This document shows, one piece after another, positions 1 through 62,242 of a stretch of DNA of 62,242 nucleotides; positions within the stretch are counted from its first letter, which is position 1, and each line of letters starts with the position of its first letter. Location: positions 1-62,242 of the IMG/VR virus record IMGVR_UViG_3300009183_000009. One strand, written 5' to 3'. Source of the DNA: a virus. Position numbers and translations under genes: made by a program. Below the pieces are notes generated by a model. The model saw only the letters and a list, made by a program, of their open reading frames with translations, ran no database searches and was not told where the DNA came from.

Positions 1-123
1 GCCCCCTCATAACAGGAGATTAATTATGCAACAGACAGACGTAAAGGCGGCTCACTTAACTGCCGCTGGATCTTTTATATTGGGACGCACACGCCTCAAA
101 GGTATTGTGGTCAGCCCTAAAGC
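1..123. repeat. Direct terminal repeat, copy 1 (circle junction)
   Basis: Bases 1-123 are identical to 62120-62242. A perfect repeat of this short length at both contig ends is what an assembler leaves when it closes a circular or circularly permuted molecule. It cuts through a terminator hairpin and the start of one gene, so it is not a natural terminal repeat placed between genes. The non-redundant length is 62119 bases. Confidence 0.9.
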
Positions 124-319
124 AAGCACAGCCGCAACATTTGAGATTCGTGATGGCAGCGCTACTGGCGCTGTGTTGTTTACGATGGACATTGCCAGCG
201 TTACCACGCCTGTGAACTTCAACATCACGATACCCGGTGAAGGTATTTTGGCAACTACAGGACTGCACTTGACAACCAGCGTTGGTACTGTTGTGGGCAT
301 TGAAGTGTTCTATGGCTAA
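26..319 (+). CDS. Small beta-rich structural protein, function unknown
   Basis: A 97-residue protein preceded by a good ribosome site (AGGAG, 9 bases before ATG). It is rich in Val, Thr, Gly and Ala with alternating hydrophobic residues, as in a small beta-sandwich, and has no signal peptide or membrane segment. It follows the 177-residue protein at 61568-62101 across the circle junction and is separated from it only by a UUCG-loop hairpin. It probably belongs to the head or connector cluster, perhaps as a decoration or completion protein. That role is inferred from position only. Confidence 0.7.
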   Translation: MQQTDVKAAHLTAAGSFILGRTRLKGIVVSPKASTAATFEIRDGSATGAVLFTMDIASVTTPVNFNITIPGEGILATTGLHLTTSVGTVVGIEVFYG

Positions 320-566
320 GTCTCCAGCATGGACGCGCAAGGAAGGGAAATCCGAGAAAGGCGGCTTGAACGCCAAAGGTCGGGCTTCCTACAACAAAGC
401 GAATCCGGGGAAGCCGGGGCTGAAAGCTCCGCAGCCCGAGGGCGGCAAACGTCGCGACTCCTTCTGCGCCCGTATGGAAGGCATGAAGAAGAAATTGACG
501 AGCGAAAAAACCGCCAAGGATCCAAATTCGAGGATTAACAAGAGCCTACGGGCTTGGAAGTGTTGA
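312..566 (+). CDS. DUF6321-type small basic protein
   Basis: 84 residues starting at the ATG at 312, which gives the typical MAKSPAWTRKEGKS start and overlaps the previous gene by 8 bases. The arrangement of SPAWTRKEGKS, GGLNAKGRASY, KPGLKAPQPEGG, SFCARMEGMKKKL and a C-terminal DPNSRINKSLRAWKC matches the DUF6321 family as I recall it, common in phages and of unknown function. It is very basic (Lys/Arg-rich), so nucleic-acid contact in the virion or host is plausible. Confidence 0.85.
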   Translation: MAKSPAWTRKEGKSEKGGLNAKGRASYNKANPGKPGLKAPQPEGGKRRDSFCARMEGMKKKLTSEKTAKDPNSRINKSLRAWKC

Positions 567-567
567 C

Positions 568-774
568 ATGACCGAACAAACAGATAACGTCAAAAATGTA
601 ATGGATTTTGTAGCGATCTTCAGCACGTTTGGCGCGTTTTTAGAAATGTTTAACCCACTATTTGCCTTGATTGGTGCAGTAGTGGGTGTCATGCGTATTT
701 ACGAGATGGCTACAGGCAAAGAGTTTTCCGCACTGTGGCGCAAAAAGAAGGCAGATGATGCCGAGCACGAGTAA
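568..774 (+). CDS. Small membrane protein, possible holin
   Basis: 68 residues, starting one base after the previous stop codon. A hydrophobic stretch at about residues 12-44 could span the membrane once or twice, followed by a charged tail (WRRKKADDAEHE-like). Size and charge layout fit a class II or III holin, but two other holin candidates sit beside the spanin and endolysin genes at 11-12 kb. This one is better called a small membrane protein of unknown role. Confidence 0.65.
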   Translation: MTEQTDNVKNVMDFVAIFSTFGAFLEMFNPLFALIGAVVGVMRIYEMATGKEFSALWRKKKADDAEHE

Positions 775-1141
775 GAAACAACACAATTTCATGGCGGCGG
801 TGGCTAACAACCCAGCGTTTGCTAAGAAGGTGGGAGTCCCACAGTCGGTGGGTAAGGATTTTTCAAACGCCGATAAAGGCAAAACTTTTAAAAGAGGTGG
901 TGATATGGCTACAAAAATGAATCCCGGTTTTATGGCAATGATGGCTAAAAAGAAGAGCGCACAAGAAGGCTCTAAAGCTGACATGGCTTCTGACAAAAAG
1001 CAGATGATGGGCATGAAAAAAGGTGGCATGAAGAAGATGGCTGCTGGCGGCTCAGCTTCCGCCCGTGCTGATGGCGTTGCTTCAAAAGGCAAAACCAAAG
1101 GCACAATGATTTCCATGAAGTCTGGCGGCAAAGCCTGTTAA
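758..1141 (+). CDS. Lys/Met/Gly-rich small protein
   Basis: 127 residues. The start at the second ATG of a tandem pair (758) follows an AAGG site in the end of the previous gene, which it overlaps by 17 bases. The N-terminus (SKKQHNFMAAVANNPAFAKKVGVPQSVGKDF) resembles small virion-associated proteins of aquatic phages. The C-terminal half is low complexity, with repeated KKGGMKK and Met-rich segments. Strongly basic and probably disordered. No catalytic motif. Confidence 0.75.
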   Translation: MPSTSKKQHNFMAAVANNPAFAKKVGVPQSVGKDFSNADKGKTFKRGGDMATKMNPGFMAMMAKKKSAQEGSKADMASDKKQMMGMKKGGMKKMAAGGSASARADGVASKGKTKGTMISMKSGGKAC

Positions 1142-1145
1142 ATCC

Positions 1146-1421
1146 ATGAGACCCTCGCGTGGTATGGGGGATATCAATCCCTCAAAAATGCCCAAAGGCG
1201 TGAAAAAAGCACGCCGGGATGACACGGACTTCACCCAGTTCAAAGAGGGTGGAAGTGTTAACGCCGCTGGTAACTACACAAAACCGAGCCTTCGTAAGAA
1301 GATTGTGTCTCAGGTCAAAGCAGCGGCAACTCATGGCACGGGCGCAGGGCAGTGGAGCGCGAGAAAAGCGCAGTTGGTAGCCAAGAAGTATAAGGCTGCT
1401 GGCGGGGGATACAAAGATTGA
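1146..1421 (+). CDS. Small basic phage protein (MRPSRGMGDINPSKMP family)
   Basis: 91 residues. The N-terminus with MGDINPSKMPK and the C-terminus with PSLRKKIVSQVKAA, GTGAGQWSARKAQLVAKKYKAAGGGY recur as a pair in many phage proteins of unknown function. The C-terminal part looks like a short helical, DNA-binding-like module. It overlaps the following gene by 4 bases, so translation is probably coupled. Confidence 0.75.
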   Translation: MRPSRGMGDINPSKMPKGVKKARRDDTDFTQFKEGGSVNAAGNYTKPSLRKKIVSQVKAAATHGTGAGQWSARKAQLVAKKYKAAGGGYKD

Positions 1422-1651
1422 AAGCGCCGCAGACTTCCCTTAAAAACTGGGGCAAACAAGATTGGACAACTAAAAGTGGTAAAAAATCTTCTGACACTGG
1501 TGAACGATACCTTCCAAAAGCTGCGATCAAAAGTCTCAGCCCTTCTGAGTACGCTGCGACAACACGGGCAAAACGTACTGGCAAAGCTAAAGGGAAGCAG
1601 TTCGTAGCCCAACCTAAAACAATTGCAAAGAAAACGGCAGGATTTAGATAA
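1418..1651 (+). CDS. Small basic phage protein with TTG start
   Basis: 77 residues from a TTG start in a TTGA overlap with the previous stop, after a GGGGGATACAAAGA leader. The motifs LKNWGKQDW, GERYLPKAAIKSLSPSEYAATTRAKR and GKQFVAQPKTIAKKTA mark a conserved phage family of unknown function, related in style to its two neighbours. Its stop codon overlaps the start of the connector gene at 1651. Confidence 0.75.
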   Translation: MKAPQTSLKNWGKQDWTTKSGKKSSDTGERYLPKAAIKSLSPSEYAATTRAKRTGKAKGKQFVAQPKTIAKKTAGFR

Positions 1652-2586
1652 TGGCAACAACTTCCGGCGCATCATCGTTTAACCTAGACCTCACCGAACT
1701 GGTGGAGGAGGCGTTTGAGCGTGCTGGTTCAGAGTTGCGTACCGGTTATGACCTTAAAACGGCTCGCCGGTCGTTAAATTTGTTGTTTGCTGACTGGGCA
1801 AATCGCGGTATCAACATGTGGACGTTCGAGCAGGGCACGATCACCCTAACTCAAGGCTTGAACACCTATGCAATCCCCACAGATACCGTCGATTTGCTTG
1901 ATCATGTCATCCGAACACAGGCAAATGTGGCGGCAACACAAGCCGATTTGACAATTACCCGCGTGAGTGTTTCCACATACGCTACTTTACCCAACAAATT
2001 GACCCAAGCACGGCCAATTCAGGTCTGGTATCAGCGTTTGGACGGCCAAATCATGCCAACAACGGCAGTTTTGTCTACCAGCATCAGCGCTACCGCAAAC
2101 ACGGTTGTTTTGTCCAACGTAGTGGGGCTTCCTGCCATTGGGTACATCAACCTTGACAGCGAAACCATCTTCTACAACTACATTGACGGCAATACGTTAA
2201 GCAACTGCTTCCGTGGACAGAACGGAACAACGGCTGCGGCCCATACTGCAAGTGCCAGTGCCAAGATTTACATCAACAACGTACCCCGCGTGACCATGTG
2301 GCCTACGCCGGACGGCTCCCAGACATACCAGTTTGTCTATTGGCGGATGCGTCGTGTGCAGGATGCCGGTAGCGGTGTCAATGTAATGGATGTACCGTTC
2401 CGTTTTGTGCCCTGTATGGTGGCGGGGTTGTCCTATTACATTGCTTTGAAGGTTCCCGGTGGCATGGAGCGTCTGGCGGTATTGAAACAGCAGTATGACG
2501 AAGCATGGATGACAGCGGCTGATGAGGATCAGGAACGCGCCGCGTTGCGTTTAGTGCCTAGGCAGATGTTTATTGGGGGCGGATAA
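1651..2586 (+). CDS. Head-tail connector/adaptor-like structural protein
   Basis: 311 residues. The first about 100 residues are helical, with a pattern (LVEEAFERAG, TARRSLNLLFADWANRGINMWTFEQ) seen in gp4-like head-tail adaptors that dock on the portal. The middle (about 140-210) is a beta-rich insertion, and the C-terminal part (VPRVTMWPTPDGSQTYQFVYWRMR) is a motif seen in related phage connector proteins. A second adaptor-type protein lies at 3944. The role in the neck is inferred from the family resemblance and the position downstream of the capsid genes. Confidence 0.7.
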   Translation: MATTSGASSFNLDLTELVEEAFERAGSELRTGYDLKTARRSLNLLFADWANRGINMWTFEQGTITLTQGLNTYAIPTDTVDLLDHVIRTQANVAATQADLTITRVSVSTYATLPNKLTQARPIQVWYQRLDGQIMPTTAVLSTSISATANTVVLSNVVGLPAIGYINLDSETIFYNYIDGNTLSNCFRGQNGTTAAAHTASASAKIYINNVPRVTMWPTPDGSQTYQFVYWRMRRVQDAGSGVNVMDVPFRFVPCMVAGLSYYIALKVPGGMERLAVLKQQYDEAWMTAADEDQERAALRLVPRQMFIGGG

Positions 2587-3080
2587 TGGATACGGATAGT
2601 CTTTTTTTAGCTTGGGCGGCAGGATTCTTTGACGGAGAAGGCTGCGTCATGGTTGAAATGTCCAAGGAAAAGGCTTGTTTGCACGGCTATAGAACCAGTT
2701 TGCACACAACTGTTACCCAAACAAGTTTGCCTTGTCTTCAATTATTTCTTGAGCGCTTTGGTGGCAGTATTTCAACTTCTGAAAACAGAACACCGAATGG
2801 TCGTCGTTGGGCAGTTCAACACCGCTGGGTTGCTCGTAATGAAACTGCATTGGAATTTTTGCAAGCAATTGAGCCGTATGTTGTGGTAAAAAAAGAGCAA
2901 GTGCAAGCCGCTTTGAAATATCAAATGCGCAGTCCCGATGGTCGAAAGTATGGCAATAGCAGCAACCCAATACCCGACCAAGTAATGCAATCAAGGATGG
3001 CTTTGCGAAAGATGCTGCAAGACATTCGCGCAAGTATGAAAACCTTAGCAAAACCCGCCAAGGTACAACATGGGCAATAG
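2586..3080 (+). CDS. LAGLIDADG-type homing endonuclease, free-standing
   Basis: 164 residues with one LAGLIDADG motif (AWAAGFFDGEGCVMV, about residues 9-23), whose aspartate/glutamate pair would coordinate the catalytic metal. With a single motif it would act as a homodimer and cut a DNA site in phages lacking the gene. The start overlaps the previous stop (TAATG) and its end overlaps the next gene by 11 bases, so it is translated within the structural operon. No intron features are seen around it, so it is an intergenic mobile gene. Confidence 0.88.
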   Translation: MDTDSLFLAWAAGFFDGEGCVMVEMSKEKACLHGYRTSLHTTVTQTSLPCLQLFLERFGGSISTSENRTPNGRRWAVQHRWVARNETALEFLQAIEPYVVVKKEQVQAALKYQMRSPDGRKYGNSSNPIPDQVMQSRMALRKMLQDIRASMKTLAKPAKVQHGQ

Positions 3081-3459
3081 ATTTGCATCCGGCAAAAACA
3101 GCATTGCGGAGTGTGACCGTTGCGGTTTTAGATACAAGTTGACTGTTCTAAAAAAAGAAGTAGTTAAAACAAAGCTTTACAATATTTTGGTGTGCCCTGA
3201 ATGTTGGAGTCCAGATCAGCCTCAACTCCAGTTGGGTATGTACCCAGTGGATGACCCGCAAGGGGTGCGCGATCCGCGTCCTGACTTAAGTTACCAAGTT
3301 TCTGGCTTGTTAGCAGATGGGTACAGCGGCGGCGGTAGTCGAGTATTTCAATGGGGCTGGGGGCCGGTTGGCGGTTCGTCTAGTTTTGATGCGGTTCTGA
3401 CCCCAAATAACTTGGCGATGGCAGTAGAAATTGGTACAGTAACGGTAAGCGTAACTTAG
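3070..3459 (+). CDS. Zinc-ribbon structural protein
   Basis: 129 residues. C15-x2-C18 and C42-x2-C45 form a four-cysteine zinc ribbon, followed by a conserved YPVDDPQGVRDPRPD segment and a Gly/Ser-rich C-terminus. In related phages such proteins sit between connector genes and are called hypothetical structural proteins. It may be a neck completion protein that recognises a partner through the ribbon. The start codon lies inside the end of the homing endonuclease gene, so the insertion there has been precise. Confidence 0.75.
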   Translation: MGNRFASGKNSIAECDRCGFRYKLTVLKKEVVKTKLYNILVCPECWSPDQPQLQLGMYPVDDPQGVRDPRPDLSYQVSGLLADGYSGGGSRVFQWGWGPVGGSSSFDAVLTPNNLAMAVEIGTVTVSVT

Positions 3460-3468
3460 GAGTTAATC

Positions 3469-3681
3469 ATGGCAAAAATGGAATCAGCCGCAGCAGATAA
3501 AAAGCAAGATGTTGCTTTAATCAAAAAGGCTTTTAAACAGCACGACACCCAAGAACACAAAGGTGGCAAGGGCACATCACTGAAGCTGGCCAAAGGCGGC
3601 AAGACCAACGAGATGATGAAGCAGTACGGTCGTGGTATGGCTAAAGTTGTTAACCAGCGCGGAAGCGCAAGGGGTAAATAA
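3469..3681 (+). CDS. Small Lys-rich protein
   Basis: 70 residues after an AGGAGTTAATC leader. Very basic, with AADKKQDVALIKKAFKQHDTQEHKGG and KGGKTNEMMKQYGRGMAKVVNQRG segments typical of small phage proteins of unknown function. No folded enzyme motif. Probably virion-associated or DNA-contacting, judging from charge and position. Confidence 0.7.
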   Translation: MAKMESAAADKKQDVALIKKAFKQHDTQEHKGGKGTSLKLAKGGKTNEMMKQYGRGMAKVVNQRGSARGK

Positions 3682-3947
3682 TGGCTAAATTCAGCATGAA
3701 ACAAGACGGTAAAGAAGTTGGCCCAGCCAGCGTCTATGCCGAGCCGCACACTATGGATGGCAAGGCAATGAAGATTTCCTCCAACCCCGGCAAAGAACCT
3801 AACCGCAGCAAAGCCGACACGGTCAACATGAGCGTTGGCAACATCAGCAAAGCTGCTGGCGACCAGCAAGTCAAAACCAGCGGTATCAAAATGCGTGGCA
3901 CTGGCGCGGCTACCAAAGGCGTTATGTCTAGGGGCCCGATGGCATGA
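3681..3947 (+). CDS. Small hypothetical structural-operon protein
   Basis: 88 residues, overlapping the previous stop by one base and the next gene by 4. It has a short N-terminal segment (AKFSMKQDGKEVGPASVYAEPHTMDGK) and a Gly/Lys/Met-rich tail ending KGVMSRGPMA. No known domain. It forms part of the set of small basic proteins placed between connector genes. Confidence 0.7.
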   Translation: MAKFSMKQDGKEVGPASVYAEPHTMDGKAMKISSNPGKEPNRSKADTVNMSVGNISKAAGDQQVKTSGIKMRGTGAATKGVMSRGPMA

Positions 3948-4870
3948 ATTACACCGAACTCAGTAACGCTATTCAAGCGTATACAGAGAACACGGAGACT
4001 AGCTTCGTGGCGGAGATTCCTGTCTTTGTGGAGCAGGCTGAGCAACGTATTTATAACTCGGTGCAGTTCCCCTCAATTCGTAAGAACGTGACAAGCACTG
4101 TTGCGATAAACACAAAGTATTTGGACTGCCCTCTTGACTTCTTAGCTGTGTATTCTATGGCGGTCATTGATAGTAACGGTAACTACGAATACTTGCTTAA
4201 CAAGGACGTTAACTTTATCCGTCAGGCATACCCAAACCCTACAACAGATGTAGGCATTCCCAAGTACTACGCACTGTTTGGCCCAACGGTATTAAATACT
4301 GTAATTTACGACGAACTCTCGTTCATATTAGGGCCAACAGCCGATGCGAGTTACGGCGTTGAGTTGCACTATTACTACTACCCCGAGTCAATTGTGCAAA
4401 GCCCTGTTGCTGTTTTGGGCGCAATTACTGGTGGCAGCGCATATACGGCGGGTACTTATTTTAATGTGCCCCTGACTGGCAGTACAGGTAGCGGGGCGTT
4501 AGCAACGGTTACTGTTTCTGGTGGCGCGGTAACAGCCGTGACTATTACGAATGGCGGCTTGAACTATACGGCTGGCGGGTCTTTATCTGCCGCCGCCACA
4601 AATATTGGCGGAACAGGTTCTGGTTTTTCTGTGCTAATTAGCACTGTAACTAATTCAGACGGTAGATCATGGCTGGGGGACAACTTTGACACGGTGCTGT
4701 TGTATGCATCTTTGGTTGAGGCTTACACCTATATGAAGGGTGAAACCGACATGATGGCTTTATATAACGGAAAATACACGGAAGCTCTTGCGTTAGCCAA
4801 GCGTTTGGGTGATGGCATGGAGCGTCAAGACGCCTATCGTTCTGGTCAATTTAGACAGGCGGTGACCTGA
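3944..4870 (+). CDS. Phage adaptor protein with inserted Gly/Thr-rich domain
   Basis: 308 residues. The N-terminal about 145 residues (YTELSNAIQAYTENTE, FVEQAEQRIYNSVQFPSIRKN, LDCPLDFLAVYSM) and the C-terminal about 75 residues (WLGDNFDTVLLYASLVEAYTYMKGE) look like a phage adaptor protein that joins portal to tail. Between them, at about residues 165-235, sits a Gly/Thr/Ala-rich beta segment with two similar halves (YTAGTYFNVPLTGSTGSGA and a later YTAGG copy), likely exposed as a surface domain. It shares TGATG-type overlaps with its neighbours. Confidence 0.75.
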   Translation: MNYTELSNAIQAYTENTETSFVAEIPVFVEQAEQRIYNSVQFPSIRKNVTSTVAINTKYLDCPLDFLAVYSMAVIDSNGNYEYLLNKDVNFIRQAYPNPTTDVGIPKYYALFGPTVLNTVIYDELSFILGPTADASYGVELHYYYYPESIVQSPVAVLGAITGGSAYTAGTYFNVPLTGSTGSGALATVTVSGGAVTAVTITNGGLNYTAGGSLSAAATNIGGTGSGFSVLISTVTNSDGRSWLGDNFDTVLLYASLVEAYTYMKGETDMMALYNGKYTEALALAKRLGDGMERQDAYRSGQFRQAVT

Positions 4871-5295
4871 TGGCGTTTACTGGTAACTTCTCCTGTAATG
4901 TCTTTAAGACCGGGCTGATGAACGGCACGTTCAACTTTACTTCGGGGACGTTCTATATTGCACTCTATACCAATGCAGCCACACTTGATGCCTCTACCAC
5001 GGCTTATACGGCTACGGGCGAGGTTGTGGCTTCTGGGTACACGGCTGGTGGGCTGGCACTCACGATTGCGCAGGCTCCCACGGTAGGAAACTCAGGCAGC
5101 ACCGCCTATATCTCATTTGACAACGCGGCTTGGACTTCGGCATTAACTGCTCGTGGAGCTTTAATTTACCAAAGTGGCGGCGGAAACCCCGCAGTTTGCG
5201 TACTTGATTTCGGTGCAGATAAAACTTCAACTGCAACATTCACGGTACAGTTCCCCGCTGTATCAAACACTTCAGCAATCATAAGGATAGCGTAA
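4870..5295 (+). CDS. Tail/neck structural protein, paralogue A
   Basis: 141 residues, beta-rich, with FYIALYTNAATLDASTTAYTATGEVVASGYTAGG. The same ALY..TATVNASTTAY..SNEV...GYTAGG pattern occurs in the protein at 5499-5990, so the two are paralogues. Both are of unknown function and belong to a structural protein family widespread in aquatic phages. Starts in a TGATG overlap with the adaptor gene. Confidence 0.7.
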   Translation: MAFTGNFSCNVFKTGLMNGTFNFTSGTFYIALYTNAATLDASTTAYTATGEVVASGYTAGGLALTIAQAPTVGNSGSTAYISFDNAAWTSALTARGALIYQSGGGNPAVCVLDFGADKTSTATFTVQFPAVSNTSAIIRIA

Positions 5296-5489
5296 TGGCA
5301 CTTGTAACCACAACCAAAGGCGAAATGGATGAATCTTTGCTTGAGAAAAAAGAAGGTTCATTGGATAATGACAACGAAACAACCACATGGGTGGAGTATT
5401 GGTTAGATGGCGAACTTGTCCACCGTTCGGCGCATGTTCAGTTAAAGCAAACAGTCACACTCTCGGCTGAAGCCGCATCTATTACATAA
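5295..5489 (+). CDS. Small acidic protein between paralogous structural genes
   Basis: 64 residues starting in a TAATG overlap. Acidic, with a short strand-rich core (TTTWVEYWLDGELVHRSAHVQLK). No recognised domain. Its tight position between the two paralogues suggests co-assembly or chaperoning, but nothing in the sequence proves it. Confidence 0.65.
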   Translation: MALVTTTKGEMDESLLEKKEGSLDNDNETTTWVEYWLDGELVHRSAHVQLKQTVTLSAEAASIT

Positions 5490-5498
5490 GGAAAAATC

Positions 5499-5990
5499 AT
5501 GGCAAATACCCAAGCAATGTGCACATCGTTCATGGGGCAACTGCTCAATGGCGGGCATCAATTTGGAACAATTACGCTGACTTCGCGTACCAGTTTGACT
5601 GCGCCCACTGTTGATACGTTTAAAGCGGCTTTGTATCTAACAACTGCCACGGTAAACGCAAGCACTACAGCATACAGCGCTTCTAATGAAGTGTCTGGCA
5701 CTGGCTATACCGCTGGTGGTGTGACGATTACAGCATGGAATGCTCCAACTGCTACTAATTCGTCTACAACAGCGGGTACTGCATTTACTACGCCTACGGC
5801 TTCGATCACATACACAACTGTGACTTTGGCAACGGCGTTTGACGCAGTGTTGATTTACAACTCTACCCAAAGTAATACGGCTGTCAGTGTTCATACCTTC
5901 GGTTCTCAAACAATCACTGCTGGTACGTTTACATTGACTATGCCTGCTAATACCACTGCTGCTGCGTTGTTGCGTATTGCTACAACTTAA
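5499..5990 (+). CDS. Tail/neck structural protein, paralogue B
   Basis: 163 residues, Thr/Ala-rich and beta-stranded, paralogous to 4870-5295 through the FKAALYLTTATVNASTTAY and GYTAGGVTIT segments. It has a longer Thr-rich centre than its paralogue. A good AAGGAAAAATC leader precedes the ATG. Likely virion surface or tail component. Confidence 0.7.
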   Translation: MANTQAMCTSFMGQLLNGGHQFGTITLTSRTSLTAPTVDTFKAALYLTTATVNASTTAYSASNEVSGTGYTAGGVTITAWNAPTATNSSTTAGTAFTTPTASITYTTVTLATAFDAVLIYNSTQSNTAVSVHTFGSQTITAGTFTLTMPANTTAAALLRIATT

Positions 5991-5999
5991 AGATAGTGT

Positions 6000-6587
6000 A
6001 TGGCTAACGCATGGGGTTCCGAAGCATGGGGCGACGGCAGATGGGGCACTAACAGTTTTAGTTTGGTGCTTACGGGGGTCGACGCAACAGGTTTAGTTAA
6101 TAGTGTTAGCTTTGTTGAGGAATACAGTGGTGCGGGCGTTAGTGCCACTGGCGCTGTAGGTAGCGTCACTGTTGCTGATCGTCTTATTGCTATAACAGGT
6201 GTTAGCGCTTCTGGCGCAGTGGGCACAGTAGTTAGCATAAATGCTATGGCGCTGACAGGCGTTGGAAGTGCAGGCAGTGTAGGTACGGTTGCGGTTATAA
6301 GTACTCTTGGCTTAACGGGCAATGAGGCTTTTGGTCAAGTAAACCAAATTATTGTGCCGGTGAATTCCAACCAAGCGTTGGCTTTTGTTGGGACTGTACT
6401 CAATGTAACAACCGTGGGATTGACCGGCATATCTGCTTCAGGCGCTTTAGGGACTATGGGGTTGATCAGGACACATAGTCTGACAGGTAATTTGGCAAGC
6501 GGTAGTGTTGGAAATGTGGTGGCTGTTTACTGGAAATTAATTGATGACAACCAGTCAACAATTTGGCAAAATATAAACACTTCGTAA
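6000..6587 (+). CDS. Repeat-containing structural protein
   Basis: 195 residues. The N-terminus WGSEAWGDGRWGTNSF is a Trp/Gly-rich motif seen in phage tail proteins. The body is made of about six repeats of the form LTGV-x-A-x-G-x-VG-x-V, each about 20-25 residues, which suggests a beta-solenoid or fibre shaft. The C-terminus (WKLIDDNQSTIWQNINTS) is a typical short closing segment. Possible fibre or adhesin subunit. The ribosome site (AAAG) is weak. Confidence 0.7.
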   Translation: MANAWGSEAWGDGRWGTNSFSLVLTGVDATGLVNSVSFVEEYSGAGVSATGAVGSVTVADRLIAITGVSASGAVGTVVSINAMALTGVGSAGSVGTVAVISTLGLTGNEAFGQVNQIIVPVNSNQALAFVGTVLNVTTVGLTGISASGALGTMGLIRTHSLTGNLASGSVGNVVAVYWKLIDDNQSTIWQNINTS

Positions 6588-6596
6588 GGAACGGAC

Positions 6597-7724
6597 ATGG
6601 CAGCAACAACAACTCTTTTGAGCTTGGTCACCCCCACACAGGGTACGCTCTCTGGTACGTGGGGCGACACAGTCAACTACGGTATTTCTGACTACCTTGA
6701 CATTGCCATTGCAGGCACACTATCTTTTGCGGGTGACGGCGCTATCACGCTGGCAAACACCACAGGTAGCGCGTCAGGTAACGCAATAACTTCTACAACA
6801 GCCCAGTACATGGTGATCCGTATCACCGGCACACAAACTGTTACCAAGGTTATCACAGGCCCAAGCTACAGCAAGCTGTACATGGTGGATCACGCAGGCG
6901 CTACCAGCGCGGTAACTTTTAAAGCTGCCGGTCAGGCAGGTGTCTCTGTTGCTGTGGGCGAGAAGTGTTTTGTGTACTACAACGGCACTGACTACGTAAA
7001 GGTGGCAACTAGCACAGCTGGCACAGTGACAAGCGCAAGCGTAGTGTCCGCCAACGGCTTTGCAGGCACAGTTGCAACCGCAACGACAACGCCTGCCATA
7101 ACGCTTACAACATCTATCACAGGTGTCTTGAAAGGTAACGGCACTGCAATTTCTGCTGCTACTTCTGGTACTGACTACTTAGCCCCACCCTCGGGCACTG
7201 CGATTCTTAAAGCCAATTCTGGTGGCGCACTGGCTAATGCTACTGCGGGTACTGACTATGTAGCTCCCGGCACGGCAACAACCTTTACAGCTACACAGAC
7301 GTTCTCAGGCACATCATCAGCACTTGCGATGATCTTAACTGACACGGCAGAGGTAGCAACAGTCTCAGCTACAGCAGCCACTGGCACGATTAACTACGAT
7401 GTCACTACGCAGTCTGTCTTGTATTACACGACTTCCGCAAGTGCAAACTGGACAGTTAACTTTAGAGCCTCTAGCGGTACTTCTTTAAATACTGCCATGT
7501 CTACGGGCCAGTCTGTGACTGCGGCTTTCTTGGTAACTCAAGGCACTACGGCCTATTACAACAGCGCGGTTCAGGTTGACGGTAGCAGCGTGACACCAAA
7601 ATATCAAGGCGGCACTGCATATTCGGCAGGTAACGCAAGCAGTGTTGATGTGTATATGTACACGATTATCAAAACGGGTAACGCAGCATTCACTGTGTTT
7701 ACTTCACAAACCAAATTTGCTTAA
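6597..7724 (+). CDS. Tail fibre-like protein
   Basis: 375 residues. The N-terminus (LVTPTQGTLSGTWGDTVNYGISDYLD) is the conserved opening of many phage fibre proteins and is likely the part attached to the tail. Residues about 150-235 contain SG.DYLAP and AG.DYVAP repeats usual in fibre shafts. The C-terminal region is beta-rich and could bind the host surface. Confidence 0.75.
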   Translation: MAATTTLLSLVTPTQGTLSGTWGDTVNYGISDYLDIAIAGTLSFAGDGAITLANTTGSASGNAITSTTAQYMVIRITGTQTVTKVITGPSYSKLYMVDHAGATSAVTFKAAGQAGVSVAVGEKCFVYYNGTDYVKVATSTAGTVTSASVVSANGFAGTVATATTTPAITLTTSITGVLKGNGTAISAATSGTDYLAPPSGTAILKANSGGALANATAGTDYVAPGTATTFTATQTFSGTSSALAMILTDTAEVATVSATAATGTINYDVTTQSVLYYTTSASANWTVNFRASSGTSLNTAMSTGQSVTAAFLVTQGTTAYYNSAVQVDGSSVTPKYQGGTAYSAGNASSVDVYMYTIIKTGNAAFTVFTSQTKFA

Positions 7725-7733
7725 GGGACAACT

Positions 7734-9761
7734 ATGCCATTAGTTCAAACTAGAGGTGCGGCATCGGCTCAAGGCTTTGGCGAGTTTGCAAAAAGCGGCC
7801 CTGTTAACTACATCGAGGATGTGTTCTCTACTTGGTTGTACACGGGTAATGGTTCAACTGGGCAAACAATTGCAAATGGAATTGATTTATCAACTAATGG
7901 TGGAATGGTTTGGGCTAAATCTAGAAGCAATGCTCAAACTGGTTTTATATTTGATACATCAAGAGGTAGTGGAAAATATTTAATTCCGTCAGCAACCAAT
8001 GCATCCGCCAATGGAACGCCAAATGGAGTTACTTTTCTTACAAATGGATTTTCTACTGTTGATGGAATTGCGCCAACCTTTGCTAACCTATGCAACCAAA
8101 GCGGATACACCTACGCCTCATGGACATTCCGCGAACAGCCTAAGTTTTTTGATGTTGTGACGTATACGGGGAATGGAAGCACAAGCCAATCTATTAGTCA
8201 TTCACTTTCGTCAACACCAAGATTTATAGTTGTAAAATCAACAAGTACTTCCGCTACAAACTGGAAAGTTTTAGCATGGGATGGAACAAATTATCAGCTT
8301 TTATATTTAAATTTAACTAACGCTGGCGCAAATGTAGGAACGCTTACTTCTTATGTTTCTTCAACCTCAATAGATTATGGTGGAATTAGTACGAATGTTG
8401 AAAGTGGTTTTAATACAAATGGTCAAACATATGTAGCCTACCTATTCGCCCATGACGCAGGTGGCTTTGGCCTGACGGGTACGGACAATGTGATTAGCTG
8501 TGGAAGTTATACAGGTGATGGAACAACTGATGGGTCTTACTTGGTATCCCTTGGTTATGAGCCGCAATGGGTTCTAGTTAAAAGAACAGATTCAAGTACT
8601 AATGGCGGCTGGCACATGATTGATACGATGCGTGGAATGCCAACGGCAACATCTGCGTCGTCAATTACCGCTTTATTGTTAGCCAACACTAGTGCGGCTG
8701 AAGTTTTAGATTCAACTGGAGGCCCAAAAGCAACTGGATTTAGTCCTGTTGCATCTTTAACAAACACAAACGCCGCTACCTACATCTACATAGCCATACG
8801 CCGTGGCCCGATGAAAGTGCCCACGTTGGGTACGAGTGTGTTTAACTCTTTGTTGATTACTGGAAACGGCGCAAACAGAACTGTTACAGGTGTTGGCTTT
8901 CCTGCTGATTTGTTTCACAGCAAAGCAAGAAACATAGGATTTGCTAATTCATTTTATGATCGTTTGCGTGGGGCAACAAAAGAGTTAGTTCCAAACTCTA
9001 CAGCAATAGAAAATACTGATGCGACTTCATTGACTGGTTTTGACGTTCAAGACGGTGTCCGCCTTGGAACTGATAGCGTGGGTAACGCAACAGTAAATTA
9101 TCCGGGCGGGTACGATTACGTTGAGCATTATTTCAGACGTGCCCCATCGTTTTTTGATGAGGTTTGCTATACGGGGAATAATGTTTCAGGCAGAGCAATT
9201 ACACATAACTTGGCGGCAGTGCCTGAGTTAATGATTGTAAAAAGTAGAACTTCTAGCACAAGGGATTGGATAGTTTATGACGCTACCAATGGTGCAACCA
9301 AATACATGAATCTTAATAATAATTCAGCAAGCGGGGCTGGTTCGTTTTGGGTTAGTACTGCGCCAACATCAACTGTATTTACAGTAAGCGATTCAGCGTC
9401 AGTTAATGACTCTGCACAAAACTACGTTGCCTACCTGTTTGCAACCTGCGCTGGTGTAAGCAAAGTAGGCTCATACACAGGCAACGGAACAACCCAAACC
9501 ATTAATTGCGGCTTTGGTGCTGGTGGCGCTAGGTTTGTGTTAATTAAGCGCACAGACTCCACTGGTGATTGGTACGTTTACGACACAGCCCGTGGCATGA
9601 CGGTGTTGACAGACCCGTATTTGTTTTTAAACAGCGTAGCGGCTGAAGTTGCAACCCTTGGCTCAGTAACCACTGTATCAACAGGCTTTGCGCTGAACTC
9701 AACAATCTTGGCGGCAATCAATGTGAGTGCTGGCACATATATCTTCTTGGCAATCGCATAA
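7734..9761 (+). CDS. DUF7483-like repeat tail protein, probable receptor-contact fibre
   Basis: 675 residues made of about six repeats, each opening with YTGNGST or a variant (TGDGTT, TGNGAN, TGNNVS) and continuing with a strand pattern such as PQWVLVKRTDS..GWHMIDTMRG. This is the architecture of proteins annotated with DUF7483, found in marine and freshwater phage tails. The repeats differ in sequence, as expected for variable receptor-contact surfaces. It ends with YIFLAIA, and the tail-assembly-chaperone-like gene follows directly. Confidence 0.75.
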   Translation: MPLVQTRGAASAQGFGEFAKSGPVNYIEDVFSTWLYTGNGSTGQTIANGIDLSTNGGMVWAKSRSNAQTGFIFDTSRGSGKYLIPSATNASANGTPNGVTFLTNGFSTVDGIAPTFANLCNQSGYTYASWTFREQPKFFDVVTYTGNGSTSQSISHSLSSTPRFIVVKSTSTSATNWKVLAWDGTNYQLLYLNLTNAGANVGTLTSYVSSTSIDYGGISTNVESGFNTNGQTYVAYLFAHDAGGFGLTGTDNVISCGSYTGDGTTDGSYLVSLGYEPQWVLVKRTDSSTNGGWHMIDTMRGMPTATSASSITALLLANTSAAEVLDSTGGPKATGFSPVASLTNTNAATYIYIAIRRGPMKVPTLGTSVFNSLLITGNGANRTVTGVGFPADLFHSKARNIGFANSFYDRLRGATKELVPNSTAIENTDATSLTGFDVQDGVRLGTDSVGNATVNYPGGYDYVEHYFRRAPSFFDEVCYTGNNVSGRAITHNLAAVPELMIVKSRTSSTRDWIVYDATNGATKYMNLNNNSASGAGSFWVSTAPTSTVFTVSDSASVNDSAQNYVAYLFATCAGVSKVGSYTGNGTTQTINCGFGAGGARFVLIKRTDSTGDWYVYDTARGMTVLTDPYLFLNSVAAEVATLGSVTTVSTGFALNSTILAAINVSAGTYIFLAIA

Positions 9762-9770
9762 GGAAACATC

Positions 9771-10274
9771 ATGCAAATCAGAATCCAGTCAACAGGCGCA
9801 GTTATGTACGAGGCAGAGTTTCGTGCATACACAAAAGCCAATGGTGGCCCATCATGGGAAACAACAACAGATGAAGTCCTAGAAGCCTTGGGTGCTGACG
9901 TTGTCTTTGAAGGCCCACAAGCATCAGGCGGCACTGTCTACCAGTATTCACAAGCCTCTGGCGTAGAGGAGATCGGTGGCAAGTGGTATACCAAACATGT
10001 GCTTGGCCCTGTCTTCACAGACCGTGCGGCTACAGAAACCGAGCCAGCAATGACTGCCGCTGAACAAGAAGCTGCTTATAAGACCGCTAAAGACGTAGAG
10101 CAAGCCAAATCTATACGCAACTCACGTACAGTAATGCTCAATGACAGCGACTGGACACAACTTGCCGACAGCACTGTTGATAAAGAGGCGTGGGCAACAT
10201 ACCGTCAAGCACTGCGGGACATCACGGCACAGGCTGGTTTTCCTTGGACAATTACTTGGCCTGACGCACCATAG
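9771..10274 (+). CDS. Tail fibre assembly chaperone-like protein
   Basis: 167 residues. The C-terminal part (RNSRTVMLNDSDWTQLADSTVD, AWATYRQALRDITAQAGFPWTITWPDAP) is the hallmark of the phage tail assembly chaperone family: L..SDWTQ, AW..YRQALRDI and a closing WP motif. The position immediately after the long fibre genes fits a role in folding or attaching the fibre. Confidence 0.85.
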   Translation: MQIRIQSTGAVMYEAEFRAYTKANGGPSWETTTDEVLEALGADVVFEGPQASGGTVYQYSQASGVEEIGGKWYTKHVLGPVFTDRAATETEPAMTAAEQEAAYKTAKDVEQAKSIRNSRTVMLNDSDWTQLADSTVDKEAWATYRQALRDITAQAGFPWTITWPDAP

Positions 10275-10283
10275 GGGCTGTAA

Positions 10284-10952
10284 ATTGATCCTCTCAGCAT
10301 CCTCTTTGCCGCTAACGCTTGCGTTGCCGCCATCAAGCAGGGGTGCAAACTCTATAAAGACGCTAAAACGTCTTTCATGGAGATCAAGAAAACTGTTGAT
10401 GAAGTTGCTTCAGATGTCAAAGCAGTCAGAGGGTTCTGGGCAAAGCTCTTCGGAACAGCGCCCACCACAAGCCCCAAGCCTGTGGCGAAAAAGAAGGAAG
10501 CCTACGTTGCCGTCAACGAAACCCAAGTCATGGCAGACATCGTTACTCAGCTTTCTCAGTTCTTTAAGCTGCAAGAACAGCTTGCTGAGCACATAAGGGA
10601 AGAGGAAGAGAAGAGCAAAACGGTCTACGACCCCGACGCTAACCTGATGGAAGCCGCCCTAAAGAGGGTAATGGCTCAAGACCAAATGGCGCTGTTGGAG
10701 ACGGAGATCAGAGAGGCGATGGTATACGGCGCTCCAAAAGAGATGGGTGCTTTGTATTCCAAAGTGTTTGATATGCGGGATGTCATCAAGGTAGAGCAGG
10801 ACAGGGCAAGGAAGAAACGGGATGATGAGTCATGGCAACGCAAAGAGGAGGAGCGGCTCCTAAGAGAAAGGCAGGCATACCTGCTGGCGACTATCCTATT
10901 CCTCCTGTATATGTGGTTGCTCCTCGGCCTCTTGCACAGGATTGGGAGATAG
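10284..10952 (+). CDS. Membrane-anchored hypothetical protein, likely ATT start
   Basis: About 222 residues if read from ATT at 10284, with a GGGG site 5-8 bases upstream. The first ATG is only at 10377, but the 31 codons before it (DPLSILFAANACVAAIKQG, CKLYKDAKTSF) read as a continuous helix like the start of related phage proteins, and the next in-frame codon upstream is a stop. The centre is helical and charged. Residues about 198-216 form one membrane segment (YLLATILFLLYMWLLLGLL). Function unknown; it lies directly before the lysis cassette. Confidence 0.7.
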   Translation: MDPLSILFAANACVAAIKQGCKLYKDAKTSFMEIKKTVDEVASDVKAVRGFWAKLFGTAPTTSPKPVAKKKEAYVAVNETQVMADIVTQLSQFFKLQEQLAEHIREEEEKSKTVYDPDANLMEAALKRVMAQDQMALLETEIREAMVYGAPKEMGALYSKVFDMRDVIKVEQDRARKKRDDESWQRKEEERLLRERQAYLLATILFLLYMWLLLGLLHRIGR

Positions 10953-11131
10953 TTGTGGGATGGATTGCCGCTTGCTTGCTTATAGTAGCGCTGCTCCCTC
11001 TGCTGGGGATGCTGTACTTGGATGTGCTGGAAACAAAGCACGAGGCCAAACAGCAGATTGAAAAGATGGAAAAACTGCGTAGAGACATTGAAAAGGAAAA
11101 ACGAGATGCAAGCGCCGATAGACCCAAATGA
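10832..11131 (+). CDS. Single-span membrane protein with cytoplasmic coiled coil
   Basis: 99 residues overlapping the previous gene by 121 bases in another frame. A Pro-rich N-terminal part is followed by one membrane segment (about residues 43-64, VGWIAACLLIVALLPLLGML) and a charged coiled coil (ETKHEAKQQIEKMEKLRRDIEKEK). The long same-strand overlap is unusual, but both reading frames carry convincing membrane proteins. Possibly a lysis accessory protein. Confidence 0.65.
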   Translation: MATQRGGAAPKRKAGIPAGDYPIPPVYVVAPRPLAQDWEIVVGWIAACLLIVALLPLLGMLYLDVLETKHEAKQQIEKMEKLRRDIEKEKRDASADRPK

Positions 11132-11375
11132 CAGAACGGCTAAACACTTTATCTATTACTTTGCTTGGTTCTGGTCAACAACCTCAGTCGTCTACTTTTT
11201 TTGTGTGACATTTATCACATTGCCTGAGGGTGGTAGAGACTTTGCCAATATCATTTTGGGCTTCTTGCTTGGTACAGCGGTTGCCACCATCATTTCGTTC
11301 TTTTATGGCTCAAGCAAATCAAGCAAAGACAAGACTGATGCCATGATGAAAACCGACGAACCACCAAAACCATAA
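11106..11375 (+). CDS. Two-span small membrane protein, holin candidate
   Basis: 89 residues from the ATG at 11106, preceded by AAGGAAAAACGAG. Two hydrophobic segments (about residues 14-36 and 47-66) are separated by a short polar turn, and the tail is charged (SSKSSKDKTDAMMKTDEPPKP). Size and topology fit a class II holin. It shares the cassette with a second candidate at 11385. Confidence 0.65.
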   Translation: MQAPIDPNDRTAKHFIYYFAWFWSTTSVVYFFCVTFITLPEGGRDFANIILGFLLGTAVATIISFFYGSSKSSKDKTDAMMKTDEPPKP

Positions 11376-11384
11376 GGGGCAAAC

Positions 11385-11627
11385 ATGGAGCAAACATTAC
11401 GAGGCAAGCTAACTTATAGGGTAACCCTGATGGTTGCCTCCACTTTGTGTATTGTGGTGTGTGGCATGGTGTTTACCCTGATGATTGGGTTGTTTGACGA
11501 CAAGGTAGACAACGCCGAAATCTTTAAGCTCATCAGCCCAGCATTTCAAACGGTGGTGGGTGGGTTCATTGGTTTGTTGGCTGGCATCAAGTTGTCCCAT
11601 GACGACGAAGAGGTCACCAAGTCGTGA
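11385..11627 (+). CDS. Two-span small membrane protein, holin candidate
   Basis: 80 residues with two hydrophobic segments (about 12-36 and 52-70) and a charged C-terminus (SHDDEEVTKS). Its stop overlaps the GTG start of the spanin gene (GTGA), placing it directly in the lysis operon. Of the holin candidates, it and its upstream neighbour are best supported by position. One may act as holin and the other as antiholin, which is inference. Confidence 0.65.
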   Translation: MEQTLRGKLTYRVTLMVASTLCIVVCGMVFTLMIGLFDDKVDNAEIFKLISPAFQTVVGGFIGLLAGIKLSHDDEEVTKS

Positions 11628-12091
11628 GTTTATTCAATCCATACGTCTTGCTTGGCATTGTCCTTGCCATTCTTGGCAGTTTTGGAGGCGGGTACTACAA
11701 GGGTGAGCAGAATGAGTATGACCGCCAGCAGATTGAGATTGCCCGTTTAAACCAGCAGGCACGGGAAACAGAACAGCGTATGGGGGAGGTTGCCCAGACA
11801 TACGCCCAGACTTTAAGGAAAGCCAACAATGTTGCAAAAGCTAAAGAAACTCAGCTACGTACTGATATTGCCTCTGGTGAGCGCAAGCTGTTCATTCCTG
11901 TCAAAACCTCCTGCCCCGTACCAAGCGCCGGTAATGCCGCCTCTGCCGCCGGAGATAGCCGAGAAACAAGAACCGAACTTGACAGATCGGTTGCTGAAGC
12001 TCTTATCGCAATCACAGCCGACGGCGACCAAGCCATCCGCAAGCTCAACGCCTGCATCGACCAATACGAAACCTTGAGGAAAATGAAATGA
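11624..12091 (+). CDS. Inner-membrane spanin subunit (Rz-like)
   Basis: 155 residues from a GTG start. One N-terminal signal anchor (about residues 6-24, YVLLGIVLAILGSFGGGYY) is followed by a long periplasmic coiled coil (QQIEIARLNQQARETEQRM and onward) and a C-terminal domain. This is the i-spanin layout. A lipoprotein gene lies inside it in the +1 frame (11829-12077), the classic Rz/Rz1 nesting. The pair fuses inner and outer membranes at the end of infection, implying a Gram-negative host. Confidence 0.85.
   Translation: MSLFNPYVLLGIVLAILGSFGGGYYKGEQNEYDRQQIEIARLNQQARETEQRMGEVAQTYAQTLRKANNVAKAKETQLRTDIASGERKLFIPVKTSCPVPSAGNAASAAGDSRETRTELDRSVAEALIAITADGDQAIRKLNACIDQYETLRKMK
11829..12077 (+). 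CDS. Outer-membrane spanin lipoprotein (Rz1-like), fully nested
   Basis: 82 residues encoded entirely inside the Rz-like gene in another frame. The signal peptide (KKLSYVLILPLVSASC) ends in a lipobox (VSASC, acylated Cys at residue 21). Behind it is a Pro-rich mature segment (KPPAPYQAPVMPPLPPEI), the usual Rz1 signature. The AAGGAAAGCCAACA leader upstream of the ATG serves as ribosome site. Nested position, lipobox and prolines together make this a confident call. Confidence 0.87.
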   Translation: MLQKLKKLSYVLILPLVSASCSFLSKPPAPYQAPVMPPLPPEIAEKQEPNLTDRLLKLLSQSQPTATKPSASSTPASTNTKP

Positions 12092-12555
12092 CTCAACTCA
12101 CGGCCAACTTTTCCCTGCACGAACTGACCAAATCAGAGACTGCCCTGCGTATGGGCTTTGACAACACCCCCGGCGAGGCCGAGACTGAAGCTTTGCGTTT
12201 GCTGGCTGAGAAGGTTCTCCAACCTGTGCGCGATCACTTTGGTAAAGGGGTTAAGTGTAATTCTGGGTTCCGCAGTGCGGAAAGTAATGCAGCAGTCGGA
12301 GGATCTCGTACCTCAGACCATTGCCTTGGGAGAGCAGCCGATATAGAAATTCCCGGTGTCCCCAACGCAGAACTTGCCCAATGGATCATGGATAACTTAG
12401 AATACACACAACTCATCCTTGAGTTCTACACCCCCGGCATCCCTGATAGCGGCTGGGTGCATGTGTCTTACGACCCAAACAACCTGAAAAAACAGGAGTT
12501 GACCGCAATGAAAGTCGCTGGTAAAACCCAATACGTTGCTGGTCTTGTAGCCTAA
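12088..12555 (+). CDS. M15-family peptidase endolysin
   Basis: 155 residues with the peptidase M15_3 (L-alanyl-D-glutamate or D-Ala-D-Ala peptidase) pattern. Zinc ligands are visible as H78 and D85 in SDHCLGRAADIE and H125 in GWVHVSY. An N-terminal NFSLHELTKSETA motif is typical of these endolysins. There is no signal peptide, so it needs a holin for release. It overlaps the spanin gene by 4 bases and completes the lysis cassette. Confidence 0.92.
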   Translation: MTQLTANFSLHELTKSETALRMGFDNTPGEAETEALRLLAEKVLQPVRDHFGKGVKCNSGFRSAESNAAVGGSRTSDHCLGRAADIEIPGVPNAELAQWIMDNLEYTQLILEFYTPGIPDSGWVHVSYDPNNLKKQELTAMKVAGKTQYVAGLVA

Positions 12556-12557
12556 CC

Positions 12558-14669
12558 ATGCCACTTTCCAAGATCCTATTTAAGCCGGGTGTCAACAAAG
12601 AAAACACTCGCTACACCACCGAAGGGGGTTGGTACGAAGCCGACAAGGTACGCTTTCGCCAAGGCAATCCTGAAGTTGTTGGCGGGTGGGAGCCTTACTC
12701 TGCGGCTACGTACCAAGGCGTATGTCGTTCATTGTGGAATTGGGTAACGCTTGGTGGCAATAATCTACTTGGCGTTGGCACAAACCTCAAGTTCTATATC
12801 AATCAAGGCGGTCTCTACTACGACATCACGCCAATCCGTGCGTCTTCTACGATCAACAACAACCCGTTTGTAGCTACAAATGGCTCCACCACAATCACAG
12901 TAACAGATACAAATCATGGTGCGCTGACAGGAGATTTTGTTACGTTTAGTGGCGCTGTTAGCCTTGGCGGGAATATTACGGCTACGGTATTAAATGCGCA
13001 GTATCAAGTCACAGTCCTCACCGCAAACACATACACATTTACAGCAACAGCTACGGCAAACGCAACGGATGCTTCTGGTTCTCCCGGCGGCGGTGCTTCT
13101 GTTGTAGCTGCATATCAAATTGGTGTTGGCCCTGCAATTCCTACTCCCCTTGTAGGTTGGGGCGCTGGTAGTTGGGGTGAATCAGGTACAACATGGGGCA
13201 ATGGCGGGACATCTACGTCAGCACTTCGTTTGTGGAACCAAATCAACTACGGACAAGACTTGGTCTACGGCCCCCGCACCGGCGGTATTTACTACTGGAG
13301 TGCGACTAACACTGTAAGCACTCGGGGCGTATTACTTAATACGCTTGGCGGCACAGTATCCTTTACAAACGCTTCTCCTACGGCTGTTACTTCAACTGTT
13401 CTCTATACCGAAGGCGCTGCGCTTCAATTTTCTGGCGGCTCACTGCCAACTGGCGTGTCTGCGGCAACTACGTACTATGTATTCCAAGTTAGTGGACTTA
13501 CATTTAACTTAGTAGATGCCTCAGGTAACGTAATCAATACATCGAGTTCAGGCACAGGCACAGTATCCTTAATCGTGGATGTGCCTACAGTTCAGAACAA
13601 CATCACGTCGTCTGACACTTCGCGTTTTATAATTGCGTTTGGTTGTAACGATTACGGCTCAATCGTGCTAGACCCCATGTTAATTCGCTGGTCAGCGCAA
13701 GACGATATCTATAACTGGACACCGTCAATTACAAACCAAGCGGGTAGCATCCGTATATCTCATGGTTCAGAAATTGTAGGTATTGTACAAACTCGACAAG
13801 AAGTTGTAGTATTTACCGACTCGGCTGTATATTCACTTCAGTATCTTGGCCCTCCTTACGTTTGGGTTCCGCAGCTTCTTGGTGACAACATCTCTATCAT
13901 GAGCCCTAATGCGGCTGTGATTGCTTCGGGCGTTGTGTACTGGATGGGGGTAGATAAGTTTTACCAATACGATGGTCGGGTAAATACTTTATCTTGCGAT
14001 CTACGTCGTCATGTGTTTGGTGACCTTAACCAAGAGCAAGCACTACAAGTGTTTGCGGGAACAAGCGAAGGTTTCAATGAGGTCTGGTGGTTCTACTGTT
14101 CGGCCAGTAGTACTGCGGTGGACAAATACGTTATCTATAACTATGAAGAAAAAATCTGGTACTACGGCACTATGTCACGCACAGCTTGGCTTGACTCTGG
14201 GTTACAAGATGTTCCTATCGCGGCAAATTACACCACGACTACGCTCACGGGTAACTTGATTAACCATGAGACAGGTTTAAATGACAACACAACCGGCACT
14301 GCTGTTGCAATTGATGCTTACATTGGTTCGTCTGAGTTTGATATTGGTGACGGGCACAACTTTGGTTTTGTGTGGCGCGTCTTACCTGATTTAAGTTTTG
14401 ATAATTCCACTAACAGTCCTGCCGCCGTTGCCCCACAGGTAACTATGACGCTGTACGGTCTGACTAATTCAGGCTCTGGGGTTACAAACAGTGCTAACGG
14501 CACAGTCGTTAAGGGTAGTACGTATGTTATTACCGAAGAGTTTACGGGGCAAATCTATACACGTATGCGCGGTCGCCAGATGATATTTAAGATTGGCTCC
14601 AACCAAATTAATACAACATGGCAACTGGGCGCACCACGAATTGACATCAGACCTGATGGCAGACGCTAA
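12558..14669 (+). CDS. Tail hub / stabilisation protein (P22 gp10-like)
   Basis: 703 residues, beta-rich. The N-terminus (KPGVNKENTRYTTEGGWYEADKVRFRQGNPEVVGGWEPY) and later blocks (GCNDYGSIVLDPMLIRWSAQDDIYNW, SAVYSLQYLGPPYVW) are typical of the phage stabilisation or tail nozzle proteins of short-tailed phages. Residues about 95-170 and 265-335 look like inserted Ig-like or Gly/Thr-rich modules. This supports a short-tailed particle. Confidence 0.78.
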   Translation: MPLSKILFKPGVNKENTRYTTEGGWYEADKVRFRQGNPEVVGGWEPYSAATYQGVCRSLWNWVTLGGNNLLGVGTNLKFYINQGGLYYDITPIRASSTINNNPFVATNGSTTITVTDTNHGALTGDFVTFSGAVSLGGNITATVLNAQYQVTVLTANTYTFTATATANATDASGSPGGGASVVAAYQIGVGPAIPTPLVGWGAGSWGESGTTWGNGGTSTSALRLWNQINYGQDLVYGPRTGGIYYWSATNTVSTRGVLLNTLGGTVSFTNASPTAVTSTVLYTEGAALQFSGGSLPTGVSAATTYYVFQVSGLTFNLVDASGNVINTSSSGTGTVSLIVDVPTVQNNITSSDTSRFIIAFGCNDYGSIVLDPMLIRWSAQDDIYNWTPSITNQAGSIRISHGSEIVGIVQTRQEVVVFTDSAVYSLQYLGPPYVWVPQLLGDNISIMSPNAAVIASGVVYWMGVDKFYQYDGRVNTLSCDLRRHVFGDLNQEQALQVFAGTSEGFNEVWWFYCSASSTAVDKYVIYNYEEKIWYYGTMSRTAWLDSGLQDVPIAANYTTTTLTGNLINHETGLNDNTTGTAVAIDAYIGSSEFDIGDGHNFGFVWRVLPDLSFDNSTNSPAAVAPQVTMTLYGLTNSGSGVTNSANGTVVKGSTYVITEEFTGQIYTRMRGRQMIFKIGSNQINTTWQLGAPRIDIRPDGRR

Positions 14670-15316
14670 TGGCTTCTAAAAACCGAATCCTTGCTCCAGC
14701 TTCACCCAGCTTACCATTGGCTACGGATCAGTACGAACGGCGTTATCAAGACCAATTTACCAATATTTTGCGTTTGTACTTCAACCAACTACAGAACTCT
14801 TTAGCTGAACTATTTAGTGACGCTGGCGGTAAATACATTGCACTTCCTTACGGGGCGTTTTCAGACTTTACGTCCCAAACAACTACAGTCAATACAGCTA
14901 CGTTGATGGCCCTAAACACCACGGATTTTTCTAACACGGTGTCGTTGCGAACAGGGTCAAAGATAACGGTGGAAAACGCCGGTATTTACAACTTGCAATT
15001 TAGCGCGCAGTTACAGAATTTAGATAATGCACCGCAAGACGTATTCATTTGGCTTAAACAAAATGGCACAGACATAGTTGGTTCTACAGGAAAAGTTGGT
15101 ATGCCCGCTAGAAAAAGTGCGGGCGTTCCGTTTCACGACATCAAAGGCTGGAACTACTTTTTGTCCATGAACGCAAACGACTACGTTCAGATTTACTGGT
15201 CTACAACTAATGCGTCTGTAACCATAGAAACTTATGCGGCTTCAGGCACGCCAACCAAACCGTCAACCGCCTCTGTGGTAGCCACACTTTCATTTGTGTC
15301 TGCGCTCTCAACATGA
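14669..15316 (+). CDS. C1q/TNF-like jelly-roll tail protein
   Basis: 215 residues. A helical N-terminal part (YERRYQDQFTNILRLYFNQLQNSLAELF) could trimerise. The C-terminal about 140 residues have a jelly-roll pattern (FSNTVSLRTGSKITVENAGIYNLQFSAQL, WLKQNGTDI, GWNYFLSMNANDYVQIYWST) like C1q/TNF domains in phage receptor-contact proteins. It starts in a TAATG overlap with the hub protein, so both are made together. Confidence 0.75.
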   Translation: MASKNRILAPASPSLPLATDQYERRYQDQFTNILRLYFNQLQNSLAELFSDAGGKYIALPYGAFSDFTSQTTTVNTATLMALNTTDFSNTVSLRTGSKITVENAGIYNLQFSAQLQNLDNAPQDVFIWLKQNGTDIVGSTGKVGMPARKSAGVPFHDIKGWNYFLSMNANDYVQIYWSTTNASVTIETYAASGTPTKPSTASVVATLSFVSALST

Positions 15317-15349
15317 TACGATCCAACAACCCATATTTCAGAGGCAAAT

Positions 15350-17443
15350 ATGAATGTATTTAAACGGGCGCTAACTCCCGAAACCTACACAAATGCACTA
15401 GCAGACCCCGGCAGCGCGATCAAGAATGTCGTGTCCGACCCTGCCTTTGGCTTAGTGGCTGGCACTATGTTGGGTATGCCCGCGTTTGGTGGGTTTTCGG
15501 CTGGCACAGCTGCGCTGATGGCTGGCGGTATCTCTGCTTTGGCTACGGGAAGTTTGCAAAAAGGTTTTATGACAGGTCTGAGTGCCTATGGCGGCGCTGG
15601 ATTGGGCGCATCTTTAGCCGGTGCTGGTCAGTCTGCTATTGAGCAAGGAGCATTAAACCAGTCTGCGGCAGAAAGCGCACGCTTGGGCATGTCGCAGGCA
15701 CCTTTTGCAGAAGAAGCGGTTAGGGCTGGCGCAGAAGCATCTGCGTTAGACAAACTCAGTGCCGGTTTTGGCGCAGTTACAAGTTCTCCAGATGCGGCAT
15801 TACAGTTTGCTAAGGATAACTACGGCAAAGCTCTCATGGCCGCAGGCCCCATACTTGCCGATCAGATGGTAGCGACAAAAACACCGTTGCCAACAGCAGG
15901 TTCTCTTTCGGGCCCAAGTTACATCCGCCCATATGCCATGACCCGTAAAGTCCGCCAACCAGAGCCGGATATTGGTTCGCGGCAGCAAAACTGGTTTGAC
16001 ACAACATGGGAGAGAGGCGAGCCCTATAAAGCAGCGAACGGCGGTATTGTTGCGCTTGCCGGTGGCGGTATGACCTCCCAAGGTGCCTATGATTTTTTGA
16101 TGGGCAAGAAGAGTGATACAGGCTCTGCCCCACTGGTTAACACCGTTACCCAAGCGCCCACGTACGAAGGTCACTACGAATATGATGCGGCAACAGGCAC
16201 AAGCCGGTTTGTGCCAGCGCGTATGGACATGACTACAGCGATGAAACCTGTTATTTCAACTACTACGCCTACTACGCCTACAACGGACACTGCTGGGATT
16301 ACTACACTTGTTCCGGGATATGGTAATCCCAATGCCGCAGCAGCCCAAGCTGCTTCTTTTGCTGCCCTGACTCCTGCGCAACAGGCGACTCATCAAGCGC
16401 AATTGGCGGCAATTAACGAGGGTTTGACTCCACTGGCAATTAAAATATTTAAACAAATAAAACAACAAATACTTAACAAACAACCAAACGAAGCTCTTGC
16501 TGATGTTGTGAATATGGATACCCTGTCTCCTGATGCTCAAGCCCAAGCGGACGGTTTTGCCAATGCCGCCGCCGCTAACGCCGCCGCTAATTCTGCTCAA
16601 GGTGTTTCAGCCGCAAATGCAGCCGCTGCAATTGGAGCGGCAAACGCCGCCGGTAATGCTGGGGCCACCGGTACAAGTTCAGGCCCCGGTGGTATGGCGG
16701 GAGCAACAGGTCAAGCAGGTGTTGCTGCATCCGCAGCCGCTGGAAATGCTGGTGTGGCAGGTGCGGCAGGCCCCGGAAGTTCTGGCGGTGTTGGTAGCGG
16801 CGCTGGCGTCGGCGCTGGCAATGGTAGCGGCGGCTCATCTGCCGGTGGTAGCTCTGCTGGATCAGCCTACTCAGATGTCCGGATGAAAGACAATATCAAG
16901 CCAATCGGCAACGCACTCAGCAAAGTCAAGAAGTTAGACGGCATTACTTATGACATGGCTGGCAAGCGCGGCGCAGGCTTAGCGGCTCAACAAGTTGAGA
17001 AAGTATTACCCGAAGTTGTCCACAAAGATGCTAAAGGTATGCGTAAGCTGGACTACGGCAATACTGTGGGCTTGCTGGTTGAGGCTGTAAAAGAGCTTGA
17101 CGCCAAGAAAAAAGCTGGTGGTGGCATATTGCAAGGTTACGCCACTGGTGGGTTATCTGACCTCGGCTCTTACTCAGACGGCGGCAGATTACTGCGCGGC
17201 CCCGGTGACGGCGTGTCCGACTCTATCCCTGCAATGATTGGCAAAAATCAGCCTGCACGTTTAGCCGACGGTGAGTTTGTAGTACCCGCACGTATTGTTT
17301 CTGAAATTGGTAACGGATCCACCGAAGCTGGCGCACGCAAGCTATACGCAATGATGGACAGAATTCAGGCAGCACGTAGGAAAACCGTTGGCAAAGGCAA
17401 GGTAGCCGCAAACACTAAAACAGATAAGTATCTTCCCGCTTAA
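15350..17443 (+). CDS. Virion protein with internal S74-type peptidase/chaperone domain
   Basis: 697 residues. The N-terminal part is Ala/Gly-rich and helical. Residues about 395-505 are low-complexity Ala/Gly/Ser. At about 507-585 lies an S74 intramolecular chaperone domain (YSDVRMKDNIKPIG, GLAAQQVEKVLPEVV, LVEAVKELD) with the expected Ser-Asp start and Lys. S74 domains normally sit at the very end of a fibre; here about 110 residues follow, including DGVSDSIPAMIGKNQ and ARLADGEFVVPARIVSEIGNG, a conserved tail of aquatic phage virion proteins. Confidence 0.8.
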   Translation: MNVFKRALTPETYTNALADPGSAIKNVVSDPAFGLVAGTMLGMPAFGGFSAGTAALMAGGISALATGSLQKGFMTGLSAYGGAGLGASLAGAGQSAIEQGALNQSAAESARLGMSQAPFAEEAVRAGAEASALDKLSAGFGAVTSSPDAALQFAKDNYGKALMAAGPILADQMVATKTPLPTAGSLSGPSYIRPYAMTRKVRQPEPDIGSRQQNWFDTTWERGEPYKAANGGIVALAGGGMTSQGAYDFLMGKKSDTGSAPLVNTVTQAPTYEGHYEYDAATGTSRFVPARMDMTTAMKPVISTTTPTTPTTDTAGITTLVPGYGNPNAAAAQAASFAALTPAQQATHQAQLAAINEGLTPLAIKIFKQIKQQILNKQPNEALADVVNMDTLSPDAQAQADGFANAAAANAAANSAQGVSAANAAAAIGAANAAGNAGATGTSSGPGGMAGATGQAGVAASAAAGNAGVAGAAGPGSSGGVGSGAGVGAGNGSGGSSAGGSSAGSAYSDVRMKDNIKPIGNALSKVKKLDGITYDMAGKRGAGLAAQQVEKVLPEVVHKDAKGMRKLDYGNTVGLLVEAVKELDAKKKAGGGILQGYATGGLSDLGSYSDGGRLLRGPGDGVSDSIPAMIGKNQPARLADGEFVVPARIVSEIGNGSTEAGARKLYAMMDRIQAARRKTVGKGKVAANTKTDKYLPA

Positions 17444-17452
17444 GGAACAGTC

Positions 17453-19033
17453 ATGGCAGATCCAACACAAATCACCCAGTATCAAACCGGCTTTGCGCCA
17501 GAGATTGCCCCTTACGCCCAGACCATGCTGGGCATGACCGGCGGCGCTCTCTATAACTACGAATATCAAGACGCAAACGGCAACATTGTCCCACAGGGAA
17601 CCCCCGGCAGTACGATGGTTTATCGGAACGCAAGCGGTGCAATTGTCCCCGCTGGAACTGCTGGCGCTCAGCCAACCCCTTTAGGCCTTAAACCCTATGA
17701 AAAATATCCGGGCGAAAGAACCGCACTATTTAACGATTTACAAACTAACAAAGCAGGAACTGGCGCGTTTGATCAAGCTGCCAAACTTGGGTACAACCCA
17801 TACTCCACAGGAGCCGCCACAGGTTTACAAGGGCTGGCCCAATTAGCGGGGGCAACTAAATATACCCCGTCAAGTTTTGATTACACAAAAGTTGCAGCAC
17901 CAACTTTACAAAACTATCAAATGACCGGGCCTGCAAATGTTGCAGCGCAAAACGTCAATGCGGGAACAATTAACGCGGCTCAAATGGGGGGCGCTGATAA
18001 AGTAGCAACTAAAAGTTTTACAGATACAGGAACTGCTGGTGCATACATGTCACCCTACATGCAAAAAGTGGTGGACATTCAACAACGTGAAGCCCAACGT
18101 CAGGCGGATATAGCAGGAACACAACGTGGCGCTCAAGCTGCAAAAACAGGCGCTTTTGGCGGGTCTCGTCAGGCTATTATGGATGCGGAAGCAGCGCGTA
18201 ATTTGGCAACTCAAAAAGGTGATATTCAAGCTCAAGGTTTAAACGCAGCATTTCAGCAAGCTCAACAGCAATTTAATGCAGAACAAGGTTATGGGCTGCA
18301 AGGGCAAATTGCAAATCAACAAGCAGGACTCACAGTTGGCGGACAAAACCTAAGCGCGGAGCAACAAGCAAGAGTACAAAATGTTGCCAACCAACTACAA
18401 GCCAGTGGGATGAACGCTCAACAAGCTTTGCAAGCAGCCTTGGCAAATCAGCAAATGGGCTACAACGTAGGTTCTCAGAACTTACAAGCTAACCTTGGCG
18501 TACAGCAACTTGGCTCAGGTCAAAACATGCAAGCTCAATTGGCAAATCAAAATGCCAATCAACAGATGCAACAGTTGGCTGAGCAATCTAAACAGTTTGG
18601 CGCTGGGCTTGGTCTTCAAGGTCTGCAAGCGGGTATGCAGGGATATCAAAACCTTGGCAATATTGGGCAAAACTTATATGGCCAAAACATTAGCAACATA
18701 AACACACAAGCACAGCTTGGCGGACAGCAACAGCAGCAAGCACAGAATATATTAGATCAGAAATACCAAGACTTCATGGCGGAAAAACAAGAGCCGTTTC
18801 AACAGTTGTCCTACATGTCTAACATGTTGCGTGGTGTGCCATTAAGCCAAGGCGCACAGACGGTTTACCAAGCCCCCCCAAGCGCATTTTCTCAGGTAGC
18901 AGGCGCGGGTTTGACTCTTGCGGGTATGAGTAATTTGTTTGGCGGAAAAACCAATGCCAAGGGCGGCGTCATTAAAGAGAAAAAGGGCAGGCCTGCTGGA
19001 TTGTCTGCGCTCGTACTTTCAAAGATGGGATAA
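17453..19033 (+). CDS. Gln-rich internal virion protein candidate
   Basis: 526 residues. After a Gly/Pro-rich N-terminal third comes a conserved block (PYMQKVVDIQQREAQRQ, AAKTGAFGGSRQAIMDAEA). Then follows a long Gln/Ala/Asn-rich helical region (about residues 255-440). The C-terminus (GVIKEKKGRPAGLSALVLSKMG) is a short basic tail. The order (before a transglycosylase protein and a giant polyvalent protein) resembles the ejected internal proteins of short-tailed phages. Role inferred. Confidence 0.7.
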   Translation: MADPTQITQYQTGFAPEIAPYAQTMLGMTGGALYNYEYQDANGNIVPQGTPGSTMVYRNASGAIVPAGTAGAQPTPLGLKPYEKYPGERTALFNDLQTNKAGTGAFDQAAKLGYNPYSTGAATGLQGLAQLAGATKYTPSSFDYTKVAAPTLQNYQMTGPANVAAQNVNAGTINAAQMGGADKVATKSFTDTGTAGAYMSPYMQKVVDIQQREAQRQADIAGTQRGAQAAKTGAFGGSRQAIMDAEAARNLATQKGDIQAQGLNAAFQQAQQQFNAEQGYGLQGQIANQQAGLTVGGQNLSAEQQARVQNVANQLQASGMNAQQALQAALANQQMGYNVGSQNLQANLGVQQLGSGQNMQAQLANQNANQQMQQLAEQSKQFGAGLGLQGLQAGMQGYQNLGNIGQNLYGQNISNINTQAQLGGQQQQQAQNILDQKYQDFMAEKQEPFQQLSYMSNMLRGVPLSQGAQTVYQAPPSAFSQVAGAGLTLAGMSNLFGGKTNAKGGVIKEKKGRPAGLSALVLSKMG

Positions 19034-19042
19034 GAGGCGGCT

Positions 19043-21418
19043 ATGTACACATCCACACAACGGGGAACATCAGGCATTAGCTCTGGCAGTATCGACGCTT
19101 TGCGCGTCCAGTTAATGAAGATGAATTCACAGCAATTACAAGCGTTTGCAACTGCCAACCAAGACGACGCCATTAAGCTTAGCCTTGCCGCCGAAGCGGA
19201 TAAGTACAAGAAGCAACACGGCCAAGAAGCTATGGCAATGATGGCAGGCCAACAGCAAAAGCCTCCTATTTCTCAGCAAATCCTGCAAAGCATTGGCCAG
19301 CCTCCACAGCAACCTCAACAACAACCTCAACAGCCCATGCCTCCTCAAATGGCGCAAGCTCCCCAAGGTATGCCATCCCAACAAATGGCTCAGGCCCCAC
19401 AAGAAATGCCACCACAAGGTATGGCGGATGGCGGTTATGTGTTACCCGAAAATCAAGGGATTGCTACGCTTCCCGTAGGCGGTATGGACTTTGCCGAAGG
19501 CGGCATCGTTGGGTATGCTGGTGGTGGAGAAGTGCCGGGATATGCTGAAGGCGTATTTACTGGGGTGAAGAAAAAATATAAAGAGTTAAGAGGGTATGAG
19601 TTTGACGGTGGCCCGGAAATGTTTGATAAGGCGCTTGATGCTGAAGGTGTTACAGATATCAAAAAACGCGCATTTTTAAAAGCAATTCACGACAAAGAAT
19701 CAAACCAAGCGCGTATAGCCCCAACGCGAGAAGGATCAGATGCAGCTGGCCCCATGCAGGTCAGGCCCGGCGCATGGACAGATGTTTCTAAAAAAGGTGA
19801 AGAATTAAAAGATCGCAACAACCCTTATGACAATATGCGTGCAGGTATTAGATACGCCTCTATGGGTTGGGAAAAAGCCAAGGGCGATCCTGCGCTGGCA
19901 AGCACTTTTTACTATGGCGGCAAGGGCGGTTTTGACAAAGCCAAAGAGAATAAAGGCGTTGCGGCTGATGAAGATAAAGGTCAGACAACTTTGCAGTATG
20001 GAAAAGATGTTGCTTCAAGGTATTTTAAAATGTTGCCTATCACAGCAACAGCCGCACCCGCAGTTGCTAACTCAGCCATAGATCAAATCCCCGGTCAGTC
20101 TGCAAAGGCACCTCCTTCCAAGGCCGCGCTACAAGATCAAGGTCTAGCTGCATTAGCAGGCGGTGACCCCATGACGGGCTTTACTATGCCTCAAGATGTG
20201 TTTAGCCCAAGCCCAGAGGAAGAGCGCAAGTACGCTGCTGCAAAGGGGCAAGCTAAAAAAGTTGAAGATGTTGTTAGCCAAATCCCCGGCCAGTCCGTTA
20301 AAGCGCCAGCGTTTAAAGACACCAACACTTACTTTGGCGGTGTTGCTGACGAAATGGGCATATCCCCAGAAGTTCAACGCAATGTTTCCAACACAATAAA
20401 TGCAACAAGCGGGTTTACTTCGCCTCTTGGCGGCGTTAACCGTGCAGCTTCAACTGTTTCCAAAGGACTTGAGCCTACGGCAGAGATGATTCAAAAAGCT
20501 AAGCAAGCAAAATTGTTGACCACTATCAACAACGCCGAACAAGTTGTTGAAGCACCTCGCCTACTGCCCCCTGCCAAAGCTGGACTTGAAGCCCTTGATG
20601 AGGCATCTGCGGCTACCCGCGCTGCTGCTGAGAATGCACGCCGTATGCGTCAGCTTGAACAAGACCGCAAAGCCGCAATGGGCGCAGAACAATCCGTAGA
20701 TGCAGCAACAAAATCTGCGGCAATTGCAGACAAGTTAGCCAAAGAACAAGCAGCGCTTGTTGATGCTGCCCGTTTAGGTCAAGCCAAAATGACAGGCGCC
20801 GCTCAAGGTTTAGCCATGACCCAAGCGGCAGACAAAGCCGGATTGATACCTCAAGGTGGTGGCGTATCTGATTTAATTCCAGAAACTGCACCGGCTATGG
20901 CTCCCCCAATTCCATCAGGAATGCTTGCCCCTGTTGCTGGAGAAGAACCCAAAGGTTTGGACGTCAAAGACTTGCCCAAAGACCCCGTAACTGGAGGCAC
21001 TGACTGGAACAAATTAGCTACCTACTTTGGCTTGAACTTAATGGCAGGTAAGTCGCCCAACGCCCTTACTAATGTTGGTGAAGCAGGCATTGGCGCATTG
21101 AACATGCAACAAGCTGAAGCAAGAGCCAACAGCGAAAAGGCTTACCGAGAAGCTATGGCCGCACACGCCCAGATGCCTGCGGCTGAAGTTCAACTGACTG
21201 AGAAATACGCTAACGATCCTAAGTTCCGTAAAGCGTTTGATATGTTGGCTAATGCAAAACGTGAACCAATGACTCGTGAAAGCTTGTTTAAAGAATACAT
21301 CAAGTCTCCAGTTGCAAGCATCAAACCATTTTCTGAATATGTGTCAGAATACGAAAAAGAATTTGGGTCGCTGGGTGGGGGTGCTCCTAAGGGAACCATT
21401 GTCACCCGCGAAAAATAA
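19043..21418 (+). CDS. Virion-associated lytic transglycosylase protein
   Basis: 791 residues. An N-terminal helical segment is followed by a Gln/Pro/Met-rich linker (about 70-130) and a FAEGGIVGYAGGG motif. A transglycosylase-like domain at about 180-320 has catalytic Glu at about residue 219 (AIHDKESNQ), followed by DAAGPMQVRPGAW and NPYDNMRAGIRYASMGW. The rest is Ala-rich helix. Such proteins open peptidoglycan locally during DNA entry. It sits just before the giant polyvalent protein. Confidence 0.85.
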   Translation: MYTSTQRGTSGISSGSIDALRVQLMKMNSQQLQAFATANQDDAIKLSLAAEADKYKKQHGQEAMAMMAGQQQKPPISQQILQSIGQPPQQPQQQPQQPMPPQMAQAPQGMPSQQMAQAPQEMPPQGMADGGYVLPENQGIATLPVGGMDFAEGGIVGYAGGGEVPGYAEGVFTGVKKKYKELRGYEFDGGPEMFDKALDAEGVTDIKKRAFLKAIHDKESNQARIAPTREGSDAAGPMQVRPGAWTDVSKKGEELKDRNNPYDNMRAGIRYASMGWEKAKGDPALASTFYYGGKGGFDKAKENKGVAADEDKGQTTLQYGKDVASRYFKMLPITATAAPAVANSAIDQIPGQSAKAPPSKAALQDQGLAALAGGDPMTGFTMPQDVFSPSPEEERKYAAAKGQAKKVEDVVSQIPGQSVKAPAFKDTNTYFGGVADEMGISPEVQRNVSNTINATSGFTSPLGGVNRAASTVSKGLEPTAEMIQKAKQAKLLTTINNAEQVVEAPRLLPPAKAGLEALDEASAATRAAAENARRMRQLEQDRKAAMGAEQSVDAATKSAAIADKLAKEQAALVDAARLGQAKMTGAAQGLAMTQAADKAGLIPQGGGVSDLIPETAPAMAPPIPSGMLAPVAGEEPKGLDVKDLPKDPVTGGTDWNKLATYFGLNLMAGKSPNALTNVGEAGIGALNMQQAEARANSEKAYREAMAAHAQMPAAEVQLTEKYANDPKFRKAFDMLANAKREPMTRESLFKEYIKSPVASIKPFSEYVSEYEKEFGSLGGGAPKGTIVTREK

Positions 21419-21440
21419 CCGTAAAACCAGAGAGGCGTAA

Positions 21441-24400
21441 ATGCCGCAGTACAAAGTTGAGATTCCGGGTCAAGGCACATTTAATGTTGACTCCCCGGAA
21501 GAGCTAACCGATGCAGAGGTTTATGCAGCGGTTCGACAACAACTGCGCTCTGAAAAGCCTCAAGAACCCGAAGCACAGCCTGAGTCGGGTTTTTTTCCTG
21601 CACTTAAATCAAGCGCCTCCGCACTTAAGAGCGACATAGCCTCCCTTGCAGGCAGGTCAGGGTTGATGGATTTGGCCAAAGCCGAGCAAATCCGCAAAGA
21701 GTCAGAAGAGTACCAGCGGCAAACTTTTGCCCCTACCCAAGAAGGCTGGACAGAAGCACCCTTTACCAAGTTTAAAGAGTTGGCTGGCGGTTCTTTGCCG
21801 TACATGGCCGCGCCTATAGCGGCGGGTATGTTGGCTCCTGAGGGGGCTATTGGTCTTGGTGTAGCAGGTCTGACTTCTGCCACACAGTTTGCAGGTTCAG
21901 GTTTGTCGCGTCAAATGGACGAAGGCAAGTCTCTTGCTGAAACAAATCTTGGTGCCGCCGTTGCCGCGTCCGTACCACAGGCCGCGCTAGACATATTGTC
22001 TTTACGCATGATTCCCGGTATCCGTGGCATCTTTGGTGCTGTTGGTAAGGAGATGACCGAGGTTGAAGCGCAGGCAATTGCCAAGCAGGGATTGGCTAAA
22101 ACCTTAGGTGATTACGCACTTACAACAGGTAAAACTGCCGGTATGGAGGGTCTGACCGAGGCAGGTCAACAAGTATTTGAGCGTTTGCAAGCAGGGTTAA
22201 ACCTTACTGACCAGCAAGCGCAGGATGAGTATTTTCAGAATTTCCTTGGTGGTGCAGTCCTTGGTGGTGCATTGGCTCCTATTGGACGGTATTCTGAACG
22301 CGGCAAAGAACAACGGCAAGCAAAAGCGTTACTTCAACAACCTGAAGCAGTTGCTCCCCCTGAACCAAGTGCGCCTGTTGCTCCAACCACTGCCGAAGAA
22401 GCAATTCCTGAACCTACTTTACGGCAACCTGTTTCTGAGAAAGCTGCCAAAGAACCAGTGCTCCCCGGAGCCGCCGCATCGTTTAAAGAACGCTTGGAAC
22501 AGCGCAAACAGCTTGAAAAGGCTGTTGCCCCCTATGAAAAAGAGCAGGCCCGTGTAGCCGCCTTGACCCCATTTGACTACTTGATGGAGCAGACAAGTGA
22601 GGTTCCCAAACCCACTAAAGTTAAGGAAGGTGAGGGACTTGTTGCCGCCGACATGACCGGCCTGCCTTACGCCATGAAGTTTGCCAAGCAGCAGATTGAA
22701 GCTGCCAAGTACAACGAGATTGAGCCAGACGTTTCCAAATACATTGAGTATCTGCTTACAAAACCTGACTATGCCAATATCTTGGCTACGCACGCTAAGC
22801 AATTGCCGGGGTTGAACGCCAAACAAAGCAAGTCCGTGTTGGCCGCTTTGCCATCCGCGCTGAAGTTACGGGCCGAGGCAGAAGCTAAGAAAACCGCAGA
22901 AGCAGAGAAACCTGCCGAGACTCCTGATAAAGATTTAAGCCACCTTGAGCCCTTGTTTAATAAGGCTTTTGAGGGTAAAGAACCCATCATTGAGGTTAAT
23001 GAAAACCTCATGCCTACCCGCAACGCCAAAATTGTGCGGGAGAATGTCAATACTTTACTGCAACAAGCTGATGATGTAGAAGCAACATACAGGGCTGCGC
23101 GGCGTGCTGGTAATAGGGCGGCGGCTGTCTCTGCTTTTGCGCAAAAACAAGCCATTACCAAGAAGCTCAATGCACTGACTGAGGAGACCCCTGCCGGTGC
23201 GTTGACTGAGGGAAAGCAGAAACCTCCGGGAGAAATTGATACCCGCGCTTCTTACGCTAGAGAAGTTATACAGCTACGCCGCCAACAGCAAAAGGCGCTG
23301 GAGGACATTGAGATTACGCTTAATACGCTCCGTGCTGGCGATGTGATGGGTAGAGAAGTTGAACCCGTCCGTGACCCTGATACTGGCAAGATCACCATGA
23401 AACCGGTTGAGATTGGCAAAGGTGCGGCAGGTGCATCCGGCGCTGTGCTGGCGCAACGTGCTGAGTCTTTGCGTGGGGACTACATCAACGCCTTGCTGAA
23501 GGAAGCGGCAACACATCGCCGTGCGCTGGGCAAAGCCCCCATAACCGTGGACGAAGCCACCAAAGCCGCCTCACGGGTGTATGACGTTGTAAATGAGTGG
23601 ATTGAGCGCTCCAAAGCCAAGCCGTTGCCAAGGTCTGTCGAGAAGCCTGAGTTTGTAGAAAAGATTGTTCAGCCCGCCCAGAAACGTGCAGGCAAGATCA
23701 TCCGAGGTGCAGTTACTGAACGTGCGTACAGCGATAAGCCGCCAGCCAAAGCTCCTGAGGGATATGACGAAACTGACGGCAAGTGGGAGAAGTTTCCCAC
23801 AGGCAAGCCAAACCCACCTTTTGTTTGGGAATTCATAGACAGCCGCCCAGTAGAGGGCCGGTTTAACGAAATTGCAAGGCTAAGCGACAAGGAAGTTAAG
23901 CACTTCAAGGCTCAGATCGACAATGTAGTCAAGGACTTAGAAGAGATTCCGTCTGAAGTTTCACGTGAAACACCTCTGTTGAAGCAACAGTTTGCTGGCG
24001 CTGAAGCCAAAAAGACAGCCGAAGCCCGAGGTGAAACCGCCGCCACAGCCAGCGGAGAACTGCGTCGCCTACGTGAATACGTGGGCAACATGATTGATAA
24101 AGCGCTGACACGTAACCCACCGGAAGAAATACAGAACTCGTTAGAACGCGCCAAAGAAATCATTGAAGACGGCAAAGCCAGCAAGACTTTGTTGGACGCA
24201 GCCCAGAATCAAGCCGCACGCATCCTGCGCGGTGAAGACCTTGGCAAACAGGTGTACACACGTCGTGAACTTGCTTCGAGCAAACGTGTTGTTGACAATG
24301 TTCCCGGCAGAGAAGCTGAGACACGCATTGGAGAACGTCGCACATACAGACAGGTAGGTTACGAAGCCGCGCTTGCCCCCGAAGGTAGCGCATTACGTGA

Positions 24401-27400
24401 GCTTCAAGATGCCATAAAGCTGTATGAACGTACAGCCCAAGAGGGTGAGATTGCTGGTGAAGGTGCGGCTGGTCAAGGTCAGTTGTTTCCTGAGACACGC
24501 AAAGACATTGGCTACATCCGCGCTAATCCTGCCAACTTTGCCAAGTCACCACAGATTAAACCTGTATGGGAAACGTTGGAGCAGTCCCGCAAGCTCAAGG
24601 CAGAGTTAGATCAGAAGACCAAAATAGATAGAGCCAGAGCCGTTGTAGCCGTCAAGGAAGTTGAAAGCCTTACAGCACTGGTTGACAACATTAAAGCAAA
24701 CACCAAGTTCTTTTGGGCAGACACTACTAAATGGTCAGACCAAGCGTTGGCTAAAGCGTTTGTTCCGTATCCTGATATTGGTAATACAGCCGCAGAACAA
24801 GCGCTTGTTGACATTTACCTTAAAAGCCCTAAGAGCCTTTCCGCACAAGATAAGGTAACCGTTGACGCGCTTATAAAAACTTTTACCGCAAAAGCGTTGC
24901 CTAAATATCAAGAAAAACTAAAACAAGCAGTAAGTATGCTTGCCCAAGGTGAACGGCTTAACGACTTTAACAACAAGTTGCTTGGCTTTATGCAAGACTC
25001 TAACAAGAGTGTTCGTGAAGCGGCAGAAGCTAAGAAGCAAGCGCTTGCCCCTTTGCAAGAAGCATTGGATAGGATTAAGGTTGCGCTCAAAGCGTCGCCT
25101 GTTCTGACAGAAGCTCAGAAAGAGGCAATTGGTTTAGAAGGCAAGATCAGCGACCAACGTGCCAAGTACAGCCAATCTGTTGAAGCAGCTATTAAGAAGA
25201 CCAACGACCAAATGGTCGTGGCAAGAGATGCCATTCTCAACCCACAAATTGAGCCAGTGTTGCGTTCACTCAAAGCCGCAGGTACGCGCCTTGAGAAAGT
25301 GTTGGATGAAATCACTAACGCAGAAGAAGCGTTTGATGCAATGCTAGAGACCGAGGGCGGCGAAGAGCGTCTATTGAGTTCTCCGTACCAAGTTGAAAGC
25401 TTGCGCAAGAATAAAGAAACTGCTGAGAAACTTATTGACCAGATTCAAGAGCAGTCAAAGATATACGAAGACTTGCTCAAGCAAAAGAACGAGGACTTTA
25501 CACGTAGCTCAATAGCTGTGCAAGCGATGCTGGACAAGAACGTCAAGTACGAGCGTGAGTATTTGGAAATACTAGAAGGCCAGCTTGCGTTTGTGCGCGG
25601 TGAAAACATTGACGCAATGCAGGAGAAACCCGGCGAGCGCCGGATGTTTGAAAAAGTAACGGCTACGCAGAAGTATCCGTTTGCTGCTCGCCGCGCTGAA
25701 GAAGCAATTAAAGTTCAACGTGCTGCGCTGGAAGCTGCAAAGAAACGCGCTGACGCGTTTAAGAAAGAAACTGACGATACCAAAGACAAGATTGAGAAGA
25801 CTCAGAAACAAGCAGCTACAGATATTGCAGAGAAGTTGCCCGGCATTCAGATGTCGAAAGGCGAGGTCAGCAAACTTAAAACTGCGGCTGAGAAAGAAGC
25901 TGAGGCAAAGAACAAGGCCGAGCTTGACCTTACCGCTGAGACCATTGATGCTGGCAGACGCGCTCAAATAAAGCAGACCAAGCTGGACGAGTTGAACACC
26001 GAGCTTGAGAATTTGTACCTTGACTTTGCTGGGCGTGCTGGCCCAACAGACCCTGCGCTGTTGCAAGAGTTTGCGCGTAACAAGAAGAAGTCACCCGCTA
26101 CGCGTGCGTATGCACAAGCTAAGCTTGACCTATACAACCAGATTGAAATCCTTGAAGCGCAAGAAGATTCACTTAAAACAGGTAAGCCTTTTAAAAAGCC
26201 CCGCACAGCTACTACGCCGAGCACTGCCGCGTTGGCGGGAGCTAAAGAGTTCCGTTCAGGTTCTGATGCTCAGATAGAGCAACGCCAGAAACGCATTGAT
26301 GCGGCAATTGACAAAGAGTACGCACGCTATGAACGGCTTGAAGCAAAAGCCACGATGCAGGCAGACAAAGAAGCACGTAAGTATGCTGAGAATTTGTTTG
26401 AGAGCGACGACTACATTGAGCCGTCTAGACAGAGCTACGAGTTCTCACGCGGTGTCCCATCGACAGGCTTGACCAAAGCTGAGCTTGAGGCTGAGCTTAC
26501 TGCGGGTATGGGTGAGCCTGTTACTGGTCGAGGTAGAGAAGCGCAGGTTAAGCGTGCATTGAGTGTGTATGAGAATCTTGACGAGTACTTAAGCCAGTTT
26601 AAAGATGCGACACGTCAAAAACTAGAAAGCCAGATTCCATCAGACGCCAAAGGTTTTGTGCAGGACGGTAAGGCTGTATTGTTTGCCAACAACATAGCCA
26701 AGGGCGAAGGTTTAGGCGTATTGCTCCACGAAGTCGGCGTGCATATAGGCTTTCGCAATTTCTTTAACCAAGCTCAGTACAACGCGTTGGTTAAGACAGT
26801 CAAATCATGGGCTGCGCGTGAAGACGGCTCTATGGAAGCGCGTGTTGGTAAAGCCGCAATGGACAGAGTTAAAGCCGCTGAGACTCCTGCAAATCAAATT
26901 GATGACGAGCTTTTAGCGTATGCCGTTGAAGAAGCGATGAAAGCCGGGGTAGACCCAGAAGGCGTGAAGAAAGGTTCTGCTGTGCAGAACTGGTTGCGCA
27001 TGGTGGTCGACGCGTTTAGAAAAGCGCTTGAGAAGTTTGGCATTAACGCCAAGAACTTGACTGCTGGTGACTTGGTTAACTTTGCTTACGGTGCGGCACA
27101 GCTTGAACTTAAAGGAACTTGGCACGGCACTGGCGTGGAGTTTAAAGAGTTTGACCACGCTTATATGAGTTCTGGTGAAGGACACCAAGCATTTGGCTAT
27201 GGCACATATCGTGCACAGCAAAAAGGTATTGGCCAAAACTATCAACGTATTGCGGCAGAAAACCAAACTGAGAAATGGGCGGAACGTCCTGATGTAAAAG
27301 AATGGTTTGAATCACAGAAACCAAAATTTACAGGCACGTTGCCTGAAGGAACGCCTGATTGGTTTTTAGAAAGTGCGTTAGACACAACAGCAGGTGTTAC

Positions 27401-30400
27401 TAAAGGGGTCAACCCCTACCAAGCTTTTAAATTTGCTCTTGAAGATAACATAGAAGAATTGGAAAACTTGCCCTCTGTTGATGAAGCAGGTTTTAAAAAT
27501 GTCACAAATGCTGAGTTTAAAAATAAAATAAAAGAACTTAAAGACCTTGCAAAAAATGCGGGTAGTTATTTAACGGCTGTCTACGATGAGCCTGTATATA
27601 AAGGCAGACCACACTATGATTTGTTTGGAGACAATCCAGCCGCACATGCCGTTTTAAAGTTTTTTAGAACCGCCCTTGCAACGGGGAAAGAACCATCTTG
27701 GGAAAACGCTTTTGCAGAAGCAAAAGCGGATGCTGAACACACCATAAAAGTGTTTGAGCAAACTGACCTTGAAAAAGAAGGCAATGCTTTTTATAAACGT
27801 TTTAAACAAATATACGAAGACTTAGATACGCTTGATGTAAAAGACTTTAAATACAACCCACCGTCTGGCGCGCCTGTGCCAGAACCTGTTGGCTATTTGT
27901 TGCGCACGCTCCATACCCGCCCAGAAAACGAATACGTTCATTGGGACGACCTTGCAGACAAACAACCACCGGTTGTAAAAACTGTTTTTAAACGTATTTA
28001 CGATTCGTTTACACCGCCGCAAAAAGAATTTTTTGACCGTGCCATAAGCACGACTCCGCTTGATCGCCAAAATGGACAGGATTTGTACCAAGCATTGAGT
28101 GCTGTGTTTGAGAAATCCGGCACACCAAGCAAATTGTCTGACATGATGGCGTCTGAAATGCTTCACGCCGAAGGTGTTGCAGGCATTAAGTTCTTTGATA
28201 ACCCATCAAGAAAAACAAAACAAGGCACGTTTAACTACGTTGACTTTAGCGACAAGGGGGAAGGCGCTCAAATACTTGGTGTTGACCTTGAGCCTGTGGG
28301 GCAGACCAAAGAGATGCTGTTCTCCCGCGCTGTTGCTCCGGGGTTTGAGGATGCGTTGAACACAGCCAACGACATTATTGCTAAGCCCAAAACAGTTCGT
28401 CAGCGGGTTGAAGCTAACCTTGGTCTGGCATTCCGTACACAGGTGCTGGACAGACTGGCTCCGCTGGAACAAATTGCCAATACTATGCTTGACCCACTCA
28501 AGGGCACGCAGATGATGTACTACCTGCGCATGTCAGACCAGCGCATGTCTTTTGTTCAGCAAGCTGTTGGTCGTGGTGTTCCACAACTTGTTGGCTACAA
28601 GCGCAAAGACGGACAGACTGAGTACCTGATTGAAAGCAAAGAAGGTGTCAACCTGTCGTCTGTGGTCGACACCTTGAAGGACGCACCCGGCATGAATGCT
28701 GAAGCGGCCAATAAGTTGTTTACGCTGTACTTGGCTGGCAAACGTGCTGAACGTGTTGGCTACAACAAGCTGAACTTCTCCAAGACAGAATCTGAGATAC
28801 GCAGTGCCGTTACTCAAATCGAAGGTAACAAAGAACTGTTGGGCGTGTTTGAAAAAGCACGCACTCAATACAACAACTACAACCGCAACCTGATGAAGTT
28901 CATGGAGTCTACGGGCGCTATGTCTAAGGAAGTTGCTGAACAGCTTGCCAGCACCAACGACTACATTCCCTACTACCGTGAGCGCAACGGCAACGCCGAA
29001 CTGGTCATTGGCGGCGAAGGCACGTTTAAGATGGGTAGTCTTAAAGATCAACCACAACTGAAAGAGTTGATTGGTGGTGAAGAAAAGATCATGGACTTCC
29101 TGACAAGCTCAGTGGAGAACACGTCCATCATTATGGATATTGGTTTGCGCAACAAGGCTACTACCAACGCCATGTTTGAGTTGGTTGATCTGGGTATTGC
29201 CCGATTCGTTAAGCCTGACTCAACTGGCCCCAACATTGTGCGCTTTAAAGATCGCGGTGAAGAGAAGGCGGTTGAGATCAACACACGCAATACCGACTTC
29301 CCTGCCGACTTACTGGTCAAAGGGCTTGAGGGTATTCCTGTAAACAACTCTGCGCTTGTCAGAGCTATGGGAGTTCCATCTAACTTTTTACGTAAAGCTA
29401 TTACCCTGAACCCGTTGTACTCTATGCGGCAGATATTCCGTGACTCTGTTGCGGCTCCTCTGATGTCCGGCGCAGACATGTTGCCCATTATTGGTGCTCT
29501 CAAACAAATTGGTGCGTCGGCAACAAAAGAAAAGCTGGAGGCTCGCGGCATTGTTGGTGGGCAAGTATTCACTGGCACAAACGAAGACCTTACCACTATC
29601 CTTAGAGAGTTCCAGTCAGGCAAGATGGGGTTGTCTCAGTTGATGGCACGCGCCGAAGGCATTGCAATGGAGGCTGACGCAACTACTCGCCGTGCTCAGT
29701 ACGACTCTTACATCAAGCAAGGACTGTCCGAGATGGAAGCTACGCTGATGTCGCTGGAGTCAATGAACTTCAACCGCAAAGGCTTGTCGCCCAGCGTGCG
29801 CATGGCGTCTACGCTGATACCTTTCTTCAATGCCCAGTTGCAGAGCTTGGACGTTTTATACCGCGCTATGACAGGCAAGATGCCGTTTAATGAGCGCCTA
29901 GACATTCAAGGAAAGCTGTACCGCCGTGGCATGTTGCTGGCTGGCACAGCCGTGGCCTACGCCATGCTCATGCAGGACGACGAAGCCTACAAGAACGCCA
30001 ACCCTGATGAGAAGTACGGCAACTTCTTTGTGCGCATCCCCGGATTGAAAGAACCTATTCGTGTACCAGTTCCGTTTGAAATTGGCTATATCTTTAAGGC
30101 TCTGCCCGAAGCTATGGTCAACATCATGGCAAACAAACATGGCGACGAGGAAGCCTACAAAGCATTCAAACAGATTGCGCTTCAGACCATACCGGGCGGC
30201 ACATCTTTGTTCCTGCCAGCCGCTGTGAAACCTATGATTGAGAACGCCGCCAACTACTCGTTCTTTACTGGGCGCTCACTTGAGACTAAGCGAGAGCAGA
30301 ATCTTGAGGCGGCTTACCGCTACCGAGACAACACTTCTGAGATTGCCAAGATCATTGGTCAGGCGGGCAATGTGTCACCTATCAAAATAGAGAACCTGAT

Positions 30401-30875
30401 ACGCGGCTACACCGGCTCTATGGGTATGGCGCTGGCTCAGAGTTTTAACGTGGCAATGCCAACGCCCAAGGGCACACCAGAGCAAGCTACCAAGCGTTTG
30501 TCCGACACTCCTGTGATCGGCCCTTTGTTCCAGCCCAACGATGCTGGCGGCATTGTGGGCGCTGTCTATGACCGCATGACTGAGGTGAAAGAAGTCAAGC
30601 ACACGTTCGACGAGTTGGTAAAAGAAGGCCGTAGGGCAGAGGCCAAGGAGTATCTCCAGACGCATCTCAACGACTACGCCGCGTCAGCAGTGGGCGGCAA
30701 CGCTCAACAGCAGATGACGCTGATTACTCAAGCAATGAATGCGGTCAAAGCGTCCAATCTTCCTCCAGATCAGAAGCGAGCAAAGCTGGACGAGTTGCAG
30801 GCTTTGCGTATAAAGATCGCCACGAACATCCGGGAAGTCTTCGATAGAACCACACTCCAAGCATCCCGTCCTTGA
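21441..30875 (+). CDS. Giant polyvalent protein: metallopeptidase-like, ART-like and LPD38-like domains
   Basis: 3144 residues, about 15% of the genome. Residues 1-1700 are mostly charged helix with coiled coils and a hydrophobic region at about 115-250. A zincin-like segment carries HEVGVH near residue 1763 (LGVLLHEVGVHIG), a spacing often seen in phage polyvalent proteins. At about 1894 begins an ADP-ribosyltransferase-like domain (WHGTGVEFKEFD, SSGEGHQAFGYGTYRA), closing near 2280 with GIKFFDNPSR and NYVDFSDKGEG. At about 2770-2900 lies an LPD38-like region (NFNRKGLSPSVRMASTLIPFFN). Probably injected with the DNA to act in the host cell. Confidence 0.85.
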   Translation: MPQYKVEIPGQGTFNVDSPEELTDAEVYAAVRQQLRSEKPQEPEAQPESGFFPALKSSASALKSDIASLAGRSGLMDLAKAEQIRKESEEYQRQTFAPTQEGWTEAPFTKFKELAGGSLPYMAAPIAAGMLAPEGAIGLGVAGLTSATQFAGSGLSRQMDEGKSLAETNLGAAVAASVPQAALDILSLRMIPGIRGIFGAVGKEMTEVEAQAIAKQGLAKTLGDYALTTGKTAGMEGLTEAGQQVFERLQAGLNLTDQQAQDEYFQNFLGGAVLGGALAPIGRYSERGKEQRQAKALLQQPEAVAPPEPSAPVAPTTAEEAIPEPTLRQPVSEKAAKEPVLPGAAASFKERLEQRKQLEKAVAPYEKEQARVAALTPFDYLMEQTSEVPKPTKVKEGEGLVAADMTGLPYAMKFAKQQIEAAKYNEIEPDVSKYIEYLLTKPDYANILATHAKQLPGLNAKQSKSVLAALPSALKLRAEAEAKKTAEAEKPAETPDKDLSHLEPLFNKAFEGKEPIIEVNENLMPTRNAKIVRENVNTLLQQADDVEATYRAARRAGNRAAAVSAFAQKQAITKKLNALTEETPAGALTEGKQKPPGEIDTRASYAREVIQLRRQQQKALEDIEITLNTLRAGDVMGREVEPVRDPDTGKITMKPVEIGKGAAGASGAVLAQRAESLRGDYINALLKEAATHRRALGKAPITVDEATKAASRVYDVVNEWIERSKAKPLPRSVEKPEFVEKIVQPAQKRAGKIIRGAVTERAYSDKPPAKAPEGYDETDGKWEKFPTGKPNPPFVWEFIDSRPVEGRFNEIARLSDKEVKHFKAQIDNVVKDLEEIPSEVSRETPLLKQQFAGAEAKKTAEARGETAATASGELRRLREYVGNMIDKALTRNPPEEIQNSLERAKEIIEDGKASKTLLDAAQNQAARILRGEDLGKQVYTRRELASSKRVVDNVPGREAETRIGERRTYRQVGYEAALAPEGSALRELQDAIKLYERTAQEGEIAGEGAAGQGQLFPETRKDIGYIRANPANFAKSPQIKPVWETLEQSRKLKAELDQKTKIDRARAVVAVKEVESLTALVDNIKANTKFFWADTTKWSDQALAKAFVPYPDIGNTAAEQALVDIYLKSPKSLSAQDKVTVDALIKTFTAKALPKYQEKLKQAVSMLAQGERLNDFNNKLLGFMQDSNKSVREAAEAKKQALAPLQEALDRIKVALKASPVLTEAQKEAIGLEGKISDQRAKYSQSVEAAIKKTNDQMVVARDAILNPQIEPVLRSLKAAGTRLEKVLDEITNAEEAFDAMLETEGGEERLLSSPYQVESLRKNKETAEKLIDQIQEQSKIYEDLLKQKNEDFTRSSIAVQAMLDKNVKYEREYLEILEGQLAFVRGENIDAMQEKPGERRMFEKVTATQKYPFAARRAEEAIKVQRAALEAAKKRADAFKKETDDTKDKIEKTQKQAATDIAEKLPGIQMSKGEVSKLKTAAEKEAEAKNKAELDLTAETIDAGRRAQIKQTKLDELNTELENLYLDFAGRAGPTDPALLQEFARNKKKSPATRAYAQAKLDLYNQIEILEAQEDSLKTGKPFKKPRTATTPSTAALAGAKEFRSGSDAQIEQRQKRIDAAIDKEYARYERLEAKATMQADKEARKYAENLFESDDYIEPSRQSYEFSRGVPSTGLTKAELEAELTAGMGEPVTGRGREAQVKRALSVYENLDEYLSQFKDATRQKLESQIPSDAKGFVQDGKAVLFANNIAKGEGLGVLLHEVGVHIGFRNFFNQAQYNALVKTVKSWAAREDGSMEARVGKAAMDRVKAAETPANQIDDELLAYAVEEAMKAGVDPEGVKKGSAVQNWLRMVVDAFRKALEKFGINAKNLTAGDLVNFAYGAAQLELKGTWHGTGVEFKEFDHAYMSSGEGHQAFGYGTYRAQQKGIGQNYQRIAAENQTEKWAERPDVKEWFESQKPKFTGTLPEGTPDWFLESALDTTAGVTKGVNPYQAFKFALEDNIEELENLPSVDEAGFKNVTNAEFKNKIKELKDLAKNAGSYLTAVYDEPVYKGRPHYDLFGDNPAAHAVLKFFRTALATGKEPSWENAFAEAKADAEHTIKVFEQTDLEKEGNAFYKRFKQIYEDLDTLDVKDFKYNPPSGAPVPEPVGYLLRTLHTRPENEYVHWDDLADKQPPVVKTVFKRIYDSFTPPQKEFFDRAISTTPLDRQNGQDLYQALSAVFEKSGTPSKLSDMMASEMLHAEGVAGIKFFDNPSRKTKQGTFNYVDFSDKGEGAQILGVDLEPVGQTKEMLFSRAVAPGFEDALNTANDIIAKPKTVRQRVEANLGLAFRTQVLDRLAPLEQIANTMLDPLKGTQMMYYLRMSDQRMSFVQQAVGRGVPQLVGYKRKDGQTEYLIESKEGVNLSSVVDTLKDAPGMNAEAANKLFTLYLAGKRAERVGYNKLNFSKTESEIRSAVTQIEGNKELLGVFEKARTQYNNYNRNLMKFMESTGAMSKEVAEQLASTNDYIPYYRERNGNAELVIGGEGTFKMGSLKDQPQLKELIGGEEKIMDFLTSSVENTSIIMDIGLRNKATTNAMFELVDLGIARFVKPDSTGPNIVRFKDRGEEKAVEINTRNTDFPADLLVKGLEGIPVNNSALVRAMGVPSNFLRKAITLNPLYSMRQIFRDSVAAPLMSGADMLPIIGALKQIGASATKEKLEARGIVGGQVFTGTNEDLTTILREFQSGKMGLSQLMARAEGIAMEADATTRRAQYDSYIKQGLSEMEATLMSLESMNFNRKGLSPSVRMASTLIPFFNAQLQSLDVLYRAMTGKMPFNERLDIQGKLYRRGMLLAGTAVAYAMLMQDDEAYKNANPDEKYGNFFVRIPGLKEPIRVPVPFEIGYIFKALPEAMVNIMANKHGDEEAYKAFKQIALQTIPGGTSLFLPAAVKPMIENAANYSFFTGRSLETKREQNLEAAYRYRDNTSEIAKIIGQAGNVSPIKIENLIRGYTGSMGMALAQSFNVAMPTPKGTPEQATKRLSDTPVIGPLFQPNDAGGIVGAVYDRMTEVKEVKHTFDELVKEGRRAEAKEYLQTHLNDYAASAVGGNAQQQMTLITQAMNAVKASNLPPDQKRAKLDELQALRIKIATNIREVFDRTTLQASRP

Positions 30876-31014
30876 CGCCGGGTATGCCATAAACTTTAAA
30901 GGGTTGGGGAACGGCGGCGCGTAGCCCCCGCTCCTTTATCTCCTCAACATTCAGGCCGGGCACAAAGAACCCATCACCCGGTTCAAGCTTCTCCCACGGA
31001 TACATTATTACCAT
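30745..31014 (-). CDS. Small hypothetical protein, convergent overlap with the giant gene
   Basis: 89 residues from the ATG at 31014 with GAGGAAG ten bases upstream; an in-frame TTG further up is less likely. It contains YPWEKLEPGDGFFVPGLNVEEIKERGL, a pattern of small phage proteins of unknown role, and LGVWFYRRLPG. Its last about 43 codons lie opposite the end of the 3144-residue gene, an overlap of 131 bases between convergent genes. It is the last gene of the leftward block. Confidence 0.7.
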   Translation of the reverse strand: MVIMYPWEKLEPGDGFFVPGLNVEEIKERGLRAAVPQPFKVYGIPGVKDGMLGVWFYRRLPGCSWRSLYAKPATRPALLASDLEEDWTL

Positions 31015-33901
31015 TGAAGTGTTCTTCCTCAAACGTGATGTGCATTGCGTTAACTCTCATAACAGGGCCGTTGGTCTTGCCGAGCATATCTTTCTTGGTG
31101 TACTTGACGCGGAACATTTTCTCCATCTGCTTCTTGAACTCGTCGTAGCTAAAGCTCATGCTGACGCAATGCTTCTTGAGTAGCTGTTCCTCGATGTAGT
31201 ACTCCCTGAACCCATCAGCAAGCGTGCCATGCTCCACACGCCCCAGCACCTTAGACCTAGTGAGCGACTTGTCAACCGACTCGCCATCTCCCCATGCAGC
31301 CAGCAATCGGCCATCCGCTTTCTTGATGATGATAAAGCTGCCGTAGTTGTCGCCGGTATAAGCATTGAGCACGTCCTCGGCTGTGCGCACACTGCCACGG
31401 ATGATGCCGCGTGCTTTGTCCACAACGAGTTTCAAAGCGTTAATAACTTTCTGTACTTCCACATCAATGATGTTGGCGTAGTCCCTGCGCAGGAGAATGG
31501 CAGACGCAACAATTACAGTACAGCCAGCGTGCCAGTAGCGCTCGTCGTCATCAAAGTCCATGACCTTTTTCAAGTGCGCGTGCGTCTTAGCAACTACTTC
31601 TTTAGCAACATCTTGGTGCTTGGTCAACCATCTAACCCACGCTTCACCAGCCACACCGTAGTGACGCTTTATGTCCAGCAGGACTTCACGCTCTTTAGGA
31701 GTCCACGACAGCTTGATGTTTGGGTTCCACTCCAGCATACGCAGAAGTTCGCCGTTTGAACTGAACTTCCTTGCGCCAGCCATGTAGTCGGTCAGGCTTT
31801 CGTTGGAGGTCATGGTGCAGGTGGTTTTCCAAGACGTGTTGTTGAGACGCTCCTTGTTGGCTCCCGCCTCCATACGCTCCTTGCCCTGCGCTTCAGCAAA
31901 GTCAAAAATGAACACTGGTGCCCATTCCATGTTGGCACGTTGGGTGTTGGTGATCTCGTCCACAAGCAGAGGCATACTGTTGAGCAAGCCAGCGCGTTGT
32001 TGCATGGCTACTGGGGATGTGCCTTTGCCTGTCCTATACCTCAGGGGGTGACCCCATACACCAGCCTTGGCACTCAGCACCAGCGACTTACCAGTACCAG
32101 ACTCGCGGGAACCGATGTGCCACACGAAGCCCTCATACTCGGTGAACCGCATCAAGGATGCACCAAACGAATCCAGACATACAGCCAGCGCCGTCTCCAT
32201 GTTGAGCTTGTCCACAAAGATGGTCTGCCACATCTTCTTCCATGTCTGCAAGTCACCGTCGCTGTTGGTGTTGCGGTTGATGTTCTCCAGACCGGGCATG
32301 GGGATGCGTGTCTCTCTGCCGTCCTTGGTGAACACGCGGTTGTTGTAGACGAAGCTGTCGTCCTCCTGCCAACCACATTGATAGGGCACGACGATGGGCT
32401 TCTTGGCTTGCGATGCCTCGCCTACACAAGCACGCACATACTCATAAAGCTGTTTGTCGTAGCCTGCAAAGGTAGACACAATGTTCTGACTAGCCAACCA
32501 CTTGAGAGTCTCGTCCTTGCTGACAACCGATTTCTGTGGAAAGTTCAGCGTTAACACGCCTTCGGGACGCACAGCGGCCATGTGAACCAAGTGCTCGTTT
32601 TCCATCTTGAGCAAGTCAACCACAAACAAGTCGTAGGGAACAAGCTGGATGGTCTTCTTGCTTTTCTTGCCCTCCTCGTCTGCCTCCTCCTTAACAAAGT
32701 ACACACCGCCGTTCTCGCCGTAGCTGTAACCCCTTGGTGGGAGTGGGCGTCTTACTGCGGGTATGTTGTCTGGCGTGTCGCCCTCATCGCTTTCATCCAG
32801 CGCAAAGAACTCCTCCTCAACAAACTCCTCGCTGACAGTCGACAAAGGGATTACTTTCTCTGTGTTGTCTGCCTTAAGTTCCCGCCCCAGTATCAAGGGG
32901 TTGGTGATCTTACCCCAGTGTGGACAACCTGTGCATATCCCGGGATTGAGTGAGTCCATTGCCACGCAGGAGTACGGCCCTTTGATCTCAGACAACTTTT
33001 GTTGCATCCGATCTAGCGGGTATGGGTGCATCTCTGACAGCCACACCGCCTTTTCATCGCCGTCATTGCAGACCTTGGCCCAAGAGAGCAGACCGCGCCA
33101 TACAGGTTCCTTGCCGTCATCCTGCGCCGTGTTGAGATAATCCACAACCTGACCGCATTTCGACTCAAAGCTGGCAAACAGCGTGGTGCTGTTCTCAATG
33201 AGCTTGACTTGCGCCTTGGTCATTGCCTTTGAGGGACGTGCGCCGGGCAGGGAGAGTGTCTCAACCCTTTGTATCGGATCAGCTTTTTCAACAAGGTGTT
33301 TGTCGATGAGCGCCGCAATGTCTTCAAACTTAAAGATGTCGCCCTCGGCCAGCAGTTTCACTGGCATCGGCTTGCTGTACTTCTTCTTGTGATTGAAAGT
33401 TTCTGGGAAGCGCATCACCCTTGCGGAGTCAGCCGTCACCGACATGTCGATAGACATCTTCTCCTGCGCACACAGACGTTTCAAGTTTTCAGCAACAGGT
33501 TTCCAAACAGCAGTTGACAGTTCTTCTGTCAGAGGCCAGTAACAATGTATTCCACCACCTGAAGACACAATCCACGGCTTGCCCAGTTCAGACAAGCCAA
33601 CCTTCTCCATAAAGGCATCCAACGCAAGGGCGGCGGCTTTCTTGGACTCGTACCCATCCATGTCGATGAAGAACGCTTTGATCTTCAGCGTGTTCTCTGC
33701 CGTGCGCTTACCTGCCTTTGCAAAAGTGGATAAAGCAAAGAAAATGTTGTAGTCGGCTTTGTTCCAGCGGTCTACATAGGGTAGTAAGTCCTCAAGTTTT
33801 TCAACAAAGGCGTGTTCTCTCTTTTTGGTTAATTCGACCGCGCAGTAGTACCCCGTACCCGGAGACGGAAGAACCACCGCTAAAAATTCAAGCGGAGTCA
33901 T
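30983..33901 (-). CDS. Primase-helicase: AEP-like primase plus DUF927-type ATPase
   Basis: 972 residues. The N-terminal part has archaeo-eukaryotic primase motifs: FFIDMDG (D80, D82), SSGGGIHCYW (113-122) and a basic/acidic block ending ADSARVMRFPET (about 157-168). Near residue 330 a Cys motif (GICTGCPHW) follows. The C-terminal half is a P-loop helicase: Walker A GSRESGTGKS at about 598, Walker B SMPLLVDEIT near 645. Together it would prime and unwind DNA for the family A polymerase. It starts after an AAAGGACAG site. Confidence 0.88.
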   Translation of the reverse strand: MTPLEFLAVVLPSPGTGYYCAVELTKKREHAFVEKLEDLLPYVDRWNKADYNIFFALSTFAKAGKRTAENTLKIKAFFIDMDGYESKKAAALALDAFMEKVGLSELGKPWIVSSGGGIHCYWPLTEELSTAVWKPVAENLKRLCAQEKMSIDMSVTADSARVMRFPETFNHKKKYSKPMPVKLLAEGDIFKFEDIAALIDKHLVEKADPIQRVETLSLPGARPSKAMTKAQVKLIENSTTLFASFESKCGQVVDYLNTAQDDGKEPVWRGLLSWAKVCNDGDEKAVWLSEMHPYPLDRMQQKLSEIKGPYSCVAMDSLNPGICTGCPHWGKITNPLILGRELKADNTEKVIPLSTVSEEFVEEEFFALDESDEGDTPDNIPAVRRPLPPRGYSYGENGGVYFVKEEADEEGKKSKKTIQLVPYDLFVVDLLKMENEHLVHMAAVRPEGVLTLNFPQKSVVSKDETLKWLASQNIVSTFAGYDKQLYEYVRACVGEASQAKKPIVVPYQCGWQEDDSFVYNNRVFTKDGRETRIPMPGLENINRNTNSDGDLQTWKKMWQTIFVDKLNMETALAVCLDSFGASLMRFTEYEGFVWHIGSRESGTGKSLVLSAKAGVWGHPLRYRTGKGTSPVAMQQRAGLLNSMPLLVDEITNTQRANMEWAPVFIFDFAEAQGKERMEAGANKERLNNTSWKTTCTMTSNESLTDYMAGARKFSSNGELLRMLEWNPNIKLSWTPKEREVLLDIKRHYGVAGEAWVRWLTKHQDVAKEVVAKTHAHLKKVMDFDDDERYWHAGCTVIVASAILLRRDYANIIDVEVQKVINALKLVVDKARGIIRGSVRTAEDVLNAYTGDNYGSFIIIKKADGRLLAAWGDGESVDKSLTRSKVLGRVEHGTLADGFREYYIEEQLLKKHCVSMSFSYDEFKKQMEKMFRVKYTKKDMLGKTNGPVMRVNAMHITFEEEHFNGNNVSVGEA

Positions 33902-33915
33902 ATCTGTCCTTTGGG

Positions 33916-34125
33916 TTATTTATAGTCGTCTGTCGCGTGGTCTATGCCTTGCTTAAAGCCATCCTCAAAACCTTCGTGAAAAGCTTTCTCTTTGCTGTCA
34001 ATAAGCTCAGCCGTGCGCTCCACAAGCACCTCAATCCAATCAGGGGTAACTTTGTCGAAACCCATGATGTAGATATAGCGCAGAAGTTCGTTGTTACTCA
34101 GTTGTCGAGGCTGAATGCTTTGCAT
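33916..34125 (-). CDS. Small hypothetical protein
   Basis: 69 residues from the ATG at 34125, with GGAG five bases upstream; its start lies inside the end of the HTH gene. Mostly helical and acidic (LSNNELLRYIYIMGFDKVTPDWIEVLVERTAEL, then a charged tail ending DHATDDYK). No recognised domain. It lies between the HTH gene and the primase-helicase gene, in one leftward unit. Confidence 0.7.
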   Translation of the reverse strand: MQSIQPRQLSNNELLRYIYIMGFDKVTPDWIEVLVERTAELIDSKEKAFHEGFEDGFKQGIDHATDDYK

Positions 34126-34376
34126 GTTTTTCTCCAAGCCTCGTCGGCGCTACTAGATGTTTGCAGGATTTTGAGAAGCGAACTGACAACAGGCCGGTAC
34201 GCTACGAAGACTTCACCACCACCGAACCAGTTGTAAACAGACTGCCGTGAAGCGCCTGTTGCCTTGGCTATTTTGATGACTGGGAAATTGTGATGGACAG
34301 CCCAGCGCCCGAGTTGGTTGCCCAACGTCTTTGGCGCTTTCATGACCATGTTGATTGTTTGATTAGAGTAAGCCAT
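34098..34376 (-). CDS. Small HTH DNA-binding protein, putative regulator
   Basis: 92 residues. A helix-turn-helix is visible at about residues 30-55 (FPVIKIAKATGASRQSVYNWFGGG), where the recognition helix would be SRQSVYNW. The C-terminal part (VSSLLKILQTSSSADEAW) may dimerise. This is the clearest candidate in the window for a phage-encoded regulator of the five repeated palindromes in the early block, but no direct link can be shown. A strong GC hairpin lies 7 bases before the start. Confidence 0.78.
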   Translation of the reverse strand: MAYSNQTINMVMKAPKTLGNQLGRWAVHHNFPVIKIAKATGASRQSVYNWFGGGEVFVAYRPVVSSLLKILQTSSSADEAWRKTCKAFSLDN

Positions 34377-34383
34377 TTTGATA

Positions 34384-34397
34384 GGGGCTTGCGCCCC
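34384..34397 (-). promoter_or_regulatory. GNRA-loop hairpin directly before the HTH gene
   Basis: On the leftward strand GGGGC-GCAA-GCCCC forms a five-pair GC stem with a GCAA (GNRA) tetraloop, ending 7 bases before the ATG of the HTH gene. It takes the place where a ribosome site would be expected, and no U-tract follows, so translational control is more likely than termination. Confidence 0.6.
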
Positions 34398-34406
34398 ACC
34401 CCTTTC

Positions 34407-35354
34407 TTACTCGTCCCAATCGTCAACCATTGCCGCCAAGGATGACTTCTTGGCAGGCACGGCACTCGGCTTCTTCTCTTCCTTGCGGACAGTAGGCTCT
34501 TCGCTTTCCTCCTCAACAACAGGCTCGGCCTTGGCTTTCGCTTTGGGCTTGGATGCTGGCGCTTCTTCCTCTTCTTCAACCACCTTGGCAGTTGGACGCT
34601 TGCCGCCAATGGCTAGGGGAGCCGCCACATTGTTGGAAACAAACATAGCGATAGCTTTCTGCGCTTCGGGGCTCTGACCTTTCTCCGCAATGTTGGGGTA
34701 CTCATCATCACTCAACCAACGCATAGCCTTGAAGAACAGCTTGGGGGACTCAGACTGGGTATCAAACTTCAAGCGTGTCACAACCTCGCTGGGGTCAACA
34801 GGGTTGGGGGTCTGCGCCAACAAGAAGCGAGCATAGGCTTGCAGGGGGCGGTTGTCGCCTTCTTCTTTACCAAAGATTGACTTGGCTGGCAGAGTCAGTT
34901 GCAGGACATCTCCCTCCATGTCGTTGGCAAGAACTACAGCAACACGTTGTTGGTAGCGGCAAGCACGGCTGTTACCTTGACCGGAGCCAGCGACATTCTG
35001 TTGGCAGTCAGTACAGGTAGCGGCTTGCTTGTTGGATGCGTCAGCGCTTGGCTTCTCACCATCGCCAGACCAGCAGTCAGGTGCGTTGGCTTCGCCGTCA
35101 TAGGACTTCATGTAGAACACACGTCCGATTTTGGGAGCGGCGGCGACAATCACTACGTCAAGGTAGCGTTCTTCGATAGCGGCAACTTCTTTGCCAGAGC
35201 TATACAAGCGGAACACGCCGCCTTTGATTGAGATGCGTTTGCCGCCATCACCGCCACCACTGCCAGCGAGGGCTTTGGCTACGGCAGACAGACCTGTGCG
35301 GTTTTTTACAAATGCAGGAACCGCGCCCTGATTAAAAATGGTCACGTTACTCAC
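34407..35354 (-). CDS. SSB-like / recombination-associated protein
   Basis: 315 residues from a GTG start with AGGAG upstream. A folded N-terminal two thirds includes a probable zinc site made of spaced cysteines (CWSG, then CTDCQQN and ACRYQQR). It is followed by a long acidic/Lys-rich disordered linker and ends in an acidic tip (MVDDWDE). An acidic tail after a disordered linker is the hallmark of single-strand DNA-binding proteins, where it recruits partners. Position between the HTH and helicase genes fits replication. Family not firmly recognised. Confidence 0.65.
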   Translation of the reverse strand: MSNVTIFNQGAVPAFVKNRTGLSAVAKALAGSGGGDGGKRISIKGGVFRLYSSGKEVAAIEERYLDVVIVAAAPKIGRVFYMKSYDGEANAPDCWSGDGEKPSADASNKQAATCTDCQQNVAGSGQGNSRACRYQQRVAVVLANDMEGDVLQLTLPAKSIFGKEEGDNRPLQAYARFLLAQTPNPVDPSEVVTRLKFDTQSESPKLFFKAMRWLSDDEYPNIAEKGQSPEAQKAIAMFVSNNVAAPLAIGGKRPTAKVVEEEEEAPASKPKAKAKAEPVVEEESEEPTVRKEEKKPSAVPAKKSSLAAMVDDWDE

Positions 35355-35370
35355 GTTATATTTCTCCTGA

Positions 35371-35820
35371 TTACTTGGTTGGTTTACGAACAGAGATTGC
35401 GTACTCAGATACTGAGTTCAATCCGGGGGGTACAAGGCCGGGGTTTTCTTCAAGGAATGTCGACATGTTGGTCTGCGCTATGCGCTTCTCAAGCAAGTCA
35501 ACTGCTTCGTGCTGAAGCACAAAGGTCTTGAACGAGTCCCAGTCTTGTGTGTTGTAGCGTGTCTTGGTAGACAGCACTACAGTGCCTTGGTCAGTGCGCA
35601 CAGAGGACACGCCTAGTGCAAGCATCTGATCTTTTAGTGCGATCTTCACGGTGTCTTGTTGCCGCTTGATCTCTTCAACTTCATTTTCGTACCCTTGAGT
35701 TAGCTCTTGAATTCGAGCCGCCATTCTGCGGTACACCTTAGCCAGTTTGTCCATTGGGACGTTGGCTAACTCCTTGCTCTCTTCTGTGAGAGGTGCTTCA
35801 TCATCTATGACTGAGGTCAT
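35371..35820 (-). CDS. Coiled-coil protein of the replication block
   Basis: 149 residues after GGAGAAGCAA. Residues about 25-70 form a coiled coil (KVYRRMAARIQELTQGYENEVEEIKRQQ), followed by LKDQMLALGVSSVRTDQGTVVLSTKTRYNTQDW. That helix-then-strand pattern recalls Gp157- or Gam-type proteins, but the match is not strong enough to name it. Possibly a host nuclease inhibitor or DNA-end binding protein. Confidence 0.65.
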   Translation of the reverse strand: MTSVIDDEAPLTEESKELANVPMDKLAKVYRRMAARIQELTQGYENEVEEIKRQQDTVKIALKDQMLALGVSSVRTDQGTVVLSTKTRYNTQDWDSFKTFVLQHEAVDLLEKRIAQTNMSTFLEENPGLVPPGLNSVSEYAISVRKPTK

Positions 35821-35889
35821 TTGCTTCTCCTATTTTTTTGTCTAAGGTTTAACATCATACACGGAACAAAATCTCTTGCAACTCCTTTC

Positions 35890-37452
35890 TTAAATATTTT
35901 TTACTTCGCTATCAAACATGCCGACAAGCAACGCATGGTCAGTAACTTTAGCGGCCATTGCTTTGAATAGTTTTTTCTCAATTGGGCTTGACTCAATGTG
36001 TACCACAGTAACTTTGTCAGAGTCTTGACCCTTGCGATCTGCGCGAGCAATACATTGTGTGTACATCTCAACAGACATCAGAGGGCCAAAGAATACAACT
36101 GTGTCAGCGGCAGTCAGGGTAATCCCGTGGGCAGTTGCTTGAGGTTGCAACACGAGCACGCGTATCTTGTCAGTAGTCTGAAAGTCCGCAATGATCTGAC
36201 CGCGTTTTGTTGCTGTCACGTCGCCATGAATTTGTCCCACGGCAACGCCATTGCCTGACAAGTGCCGCACAATCGACTCAATGCTTGACCTGAACAGCGC
36301 AAAGATAATGACTTTTCTTTGTGTCTCCTCGAGCACTTCGTCCAACACATTGAGGCGTGGGGACGCATCGAACTCCACAACTTCTTTGTCGTCTGTGTAC
36401 GCCGCACCGCAAGATATTTGTAGCAACTTGTTTACCGCAACACCGGCATTGACTGCGCTGATGGTCTCCCCCGCCGCACGCACCATCATCTGCTCTTTGA
36501 GTAGGCGGTAGTATTTGTTTTGCTGGGGTGTCATGGGCACCTCACGCGTCACCGTGATAACTGGTGGCAGGTCAAGGCACTGGTCTTTTGTAAAACGTAT
36601 TGCTGGTTGAAGCACCTCGTACACCATGTCGCGTGCGTTAGCTTTGGGTGCCCACTTGAACATGCTGATCTTGTTCATCACCTTGTCGCGCCATGCAGTC
36701 TGAAACTTGGGCACGCCTGTAGGGTTGACCAGTCGAGCTAAGCCATACGCGTCCACAGGAGACTGCGAGGCAGGAGTGCCAGTCATCATCCACAGGTGGG
36801 TGTCGGGTCTGATGATTGATGCCAACGCCTTCCATCGCCGCGTAGACGGATTCTTGTATGCGTTTGCCTCATCGACAATCACAAGATCAAAGCGCCCATC
36901 ATTAATAATCTCTGTGGCAATCAAGTTGAGCCCATCGTAGTTGGCAATGACAAACTCGTAGTCTTGCTGAATCATCTCTATACGCCGTGAGGCTTGTTGA
37001 TGGTGTGCGACCACAGCGCTTCTGTGAATGATGCTTCGGTTGATGTCACCCATCCATGCGCTGTGCATGATGGACAAGGGGCACAGTATCAGCACCCTAC
37101 GCACCTCGCCTTTGTTCATCAAGTAGTCTGCCGCCCACAAGGCAGAGAGCGTCTTACCAGTTCCGGGGTCGTTAAAACAGAACGATCTGCGGTTCAAAGT
37201 CATGAACGCGGAGGTTTCTATTTGGTGAGCCATTGGTATAAACTTTCCCGGCCAGTGGTAGCGCTTAGTGATGGGCGACGGCACATCTTTTACTCCGAGA
37301 TTTTTGAGTACGCGTGTCTCGTCAAGCCCCCAGTACACAGCCACTTGATAGACGCCATCCTCATGACCAAGGACTTTGTGTTTGGGGATGATGCTGTACT
37401 TGTTTGGATTGCGCGTGCGTAGTATCAGCGCTTTGTTGTCAACAATTTCCAT
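35890..37452 (-). CDS. SNF2-type helicase/ATPase
   Basis: 520 residues from the ATG at 37452 (TAATG overlap with the upstream gene); an earlier in-frame start would add 9 residues. Motif I CFNDPGTGKT (92-101), motif II IVDEANAY (192-199), motif III MMTGTP (222-227) and a C-terminal motif VI QCIARADRKGQ are all present, so both RecA-like lobes are complete. Such proteins move along or remodel DNA in replication, recombination or restart. Confidence 0.9.
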   Translation of the reverse strand: MEIVDNKALILRTRNPNKYSIIPKHKVLGHEDGVYQVAVYWGLDETRVLKNLGVKDVPSPITKRYHWPGKFIPMAHQIETSAFMTLNRRSFCFNDPGTGKTLSALWAADYLMNKGEVRRVLILCPLSIMHSAWMGDINRSIIHRSAVVAHHQQASRRIEMIQQDYEFVIANYDGLNLIATEIINDGRFDLVIVDEANAYKNPSTRRWKALASIIRPDTHLWMMTGTPASQSPVDAYGLARLVNPTGVPKFQTAWRDKVMNKISMFKWAPKANARDMVYEVLQPAIRFTKDQCLDLPPVITVTREVPMTPQQNKYYRLLKEQMMVRAAGETISAVNAGVAVNKLLQISCGAAYTDDKEVVEFDASPRLNVLDEVLEETQRKVIIFALFRSSIESIVRHLSGNGVAVGQIHGDVTATKRGQIIADFQTTDKIRVLVLQPQATAHGITLTAADTVVFFGPLMSVEMYTQCIARADRKGQDSDKVTVVHIESSPIEKKLFKAMAAKVTDHALLVGMFDSEVKNI

Positions 37453-37778
37453 TACGCATCTTCCTTCAACCGCGCCCACGGCGTGTTGCTTTCTCTGAAC
37501 TCAACCTCTTCCATCAGTTTGTTTCTGTGAAGTCTTGATGATGCGTCCAACCAAAACTCATCATCTAGTTCAGACACATCAATCCACAAGTCTCCAAACT
37601 TTACTCGCCACGCATTGACCAATGTTGATAGCGGGATGGAATACGCTTCACGTTTATTGGGGTCGTCTACTTTCATGGCGGTGTATGGTTTTTTTGGTCT
37701 TAGCGCTTCTCTTGCATAAACGGACAAGTCTTCTAAGTCTTCTGTCAGTTGTTGACCAAGTGTTTTCATTCTTCCCAT
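37452..37778 (-). CDS. Hypothetical protein, paralogue of the next gene upstream
   Basis: 108 residues starting at ATG 37778 with AGGAGAAGCAA. The C-terminal half (REAYSIPLSTLVNAWRVKFGDLWIDVSELDDEFWLDASSRL) aligns with that of the 124-residue protein encoded immediately upstream, so the two arose by duplication. No catalytic residues. Perhaps a small protein that binds the helicase, with which it is translationally coupled. Confidence 0.7.
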   Translation of the reverse strand: MGRMKTLGQQLTEDLEDLSVYAREALRPKKPYTAMKVDDPNKREAYSIPLSTLVNAWRVKFGDLWIDVSELDDEFWLDASSRLHRNKLMEEVEFRESNTPWARLKEDA

Positions 37779-37792
37779 TTGCTTCTCCTGTT

Positions 37793-38167
37793 TTATTCTG
37801 GCATTCGGCACACATAACGTGCCCTGTCTGTTAAAAAATGAACTTCAACTTCTCCGAGTTGTTTAAGTCTGTTAAAAACTAATCTAAAAAATTCTTCTTC
37901 TTCTATTGACTCCATCGGCACCCAATCGTTTCCAAAACGTGCTATCCAAAGATTGACCAACCTGTCAACTGGAATTTTGAATGCTTCATTTTCAAGCATT
38001 GCGCTTGTGATTTCACTTTCAACAACACGCTTTGCTTTTAACGTCCAGTCATTTGATGCTGTGGTCTGATTTACGTTTGAAGCTTCGATTGTCAGATGCT
38101 GATTTGACGCGTAGATTGCTTCTATTTGTTGCCCCGCCTTTTGAAAGGGGTTGTTTATGATCGACAT
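37793..38167 (-). CDS. Hypothetical protein, paralogue, overlapping the HNH gene
   Basis: 124 residues if started at ATG 38167, which has AAGGAG 10 bases upstream. The conserved block (NEAFKIPVDRLVNLWIARFGNDWVPMESIEEEEFFRLVFNRL) is shared with its downstream neighbour. Its first about 40 codons lie inside the HNH gene in another frame. A later start (ATG at about 37999) would remove the overlap but has no clear ribosome site. Function unknown. Confidence 0.65.
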   Translation of the reverse strand: MSIINNPFQKAGQQIEAIYASNQHLTIEASNVNQTTASNDWTLKAKRVVESEITSAMLENEAFKIPVDRLVNLWIARFGNDWVPMESIEEEEFFRLVFNRLKQLGEVEVHFLTDRARYVCRMPE

Positions 38168-38309
38168 CTTTTCCATCTCCTTTTTGTACGATACCTTCTT
38201 TCATAAGCATTGCGCGTGCTTTATTTCGAGCGGTTCTTTTTTTAATGATCTCAGGCTTCTGCTCATACTTTGCGTAAGAGGGGCGGTCTGCGGGGTTTTT
38301 GTAAGGCAT
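38049..38309 (-). CDS. Short HNH endonuclease
   Basis: 86 residues. The core motif is KDVDHKQPLSKGGATNRSNLRV, followed by SASDNRSF: D-x-D-H as the first catalytic part, GG, and N-L then N as the later residues. Short HNH proteins of this shape are frequent in phage replication clusters and may be free-standing homing enzymes or processing nucleases. A good AAGGAAAACTC leader precedes the ATG. Confidence 0.8.
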   Translation of the reverse strand: MPYKNPADRPSYAKYEQKPEIIKKRTARNKARAMLMKEGIVQKGDGKDVDHKQPLSKGGATNRSNLRVKSASDNRSFKRKSDHSIK

Positions 38310-38318
38310 GAGTTTTCC

Positions 38319-38984
38319 TTAATGTTTTGGATGAAATTCACACGTTTTTACAGCACACCAACCACACAGAGGCGTTTGGTTTGGGTTCCATACATCGTGC
38401 TCAAAGCATGACTCCAAGCGAGCGTAGCGTTCACGGTAGTCCCACCAGTGCTTAGACGCTTCGTCCGAGGTCATACTCATCTTGACCATATCATTTTTTA
38501 CAATAAACATCAACGCTGAGTTGACTCTGCGGATGTGGGGGAAGTGGGCAAACAACATGATAGACATGAGAACAAGTTGGTCTCTGTCAGGATACTTGTT
38601 GTTGCCTGTTTTCCAGTCTGCCACCCACGCCGTCAGGTTCTCATCATCAATGATGATTAAGTCTGCAATGCCTCTGACCCACACGTTGTCATCTTCCCAA
38701 GACACAGGGTTTAGGTTTGCATCCAGCGCCATCTCATACTCAGGCAGTCTGCGCCCTGCCTTTTTCAGCAACGCGTCAACAACAGGTTGGAACTGAGAGT
38801 GCTCGGGCGGTATGGGTTTGCCGTCCTTGATATACAACTCCAAGCTCTCATGCACCTGTGTGCCGTACCGCGTAGCCTCAGTCTCTACAAATGGGTAGTT
38901 CTTCAAGACTTTGATTTCGTGGTAGCGGCGTTGACACCCCTCAAAGTCTTTGAGGGACGAGTGTGACCATGCGGGTTTTTTCAT
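38319..38984 (-). CDS. PD-(D/E)XK exonuclease, Cas4/RecB-like
   Basis: 221 residues. Motifs: YGTQVHESLE (H45), E84, GIADLI (D108) and VADWKTG (D123, K125), then QLVLMS, giving the full PD-(D/E)XK active site. C17 plus C207, C210 and C215 near the end (CGWCAVKTC) could hold an iron-sulphur cluster as in Cas4- and AddB-type nucleases. Likely a 5'-3' exonuclease for phage recombination or end processing. Translationally coupled to the SprT-like gene. Confidence 0.88.
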   Translation of the reverse strand: MKKPAWSHSSLKDFEGCQRRYHEIKVLKNYPFVETEATRYGTQVHESLELYIKDGKPIPPEHSQFQPVVDALLKKAGRRLPEYEMALDANLNPVSWEDDNVWVRGIADLIIIDDENLTAWVADWKTGNNKYPDRDQLVLMSIMLFAHFPHIRRVNSALMFIVKNDMVKMSMTSDEASKHWWDYRERYARLESCFEHDVWNPNQTPLCGWCAVKTCEFHPKH

Positions 38985-39277
38985 AGTTTGGCTGAGTTGA
39001 TTGCTTGCGTTAATCTGTTGGCAAAAGCTGTGACGAAGTTCTCGTTGTCGGTCAAGTCGTTGCCCATATCTTGCAGAATGATGTGCGTCAACTCATGCCA
39101 AAACGTGTCGTCGATTTCTCCTTGTTCAAACGGGTTGCCAAAGTCGTCGTACTTTGCTATCTCAACTAACTTCTTGCGGTAGTACGTGCGCCCCATTGCG
39201 GCGGGGTTCTGTATGGTGTGCCGCCACTCGACGTTGTATGTCGTCGGCCCCACCGTGAACTGCTTCGGTATCTTCAC
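38981..39277 (-). CDS. SprT-like / zincin metallopeptidase
   Basis: 98 residues from a GTG start with AAGGAGAAGCAA. HELTH (61-65, WHELTHIILQDMGND) is a complete HExxH zinc motif; the N-terminal part (TYNVEWRHTIQNPAAMGRTYYRKKLVEIAKYD) gives the strand layout of SprT-type peptidases. Such proteins can cleave protein-DNA adducts, and the location between polymerase and exonuclease genes fits. Short for the family, so possibly a minimal version. Confidence 0.82.
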   Translation of the reverse strand: MKIPKQFTVGPTTYNVEWRHTIQNPAAMGRTYYRKKLVEIAKYDDFGNPFEQGEIDDTFWHELTHIILQDMGNDLTDNENFVTAFANRLTQAINSAKL

Positions 39278-39287
39278 TTGCTTCTCC

Positions 39288-41255
39288 TTATGATTTTGCT
39301 AGTCCATATCTACGGTGCGCACCACCGTCAGCGGCCAAGGGTATCCCCGGCATGTAACTCGGCTCCATAGTCATCTGCGCCAAGACCCAAGTCTTCGCGT
39401 CAACAACTTCTGCGTCAGGCACCAACACGATCTGTTCATCGTGCACAGTACCAACCACAGGGTATCTCTTTGTCACCCTCAACATTCCATCGGTCATGAC
39501 AATGCGTGCCAATGCCTGCGTAACATTGTTTGTTATTTTTCCTGCATACAACTTCGTTGCACGCTCTCCGTACACCCACTGCGTTTTGCCTTTATCGTCT
39601 AACTCAGGGCGCAGATTTGGGTACAGAAGTTTCATTCCGTTTGGTAATTCTATCTCGCCTTTGCGGAATGTCAAACACTTGTGCGTGTACTCTTTGCCCA
39701 AATACAGCGACTTGTATATAAGCTCACTGAACAACGCCCACAACGCCACGATAGGCCAAGCAGTCCGGCGGTATGAGTCAATGATTGCCTTGGCGGCAAG
39801 GGCATGAGTCAAGAGTTCCTTGTCAGAACAAGTGTGGGGGATGTCAAACAGCTTGTCGTCGTTGCCGTCCCACTCCACAAACTTCTGCGCGTACTCAGAA
39901 CTCACCCCCAGTGCTTTGGCAAAGTCTTTGGAGTACCTGACTGGCGGTGCGCCAAGGAAGCCAGTTAGAAGTTGCGACGCAAAGGATGCCCAACCGAGGC
40001 CATACCCACAACCGAGTAGGGCACTCTTCGCAGATTGTCTAAGATCTGGATGGGAATCTTTGGTGAGGTTTGGTATGTTGAACATCTGAGCCCCGAACGC
40101 CGCATAAGGGTCACCGCCTGCCCTGAAGATGTCAAGCATATCTTGGTAGTCACCAAGCCACGCGAGTACTCGCGGTTCAATTTGCGATAAATCCCCAACG
40201 ACAAGTTGATAGCCTTCGGGAGCCATAATTGCTTTGCGTAGGAAACTACCTCGCTTGAGGTTTTGCATGTTGATTGCACTGCCCTTTGCCGCCGTCCACC
40301 TGCCCGAGAGAGCACCGTAATACGATAAAGGTACAGGTAACTTGCCGCGCTGGGATATATCGAGGAAGCGCTGGGCTCTGGTTCGTTCGGTCGTAGACTT
40401 AACCCGAAGGCGTGCTTCGCAAAGGAGGGCAACGTCCTCACGTTCACCATTGAGCAACGCTTGGAAGAGGGCGTCGTTCTTTGCCAGCGCGAGCGTTTGC
40501 TTGCCGGTAGTTTTACTAATTTTTGTGGGGGCAACAACCCCGAGGCTTTTAAGTATGTCAGCAAACTTCGGGTTCGACGCAAGTTCAGTTTCTTGTATGC
40601 CGAGCTTTTGTAATAGACCTTCACGTGTTTCTCCTTCTTCTGTTAGTGCCTTGATAAGCATCTTGTGGTCAAGCTCAAGCGTTGGTCGTGTGTACATCTT
40701 GAGCGTCATGTCGATAAGCCTTAGCTCACTCTTGGGGTATCCTTTGACCAAGCGATCAAAGATTCGTTCGCATAGATATACGTCGTGTTTGCAATAGTCT
40801 GCAAGTTCAGATTCCACGAGCGCGTCCAGCTCGGCCATACCATCGGTACTATGCACGGCTGTCCCTTTTGGGGGAAGATTAAAATCTCCCGCAAGTTTGG
40901 CGAGACTGTTGCCAACTTCCACGCCGCGTAAAGCTCTCGCCATTGACAGGGTGTCGAAGATAAAGGCTGGTCTAGCGTTATATATCCACTCCATAATGGA
41001 TACATCGAACTGTGCGTTGTGCGCAAGCACTGCGGTTCGTCCCCAGTCGATTCCAAAAAAGAATTCAGGTAGGTCTGATCCTCTAACCCATCTAATGTCG
41101 TCTGCGCTTCCGTACTCATGGACACAAGCGCCGAAAGATATGAACCTTTTATCACGTATGTACTCCTCAGTTGTCATCTTTGATAACGTGTAGTCACGCT
41201 TGTCCCACCGAGTTTCAAAGTCGATGGTCAGTATCCTGTCAAATGGTTTAGTCAA
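39288..41255 (-). CDS. Family A DNA polymerase with 3'-5' exonuclease
   Basis: 655 residues from a TTG start, 8 bases after AAGGAGG and in a TTGA overlap with the upstream gene. Exonuclease motifs: IDFET (11-15), AHNAQFD, and DYCKHDV. Polymerase motif A is GDLSQIEPRVLAW (about 354), motif B LRQSAKSALLGCGYG, motif C VHDEQ (about 604). Motif A has Pro where most enzymes have Leu (IEPR rather than IELR). This is the phage replicative polymerase. Confidence 0.93.
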   Translation of the reverse strand: MTKPFDRILTIDFETRWDKRDYTLSKMTTEEYIRDKRFISFGACVHEYGSADDIRWVRGSDLPEFFFGIDWGRTAVLAHNAQFDVSIMEWIYNARPAFIFDTLSMARALRGVEVGNSLAKLAGDFNLPPKGTAVHSTDGMAELDALVESELADYCKHDVYLCERIFDRLVKGYPKSELRLIDMTLKMYTRPTLELDHKMLIKALTEEGETREGLLQKLGIQETELASNPKFADILKSLGVVAPTKISKTTGKQTLALAKNDALFQALLNGEREDVALLCEARLRVKSTTERTRAQRFLDISQRGKLPVPLSYYGALSGRWTAAKGSAINMQNLKRGSFLRKAIMAPEGYQLVVGDLSQIEPRVLAWLGDYQDMLDIFRAGGDPYAAFGAQMFNIPNLTKDSHPDLRQSAKSALLGCGYGLGWASFASQLLTGFLGAPPVRYSKDFAKALGVSSEYAQKFVEWDGNDDKLFDIPHTCSDKELLTHALAAKAIIDSYRRTAWPIVALWALFSELIYKSLYLGKEYTHKCLTFRKGEIELPNGMKLLYPNLRPELDDKGKTQWVYGERATKLYAGKITNNVTQALARIVMTDGMLRVTKRYPVVGTVHDEQIVLVPDAEVVDAKTWVLAQMTMEPSYMPGIPLAADGGAHRRYGLAKS

Positions 41256-41518
41256 TTAAATGCCTCCTTTGGCGGTGCGCCAGCCATATTTAGATAGCCG
41301 AAAAAATCATTTGCCTCGAGCAAAAGCTCCGCAGCTTCCATATCATCAGCGTTCATGGTGATGAGTCCTGCCATCTCCCCCTTCGACTTGATGAGCAGTA
41401 CCGCTTGGTCTGGGTCATCGCCGTAGCACCTGACCAGTTGCAGTACGACCATCTTGAAGTGCTCACGCTCTTCCTCAGTCATTACTGTGAGTCGTTGTTC
41501 GATTGCGTCTTGTTCCAT
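41252..41518 (-). CDS. Small hypothetical protein before the polymerase gene
   Basis: 88 residues, helical and acidic (EQDAIEQRLTVMTEEEREHFKMVVLQLV, CYGDDPDQAVLLIKSKGEM). It overlaps the VRR-NUC gene upstream by 37 bases and the polymerase gene downstream by 4. No named family. Possibly a polymerase-associated protein, by position only. Confidence 0.7.
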   Translation of the reverse strand: MEQDAIEQRLTVMTEEEREHFKMVVLQLVRCYGDDPDQAVLLIKSKGEMAGLITMNADDMEAAELLLEANDFFGYLNMAGAPPKEAFN

Positions 41519-41796
41519 AGTAGCTCCTCTAGTTCGTTGATGTTGTCTTCGTTGATGACCATTGACACCCCCCCTGACCTGCGTATGCGGTACAGGTTGT
41601 CCTCTTGTAAAGTTGTTGGTTTATTCTTTCCTGCCTTTGCTTCAATGCCAACAAATCTGCCGTTGACGCAGACCAAGAAGTCAGGCACGCCTGAGTTTCC
41701 ATAACCTGTGCCAATAGGCATAGCGTAGTACACGCCTGATGCTTCCAACAGTTTGCGTATCTGCTTCTTTACTTTTACTTCGGGTGTCGATGCCAT
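41482..41796 (-). CDS. VRR-NUC nuclease
   Basis: 104 residues. YGNSGVPDFLVCVNGRFVGIEAKAG holds the D39...E52-x-K54 active site of stand-alone VRR-NUC nucleases, which cut branched DNA such as Holliday junctions. The N-terminal helix (PEVKVKKQIRKLLEASGVYYAMP) is typical. The start has AAAGGAAACTGT upstream and is preceded by a long structured leader (41817-41968). Confidence 0.88.
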   Translation of the reverse strand: MASTPEVKVKKQIRKLLEASGVYYAMPIGTGYGNSGVPDFLVCVNGRFVGIEAKAGKNKPTTLQEDNLYRIRRSGGVSMVINEDNINELEELLWNKTQSNNDSQ

Positions 41797-41816
41797 ACAG
41801 TTTCCTTTGAATTGGT

Positions 41817-41846
41817 GAGGGGGTCAAGTAGATTACACGCCCCCTC
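41817..41846 (-). promoter_or_regulatory. Hairpin in the leader of the VRR-NUC gene
   Basis: GAGGGGG (leftward strand, 41846-41840) pairs with CCCCCTC (41823-41817) around a 16-base loop. No U-run follows; the ribosome site and start codon come 10-20 bases later. This could pause transcription or control access to the start codon. Confidence 0.5.
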
Positions 41847-41883
41847 GGTCGTGTTGTGGAGTGAATGCAGAAGCTCACTTTCC

Positions 41884-41968
41884 AAAGGGCTAACACCCCC
41901 GCATCCAACAAAACGTGTTCGCATCTACTAGGCTTGCACGCGGTGTTCAATTAAATTGTTAGCCCTTT
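41884..41968 (-). ncRNA. Candidate structured RNA closed by a 12-bp perfect stem
   Basis: Leftward strand: AAAGGGCTAACA (41968-41957) is exactly complementary to TGTTAGCCCTTT (41895-41884), with 61 bases between. Inside, CGTG...CACG and GCA...TGC can form a nested stem. The 5' arm overlaps the last codons and stop of the 50-residue gene. It lacks a tRNA T-arm sequence and cloverleaf spacing. The family is not recognised; it may be a leader element for the nuclease gene or an independent RNA. Confidence 0.45.
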
Positions 41969-42111
41969 TGTTTTTTGTCTCTGATGTCTTGTAGCATTTT
42001 TCTCAGCCATGTTCCTCCTCCTAGTTTTATGTACTCCTCATACTCACTCTGTGTTACACGTATGCCAATGGCTTTGCCACTCTTGGTTAACTCACTCTTT
42101 GGTCTCGGCAT
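41959..42111 (-). CDS. 50-residue DNA-binding-like protein (RPKSELT family)
   Basis: A small gene with ATG at 42111. The protein opens MPRPKSELTKSGKAIGIRVTQSEYEEYIKLGGG and ends TWLRKMLQDIRDKKQKG. This pattern (strand, then two helices) is a familiar short phage family that resembles a ribbon-helix-helix fold. It overlaps the upstream zinc-finger gene by 20 bases. It could be a small transcriptional regulator. Confidence 0.75.
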   Translation of the reverse strand: MPRPKSELTKSGKAIGIRVTQSEYEEYIKLGGGTWLRKMLQDIRDKKQKG

Positions 42112-42298
42112 CTTTTCTCATCCTTACTATTGAATCTTGAAAACGATATTCACAACTGTGTTGGTCGCCAGCTTGTTTAGTTAAGAACACCAATCTACAC
42201 TCTGTGCAATACCACGCCGTCCCTTGTGCAACGACAGTCGTCTTGTCTTGATGTATCCCTTTGGTTCTCCCAAAGAATGTGCGTATCTTCTCAATCAT
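42092..42298 (-). CDS. Small zinc-finger-like protein
   Basis: 68 residues. C-x2-C and a later H-x-x-C within CTECRLVFLTKQAGDQHSC suggest one zinc site. The basic N-terminus (MIEKIRTFFGRTKGIHQDK) may contact nucleic acid. It overlaps the previous gene by 4 bases (ATGA) and the 50-residue gene by 20. Function unknown. Confidence 0.65.
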   Translation of the reverse strand: MIEKIRTFFGRTKGIHQDKTTVVAQGTAWYCTECRLVFLTKQAGDQHSCEYRFQDSIVRMRKDAETKE

Positions 42299-42510
42299 GC
42301 GTCATCCTCTGCGTGTTGCGCCAATCGCCTCTCCAGCCTTTGAATACGCTCTTCGTTGTAGTGCATAGCAGCATTGGCATACTCAGCGGCAGTCTCAGCT
42401 TCCAACTTACGCAAGTGCGCCTGTCGTAGCTCTACTTTAATCACTTCGGAGATAGTCCTTGCTCTGAGAATATCCTTGATGTATTTGATTGTGATTTCTC
42501 GGAAGTTCAT
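42295..42510 (-). CDS. Small coiled-coil protein
   Basis: 71 residues, almost wholly helical (SEVIKVELRQAHLRKLEAETAAEYANAAMHYNEERIQRLERRLAQ). A GGAGAAGAACAC leader precedes the ATG. No recognised family. Coupled to both neighbours by 4-base overlaps. Confidence 0.65.
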   Translation of the reverse strand: MNFREITIKYIKDILRARTISEVIKVELRQAHLRKLEAETAAEYANAAMHYNEERIQRLERRLAQHAEDDA

Positions 42511-42782
42511 GTGTTCTTCTCCTTAAGCTTTTCTTCAATAGCAACGGCGAAAAGACCCCACATTTGGATTTTTCTGTCCTTTTCGGCATAGATTTCGCCA
42601 AGCACTTCAATCTCTTCAACCGTCAAACCTACCCATTTGCGCTTGCCCCTCCACTCATCCCACTGCTTCATTTTTTCATCGTTCAATAGCTGTGCAAATC
42701 GGTATATCTCAGGGGTCATTTCTTTTATGCCAGCTTCAGCACCAAGCCTGTCCAGCTTTGCAATCAATCGCTCAGTCATCAT
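42507..42782 (-). CDS. Small helical hypothetical protein
   Basis: 91 residues, helical, starting MMTERLIAKLDRLGAEAG. Contains GKRKWVGLTVEEIEVLGEIYAEKDRKIQMWGLFAVAIEEKLKEK, a pattern seen in small phage proteins of unknown role. Coupled by overlaps to the genes on both sides. Confidence 0.68.
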   Translation of the reverse strand: MMTERLIAKLDRLGAEAGIKEMTPEIYRFAQLLNDEKMKQWDEWRGKRKWVGLTVEEIEVLGEIYAEKDRKIQMWGLFAVAIEEKLKEKNT

Positions 42783-42903
42783 CGCCTCCGTTCTGCGTTG
42801 TGTAAATCATCCAACCAATCATCGCGCATACAAAGACAAACATAATAGCGCCTAGTGCCAACATCGTTGCCATTACAAGAATGCTCGTAATCATTTCTAC
42901 CAT
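42772..42903 (-). CDS. 43-residue single-span membrane protein
   Basis: ATG at 42903 is preceded by GGAGGTTGAC, a near-perfect ribosome site. The protein is one hydrophobic helix (about residues 5-34, ILVMATMLALGAIMFVFVCAM) with a short acidic tail (TTQNGGDDD). Its end overlaps the next gene by 11 bases. Small phage membrane proteins of this kind often act on the host envelope, for example in superinfection exclusion, but nothing specific is visible. Confidence 0.68.
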   Translation of the reverse strand: MVEMITSILVMATMLALGAIMFVFVCAMIGWMIYTTQNGGDDD

Positions 42904-42904
42904 G

Positions 42905-43402
42905 TCAACCTCCGAAGATTTTCTTCAGCGCATCGTACATGGCACGAGCTTGCATGATGCTCATGGTGTTGAGTACCGCATCAACATCCCACACCAGTCT
43001 TTGCGTAGGCTGAGCACTGAGGGCGGCGATGCCCTCACCGCGTGTAGCTTTGGCTTTCTGTATAACTTGCGTGGCTTTGATTTGCTTGCGTACTTTTATG
43101 GGTGAGTACTCGTTGGCTATCGTCGTGTAGTTGCTGTTCGCATCCCTCATGCACAAACCATTCTTAACAAACTGCGTGAGTAGTGAGCCAATAGATGACG
43201 GCTTGTATCCCTGCTTCTCCAACGCCGCGCAGATGGTCTTGCACGACTGGTGTGGGTTGTTCTTCACGAAGTCGAATGTTGCTCGTGTTACGTTGTTGCT
43301 AACTTTAAAATGTGGCACGTGTTTCATTTTTTTCTCCTGTTGTTGACTATCTAGCTCCCATTCGCTGAGTATTCCAGTCAGCGCAGTTTTTATATCAGGC
43401 AT
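42905..43402 (-). CDS. Winged-helix-like DNA-binding protein
   Basis: 165 residues. Residues about 37-95 (VTRATFDFVKNNPHQSCKTICAALEKQGYKPSSIGSLLTQFVKNGLCMRDANSNYTTI) have the helix-helix-recognition helix-wing order of a winged helix. A basic linker (KVRKQIKATQVIQKAKATRG) and a C-terminal helix (MSIMQARAMYDALKKIFGG) follow. It may be an early regulator or a replication accessory factor. Strong GGAGGGAACACTC leader. Confidence 0.7.
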   Translation of the reverse strand: MPDIKTALTGILSEWELDSQQQEKKMKHVPHFKVSNNVTRATFDFVKNNPHQSCKTICAALEKQGYKPSSIGSLLTQFVKNGLCMRDANSNYTTIANEYSPIKVRKQIKATQVIQKAKATRGEGIAALSAQPTQRLVWDVDAVLNTMSIMQARAMYDALKKIFGG

Positions 43403-43417
43403 GAGTGTTCCCTCCTC

Positions 43418-44296
43418 TTAGAAATTAAACTTGTCGAGTATTGCATCGACATTCTTCTTGACATCCTGTCGGATGGTCTCGTCTTTACGCAACTCGCTAG
43501 GAGTCACGCCTACCAACAACTGCTCAAGCTCACGCCGCGCTGTCTCCAACGCAGGGTCATTGGTAATGTTGAGTGACTTAGCTAAGTCACACATCTCTAG
43601 CGCACCATCGACAAGGGTGTCGTGGAAGCGTCGAGTCTTAGCCTCACCCTGCACGTAGTCAGTAGTGAGTCTGTCAGAGATACGCTTGAGTCGTTCACCC
43701 AGTCGAGCACGAACATCTGCCATAGCGTAGTCGATGCGTTCCTGAGTTAGTGACTCAAGCTTAGCCTTGAGTTCTTCCTGCGCCTTGTTGCCCACATCCA
43801 CTCGGAAGTCACCCGCTGTTGGCACGGGCATGTAGTTGACGCGGAATGAGAACTTGGTAACCAAGTCGTTGGGGGTTGGGAAGTCATCTCGTCTAAACAT
43901 ATCACCAAGAGCCATAGCCTGTGCTGTGATAAGCGAGGGGTAGATGGTGATGAATGCCTTGACCAATGCGGCAATCTCCTCATCGAACTCGTTCATGCGT
44001 TCAGCAAACTTAATGAAGCGCGTGTTGGGTAACAAGCGCAGACCAGAGTCAGACCAAGGCGATGTGTTGTCGTACACATACTGACGAGCACGACCGACTG
44101 CTTGTTGGATGACCTCCAACTCTGTGCGACCTGCGAGCAGGTGCTTGTTGACACGCGCCGCATCCTTGGCGGCGTGCTTGTTTGTTGTGACCTCATCGGT
44201 AGTGGACTTGTCCAGCTTGCGAGCCGTCCACACAGAGGCGTTGAATTCCACCAGCATTGCACAGGTGTCGATGTTGAAGCGAGGTGTTGTGTTCAT
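43418..44296 (-). CDS. DUF3150-type protein (third member of the MoxR/VWA set)
   Basis: 292 residues, mostly helical (ALVKAFITIYPSLITAQAMALGDMF, FSFRVNYMPVPTAGDFRVDVG). In other phages and plasmids this DUF3150-type protein is found beside a MoxR-type ATPase and a VWA protein, as here. Its leader is AAAGGAGTATTCAAT, a variant of the shared early leader. Biochemical role unknown; the partner genes suggest an adaptor for the ATPase. Confidence 0.8.
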   Translation of the reverse strand: MNTTPRFNIDTCAMLVEFNASVWTARKLDKSTTDEVTTNKHAAKDAARVNKHLLAGRTELEVIQQAVGRARQYVYDNTSPWSDSGLRLLPNTRFIKFAERMNEFDEEIAALVKAFITIYPSLITAQAMALGDMFRRDDFPTPNDLVTKFSFRVNYMPVPTAGDFRVDVGNKAQEELKAKLESLTQERIDYAMADVRARLGERLKRISDRLTTDYVQGEAKTRRFHDTLVDGALEMCDLAKSLNITNDPALETARRELEQLLVGVTPSELRKDETIRQDVKKNVDAILDKFNF

Positions 44297-44318
44297 ATTG
44301 AATACTCCTTTTAGTTAC

Positions 44319-45443
44319 TTACTTGGTTGAGAAAAAGATTTTGTGTTCAGCCAACATCTTGCCGAAGTCGGTCAAGGTGATGAACAAGTCCACACGCTGA
44401 GATGTAGCCACGGTGTTGCAGAAGATTGACTGCATCTCTGCACGCATACGCCACACGTATGTGACGATTGCTTCTGCTTCTGTTCTATCCTTGGCACGCG
44501 ATACGAACTGGAAGACTTGAATCAACTGAGCAGTAGGGTTGGTAGACAAAGGTGCAGTCGCAGGGTCTTTGATGACACGCGCATAGTCACAAATCTCACG
44601 ACCAAAGCGAACGAACGATGCCAACGCTTCAGCAGTTGTGTAACCGACAGTACCAATCAACGCTTGCTCAATGGTTGTGTCGTCGAGTATGCCAAGACCC
44701 TCATCCAAGATGTCACCAGCGGCGGCAAGTGAGCGAGGTGTCGCGTATGCTTGCTGTGTTGACTTGGGATTGAAGACGAAGCCATTGTCCTTAGACATAT
44801 CCTTGCCCTCGTATGCACCACCCTTCTCGTAGTCAAGGAACGATGCCATGACGCGAGGCTCGTTGGATACGAACGCGATGACCATAGGATTGATACCGGC
44901 ATCGGTTGCCCACTTGACCCACTCTTCAGCGGTAGGCTTACGCATCTTCACGAACACAAGACGATTACGCAAGTGAGCTTGGATGGAGTCACCGAGACCC
45001 TCGATTGAAAGATTGGTAGCGGCAAAGATAACGCTACCCTCAACGAAGTGGAGGTTACCAACGCGTTGCTCGTAGACGATAGGCGCAAGCACATTCTTGA
45101 TGAACTGCGGTGCCTTGGCTATCTCATCTAAGAACACCATGATTGGCTTGCCACCATTGACGCCACGCTGATTGGTCTTGCTAACACCGAAGCGTTCGTT
45201 GGGAAGCTCACGCGAGATGCCGTTCTCGCGGTCAAGGTCAGGCATCCATACAGAGCCATCGGACAACTGAGTGCAGTCGATGGGGTCAACGGCAATGTGA
45301 TTGGCAAACTTGGGAAGACGCTTGAGTTGATGGAACAACGCGGTCTTGCCGATGCCGTTCTCGCCCTCGACGATTACTGTACGCTTGTGACCCACAGCGG
45401 CGATGAGGTTGATGACTTGAGAAGAAGAAAGATATTGATTCAT
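44319..45443 (-). CDS. MoxR/CobS-type AAA+ ATPase
   Basis: 374 residues. Walker A GENGIGKT (27-34), Walker B IMVFLDEI (101-108) with catalytic D107 E108, sensor 1 FAATN (about 140-144), arginine near RNRLVFVKM. The N-terminus LSSSQVINLIAAVG and the tract NQRGVNGGKPIM are those of MoxR-type ATPases annotated CobS-like in phages. It would remodel a protein partner with the VWA protein encoded next to it. Leader GGAGTAATCAAC. Confidence 0.9.
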   Translation of the reverse strand: MNQYLSSSQVINLIAAVGHKRTVIVEGENGIGKTALFHQLKRLPKFANHIAVDPIDCTQLSDGSVWMPDLDRENGISRELPNERFGVSKTNQRGVNGGKPIMVFLDEIAKAPQFIKNVLAPIVYEQRVGNLHFVEGSVIFAATNLSIEGLGDSIQAHLRNRLVFVKMRKPTAEEWVKWATDAGINPMVIAFVSNEPRVMASFLDYEKGGAYEGKDMSKDNGFVFNPKSTQQAYATPRSLAAAGDILDEGLGILDDTTIEQALIGTVGYTTAEALASFVRFGREICDYARVIKDPATAPLSTNPTAQLIQVFQFVSRAKDRTEAEAIVTYVWRMRAEMQSIFCNTVATSQRVDLFITLTDFGKMLAEHKIFFSTK

Positions 45444-45468
45444 GTTGATTACTCCAAAGGTTGATTGA

Positions 45469-46662
45469 TTAAACAGAGATACGAACTAACTTGCCGTGAG
45501 TGGGAACGAAGTCTTCGTTCTCCACCACACCCCACAGAGACGGCATCGGGGTATTCGGGGTATCGCAACCGAGGTAGCCATCAGTCAGCCACACGATTGC
45601 TTTAGCATTGATTTTGTGGTGCAGTATGTAGTCAACAACTGCTTGCGGTGTAGTGCCGCCACCACCTTGAGGTTTGAGTAGTGTCGCAATCTGCTCGTAG
45701 TCAACAGGCTTGAACACTTGGTCACCGCACACACCATCGTCCCACCACAAGATGCGAACAGACTCGGGTCTTACTTGCGTGAGCATACGAGCAATCTCAC
45801 CGAAGATGAGTCGATAGTATGGCGACATCGAACCTGATGTATCGGGTGCAAGGATAAGCTCACCGACTGTCTCGTTGAAGTGCGATGGCATGATGAAGCC
45901 CGATGCAAGCAAGCGCTTGTTGGGAGGACAGAAGCGTGAGTTCTCGTCGCCACTACACACAGACACAAGCCAGTCCTGCATAGCCTCGACATAGTTGGTT
46001 GTGCGTTCCTTGGCTGTGCCGAAGATGTCACGACCCCCCTTGCCCTTGCCTGCCAACTTACGCGCAAGCATCTCGCCTTGACGATTGGCATCGTCAACAT
46101 TCTTGCTGTGCTCTTGCTCATCCTCTAAGTCATCGAACACAGGGTCTTCATGCACATCGATAGGTTCATCGAAGTCATCGCCACTACCATTGCCATGCTT
46201 GTCAGGTTCTTTGCGACCTTGCTTGATGAGGTCATTGAGCACCTGAGGGAATGACCAACCGAAGTACTTGCGGTCAATGCACAGCGTATCAGTAGGTCTC
46301 TCAACGAATGTGAAGTTAGGGTCAAGCTCTTCGATGAGAGCATTGACCACATAGTCCTGCGCGATGTTGGAAAGCCTCGGCATTGCTCTGGTCTCTCTCC
46401 TGTACAGGATGCAATGCTTGAGTGCCACATGAAAGTTCTCATGCAGTACAAGGTAGCGCAGTTGCTTGCGGTTGAGTGGTGCGATAAATTCCTCGCCATA
46501 CTTCTTGTCACGCCCATTGGTTGCGGCTGTGGGTGTGGTCTTTGAGACCTCTGACTTGCCCATACATATCACACCGCTGAGCAGTGCATATTGTGGGTGC
46601 CGCATACAGTCAATGTTCGCGGCTTGTACACGCTGGTTGAGCGTCATCTTCTCGAATGTCAT
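45469..46662 (-). CDS. VWA-domain protein with HExxH motif (DUF2201/CobT-like)
   Basis: 397 residues. The N-terminal half carries HENFH (74-78) in LVLHENFHVALKH, a zinc-peptidase-like motif as in DUF2201_N proteins. A disordered acidic linker (about 155-195) follows. The C-terminal VWA domain has the MIDAS motif DTSGSMS (about 275), GGGGTTPQ and WLTDGY. VWA proteins often dock on MoxR ATPases to bring a substrate. All motif residues look intact, so both halves could be active. Confidence 0.88.
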   Translation of the reverse strand: MTFEKMTLNQRVQAANIDCMRHPQYALLSGVICMGKSEVSKTTPTAATNGRDKKYGEEFIAPLNRKQLRYLVLHENFHVALKHCILYRRETRAMPRLSNIAQDYVVNALIEELDPNFTFVERPTDTLCIDRKYFGWSFPQVLNDLIKQGRKEPDKHGNGSGDDFDEPIDVHEDPVFDDLEDEQEHSKNVDDANRQGEMLARKLAGKGKGGRDIFGTAKERTTNYVEAMQDWLVSVCSGDENSRFCPPNKRLLASGFIMPSHFNETVGELILAPDTSGSMSPYYRLIFGEIARMLTQVRPESVRILWWDDGVCGDQVFKPVDYEQIATLLKPQGGGGTTPQAVVDYILHHKINAKAIVWLTDGYLGCDTPNTPMPSLWGVVENEDFVPTHGKLVRISV

Positions 46663-46700
46663 AGTGCTTCTCCTGTAGTGTTTGACATTATTCTAACATA

Positions 46701-46720
46701 GGTGTCCAAGATTAGACACC
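46701..46720. promoter_or_regulatory. 20-bp palindrome between the 321-residue gene and the VWA gene
   Basis: GGTGTC and GACACC are perfectly inverted with eight bases between, in which AA and TT are also symmetrical. It lies just after the stop codon of the 321-residue gene and before the leader of the VWA gene. As RNA it would form a hairpin without a U-tract; as DNA it resembles an operator. It is the only copy I noticed. Confidence 0.5.
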
Positions 46721-46729
46721 CTCGGGTTT

Positions 46730-47695
46730 CTACCAATTCACATTACTGCGGGGGTAGTCTTTCTCCACAACGAATTGTGGAATAGTCTGTTTGACGGACT
46801 TCTTTTCCAAGTCCAGCGCCTTGAGGATGCGGGTCGACACCGCCTTACGCACATCCTTTTCGGTGACTGGCTTGTCTAGCTTGTCTATGCCGTCGATTTG
46901 TTGGTTGGGTGCGTGCCAACGTGGGCTTAGCATGAAGTCTCTCTGCTTCCATGCACGCTTGGATGCGAGCACATTGAACGCGTCCTGACACATCTCAAAG
47001 AAAGCGTGGATGTCAGCTGATGTAGCTGAGTCATCCGCAATCTTTCCAACGCACTTGCGTGCATCCCACTCTGACACAGCACCGCCAGCCCAAGGACGAC
47101 CCAAGCGGTCAGACAAAGCAACCTCAGCGGTGAACTCAGGCAGACGCATCTGCACAAGCATGAGGTAGTTGTCAAACTTCTTGAGTATCTCTGCGCGTGC
47201 CGTCTTGTCCTCGTTGCCCGACACCATTCTGTAGTGCGGTGTGTGGGATGACTTGGTTGTGTCGAGCACGCCATCAACATACATGAAGTCAGCGCTGAAC
47301 GGCGTGTCGCCGTCATACGTGAATACCTTGTTGTACACAGGCGCAATCACCTCACCAACTTGTGAGTTCTCGACACGCCTCCAACTGTCCTTGCCAAGAA
47401 CATAGTGCATGAAGTCCTTACTCGTTATTGAGTTGTCACCCATGAACAAGCGGCGTTCGTGTTGCTTGCCGTCGACCATCGTTGGTGCGTAGTAGCGAGC
47501 CATAACTGTGTGGTACAGAATGATGTCGAAGTGGTCTTCGTACTTGGCTACCCTGTAGTGATGGTAGGTCTTGTGGAGTGGGCGTTCGTTCTCTGCCCAC
47601 TTGTTGCTACGGACTGCGCCGCGATGATTGAATACTTTCTCTGCGTCAGCGTAGCTGTGTACGCGAGGTAAAGACCGAGCTGTGTTTCCAAACAT
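46730..47695 (-). CDS. Hypothetical protein upstream of the VWA/ATPase set
   Basis: 321 residues, no recognised domain. Basic N-terminus, then a mixed strand/helix core (FDIILYHTVMARYYAPTMVDGKQHERRLFMGDN). The later half (RAWKQRDFMLSPRWHAPNQQIDGID and a charged tail) is less ordered. Leader AAAGGAGTAATCAAT. Its constant neighbours suggest it belongs to the same functional set as the ATPase and VWA protein. Confidence 0.7.
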   Translation of the reverse strand: MFGNTARSLPRVHSYADAEKVFNHRGAVRSNKWAENERPLHKTYHHYRVAKYEDHFDIILYHTVMARYYAPTMVDGKQHERRLFMGDNSITSKDFMHYVLGKDSWRRVENSQVGEVIAPVYNKVFTYDGDTPFSADFMYVDGVLDTTKSSHTPHYRMVSGNEDKTARAEILKKFDNYLMLVQMRLPEFTAEVALSDRLGRPWAGGAVSEWDARKCVGKIADDSATSADIHAFFEMCQDAFNVLASKRAWKQRDFMLSPRWHAPNQQIDGIDKLDKPVTEKDVRKAVSTRILKALDLEKKSVKQTIPQFVVEKDYPRSNVNW

Positions 47696-47700
47696 ATTGA

Positions 47701-48099
47701 TTACTCCTTTGTGGTTGTGGTTGATTTAACTGCGGGAAAATCTGTGTTGAGTGCGTGGGATGTGTGGATGTAATCGTAGAGGTCGTCGTCGTTGCCGCCC
47801 TCATTGGTTTCTTCTGCGCCATCCTCACCTATTTGCACGATGCGAAAACCTGCATTGGGGTAAAGTTCTACTGCCCATTCCATGATTGCGTCGTGTGCTC
47901 GCACCTCGTCAAAGCTGTCGTACCATTTCACATCACTCGTTTCAAATGTGATGATTGGCTCTTCGTAGTTTGTCTCGCACTCTTCGATTGCATTTGTCCA
48001 ATGCTCATCGTTGCGATGCTTGACTAACTCAACGAATGTGTCTCGTTGCTCTACTGTTTCAAAGCGTATGACATACGCTACATCTGACCTATATCCCAT
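47701..48099 (-). CDS. Acidic hypothetical protein (MGYRSDVAYVI family)
   Basis: 132 residues. The N-terminus MGYRSDVAYVIRFE and the pattern ALYPNAGFRIVQIGED-like in its middle are known from many phage and bacterial mobile-element proteins without assigned function. Very acidic in the C-terminal half (EETNEGGNDDDLYD). It overlaps the next gene upstream by 11 bases. Confidence 0.72.
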   Translation of the reverse strand: MGYRSDVAYVIRFETVEQRDTFVELVKHRNDEHWTNAIEECETNYEEPIITFETSDVKWYDSFDEVRAHDAIMEWAVELYPNAGFRIVQIGEDGAEETNEGGNDDDLYDYIHTSHALNTDFPAVKSTTTTKE

Positions 48100-48760
48100 G
48101 GGACACCTCCTCTTCAGTTGAAATATTGCCTTTGCTATCGAAGCGCCAGCCGTTTATATAGATGATTTCTTTAAAAGTTTCCTCGCTTGTGTATGCCTCA
48201 TACTCATCACGAAGTGCCTTATAAATATCATCAGCCAATGACTTTGCCTCTTTGAGCACCCACTCTTCTAAGTCATTGACCAGACTCTCAATATCTATTG
48301 CACGCGCCACACCATTGACGCCAGCACCTTGGAAGATGCCTTGCCTAAACACCGAGTCGTTGTCATCAGCATCAATGTCCGCAGTAATGGTCACGCCCTC
48401 CAACCGCATACCACCTGAGTGGACATACATGAATGAAGTGGTATAGATGAGTGCCCTGATGCCTATCCACTCCTCCTGCATCAACGCAAGCAGAACTGTG
48501 TACCGCCCTGCATTGGGGTGCGTAGGCGTTACATAATGCTGAATGAAGTCATCGAGGTTGACTCGTCCTGTCCACGATGCGCCATCGCCTTGCGAGTAGA
48601 AACCTGAGTAGTAGATTTGGTCAACCAACATACCTGTAGCTTCTACTGCTTTGTCACCGATGTACTGTGCGTAGACTTCCTCATACCAATCATCGGGCGG
48701 CTCGCCATACTGGGATATGGCGTTGCTCTTTGCGTTCTGTTCTAAGTCTTCAAACTCCAT
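48089..48760 (-). CDS. Acidic phage protein of the SGFYSQGDGASWTG family
   Basis: 223 residues, acidic. The central segment VDQIYYSGFYSQGDGASWTGRV marks a phage family that public records sometimes label as antitoxin; that label is not supported by any partner gene here. The N-terminus has a helical start (FEDLEQNAKSNAIS). Possibly involved in host takeover. Coupled to both neighbours by overlaps. Confidence 0.72.
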   Translation of the reverse strand: MEFEDLEQNAKSNAISQYGEPPDDWYEEVYAQYIGDKAVEATGMLVDQIYYSGFYSQGDGASWTGRVNLDDFIQHYVTPTHPNAGRYTVLLALMQEEWIGIRALIYTTSFMYVHSGGMRLEGVTITADIDADDNDSVFRQGIFQGAGVNGVARAIDIESLVNDLEEWVLKEAKSLADDIYKALRDEYEAYTSEETFKEIIYINGWRFDSKGNISTEEEVSHGI

Positions 48761-49304
48761 TTAGTTTCTCCAAAAGTTTTATCAATGTGCTTGCCAACTT
48801 CTCTTCAAGTACCTCCTCAATAATCTCCTGCACGCGGTCTGCGTCAGGGTAGTCGTTGCTGTCTAAATAATTTTCTATCTTGTCGTCAACGTCGTACGCA
48901 TCAAACTTGTCATCGAAGTCGTAGTCTGTGATGGCGTCATGCACTTGGTTGCTGATGTCGGTGTCACGCACCTCTCTGCGAACCTGTTCTGTGATGATGT
49001 CGTCCATGATTTCCTTGACTCTGTCCTCGTTGACATGGTCGTCGTCATCGATGTGGGTATTGACTACAAAGGTTGCGATGTCGTGTATTGACTCCCTGAA
49101 CGACTCGTCGATGTACTTCACAGTACCATGAGCTTGCAAGACGGCGCTGACCTTCTCCTCGACTTGTTGGTCAATGTGCGTATTGATTGCATGAAGCAAG
49201 GTGTGTATCAGCGTTGAGGTAGGGGGCTTGGGTTGAAGTTCGTGAGGTGTATCCAAGTCGGGGACTGTGGTTTCTGTTTGGTTTGTGTGGTCGATGTATG
49301 TCAT
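48750..49304 (-). CDS. Strongly acidic helical protein
   Basis: 184 residues from the ATG at 49304 with GGAGTAATCAAC directly upstream; a longer frame exists but lacks a ribosome site. Asp/Glu-rich repeated segments (HIDDDDHVNEDRVKEIMDDI, DFDDKFDAYDVDDKIENYLDSNDYPDADRVQEIIEEV) give it a very low predicted isoelectric point. This is the profile of a DNA mimic or inhibitor of a host DNA-binding protein, though no known family is recognised. Confidence 0.68.
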   Translation of the reverse strand: MTYIDHTNQTETTVPDLDTPHELQPKPPTSTLIHTLLHAINTHIDQQVEEKVSAVLQAHGTVKYIDESFRESIHDIATFVVNTHIDDDDHVNEDRVKEIMDDIITEQVRREVRDTDISNQVHDAITDYDFDDKFDAYDVDDKIENYLDSNDYPDADRVQEIIEEVLEEKLASTLIKLLEKLNGV

Positions 49305-49326
49305 GTTGATTACTCCATTTAAAATA

Positions 49327-49343
49327 CTGGTGAGGCGCACCAG
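49327..49343 (-). terminator. Leftward hairpin with T-rich tail in an early leader
   Basis: On the leftward strand CTGGTG-CGCCT-CACCAG is followed by TATTTTAAA. It lies between the operator-like palindrome at 49355 and the ribosome site of the acidic protein gene. It may be a weak terminator or attenuator. Confidence 0.55.
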
Positions 49344-49354
49344 CAACGCAACTT

Positions 49355-49371
49355 AGTATCAGAGTGATACT
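49355..49371. promoter_or_regulatory. Repeated palindrome, copy 5 (AGTATCA-GAG-TGATACT)
   Basis: A perfect 7-3-7 inverted repeat, one of five copies. It lies 33 bases after the stop of the 37-residue gene and upstream of the hairpin and leader of the acidic protein gene. Probable operator for a phage or host repressor/activator. Confidence 0.8.
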
Positions 49372-49404
49372 GAGATTTAAAAGGCAATGAGTGTTCCCTG
49401 TGCG

Positions 49405-49518
49405 TCACAGGTAGCACATCACGCCCATCCGCCACACGAACAAGTCGAGGGCGAGAACTACGCACGCTATCAGATACGCCATCACAAAGGTGATGCGTAT
49501 GGGTGTGAACCTTGTCAT
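49405..49518 (-). CDS. 37-residue single-span membrane protein
   Basis: ATG at 49518 overlaps the previous stop (ATGA) and has GGAG eight bases upstream. The protein (MTRFTPIRITFVMAYLIAC and on to VWRMGVMCYL) is one hydrophobic helix with a positively charged N-terminus. Function unknown. Confidence 0.6.
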   Translation of the reverse strand: MTRFTPIRITFVMAYLIACVVLALDLFVWRMGVMCYL

Positions 49519-49718
49519 TCTTCTATCTCCTTGGGATACTGCATGAACAGTATCCTGCCCTTGTAGTCGTGCGGTGAGAGGAAGTCACAGTTGTTTAGCT
49601 CTGCGGCTTTCGCCTCTATGTCACCATCGGCTATGTACTCGGCGCTGTGGACGCGATGCACAAGTGCTGAGTCCCCGTCAAAGAACTCTATGTCCCCAAA
49701 GATTACGAATCGTTTCAT
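49515..49718 (-). CDS. Small hypothetical protein
   Basis: 67 residues (MKRFVIFGDIEFFDGDSALVHRVHSAEYIADGD), alternating strands and helix, acidic. Coupled by 4-base overlaps to genes on both sides, within a run of small early genes. No recognised domain. Confidence 0.65.
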   Translation of the reverse strand: MKRFVIFGDIEFFDGDSALVHRVHSAEYIADGDIEAKAAELNNCDFLSPHDYKGRILFMQYPKEIEE

Positions 49719-49903
49719 TCTGCTCTCCCTTCAATTTCAAAACCATACGCATAGGTATCCGATGCCTCATTTGCAAGCGTCTTACCTACCCCAATGTCAT
49801 CGACTACATTTTGTAGTGCTTCTCCCAAATCGTTCGCCTCGTCATAAGTTATGACCAACACGAACCTGTTGCCTGCGCCCTTGTTGTATTTATCTATGTT
49901 CAT
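49715..49903 (-). CDS. Small acidic hypothetical protein
   Basis: 62 residues from the ATG at 49903 with AGGAGAAGTGAA upstream. Strand-helix pattern (NRFVLVITYDEANDLGEALQNVVDDIGV). No known family. Coupled by a 4-base overlap to both neighbours. Confidence 0.65.
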   Translation of the reverse strand: MNIDKYNKGAGNRFVLVITYDEANDLGEALQNVVDDIGVGKTLANEASDTYAYGFEIEGRAE

Positions 49904-50133
49904 TTCACTTCTCCTAAAGTTGTTTGGCAATACCCCACATACCCATTCTGTTCATACAGTTTGGTTGCTTCTTCATCGCTCTGCGCCTCTTCAGGGTGCT
50001 TGTAGCCGACCACCTTTATGTGTTCCTCATCAAGACTACCGAGATAGCCCAAGTCGTCCATGAGATTTGTAATGGCTTCACTCTTGTCTTCGCCCACTAC
50101 CCACACATCAACAGTTATTTTGTATACATTCAT
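49900..50133 (-). CDS. Small acidic hypothetical protein
   Basis: 77 residues (MNVYKITVDVWVVGEDKSEAITNLMDDLGYLG), strand-helix-strand with an acidic C-terminus. The arrangement resembles its 62-residue neighbour, so the two may be distant paralogues. Leader AAGGAGAAACAAC. Confidence 0.65.
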   Translation of the reverse strand: MNVYKITVDVWVVGEDKSEAITNLMDDLGYLGSLDEEHIKVVGYKHPEEAQSDEEATKLYEQNGYVGYCQTTLGEVK

Positions 50134-50144
50134 GTTGTTTCTCC

Positions 50145-50405
50145 TTACTTTGTTCTAAGTTCTACGATGAACGGTGATGGGAGTGCTTCATATAACTCTT
50201 TGGTTATTTCTTTCAACTCACCTGCTCGGCTTGCGTGGTCACCGAACCAATACCATTCATCTTCACGACTATGGCAGTCGCCCCAAAAGCTTTTGGTTAA
50301 CCTATCCAAGTATTTGTCGGGGTCACCCTTGGTTTTGAATTTGACGACTGAATCACTATCCATATCGCCATTACGAGTTTCGATTGCACCGATGTAATAT
50401 TTCAT
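50145..50405 (-). CDS. Small hypothetical protein
   Basis: 86 residues (MKYYIGAIETRNGDMDSDSVVKFKTKGDPDKYLDRL), with EDEWYWFGDHASRAGELKEIT, probably a compact alpha/beta fold. Leader AGGAGAAGCAGA. It follows a copy of the early palindrome (50438-50454). Unknown function. Confidence 0.65.
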   Translation of the reverse strand: MKYYIGAIETRNGDMDSDSVVKFKTKGDPDKYLDRLTKSFWGDCHSREDEWYWFGDHASRAGELKEITKELYEALPSPFIVELRTK

Positions 50406-50437
50406 TCTGCTTCTCCTAAAGTTGTTTGTGTAAACTC

Positions 50438-50454
50438 AGTATCAGGGTGATACT
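50438..50454. promoter_or_regulatory. Repeated palindrome, copy 4 (AGTATCA-GGG-TGATACT)
   Basis: Perfect 7-3-7 inverted repeat, overlapping the last base of the upstream gene (50454-51086) and lying 33 bases upstream of the ATG at 50405. One of five copies. Confidence 0.8.
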
Positions 50455-51086
50455 CAGTCGTCTCTGCGCCGAGACAATAGCTCGGGCACTTTCATGTGCT
50501 CTCTGTCCTCCCTTCCTATTGATAGCCAGCGGTCACGCAATGACTCAATGGCAAACGATGAGACCAACTCCCACCAGTTACGCTTCTCTTTCTTGTACTT
50601 GCTTGGCTCAGACTCGAAGTCGAGCAGTATCCTGCTCTTCTCCCTTGTCAGTATTGATAGGTACTTTTTTAGTAACCCCTCGTACTCGCCTTGTCCCATC
50701 TGTTCGGCGTAGCTACGCTGTGCTCTCACCTTTTTGATTTCATAACCCATCGGGTCTAAGGTTTGTTTGAGTTGGTTGCGCCACTTGTCTACCCATGCCT
50801 CGTAGCGTGCCTTGCTCATGATGAGCCGCGCCATGCGTTGGCGTTCCTCAATGATGGATTCCATCTTTGATTTCCCTATGTCGCCACTCACCACCATGTT
50901 GTGCAATTCCTTGCGGGTCTTCTTGCTTGGGGGTGTGCGCTTGGGTTGGCAAGCTTTGCAATTCTTGGAGGAGATGGTCATAAGCACATCACCTTTCATG
51001 CCTCGGGCTTGCATTTGTGCGCGTGTGAGTCTGCGGTTGAACTCGGCGAGAGGCTTTTCTTCTCCGCATTTGTTACACTTTTTCAT
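50454..51086 (-). CDS. Zinc-ribbon protein, unknown function
   Basis: 210 residues from the ATG at 51086, giving an N-terminus that opens directly with a zinc ribbon: KKCNKCGEEKPLAEF and a later KNCKACQ supply C-x2-C pairs. The longer frame upstream runs into the 278-bp palindrome and is unlikely. The rest is basic and helical (KKTRKELHNMVVSGDIGKSKMESIIEERQRMARLIMSK). It sits next to the palindrome, so DNA binding there is a fair guess. Confidence 0.7.
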   Translation of the reverse strand: MKKCNKCGEEKPLAEFNRRLTRAQMQARGMKGDVLMTISSKNCKACQPKRTPPSKKTRKELHNMVVSGDIGKSKMESIIEERQRMARLIMSKARYEAWVDKWRNQLKQTLDPMGYEIKKVRAQRSYAEQMGQGEYEGLLKKYLSILTREKSRILLDFESEPSKYKKEKRNWWELVSSFAIESLRDRWLSIGREDREHMKVPELLSRRRDD

Positions 51087-51112
51087 ACATTTGTCCACTT
51101 CGTTGTTCGAGC

Positions 51113-51390
51113 ATACCCACCATTTTTCCTTACTGGACAACCTAGTGGGTATCTCGGTTGTCCGATGTTTACTGGCGATTCTACTACTCTATCCCACGAT
51201 ACCTATCGCATACGGACATATCAAAGGATAAATAACTTTTCACACCCACCTCAACCTGTATATATATATATTTATCTTTTTATCTCTTATATATATATAG
51301 GTATTGTGGGATGGGTATGGCTTGAAGCCCCGCCAGTATTGGGATGCGCGATACCCACCAGATTGTCCACATGGGAAAAATAGTGGGTAT
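51113..51390. repeat. 278-bp imperfect palindrome centred at about 51251.5
   Basis: Outer 41-base arms (51113-51153 and 51350-51390) match in inverted orientation at 34 of 41 positions. Inside, ACTGGCG (51171) pairs with CGCCAGT (51331), ATCCCACGATACCTAT (51191) with 51297-51312 (15 of 16), and AAAGGATAAATA (51223) with 51269-51280 (11 of 12). Three of these pairs share the centre 51251.5 exactly; the ACTGGCG pair centres at 51254. Each 41-base arm is itself flanked by ATACCCAC and GTGGGTAT. Confidence 0.8.
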
Positions 51391-51431
51391 CGTTCCCACA
51401 CCTGTATATAAACACAGTTGTGGTTAAACAC

Positions 51432-51448
51432 AGTATCACATTGATACT
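51432..51448. promoter_or_regulatory. Repeated palindrome, copy 3 (AGTATCA-CAT-TGATACT)
   Basis: Perfect 7-3-7 inverted repeat, 6 bases after the stop of the 65-residue gene and next to the 278-bp palindrome. One of five copies. Confidence 0.8.
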
Positions 51449-51454
51449 GAGTCG

Positions 51455-51652
51455 TCATATCAGGCGCAGTTGTTGGGCTGAACGCTTGATGTCTTGCCAC
51501 TCATCGAGGGCGGCTTCTTCTTTGAGCTTGCGCTTCTTGTCGTGGTATGCCTTGGGGTTCTTGTCGTATAGGTCTGCCATAGCTTTGCAGTCTTTGCGTA
51601 GCTCGGCGAGCTTGGTGCGGGTATCGGATGGGATGTGGATGCGGTATTTCAT
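51455..51652 (-). CDS. Small basic helical protein
   Basis: 65 residues (MKYRIHIPSDTRTKLAELRKDCKAMADLYDKN), almost wholly helical and basic, so nucleic-acid binding is possible. Leader GGAGTAATCAA directly before the ATG. No known family. Confidence 0.68.
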   Translation of the reverse strand: MKYRIHIPSDTRTKLAELRKDCKAMADLYDKNPKAYHDKKRKLKEEAALDEWQDIKRSAQQLRLI

Positions 51653-51656
51653 TTGA

Positions 51657-51836
51657 TTACTCCTTGTCGTTGTTGAAGATTTGCATGAGTTGTACGCCGA
51701 GCATGAAGGCGCAGAGTAGGGGCAACATAAGCCACAAGGGCGGGATGTATTCGAGTGCTACCTCAATGTGGGTCTTGATGACGACTACGCAGATAGCGCT
51801 GAGGAATACATGGGACAGGACTTGTGTGGATTTCAT
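51657..51836 (-). CDS. Small two-span membrane protein
   Basis: 59 residues from the ATG at 51836 with GGAGAACCACA upstream. Two hydrophobic segments (QVLSHVFLSAICVVVI and IPPLWLMLPLLCAFMLGV) and a charged tail (QIFNNDKE). The longer upstream frame crosses a terminator-like hairpin and is unlikely. Candidate host-envelope-directed early protein. Confidence 0.65.
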   Translation of the reverse strand: MKSTQVLSHVFLSAICVVVIKTHIEVALEYIPPLWLMLPLLCAFMLGVQLMQIFNNDKE

Positions 51837-51880
51837 TGTGGTTCTCCAGTTGAATCGGGATGAGAGTGATTCGTATTTGA

Positions 51881-51921
51881 CAGAAAAAGAAATAGCGGCG
51901 GGACTTGGCATCCACGCCGCT
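51881..51921 (-). terminator. Leftward intrinsic terminator-like hairpin
   Basis: On the leftward strand AGCGGCG...CGCCGCT forms a seven-pair GC-rich stem (51894-51921) followed by ATTTCTTTTTCTG. It follows the first early gene and the palindrome copy at 51934. Likely partial terminator or attenuator between the first and second early genes. Confidence 0.7.
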
Positions 51922-51933
51922 TGGAAAAAACTC

Positions 51934-51950
51934 AGTATCAAGTTGATACT
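51934..51950. promoter_or_regulatory. Repeated palindrome, copy 2 (AGTATCA-AGT-TGATACT)
   Basis: Perfect 7-3-7 inverted repeat between the stop of the first early gene (51957) and a leftward terminator-like hairpin. One of five copies. Confidence 0.8.
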
Positions 51951-51956
51951 AAGCTG

Positions 51957-52331
51957 TTACACAGAAGCCAAGAAGCGGCGTTTCTCAGCCGCAGTCAACT
52001 TACCGAAACTTGTTACCAAACGAGCAACCTTGTCAGTCTTGCTGTTGGTCTTAGCCTTGGGTTTGCTTGGTGCTATCTCATCGCCAAAGATGCGGTTAAG
52101 CACTCTGTTCATTGCCATTCGCGCGGTGCTACCTTGCTTGAATGTCGTGCCGCGTTGACCCTCGTAGGGCTTGCAGTTGTACTTCTTAGATGCCCATTCG
52201 ATGACCAATGGCTTTGCGTCAGTACGAGAGGCGATGCCTAAGGGCAACAAGTCAGAGAGAAGAACGACTGACACATTGTCAGCTTTGTTGAACACGGCGA
52301 AAGCCTGTGCTTTGATGGATGCGAGTTGCAT
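51957..52331 (-). CDS. First early gene: small basic protein
   Basis: 124 residues from the ATG at 52331 with GGAGTAATCAAT directly upstream; an earlier ATG lies inside the leader hairpin and is rejected. N-terminal alpha/beta part (QLASIKAQAFAVFNKADNVSVVLLSDLLPLG), then a Lys-rich C-terminus (KPKAKTNSKTDKVARLVTSFGKLTAAEKRRFL). First gene of the leftward block, so probably a host-takeover or regulatory protein. No named family. Confidence 0.72.
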   Translation of the reverse strand: MQLASIKAQAFAVFNKADNVSVVLLSDLLPLGIASRTDAKPLVIEWASKKYNCKPYEGQRGTTFKQGSTARMAMNRVLNRIFGDEIAPSKPKAKTNSKTDKVARLVTSFGKLTAAEKRRFLASV

Positions 52332-52340
52332 ATTGATTAC

Positions 52341-52372
52341 TCCAAAAGAAAAGCCCCGCATAGTGGCGGGGC
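52341..52372 (-). terminator. Leftward hairpin with U-tract before the first early gene (attenuator-like)
   Basis: Leftward strand: GCCCCGC-loop-GCGGGGC (seven GC-rich pairs) followed by TTTTCTTTTGGA. The hairpin lies inside the leader, between the promoter-like site near 52408 and the ribosome site of the first early gene, so it may act as an attenuator rather than an end-of-operon terminator. Confidence 0.75.
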
Positions 52373-52407
52373 GTCACAGCGAATGAGTTCCCCCAATCGA
52401 TGCATCT

Positions 52408-52413
52408 AGTATA
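52408..52413 (-). promoter_or_regulatory. Leftward early promoter candidate (extended -10)
   Basis: Leftward strand reads TGGTATACT, an extended -10 element (TG-N-TATACT). No good -35 box is seen at 16-18 bases. It lies 42 bases from palindrome copy 1 and drives toward the hairpin leader of the first early gene. Sequence match only. Confidence 0.5.
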
Positions 52414-52454
52414 CCACAATGCGTTTGGAAAGACCCTTTACACCACTCGGACTC

Positions 52455-52471
52455 AGTATCAGTTTGATACT
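52455..52471. promoter_or_regulatory. Repeated palindrome, copy 1 (AGTATCA-GTT-TGATACT)
   Basis: Perfect 7-3-7 inverted repeat upstream of the leftward promoter candidate in the divergent control region. One of five copies, the one best placed to control the whole early block. Confidence 0.8.
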
Positions 52472-52635
52472 GACCCCACCTACCCCCCACCCCCCAATAT
52501 GCACAGCCATGCCCCGTCCCTGTGTGAACACTATTCCCCAGCCATTCTAAATACTTCAGTAAACCTTATTTACTACACCCCATAAATTTTATAAAAATTC
52601 CAAATAACCTATGTCAAACTTTGGACATTCCACCA

Positions 52636-52668
52636 TAAAAAAAGCCCCCTGACTTACATCAAGGGGCT
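52636..52668 (-). terminator. Leftward intrinsic terminator-like hairpin
   Basis: Leftward strand: AGCCCC...GGGGCT with a T-run (TTTTTTTAT) after it. It would stop any leftward transcription started in the late block before it enters the early promoter region. A candidate transcription barrier. Confidence 0.7.
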
Positions 52669-52708
52669 GAAGAGACTTTGCAGTCTAGGAGAAGCAACGG
52701 ACAACTGC

Positions 52709-52737
52709 TTGCCGCATCACTTAAGAAATAGTATACA
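52709..52737 (+). promoter_or_regulatory. Rightward late promoter candidate
   Basis: TTGCCG (52709-52714), a 17-base spacer, and TATACA (52732-52737). Four of six bases in each box fit the host sigma-70 consensus. It starts 54 bases before the terminase small subunit ATG. Sequence match only. Confidence 0.45.
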
Positions 52738-52767
52738 CTTCGGCCATCGAGGTTGCAAGGGCCGCGC

Positions 52768-53364
52768 ATGTTAGAACACTTGGTGCAATTTGAGCCAGAC
52801 GTCACCAGTCTGGAAGATTTCAGGGAACTGGATGATGTGTCATCTGGGGATTTGCTGTCTGCGCAAGTTGCTACAACAGAATGGCTTAAAGAACTTGGTG
52901 TTGCCGCAGATGCAGAAGTAAATAAGGAAGCGCAAACTACCGCCGCCCGTGAAGCTTTCAATGTCGTCACCACAAACACAGACGATGCAACACAAAAATC
53001 CAAACTGCTCCAACTTAAAACCCCAGAGGCTGTGCGCCACATTACAGGCATGTTGACAGCCTATGACTGGGAGTTTGTGGAGATGGCCAAAGAGTTGCGC
53101 GGGTACACCGTAGCAAAACTTTTTGAAGAAACCCAATCCCCCAACGCCAACATCCGCCTTAAAGCCTTAGGACTACTGGGTAAAGTTACAGAGGTGGGTT
53201 TATTTACAGATAAGCTTGAAGTCAAGAAGACTGACCTCACCGATGAGGAGATCGACCGCAAGCTTAAAGACAAGCTGGCCAAGTTCATGGGCGTGCAAGA
53301 CGCTGATGTAGTAGAAGACATCGAGATAAATGAAACTGAACGACCTGACACTGAATCCAACTGA
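52768..53364 (+). CDS. Terminase small subunit
   Basis: 198 residues from the ATG at 52768 with AAGGG upstream (an in-frame TTG at 52753 is less likely). The conserved block TPEAVRHITGMLTAYDWEFVEMAKELRGYTVAKLFEET and the following RLKALGLLGKVTEVGLF are typical of small terminase subunits in this phage group. It binds the packaging site and recruits the large subunit encoded next, which overlaps by 35 bases. Confidence 0.88.
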   Translation: MLEHLVQFEPDVTSLEDFRELDDVSSGDLLSAQVATTEWLKELGVAADAEVNKEAQTTAAREAFNVVTTNTDDATQKSKLLQLKTPEAVRHITGMLTAYDWEFVEMAKELRGYTVAKLFEETQSPNANIRLKALGLLGKVTEVGLFTDKLEVKKTDLTDEEIDRKLKDKLAKFMGVQDADVVEDIEINETERPDTESN

Positions 53365-54868
53365 GATTCAGGCCATCCAGAAAGCTCTCCCCACCCTAAA
53401 CTTGGCGGAGAAGGTGGAGCTTATGGGTATGTTGGAAGAGCGTGAGAAACGCTACCAAGTCAACGTGGGTCGTACAAACATGATTGACTTTGCCAAACAC
53501 GTTTACCCCGGATTCAAAGTCGGGCCACACCACAAGAAGTTGGCGCGGATATTCCAAGACGTGTTAGACGGTAAAAAGAAGAGAGTAATTATCAACATTG
53601 CCCCACGTATGGGTAAGTCCGAGTTTTCGTCTTATTTGTTCCCCGCGTTCTTCCTAGGTAAAAACCCTAACAAGAAGATCATTATGGGGACGCACACTGC
53701 GTCGCTGTCTGAAGACTTTGGACGGCGGGTTCGTAACTTACTGGATGATGAGCACTATCATGAGTTATTTCCCCAAACACTTGTGGCAGATGACCAGAAG
53801 GCCGCTGGAAAATGGTCAACAGCCGCCGGTGGTCAGTACTACGCCGCCGGTGTCGGCGGTGCTCTTGCTGGACGCGGCGCTGACCTATTCGTTATTGATG
53901 ACCCGCATTCGGAACAAGACGTAAAAGCAAACAGTCGTCTAGCGTTTGACACAGCGTGGAGTTGGTTCCAGACTGGCCCTTTGCAACGTCTGATGCCGGG
54001 CGGTGCGATCATAGTCATCATGACGCGCTGGGGGCCGTTGGACTTAACTGGCAGACTCATACAGTATCAGGTGAGTAACCCTGACTCCCCCGTTTGGGAG
54101 ATCGTGGAGCTTCCAGCCATCCTGAACGAGAACACGGAGAACGAGAAGTCGCTCTGGCCGGAGCAGTGGCCGCTCGAGGCGTTGAAGTCTGCCAAGTCCT
54201 CAATGGATCCACGGTACTGGAACGCGCAGTACATGCAGCAGCCTACCTCGGATACGGCGGCAATCATCTCAAGGAAGCACTGGCGTATATGGCAGGGGGA
54301 CGACCCACCCACTTGTGAGTACATCATTCAGTCTTGGGACACGGCGCATGAAACCAAAACAACATCCGACTATTCTGCCTGTACTACTTGGGGGGTCTGG
54401 TACAACGAGGAGGAGAACGACAAGCCCCAGCTTATCCTCCTTGACGCTTTCAAAGACCGGATCGCATTCCCAGAACTCAAACAAGCTGCCTTTAAGCACT
54501 GGAAGGAATGGCAACCCGATGCCTTCATTGTGGAGAAAAAGGCGGCAGGTGGGCCACTGATCCAAGAACTCAGGGCGATGGGCATCCCTGTACAAGAATT
54601 TACACCGAGCCGTGGAAACGATAAGATGGTGCGTGTGCAGGCTATTGCGGACTTGTTCTCCTCTGGTATGGTGTGGGCACCCGACACTCGCTGGGCACGT
54701 GAAGTGATTGAGGAAGTTGCGTCCTTCCCAGTTGGCGAGCACGATGATTATGTGGACACGACCAGCCAAGCACTGCTTCGATTCAGACAAGGCGGCTTCA
54801 TCACGCTAGACACTGATGAGCAAGATGAGCCACAACTTTTTAAGCGCCGTACTGCGGCATACTATTGA
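53330..54868 (+). CDS. Terminase large subunit (packaging ATPase-nuclease)
   Basis: 512 residues. Walker A in a modified form APRMGKSE (91-98), Walker B LFVIDDPHS (186-194), coupling motif IVIMTRWGP, and nuclease aspartates in SWDTAHETK, VEKKAAGGP and DDYVDTT near the end. Packages DNA into the capsid and cuts it. The Arg-Met-Gly form of the P-loop is seen in many terminases. Overlaps the small subunit gene by 35 bases. Confidence 0.94.
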   Translation: MKLNDLTLNPTEIQAIQKALPTLNLAEKVELMGMLEEREKRYQVNVGRTNMIDFAKHVYPGFKVGPHHKKLARIFQDVLDGKKKRVIINIAPRMGKSEFSSYLFPAFFLGKNPNKKIIMGTHTASLSEDFGRRVRNLLDDEHYHELFPQTLVADDQKAAGKWSTAAGGQYYAAGVGGALAGRGADLFVIDDPHSEQDVKANSRLAFDTAWSWFQTGPLQRLMPGGAIIVIMTRWGPLDLTGRLIQYQVSNPDSPVWEIVELPAILNENTENEKSLWPEQWPLEALKSAKSSMDPRYWNAQYMQQPTSDTAAIISRKHWRIWQGDDPPTCEYIIQSWDTAHETKTTSDYSACTTWGVWYNEEENDKPQLILLDAFKDRIAFPELKQAAFKHWKEWQPDAFIVEKKAAGGPLIQELRAMGIPVQEFTPSRGNDKMVRVQAIADLFSSGMVWAPDTRWAREVIEEVASFPVGEHDDYVDTTSQALLRFRQGGFITLDTDEQDEPQLFKRRTAAYY

Positions 54869-54875
54869 GGTACGG

Positions 54876-55142
54876 ATGGAAACACAGAAGTTCATGGGCA
54901 AAAACCAACTAATAGACCGACTGGCAGCGCAGATCGGTTCTCGGGAGACGGCGCTTGAAGTTCTACAAAAGCGGGGGCACGTAGATGCCAAAGGCAACTT
55001 GACCGTTGAAGGCAAAAAACGCGACGCCATGACCGCCGAAGAGCGTGCACTGGACAGAGCAAAAACTCGCACGGGGAAACCCACATCAGCATTTAAATAT
55101 AGCCCAACAACAAATCGGGCTACTCTGAGAAAGAAGTACTGA
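54876..55142 (+). CDS. Small basic protein between terminase and portal
   Basis: 88 residues from ATG 54876 after a TGAGGTACGG leader. The block KNQLIDRLAAQIGSRETALEVLQKRGHVDAKGNLTVEGKKRDAMTAEERALDRAK recurs in phage proteins between terminase and portal genes. Function unknown; possibly a packaging-related factor. One base separates it from the portal start. Confidence 0.75.
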   Translation: METQKFMGKNQLIDRLAAQIGSRETALEVLQKRGHVDAKGNLTVEGKKRDAMTAEERALDRAKTRTGKPTSAFKYSPTTNRATLRKKY

Positions 55143-55143
55143 C

Positions 55144-57663
55144 ATGGCAACCAACATAGACAAAGCCCTGTACCAGCAACCCCAAGGTATGGAAGAACTG
55201 GCACAAGATGAAGATGCCATTGAGATTGAAATTGTTGATCCTGAAGCGGTCAACATCAGCATTGGTGACTTAGAAATCAGCATGATTCCCAGTGAAGATG
55301 AGGATGACTTCAACGTAAACTTGGCCGAGGACATGGACGAAGGTGCAATGTCTTCACTGGCAGGAGACTTAGCCGGAGACGTTGAGCAAGACAAAGGCGC
55401 ACGCAAAGACTGGGAGAAAGCATATACCGAGGGACTCAAACTCCTCGGCTTGCAGTACGAGGAACGTACTGAACCTTGGAACGGCGCTTGTGGCGTGTTC
55501 CACCCCATGATTACAGAAGCGGTAGTACGTTTCCAGTCAGAGACAATTACAGAACAATTCCCAGCCGCAGGCCCAGTGCGTACAAAAATCTTGGGTAAAG
55601 AGACTCCTGAGAAACAAGAAGCTGCTGTGCGTGTCGAGGCTGACATGAACTACGAGTTGACAGAAGTCATGCGCGAGTTTAGGCCTGAGCATGAGCGTAT
55701 GTTGTGGAGCCTCCCCGCTACTGGTTCAGCGTTCAAGAAGGTTTACTACGACCCAAACATTGGCCGTCAAGTATCTATATTTATACCAGCAGAAGATATT
55801 ATTCTGCCCTACGGAACAACAGACTTAGACACTTGCTACCGCTTGACACACGTCATGCGCAAGACCAAGAACGAGATTATCAAGCTCCAGCAAGCAGGCT
55901 TTTACCGTGACATTGAGTTGCCTGACCCCAGTAAAGAACAAGACAACATCAAGAAAGCCAAAGACAAAGAGACAGGGTTCTCTGACTTAAATGATGAGCG
56001 CTACACCTTGTATGAGTGCCATGTTGACTTGGTGCTGGAAGGTGATGAAGACAAAGACGACGACGGTGAACCTACCGGCGTAATGCAACCATACGTAGTT
56101 ACCCTAATAAAAGGAAGCAATGATGTCCTCGCCATCCGCAGAAACTGGGAACAAGACGATCCCCTCAGACTTAAGCGACAACACTTTGTTCACTACCAAT
56201 ACATCCCGGGTTTTGGAGCTTACGGCTTTGGCCTTTTCCACCTCATTGGAGGATACGCCAAGTCAGCCACCAGTCTCATGCGTCAGCTTGTCGATGCTGG
56301 GACGCTTTCTAACTTACCCGGAGGTCTTAAGACTCGCGGAATGCGCATTAAAGGAGACGACACCCCCATCGCTCCCGGAGAATGGCGAGACGTAGACATT
56401 GCTTCTGGGGCACTGCGTGACAGCATCCTGCCCCTACCCTACAAGGAGCCAAGCATTGTCCTGTCTGGCTTGCTGGACAAGATCGTAGAAGAAGGCCGTC
56501 GCTTTGCCGCAACAGCGGATATGAACGTGTCGGACATGTCCGCACAGGCTCCTGTGGGTACGACACTGGCTCTTTTGGAGCGCCAGCTTAAGGTTATGTC
56601 TGCTGTGCAAGCCCGTCTGCACTACACCTTCAAACAAGAGTTGCGTCTGTTGGCTGCGATCATTCGGGACTACACCGAGCCAGATTACGACTACGACCCC
56701 GTTGATGCTCCTCGCAAGGCCAAGAAAAAAGACTATGACCATGTAGACATCATCCCTGTAAGCGACCCTAACGCGGCAACAATGAGCCAGCGGGTTGTGC
56801 AGTACCAAGCCGTCATTCAAATGGCGCAGATGGCGCCCGATATTTATGACTTGCCGCAGTTGCACCGCAACATGCTCCAAGTTTTGGGTATCAAGGATGC
56901 CGATAAACTTGTTCCCCTACCTGACGACATGAAGCCCAAAGATCCTGTGACTGAAAACATGGGAATCATAAAGAGCGAGCCAGTCAAGGCGTTCTTCTAC
57001 CAAGACCATCAGGCGCATATGCAGGTGCATATGGCTCTTATACAAGACCCAACTATTGCACAGATGCTTGGCCAAAACCCCAAGGCACAGCAGATTTCAG
57101 CCGCACTTATGGCGCACATTGCTGAACACGTTGGTTTTGAATATCGTCGTAAGGTTGAGGAGCAACTGGGTGCAGCGCTGCCGCAACAGGATGAAAACCT
57201 GCCTCCAGAAGCAGAATTTGCATTGTCTACTTTATTGGCGCAAGCATCTCAACAAGTGGTGCAACAAGGCCAAACGCAAGCGGCACAACAGCAAGCTCAG
57301 CAGCAAGCGCAAGATCCCATCTTACAAATGCAGCAAGCCGAGCTTCAATTAAAGCAACAAGAGTTGCAAATGAAGGCTCAAGAGGCACAGGCTAAAAACC
57401 AAATTGCACAACAGGAATTGCAGCTAAAGATGCAGATTGCTGGACAGCAAATGGAATTAGATAAAGCAAAAATGCAATCAAAACTGGAATACGACGGCAC
57501 CAAACTTGGAGCGCAAATTAAGAAAGATCAAGCTGAAATAGAGGCTAACCAACAAAGAGAGGGTATGCGCATGGGTATTGATATGGCCAAGCACAAAGCC
57601 CAAAAAGATTTAGATGCTCGGCAGACAGCACTTGATTATTCAAAGGAGAAACCAATTAAATGA
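55144..57663 (+). CDS. Portal protein
   Basis: 839 residues. A long acidic N-terminus (about 1-75) precedes the core: ERTEPWNGACGVFHPMITEAVVRFQSETITEQFP, then TGSAFKKVYYDPNIGRQVSIFIPAEDIILPYG, then RQLVDAGTLSNLPGG. The last about 130 residues are a Gln/Ala-rich coiled coil and a Lys-rich tail, as in barrel-forming portals of short-tailed phages. Makes the ring through which DNA enters and leaves the capsid. Confidence 0.9.
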   Translation: MATNIDKALYQQPQGMEELAQDEDAIEIEIVDPEAVNISIGDLEISMIPSEDEDDFNVNLAEDMDEGAMSSLAGDLAGDVEQDKGARKDWEKAYTEGLKLLGLQYEERTEPWNGACGVFHPMITEAVVRFQSETITEQFPAAGPVRTKILGKETPEKQEAAVRVEADMNYELTEVMREFRPEHERMLWSLPATGSAFKKVYYDPNIGRQVSIFIPAEDIILPYGTTDLDTCYRLTHVMRKTKNEIIKLQQAGFYRDIELPDPSKEQDNIKKAKDKETGFSDLNDERYTLYECHVDLVLEGDEDKDDDGEPTGVMQPYVVTLIKGSNDVLAIRRNWEQDDPLRLKRQHFVHYQYIPGFGAYGFGLFHLIGGYAKSATSLMRQLVDAGTLSNLPGGLKTRGMRIKGDDTPIAPGEWRDVDIASGALRDSILPLPYKEPSIVLSGLLDKIVEEGRRFAATADMNVSDMSAQAPVGTTLALLERQLKVMSAVQARLHYTFKQELRLLAAIIRDYTEPDYDYDPVDAPRKAKKKDYDHVDIIPVSDPNAATMSQRVVQYQAVIQMAQMAPDIYDLPQLHRNMLQVLGIKDADKLVPLPDDMKPKDPVTENMGIIKSEPVKAFFYQDHQAHMQVHMALIQDPTIAQMLGQNPKAQQISAALMAHIAEHVGFEYRRKVEEQLGAALPQQDENLPPEAEFALSTLLAQASQQVVQQGQTQAAQQQAQQQAQDPILQMQQAELQLKQQELQMKAQEAQAKNQIAQQELQLKMQIAGQQMELDKAKMQSKLEYDGTKLGAQIKKDQAEIEANQQREGMRMGIDMAKHKAQKDLDARQTALDYSKEKPIK

Positions 57664-57854
57664 TCCAAGACTTCGCACGCGTATTGCGCGAAAAATTACG
57701 CACCGATATGAACAACTACGCAGATGACTGCGCTGGTGGGGCATGTCGCAATTTTGACGAGTACCAAAAACTCTGCGGGATTATTCAGGGTCTAGCCATC
57801 GCAGAGCGCCACTTACTTGACCTTGCAAAGAAAGTAGAAGAAACCAATGAGTGA
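57660..57854 (+). CDS. Small hypothetical protein after the portal
   Basis: 64 residues overlapping the portal stop (ATGA) and the GroES-like gene. MIQDFARVLREKLRTDMNNYADDCAGGACRNFDEYQKLCGIIQGLAIAERHLLDLAKKVEE is a common short phage protein family with cysteines, of unknown role. Translationally coupled to both neighbours. Confidence 0.75.
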   Translation: MIQDFARVLREKLRTDMNNYADDCAGGACRNFDEYQKLCGIIQGLAIAERHLLDLAKKVEETNE

Positions 57855-58284
57855 ACTTGTTCTAGAACCGGGGCAATACGCCCTGCCTGATGTAATCCAA
57901 CCCGTCGATGCACCCGTGCAAGACGCTACAGACGAAGAAAAAGCCACCATGCTGCCAGAGCCGACAGGCTGGAAGTTGCTGTGTGCCGTGCCCCCAGTCT
58001 CTGAAAAGATTGATGGGACTGCGCTTGATCTTGTACGCGATACAAGCAGTATGCGACAAGAAGAAAGCGCTACCACCGTGTTGTTTGTAATGAAAGTTGG
58101 CCCTGATGCGTATAAAGATCAGACCAAGTTCCCCGCAGGCGCGTGGTGCAAAGAGGGCGATTTTGTCCTTGTTCGTACCTATTCTGGTACGCGGTTCAAA
58201 ATCTTTGGAAAAGAGTTCCGGCTCATCAATGATGACCAAGTGGACGCTGTTGTGCAAGACCCACGCGGGTTAACCCGCGCTTAA
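57847..58284 (+). CDS. GroES-like co-chaperonin
   Basis: 145 residues. After an acidic N-terminus (about 1-38) comes a GroES-type barrel: PTGWKLLCAVPPVSEKIDG (start strand), a mobile-loop-like region, TTVLFVMKVGPDAYKDQTKFPAGAWCKEGDFVLVRTYSGTRFKIFGKEFRLINDDQVDAVV. A phage GroES partner (like gp31 of T4) would redirect host GroEL to fold the capsid protein, and the gene lies just before the scaffold gene. Confidence 0.85.
   Translation: MSELVLEPGQYALPDVIQPVDAPVQDATDEEKATMLPEPTGWKLLCAVPPVSEKIDGTALDLVRDTSSMRQEESATTVLFVMKVGPDAYKDQTKFPAGAWCKEGDFVLVRTYSGTRFKIFGKEFRLINDDQVDAVVQDPRGLTRA
58264..58279. repeat. Perfect 16-bp palindrome at the end of the GroES-like gene
   Basis: CGCGGGTTAACCCGCG is its own reverse complement. 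It lies over the last codons of the co-chaperonin gene, 15 bases before the scaffold ATG and just ahead of its AAAGGAG ribosome site. As RNA it would form a tight GC-rich stem; as DNA a symmetrical site. Confidence 0.85.
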
Positions 58285-58294
58285 AGGAGTAGAA

Positions 58295-59233
58295 ATGGCA
58301 GAGCAATATAAGTTTCCCGATGAACTTGACGACAACAAAAGTCAAAAGGTTGAGATACTTCAGCCCGAAGATGACGTTGAAATTGAGATTGTTGACGACA
58401 CACCCATACAAGACCGTGGGCGTAGACCGTTAGACAAAGAGGTTGAAGACCCCACGGATGACGAAATTGAGAACTACTCCGATAAGGTTAAGGTACGCAT
58501 TAAAGAGTTAACTCATGCGCGGCACGACGAGCGCAGGGCAAAAGAAACTCTTTACCGTGAAAAACAAGACCTTGAGCGTCTTGCACAGCATATGGTTGAA
58601 GAAAACAACCGTCTCAAACAATATGTAAATAACGGGTCTGAGCAGTATGGGGCTATGGCCAAGACCGCTGCCGAGGCGGAAATGGATAAAGCCCGTCGAG
58701 AGTACAAGGTGGCACAGGAGGCGTTTGACACTGATGCCATCATTGCGGCTCAGGAAGCGTTGTTTGACGCTAAGTCAAAATTACAACAAGCACAAAATTT
58801 TCGTCCACCCCCTTTACAAGTTGAAGAAAGTGCGGTACAACCGCGACAACAACAGACCCAATCTGTTCAACCGGACGAAAAAACCCTGCGCTGGCAGGCA
58901 AAAAACCAGTGGTTCGGTTCTGATGGGTTTGAGGAAGTTTCCAGCTTCGCACTAGGGCTGCATCAAAAATTAGTGTCAAACGGGGTTGACCCCCGCTCTG
59001 ATGAGTACTTCGAGCAAATTGATGCTCGCGTGAAGTCTACGTTCCCCGACATGTTCGGTGGCGTTAGCGAAAAGTCCCGGCGACCTTCTTCAGTGGTTGC
59101 TCCGGCAACACGTTCTACAGGAACAAGGAAGGTTCAATTGACGCCGTCACAAGCTGCGTTAATTAAAAAGTACAACCTTGACCCTAAGAAGTATGTTGCT
59201 GAAGTTTTAAAATTGGAGAACCAAAATGGCTGA
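58295..59233 (+). CDS. Head scaffolding protein
   Basis: 312 residues after AAAGGAGTAGAA. Acidic N-terminus (about 1-70), a long coiled coil (TDDEIENYSDKVKVRIKELTHARHDERRAKETLYREKQDLERLAQHMVEENNRLKQYV, about 65-130) and a charged helical C-terminal part ending near NLDPKKYVAEVLKLENQNG. This is the layout of phage scaffolds, placed between portal and capsid genes. Expected to form the inner core during capsid assembly and then leave. Confidence 0.85.
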   Translation: MAEQYKFPDELDDNKSQKVEILQPEDDVEIEIVDDTPIQDRGRRPLDKEVEDPTDDEIENYSDKVKVRIKELTHARHDERRAKETLYREKQDLERLAQHMVEENNRLKQYVNNGSEQYGAMAKTAAEAEMDKARREYKVAQEAFDTDAIIAAQEALFDAKSKLQQAQNFRPPPLQVEESAVQPRQQQTQSVQPDEKTLRWQAKNQWFGSDGFEEVSSFALGLHQKLVSNGVDPRSDEYFEQIDARVKSTFPDMFGGVSEKSRRPSSVVAPATRSTGTRKVQLTPSQAALIKKYNLDPKKYVAEVLKLENQNG

Positions 59234-59675
59234 AAATCGCACCCCCCGTGATAATGCATCACGCGAAAAATCAACTCGATACGTGTATAAACCTTCGAGT
59301 GCGCTGCCCGATCCTACCCCTGAACCCGGATGGGAGTTTCGCTACATAGCGACTCATGTCTTGGGACAGTCCATGCCAACCAATGTGTCTAGCAAGATGC
59401 GGGATGGCTGGGAACCGGTGAAAGCAGCAGACCATCCAGAACTGATGCTTGAAGGTAATGACAAAGGTAATGTGGAAATTGGTGGATTGATGCTTTGCAA
59501 AATTCCTACTGAAAAACTCATGGCCATGAAAGAGTATTACGACACACAAGCGCAGAATCAGATGGATTCAGTGGACAACCACTTCATGAGAAATAATGAC
59601 CCGCGTATGCCTCTGTTTGCTGACCGCAAGTCAACAACCAGTCGTGGAAGCGGATTTGGTACAGGTTCAAAATAA
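59226..59675 (+). CDS. Hypothetical protein in the head operon
   Basis: 149 residues overlapping the scaffold gene by 8 bases. N-terminus basic, then PGWEFRYIATHVLGQSMPTNVSSKMRDGWEPV and EIGGLMLCKIPTEKLMAMKEYYDTQAQNQMDSVDNHFMRNNDPRMPLFADRKSTTSR. This fold is widespread in phage head operons but has no assigned function. May be a head-associated factor. Confidence 0.7.
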   Translation: MAENRTPRDNASREKSTRYVYKPSSALPDPTPEPGWEFRYIATHVLGQSMPTNVSSKMRDGWEPVKAADHPELMLEGNDKGNVEIGGLMLCKIPTEKLMAMKEYYDTQAQNQMDSVDNHFMRNNDPRMPLFADRKSTTSRGSGFGTGSK

Positions 59676-59686
59676 AGGAGTCTTAA

Positions 59687-60511
59687 ATGGCTTATCCAGT
59701 GGTCTCAGCCCCGTACGGGCTAAAACCAATCAACTTGATTGGTGGTCAGGTATTTGCGGGGTCAACCCGTGAACTACCTATCACCTACGGCTACGCTACA
59801 AACATCTTTTATGGTGATTTTGTAACGTTAGTTCGTGGGAATTTGGAACGCATAAGCGTTACAACAGGTGTTGTTGGCACATTAATGGGGGTTTTCCTCG
59901 GATGTTCGTACACCAACCCTTTAACCGGACAAAAAACCTTCTCGCAATACTGGCCTGCGTCTACGCTTGCTGGTGATGCAGTGGCTATTGTCTGTGATGA
60001 CCCTGATACAGTGTTTAAAGCTGTGATGGTTTCTGGTACTACAGTGGTGACTTCTGGTGCTCGCGCCATGATTGGTCAAAACTTAGCAGCAGTTAACAAC
60101 ACAGGTAGCACTGCAACAGGTAATTCAGCTAACGCTGTTTTGGCAGATACCTCCCTAGCACTTACTGCGGCTTTGCCAATTCGTGTTATTGGGTTGGTTC
60201 CTGACTCTGTAGTGGCACAAGGTACGGGCGTTTACTCCAGTATCAGTACCGCTACCGTTACGCTTGCTTCGGCTCTTACGTTTACGCCAGTGGTTGGCTC
60301 TGACGTTGGTTCCATTGCTGCAAATGGTCAGTACATTGCCAGCGGTTCGTATGTTGCGTCTGTAACAAACTCTACAACGGTTGTGCTGAATCAAGCACCT
60401 CTGGTAGCGTTTGCTTCGGCCTCAACACTTGTCTTTAACCAATATCCAGAAGTACTCGTGAAAATCAATTTTGGTTTGCACAAATACTATGCTGGTACAG
60501 CTGTTGCATAA
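59687..60511 (+). CDS. Head decoration or minor capsid protein
   Basis: 274 residues with a conserved N-terminus APYGLKPINLIGGQVFAGSTRELPITYGYATNIFYGDFVTL, common in phage head proteins found beside the capsid gene. The C-terminal third holds a Ser/Thr/Val-rich beta module (about 195-245), probably an outward-facing insertion, before PEVLVKINFGLHKYYAGTAVA. Leader AAAGGAGTCTTAA. Expected on the capsid surface. Confidence 0.75.
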   Translation: MAYPVVSAPYGLKPINLIGGQVFAGSTRELPITYGYATNIFYGDFVTLVRGNLERISVTTGVVGTLMGVFLGCSYTNPLTGQKTFSQYWPASTLAGDAVAIVCDDPDTVFKAVMVSGTTVVTSGARAMIGQNLAAVNNTGSTATGNSANAVLADTSLALTAALPIRVIGLVPDSVVAQGTGVYSSISTATVTLASALTFTPVVGSDVGSIAANGQYIASGSYVASVTNSTTVVLNQAPLVAFASASTLVFNQYPEVLVKINFGLHKYYAGTAVA

Positions 60512-60524
60512 GGAGTAACATAAA

Positions 60525-61436
60525 ATGGCTATTTCACGCGCACAGCTACTTAAAGAGTTGCTCCCCGGACTGAATGCTTTGTTTGGTATGGAGTACTCCC
60601 GCTACGGCGAAGAGCATAAAGAAATCTACGAAACTGAGAAATCAGAGCGTAGCTTTGAAGAAGAGACCAAGCTTGCTGGTTTCTCCGCTGCTCCCGTCAA
60701 GAACGAAGGTTCTGCCATTGCTTATGACAATGCGCAAGAAGCGTTCACAGCACGCTACAACCACGAAACCATTGCCTTGGGTTTCTCAATCACTGAAGAA
60801 GCGATTGAAGATAACTTGTACGACAGCTTGTCTGCTCGTTACACCAAAGCTTTGGCCCGTGCTATGGCATACACTAAGCAAGTCAAGGCAGCTTCTGTTT
60901 TGAATAATGGTTTCTCTGCCGGTTATGTCGGTGGCGATGGCGTTGCTCTATTCAGCACAGCTCACCCCTTGGTTTCTGGTGGCACCAACAGTAATCGCCC
61001 AACTACCAACGCTGACTTGAACGAGACTTCTCTTGAGAACGCCGTCATTCAAATTGCAGCTTGGACAGACGAGCGCGGCCTGTTGATTGCAGCAAAACCC
61101 CGCAAGTTGGTGATTCCTCCTGCTCTGATGTTCGTGGCTACCCGCCTGTTGGAAACCAACCTCCGTGTTGGCACTACCGACAACGACATCAACGCGTTGA
61201 AGAACAACGGCTCAATCCCTGAAGGCTACACTGTCAATCACTTCTTGACAGATGCCAACGGCTGGTTCTTGATGACCGATGTTCCCAACGGCTTGAAGCA
61301 TTTCGAGCGTATGCCTTTGGAGAATAAAATGGATGGTGACTTCGATACTGGTAACGTACGTTACAAGGCTCGTGAGCGTTATTCATTCGGCTGGTCTGAC
61401 CCATTGGGAGCTTTTGGTTCCCCCGGTACGACCTAA
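60525..61436 (+). CDS. Major capsid protein
   Basis: 303 residues. The N-terminal part (LLKELLPGLNALFGMEYSRYGEEHKEIYETEKSERSFEEE) resembles an arm. The HK97-like core follows (FTARYNHETIALGFSITEEAIEDNLYDSLSARYTKALARAMAYTKQVKAASVLNNGF, SWTDERGLLIAAKPRKLVIPPALMFVATRLL, TDVPNGLKHFERMPLE). It recalls Mu gpT-type capsids. A strong terminator follows at once, as expected for the most abundant virion protein. Confidence 0.9.
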   Translation: MAISRAQLLKELLPGLNALFGMEYSRYGEEHKEIYETEKSERSFEEETKLAGFSAAPVKNEGSAIAYDNAQEAFTARYNHETIALGFSITEEAIEDNLYDSLSARYTKALARAMAYTKQVKAASVLNNGFSAGYVGGDGVALFSTAHPLVSGGTNSNRPTTNADLNETSLENAVIQIAAWTDERGLLIAAKPRKLVIPPALMFVATRLLETNLRVGTTDNDINALKNNGSIPEGYTVNHFLTDANGWFLMTDVPNGLKHFERMPLENKMDGDFDTGNVRYKARERYSFGWSDPLGAFGSPGTT

Positions 61437-61442
61437 TAAGTT

Positions 61443-61470
61443 AAGGGGGCCTTGTGCCCCCTTTTCTTTT
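61443..61470 (+). terminator. Rho-independent terminator after the major capsid gene
   Basis: AAGGGGGC-CTTGT-GCCCCCTT with a T-rich tract (TTTTCTTTT), eight pairs, seven bases after the stop codon. Clear intrinsic terminator that would raise head-gene dosage over downstream genes. Confidence 0.9.
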
Positions 61471-61502
61471 GGTGTATATTGAACACATTCCGAGAATCAT
61501 CG

Positions 61503-61545
61503 GCGTATCAAACAGGCTCGGCTGACCTCATGCAGATTGATACGC
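61503..61545. promoter_or_regulatory. Inverted GCGTATCA / TGATACGC pair around a promoter-like site
   Basis: GCGTATCA (61503-61510) and TGATACGC (61538-61545) are perfectly inverted, 27 bases apart. The inner halves (GTATCA, TGATAC) are the same as in the five early palindromes, so the same regulator might bind here, with other spacing. They flank the candidate -35 box and spacer of the promoter at 61546. Confidence 0.55.
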
Positions 61546-61551
61546 TATAAC
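61522..61551 (+). promoter_or_regulatory. Late promoter candidate after the capsid terminator
   Basis: CTGACC (61522-61527), an 18-base spacer, and TATAAC (61546-61551), 17 bases before the ATG at 61568. The site would restart transcription for the genes that follow the terminator. Sequence match only. Confidence 0.45.
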
Positions 61552-61567
61552 GCATGGAGAATTAAAC

Positions 61568-62101
61568 ATGGGATTCGCAACTCACCTTGGCCCTTGGTTG
61601 TTGGGCACTGTTAAAAACACAACTGGCACTACCGCTGGTACTATCCAAAACACCGGCGCTACTAGCGTTACCCAAACCAAAAAAGTTAATTACGCTGGCG
61701 TTGTTTACACTGCCGATACAACAACCACCCTGTTCACTATTCCTGCTGGCGCTCAAATTACCAGCATTCATATTGACACGTTGGTGGCGTTTACTGGTTC
61801 TACTGCCGCAAATATGTCTTTAGGTATTACAGGCTCAACAGCTTTGTACTTTGCTTCTACAGACATTACAACCCAAGGTCGTTTAGCCAATACTGGCGCA
61901 GCGGCTAAATTGGGCAACTGGGCTGGAGCAGCTACTACAGCTTCTCCTAACGGTGCTGGCGTTGGTACAACTGATGTAACAATTATTGCTACTGTACGTC
62001 CTACTGTTGCTGACGTTACCGCAGGGACTGTGCAATACACCATTGTGTACTCTGTAGCAAATTCAGACGGTACTCAGTCTCCTGCTCCTTCTCAACAATA
62101 A
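61568..62101 (+). CDS. Beta-rich structural protein after the capsid gene
   Basis: 177 residues, Thr/Ala/Gly-rich with clear alternating strands (TLFTIPAGAQITSIHIDTLVAFTGSTAANMSLGITGSTALYFASTDITTQGR). Its N-terminus MGFATHLGPWLLGTV is conserved in short phage proteins that lie after capsid genes. No catalytic motif. Perhaps a head fibre or decoration protein, separated from the capsid gene by its own promoter region. Confidence 0.75.
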   Translation: MGFATHLGPWLLGTVKNTTGTTAGTIQNTGATSVTQTKKVNYAGVVYTADTTTTLFTIPAGAQITSIHIDTLVAFTGSTAANMSLGITGSTALYFASTDITTQGRLANTGAAAKLGNWAGAATTASPNGAGVGTTDVTIIATVRPTVADVTAGTVQYTIVYSVANSDGTQSPAPSQQ

Positions 62102-62109
62102 TTAATCAC

Positions 62110-62125
62110 GGGGGCTTCGGCCCCC
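62110..62125 (+). terminator. UUCG-loop hairpin at the circle junction
   Basis: GGGGGC-TTCG-GCCCCC, six pairs with a very stable UUCG loop, 9 bases after the stop codon. No T-tract follows (TCATAACAG), so it is more likely a transcript-end stabiliser or partial terminator. The contig break falls inside its right arm. Confidence 0.6.
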
Positions 62126-62242
62126 TCATAACAGGAGATTAATTATGCAACAGACAGACGTAAAGGCGGCTCACTTAACTGCCGCTGGATCTTTTATATT
62201 GGGACGCACACGCCTCAAAGGTATTGTGGTCAGCCCTAAAGC
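62120..62242. repeat. Direct terminal repeat, copy 2 (circle junction)
   Basis: Identical to bases 1-123. See the copy at the beginning: it marks the closing overlap of a circular assembly. Confidence 0.9.
62145..62242 (+). CDS. Partial repeat of the first gene of the window
   Basis: The first 98 bases of the gene that starts at 26 (ATG at 62145), cut by the end of the window. It is not a second gene: it is the same gene read again through the closing overlap. Confidence 0.9.
   Translation, partial: MQQTDVKAAHLTAAGSFILGRTRLKGIVVSPK

Follow-up and report, generated by a model that had tools for sequence, protein, structure and literature searches.

The control region of the viral genome analysed here carries a conserved gene for a small RNA, an assignment strongly supported by its sequence. 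We lean towards the explanation that this is an antisense RNA blocking the ribosome sites of early genes, with a second leftward unit starting at promoter P2 and attenuated at a hairpin, T1, in part of the phage group. The window, the whole stretch of DNA that was analysed, is IMG/VR virus record IMGVR_UViG_3300009183_000009 (62,242 bases), and its leftward and rightward genes diverge from 52332-52767. The leftward arm encodes DNA polymerase A, an SNF2-type helicase, a DUF927/primase-like protein and a PD-(D/E)XK nuclease, and the rightward arm encodes terminase and portal. The labels "early" and "late" for these arms were assigned from their gene functions. For HTVC027P, a distant relative, a mosaic-like arrangement of the time classes is described (PMC12753301).

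The product of E1, the first gene of the leftward arm (Table 1), had no match in PHROG (E up to 0.001) or Pfam (up to 0.01). The list of open reading frames extends the E1 frame to an in-frame ATG at 52361, inside the T1 loop. We took 52331 as the start because no Shine-Dalgarno (SD) sequence is visible before the ATG at 52361 and because it is absent from relatives whose T1 loop differs. On the rightward side, the putative small terminase subunit had no PHROG match, and the large terminase is ~50% identical to those of DSL-LC04 and the Pelagibacter phages HTVC023P and HTVC027P. No host was found in a genome scan, which returned four MAG contigs labelled Rhodocyclaceae, Chitinophagales, Gammaproteobacteria and Peregrinibacteria.

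Table 1 Features of the control region and predicted target sites in the window
Feature	Position	Strand	Basis or remark
E1, first early gene, 124 aa	51957..52331	-	ATG at 52331
T1, terminator-like hairpin	52344..52372	-	stem 52372-52353, U-tract TTTTCTTTT 52352-52344
Predicted 5'-end hairpin of early transcript (UCGAUUGGGGGAACUCAUUCG)	52380..52400	-	fold
P2, putative early promoter	52401..52416	-	extended -10 TGG-TATACT 52416-52408; start predicted near 52401
T2, predicted small-RNA terminator	52637..52668	-	stem 52668-52643, then T7/U-tract
Predicted small RNA, ~85 nt	52637..52724	-	start predicted from -10, end at U-tract
Hairpin 2 of small RNA (AGACU-GCAA-AGUCU)	52673..52686	-	per-sequence stem test
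Core UUGCUUCUCCUA (reverse complement UAGGAGAAGCAA)	52686..52697	-	complementary to early ribosome-binding sites
Hairpin 1 of small RNA	52692..52722	-	fold and alignment
P1, putative small-RNA promoter	52730..52758	-	-35 TTGCAA 52758-52753, 17-bp spacer, -10 TATACT 52735-52730
Putative small terminase subunit	52768..53364	+	place before TerL
Large terminase subunit	53330..54868	+	phrog_38, E 6.7e-103
Predicted target, UAGGAGAAGCAA then AUG of 149-aa gene	35820..35832	-	12 nt perfect complement
Predicted target, AGGAGAAGCAA then AUG of 108-aa gene	37778..37789	-	core complement
Predicted target, AGGAGAAGCAA then GUG of 98-aa gene	39277..39288	-	core complement
Predicted target, AGGAGAAGCA, ribosome site of 397-aa gene	46662..46674	-	core complement
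Predicted target, UAGGAGAAGCA, ribosome site of 86-aa gene	50405..50418	-	core complement

The first-pass annotation had reported two hairpins in this region, T1 and T2, and both proved to be real and correctly placed. Under a stringent terminator rule, which demanded a perfect stem with 5 or more G-C pairs and no fewer than 6 T in 8, both strands of the whole window yielded three sites, namely T1, T2 and 61445-61461, compared with a mean of 0.2 sites in ten block-shuffled windows. A looser scan of 50000-56000 returned 13 sites versus 5.8 in shuffles, and T1 and T2 stood at the top of the list. The third strong terminator, at 61445-61461 on the + strand, stands after a 303-aa gene ending at 61436. 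The annotation had also taken T2 for a leftward barrier facing the late promoter. We rejected this role, since T2 is the 3' end of a conserved, predicted small leftward RNA with a promoter of its own, and it is this RNA that T2 would terminate. The promoter scan showed no rightward match convincing as the late promoter that T2 was said to face, and the promoter match closest to T2 (TTGCAA-17-TATACT, 52758-52730) points leftward. A possible rightward promoter sharing the AGTGTACACT palindrome has a TTG upstream in 43 of the 67 listed relatives, but its best-placed -10 matches average only 3.5/6.

The predicted small RNA has its own putative promoter and intrinsic terminator, as do RNAs of the trans-acting class that blocks ribosome-binding sites (RBSs). 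In P1, TTG lies exactly 17 bp from the -10 in 55/67 distinct listed relatives, whereas each of the other spacers tested (13-21) occurs in at most 13/67, and the promoter in these 55 has the form TTG...17 bp...TAYACT-like. The fold of the window RNA has an energy of -35.4 kcal/mol (z -4.73), which was equalled by 0 of 200 shuffles. Its score against the small-RNA model R1 was 75.1 bits, the window sequence having contributed to that model. We fixed the strand of the RNA as - because the U-tract is present on that strand only and because the terminator wobbles, read as - strand RNA, are biased to G-U (35 versus 4 A-C, counted over related and hence not independent sequences). RNAs bound by Hfq have T runs like the one found here, of about seven.

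Conservation within the RNA was assessed in alignment A1, which holds 53 of 68 sequences, the others being too long or mis-bounded. CUCCU (52691-52687) in the core is unpaired in the predicted fold and invariant in all 53 aligned sequences, against a mean column identity of 44%; part of the core lies within hairpin 1 in that fold. In hairpin 1, at least 90% of the 53 keep CAA in the 5' arm and TTG in the 3' arm. RNAalifold on the MAFFT alignment recovered the terminator stem alone, and hairpin 2 was hence tested sequence by sequence, after exclusion of 5 of the 68 sequences as mis-bounded; 3 of the remaining 63 have no terminator by our rule. Its stem comprises 4 or more Watson-Crick pairs in 43/51 distinct listed relatives (mean 4.2 pairs versus 0.76 in shuffled sequences), counts that include the plainly mis-parsed L035 and L068. 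The arms of hairpin 2 differ wholly among relatives (AGACT/AGTCT, GATGG/CCATC, CAGTTG/CAACTG, GTTCAA/TTGAAC and TCACACAC/GTGTGTGA).

These relatives came from scans of viral contigs, which gave at least 80 loci with the large terminase and 11 with E1. The start of the putative small terminase gene could be placed in the window and in 87 of 91 loci, and the resulting 88 records yielded 68 distinct P1-to-T2 stretches, 12 duplicates and 8 failures of the rule. Among the failures, L015 and L029 are cut by the contig end, L042 and L044 have no module and no match to the small-RNA model at E up to 1, L037 is reduced (17.1 bits), and L063, L064 and L080 have a divergent promoter region, despite which L063 matches the model at 39.8 bits. 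The module has the same order in relatives: promoter, hairpin 1, core TTGCTTCTCCT, short hairpin and terminator with a T run. As an out-of-sample check, we scanned IMG/VR viral contigs with a pattern for hairpin 1 and the core alone, GCAAGCAGTTGC-N(0-30)-TTGCTTCTCCT. All 54 loci found matched the model; 47 were distinct, and 41 were absent from the earlier loci. These 41 new loci contain the terminator in 41 cases, the 17-bp promoter in 38 and hairpin 2 in 35, and a divergent terminase homologue lies 25-66 bases away in 41/41. Seven long contigs searched with the model contained one high-scoring copy each (over 37 bits). A small-RNA copy is also present in one (L138, 31.8 bits) of the four MAG contigs, all of which have a related terminase. 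This distant copy, at 3192-3272, has a perfect 8-bp hairpin 1; the contig is labelled Chitinophagales and its terminase is 67% identical. In the pieces of DSL-LC04, HTVC027P, HTVC023P and Pag-Yong1 searched (110 kb), there was no significant R1 match, and no isolate carrying the module turned up.

On the + strand of the window, the core complement AGGAGAAGC occurs once, at the RNA locus. Of its seven occurrences on the - strand, five are SD sequences of leftward genes (sites 35831, 37789, 39288, 46674 and 50417; Table 1), and the other two (13379 and 61948) lie away from any gene start. The product of the 397-aa target gene has DUF2201 metallopeptidase-like and VWA-like domains. R1 also weakly scored the complement of two early sites, at 37745-37801 (+, 20.4 bits) and 35787-35902 (+, 13.5 bits). 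We then searched both strands of 21 phage contigs (766 kb) with the target pattern AGGAGAA(A)GCA(1-3)N(0-3)ATG/GTG. There were 53 matches on the early strand, not independent because several are orthologous genes (149-aa, 98-aa and 397-aa families), and 10 on the late strand, all at small-RNA loci. As read, the frame that follows runs for 43 codons or more in 50 of the 53 early matches, and in the other three it is cut short by a misread start or by the contig end. With scrambled SDs there were 0 matches in the same contigs. When GC was replaced by AC, CC, TC or CG, the early matches numbered 24, 7, 3 and 1 and the late matches 1, 2, 1 and 0, so the AC variant, a poorer match to the RNA, is itself common in early genes. 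With 53 early matches and 0 late matches outside the RNA loci, the complementarity to several target RBSs is above chance. Many early genes, E1 included, lack the target site, and the pattern had 0 matches in 110 kb of DSL-LC04, HTVC027P, HTVC023P and Pag-Yong1. A second style of ribosome site, GGAGTAATCAA..ATG, is common to five leftward genes (51652, 49304, 47695, 45443 and E1), and the site at 44296 is nearly the same.

SD usage also differs between the arms. GGAGA-type SDs precede 101/279 early versus 29/358 late genes; of the 21 genomes, 16 have enough genes for a comparison, and in 15 of these the share is higher in early genes. UAAGG SDs precede 2 early versus 47 late genes. We rejected the GGAGA excess as proof of co-evolution. 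It is unspecific and proves nothing alone, because DSL-LC04, in which no small RNA was found, has the same bias (8/25 early versus 1/20 late) and HTVC023P has the reverse (0/10 versus 6/17).

Covariation in trans between RNA and sites was weak and suggestive only. The test covered 17 genomes and 160 AGGAG sites with 2000 permutations of the RNAs, relatedness not being controlled in any of its counts. The match of sites to their own RNA was reached by 23 of the 2000 permutations for both flanks, 49 for the downstream flank only and 140 for the upstream flank only. For the single base before AGGAG the result was negative (676/2000). AAAGC sites made up 5/5 in genomes with a TTTCTCC core versus 14/41 in those with TTCTCC, again without control for relatedness. 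Two genomes, G002 and G003, have a changed core yet retain AGGAGAAGC sites.

At the head of the early transcript, T1 has the stem GCCCCGC/GCGGGGC (7 G-C pairs, loop of 6), and its fold (-15.9 kcal/mol, z -4.17) was equalled by 0 of 200 shuffles. Its U-tract directly abuts the SD GGAG (52343-52340) of E1. The -10 of P2 sits 36 nt upstream of the hairpin, and like elements occur in the leaders of relatives; P2 was missing from the promoter-scan list for want of a -35. T1 is therefore placed as a predicted intrinsic terminator between a putative promoter and the first gene. A strict pattern scan for the P2-T1 leader found one contig, already known, the pattern being too strict to inform.

We scored 68 distinct leaders (12 further records failed) and classed 20 as terminator-like, 29 as having another hairpin and 19 as having none. 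On recount, L024 and L062 (G-rich stems without a clean U-tract) were moved out of the terminator-like class and L044 and L060 were dropped as mis-called starts. T1 is thus kept in 18/66 distinct listed leaders; in the other 48, either the hairpin has no clean U-tract or none was found. Where it is kept, the stem covaries and the U-tract is retained alongside (GCCCC/GGGGC, GCCTC/GAGGC and GCCAA/TTGGC). No alternative antiterminating fold appeared in the minimum-energy folds of the leaders. The 5'-end hairpin was predicted in 29 of 30 leaders with a pattern-placed start (from reading the folds; all but L002); it occurs with or without T1 and is hence not merely the partner of T1. The idea that T1 acts as an attenuator or switch at the head of the operon, put forward in the first-pass annotation, is partly supported. 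The anatomy and the covarying stem in 18 leaders fit, whereas the 48 leaders without a clean terminator do not. With T1 missing from these 48 and the 5' hairpin more widespread, a terminator-based switch would operate in no more than some of these phages. A T1 attenuator is plausible, but not general.

An AGGAG SD precedes E1 in 0/18 leaders with T1 versus 28/48 without, a contrast that is partly geometric and confounded by relatedness. In the 18 T1 leaders the SD is not AGGAG because the U-tract runs up to GGAG. In T1-bearing phages, the small RNA would target E1 poorly, and T1 may restrain the gene in its place.

Several other elements were seen in the control region; those with an inverted repeat, AT-rich, G-rich or GTTC character were counted in relatives with loose patterns, so that their counts are rough. 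The inverted repeat TGTCAAACTTTGGACA at 52612-52627, just beyond T2, looks like an operator; many relatives have TGTCTAACGTTAGACA or a close form, and L042 and L044, which have no small-RNA module, retain a similar half of it. Near this repeat, the AT-rich AAATTTTATAAAAATT (52584-52599), with like sequence in many relatives, is a possible promoter or origin element. A C run on the + strand (52473-52495; G on the leftward transcript) is conserved in relatives, often as the quadruplex-like GGGGTGGTGGGGGTATGGTGGGGTC, and together with the AT-rich block it could form a replication origin. The palindrome-like GAACACTATTCC lies mid-region at 52526-52537, and many relatives have GGAACAGTGTTC on the other strand.

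The explanation we lean towards takes the region to hold two leftward transcription units, one from P1 giving a small RNA of ~85 nt that would end at T2, and one from P2 giving the early mRNA. The promoter geometry, the hairpins, the terminator, their conservation, the place next to the terminase gene and the complementarity are present in the sequence; from these we infer that the RNA is made, that its pairing represses, when it acts, and that T1 attenuates. The core CUUCUCCU, lying between the two hairpins, would pair together with its neighbours with the SDs of genes in the leftward replication arm. In some genes the pairing would reach the start codon, the complement including AAAUG, so that the duplex would cover it. 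Such pairing would keep ribosomes off early genes and block initiation; late genes, which have no matching site, would be spared. An RNA encoded at the edge of the late arm would in this way be a translational brake on early genes, and host mRNAs with the same SD type would perhaps also be hit. The mRNA from P2 would carry the 5' hairpin and, in some of the phages, among them the present one, would also be attenuated by T1 just before the SD of E1. More tentatively, and with more doubt than confidence, the reading may be extended to the phage group, a widespread one, with one anti-SD RNA beside the terminase gene switching translation from early to late. Some early genes would carry an extended ribosome site that matches the RNA, AGGAGAAGCAAAUG and near forms, late genes would avoid the site and in some cases use UAAGG, and host mRNAs of the GGAGA type would maybe be hit.

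Four other explanations bear on parts of this picture. The conserved AGGAGAAGCA might be a real + strand SD in a rightward transcript that starts further left and encodes a short leader peptide or a terminase with an extended start, the hairpins then being part of its leader. The core complement can indeed serve as such an SD, as ATG, GTG or TTG follows 4-12 nt downstream in 43/61 distinct listed relatives (35 of them ATG right after it), and the resulting frame extends into the terminase in two contigs. However, a start codon is missing at this place in 18/61, among them the window; the encoded peptides vary and many of them stop early; outside the RNA loci, the late strand of the 21 contigs did not contain the site; and the U-tract, the 17-bp promoter and the G-U bias all indicate a - strand RNA. 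We regard this explanation as unlikely. It is quite improbable that P1 is a second early promoter with T2 as its attenuator, in which case the RNA would be a terminated leader and read-through would add early transcription. P1, T2, P2, T1 and E1 do all lie leftward and in line, but T2 is present in 41/41 new loci while T1 is missing from 48/66 listed leaders, the fold shows no structure competing with T2, and E1 is already served by P2.

The small RNA might also act mainly on the host, as an anti-SD RNA that lowers host translation in the manner of the Burkholderia "toxic" double-hairpin RNAs of RF02278. CU-rich stretches of the latter are the reverse complement of RBSs, and overexpression of one of them attenuated growth (PMC5688073). 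The window RNA shares their layout of a CU-rich anti-SD stretch, short hairpin and terminator, and scores 19.7 bits with the RF02278 covariance model, below the family threshold of 50. Against this, its match extends past the SD into GCA and, among phage genes, falls on the early arm only, 53 to 0, and the Bordetella relative S17 did not impair growth of E. coli (PMC11722255). Five relatives (L053, L033, L021, L065 and L043) compared with Rfam at E up to 1 returned rdlD alone, without RF02278, and the likeness is hence one of layout. A mainly host-directed role seems to us improbable. The remaining explanation is compatible with our reading of T2 and has a prospect not far short of even: T1 could be an element for stability or ribosome access in the 5' leader, its U-tract being merely terminator-like. 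This fits the 48 other leaders, in which that slot has either a hairpin lacking a clean U-tract or no hairpin that was found; the joint retention of stem and U-tract where T1 is present, with a covarying stem, speaks for a terminator.

Promoter-proximal attenuators and put/nut antitermination leaders are a known class of elements between a promoter and the first gene. T1 shares their position, but differs in that no alternative fold was seen and in its absence from 48/66 listed leaders. Early-to-late switching in phages is usually explained by transcription, through sigma factors, antiterminators or phage-owned polymerases. If our explanation is true, one small RNA reading a shared code of early ribosome sites would provide a translational route to this switch. 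A literature search by title and start of abstract, with most subscription journals outside its range, found no paper on a phage anti-SD RNA against early genes. The window RNA would work like known RBS-blocking small RNAs, yet it falls below every Rfam threshold. Burkholderia RNA 7 (anti-hemB, RF02837) aligns weakly over GCUUCUCCU and the terminator (18.1 bits versus a threshold of 49.5), and the terminator carries much of such weak scores because matches such as Spot 42 (19.1 bits versus 80) also appear.

The C4 antisense RNA of phages P1 and P7 (RF01695), which gave no Rfam match for the window RNA, likewise comes from phages and blocks a ribosome-binding site of the phage by pairing with it (PMC12197685). 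Its one described target is the ant mRNA, whereas the window RNA is predicted to address many dispersed early genes. Lambda OOP, PreS and other phage small RNAs are also small phage transcripts that pair with mRNA, OOP acting on cII and PreS on host dnaN, and the passages of PMC12197685 that treat these two describe no group-wide matching of RBSs. Similar in layout is RF02278 (Betaproteobacteria toxic small RNA, related to Bordetella S17), likewise a short RNA with an unpaired CU-rich stretch complementary to RBSs, followed by a hairpin and a terminator. The window RNA differs in being phage-encoded, in its extra 5' hairpin, in a core extension that matches phage early sites and in adjoining the terminase gene. 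If the explanation is true, it would be a phage counterpart, with definable targets, of a host anti-SD double-hairpin RNA whose role is unclear.
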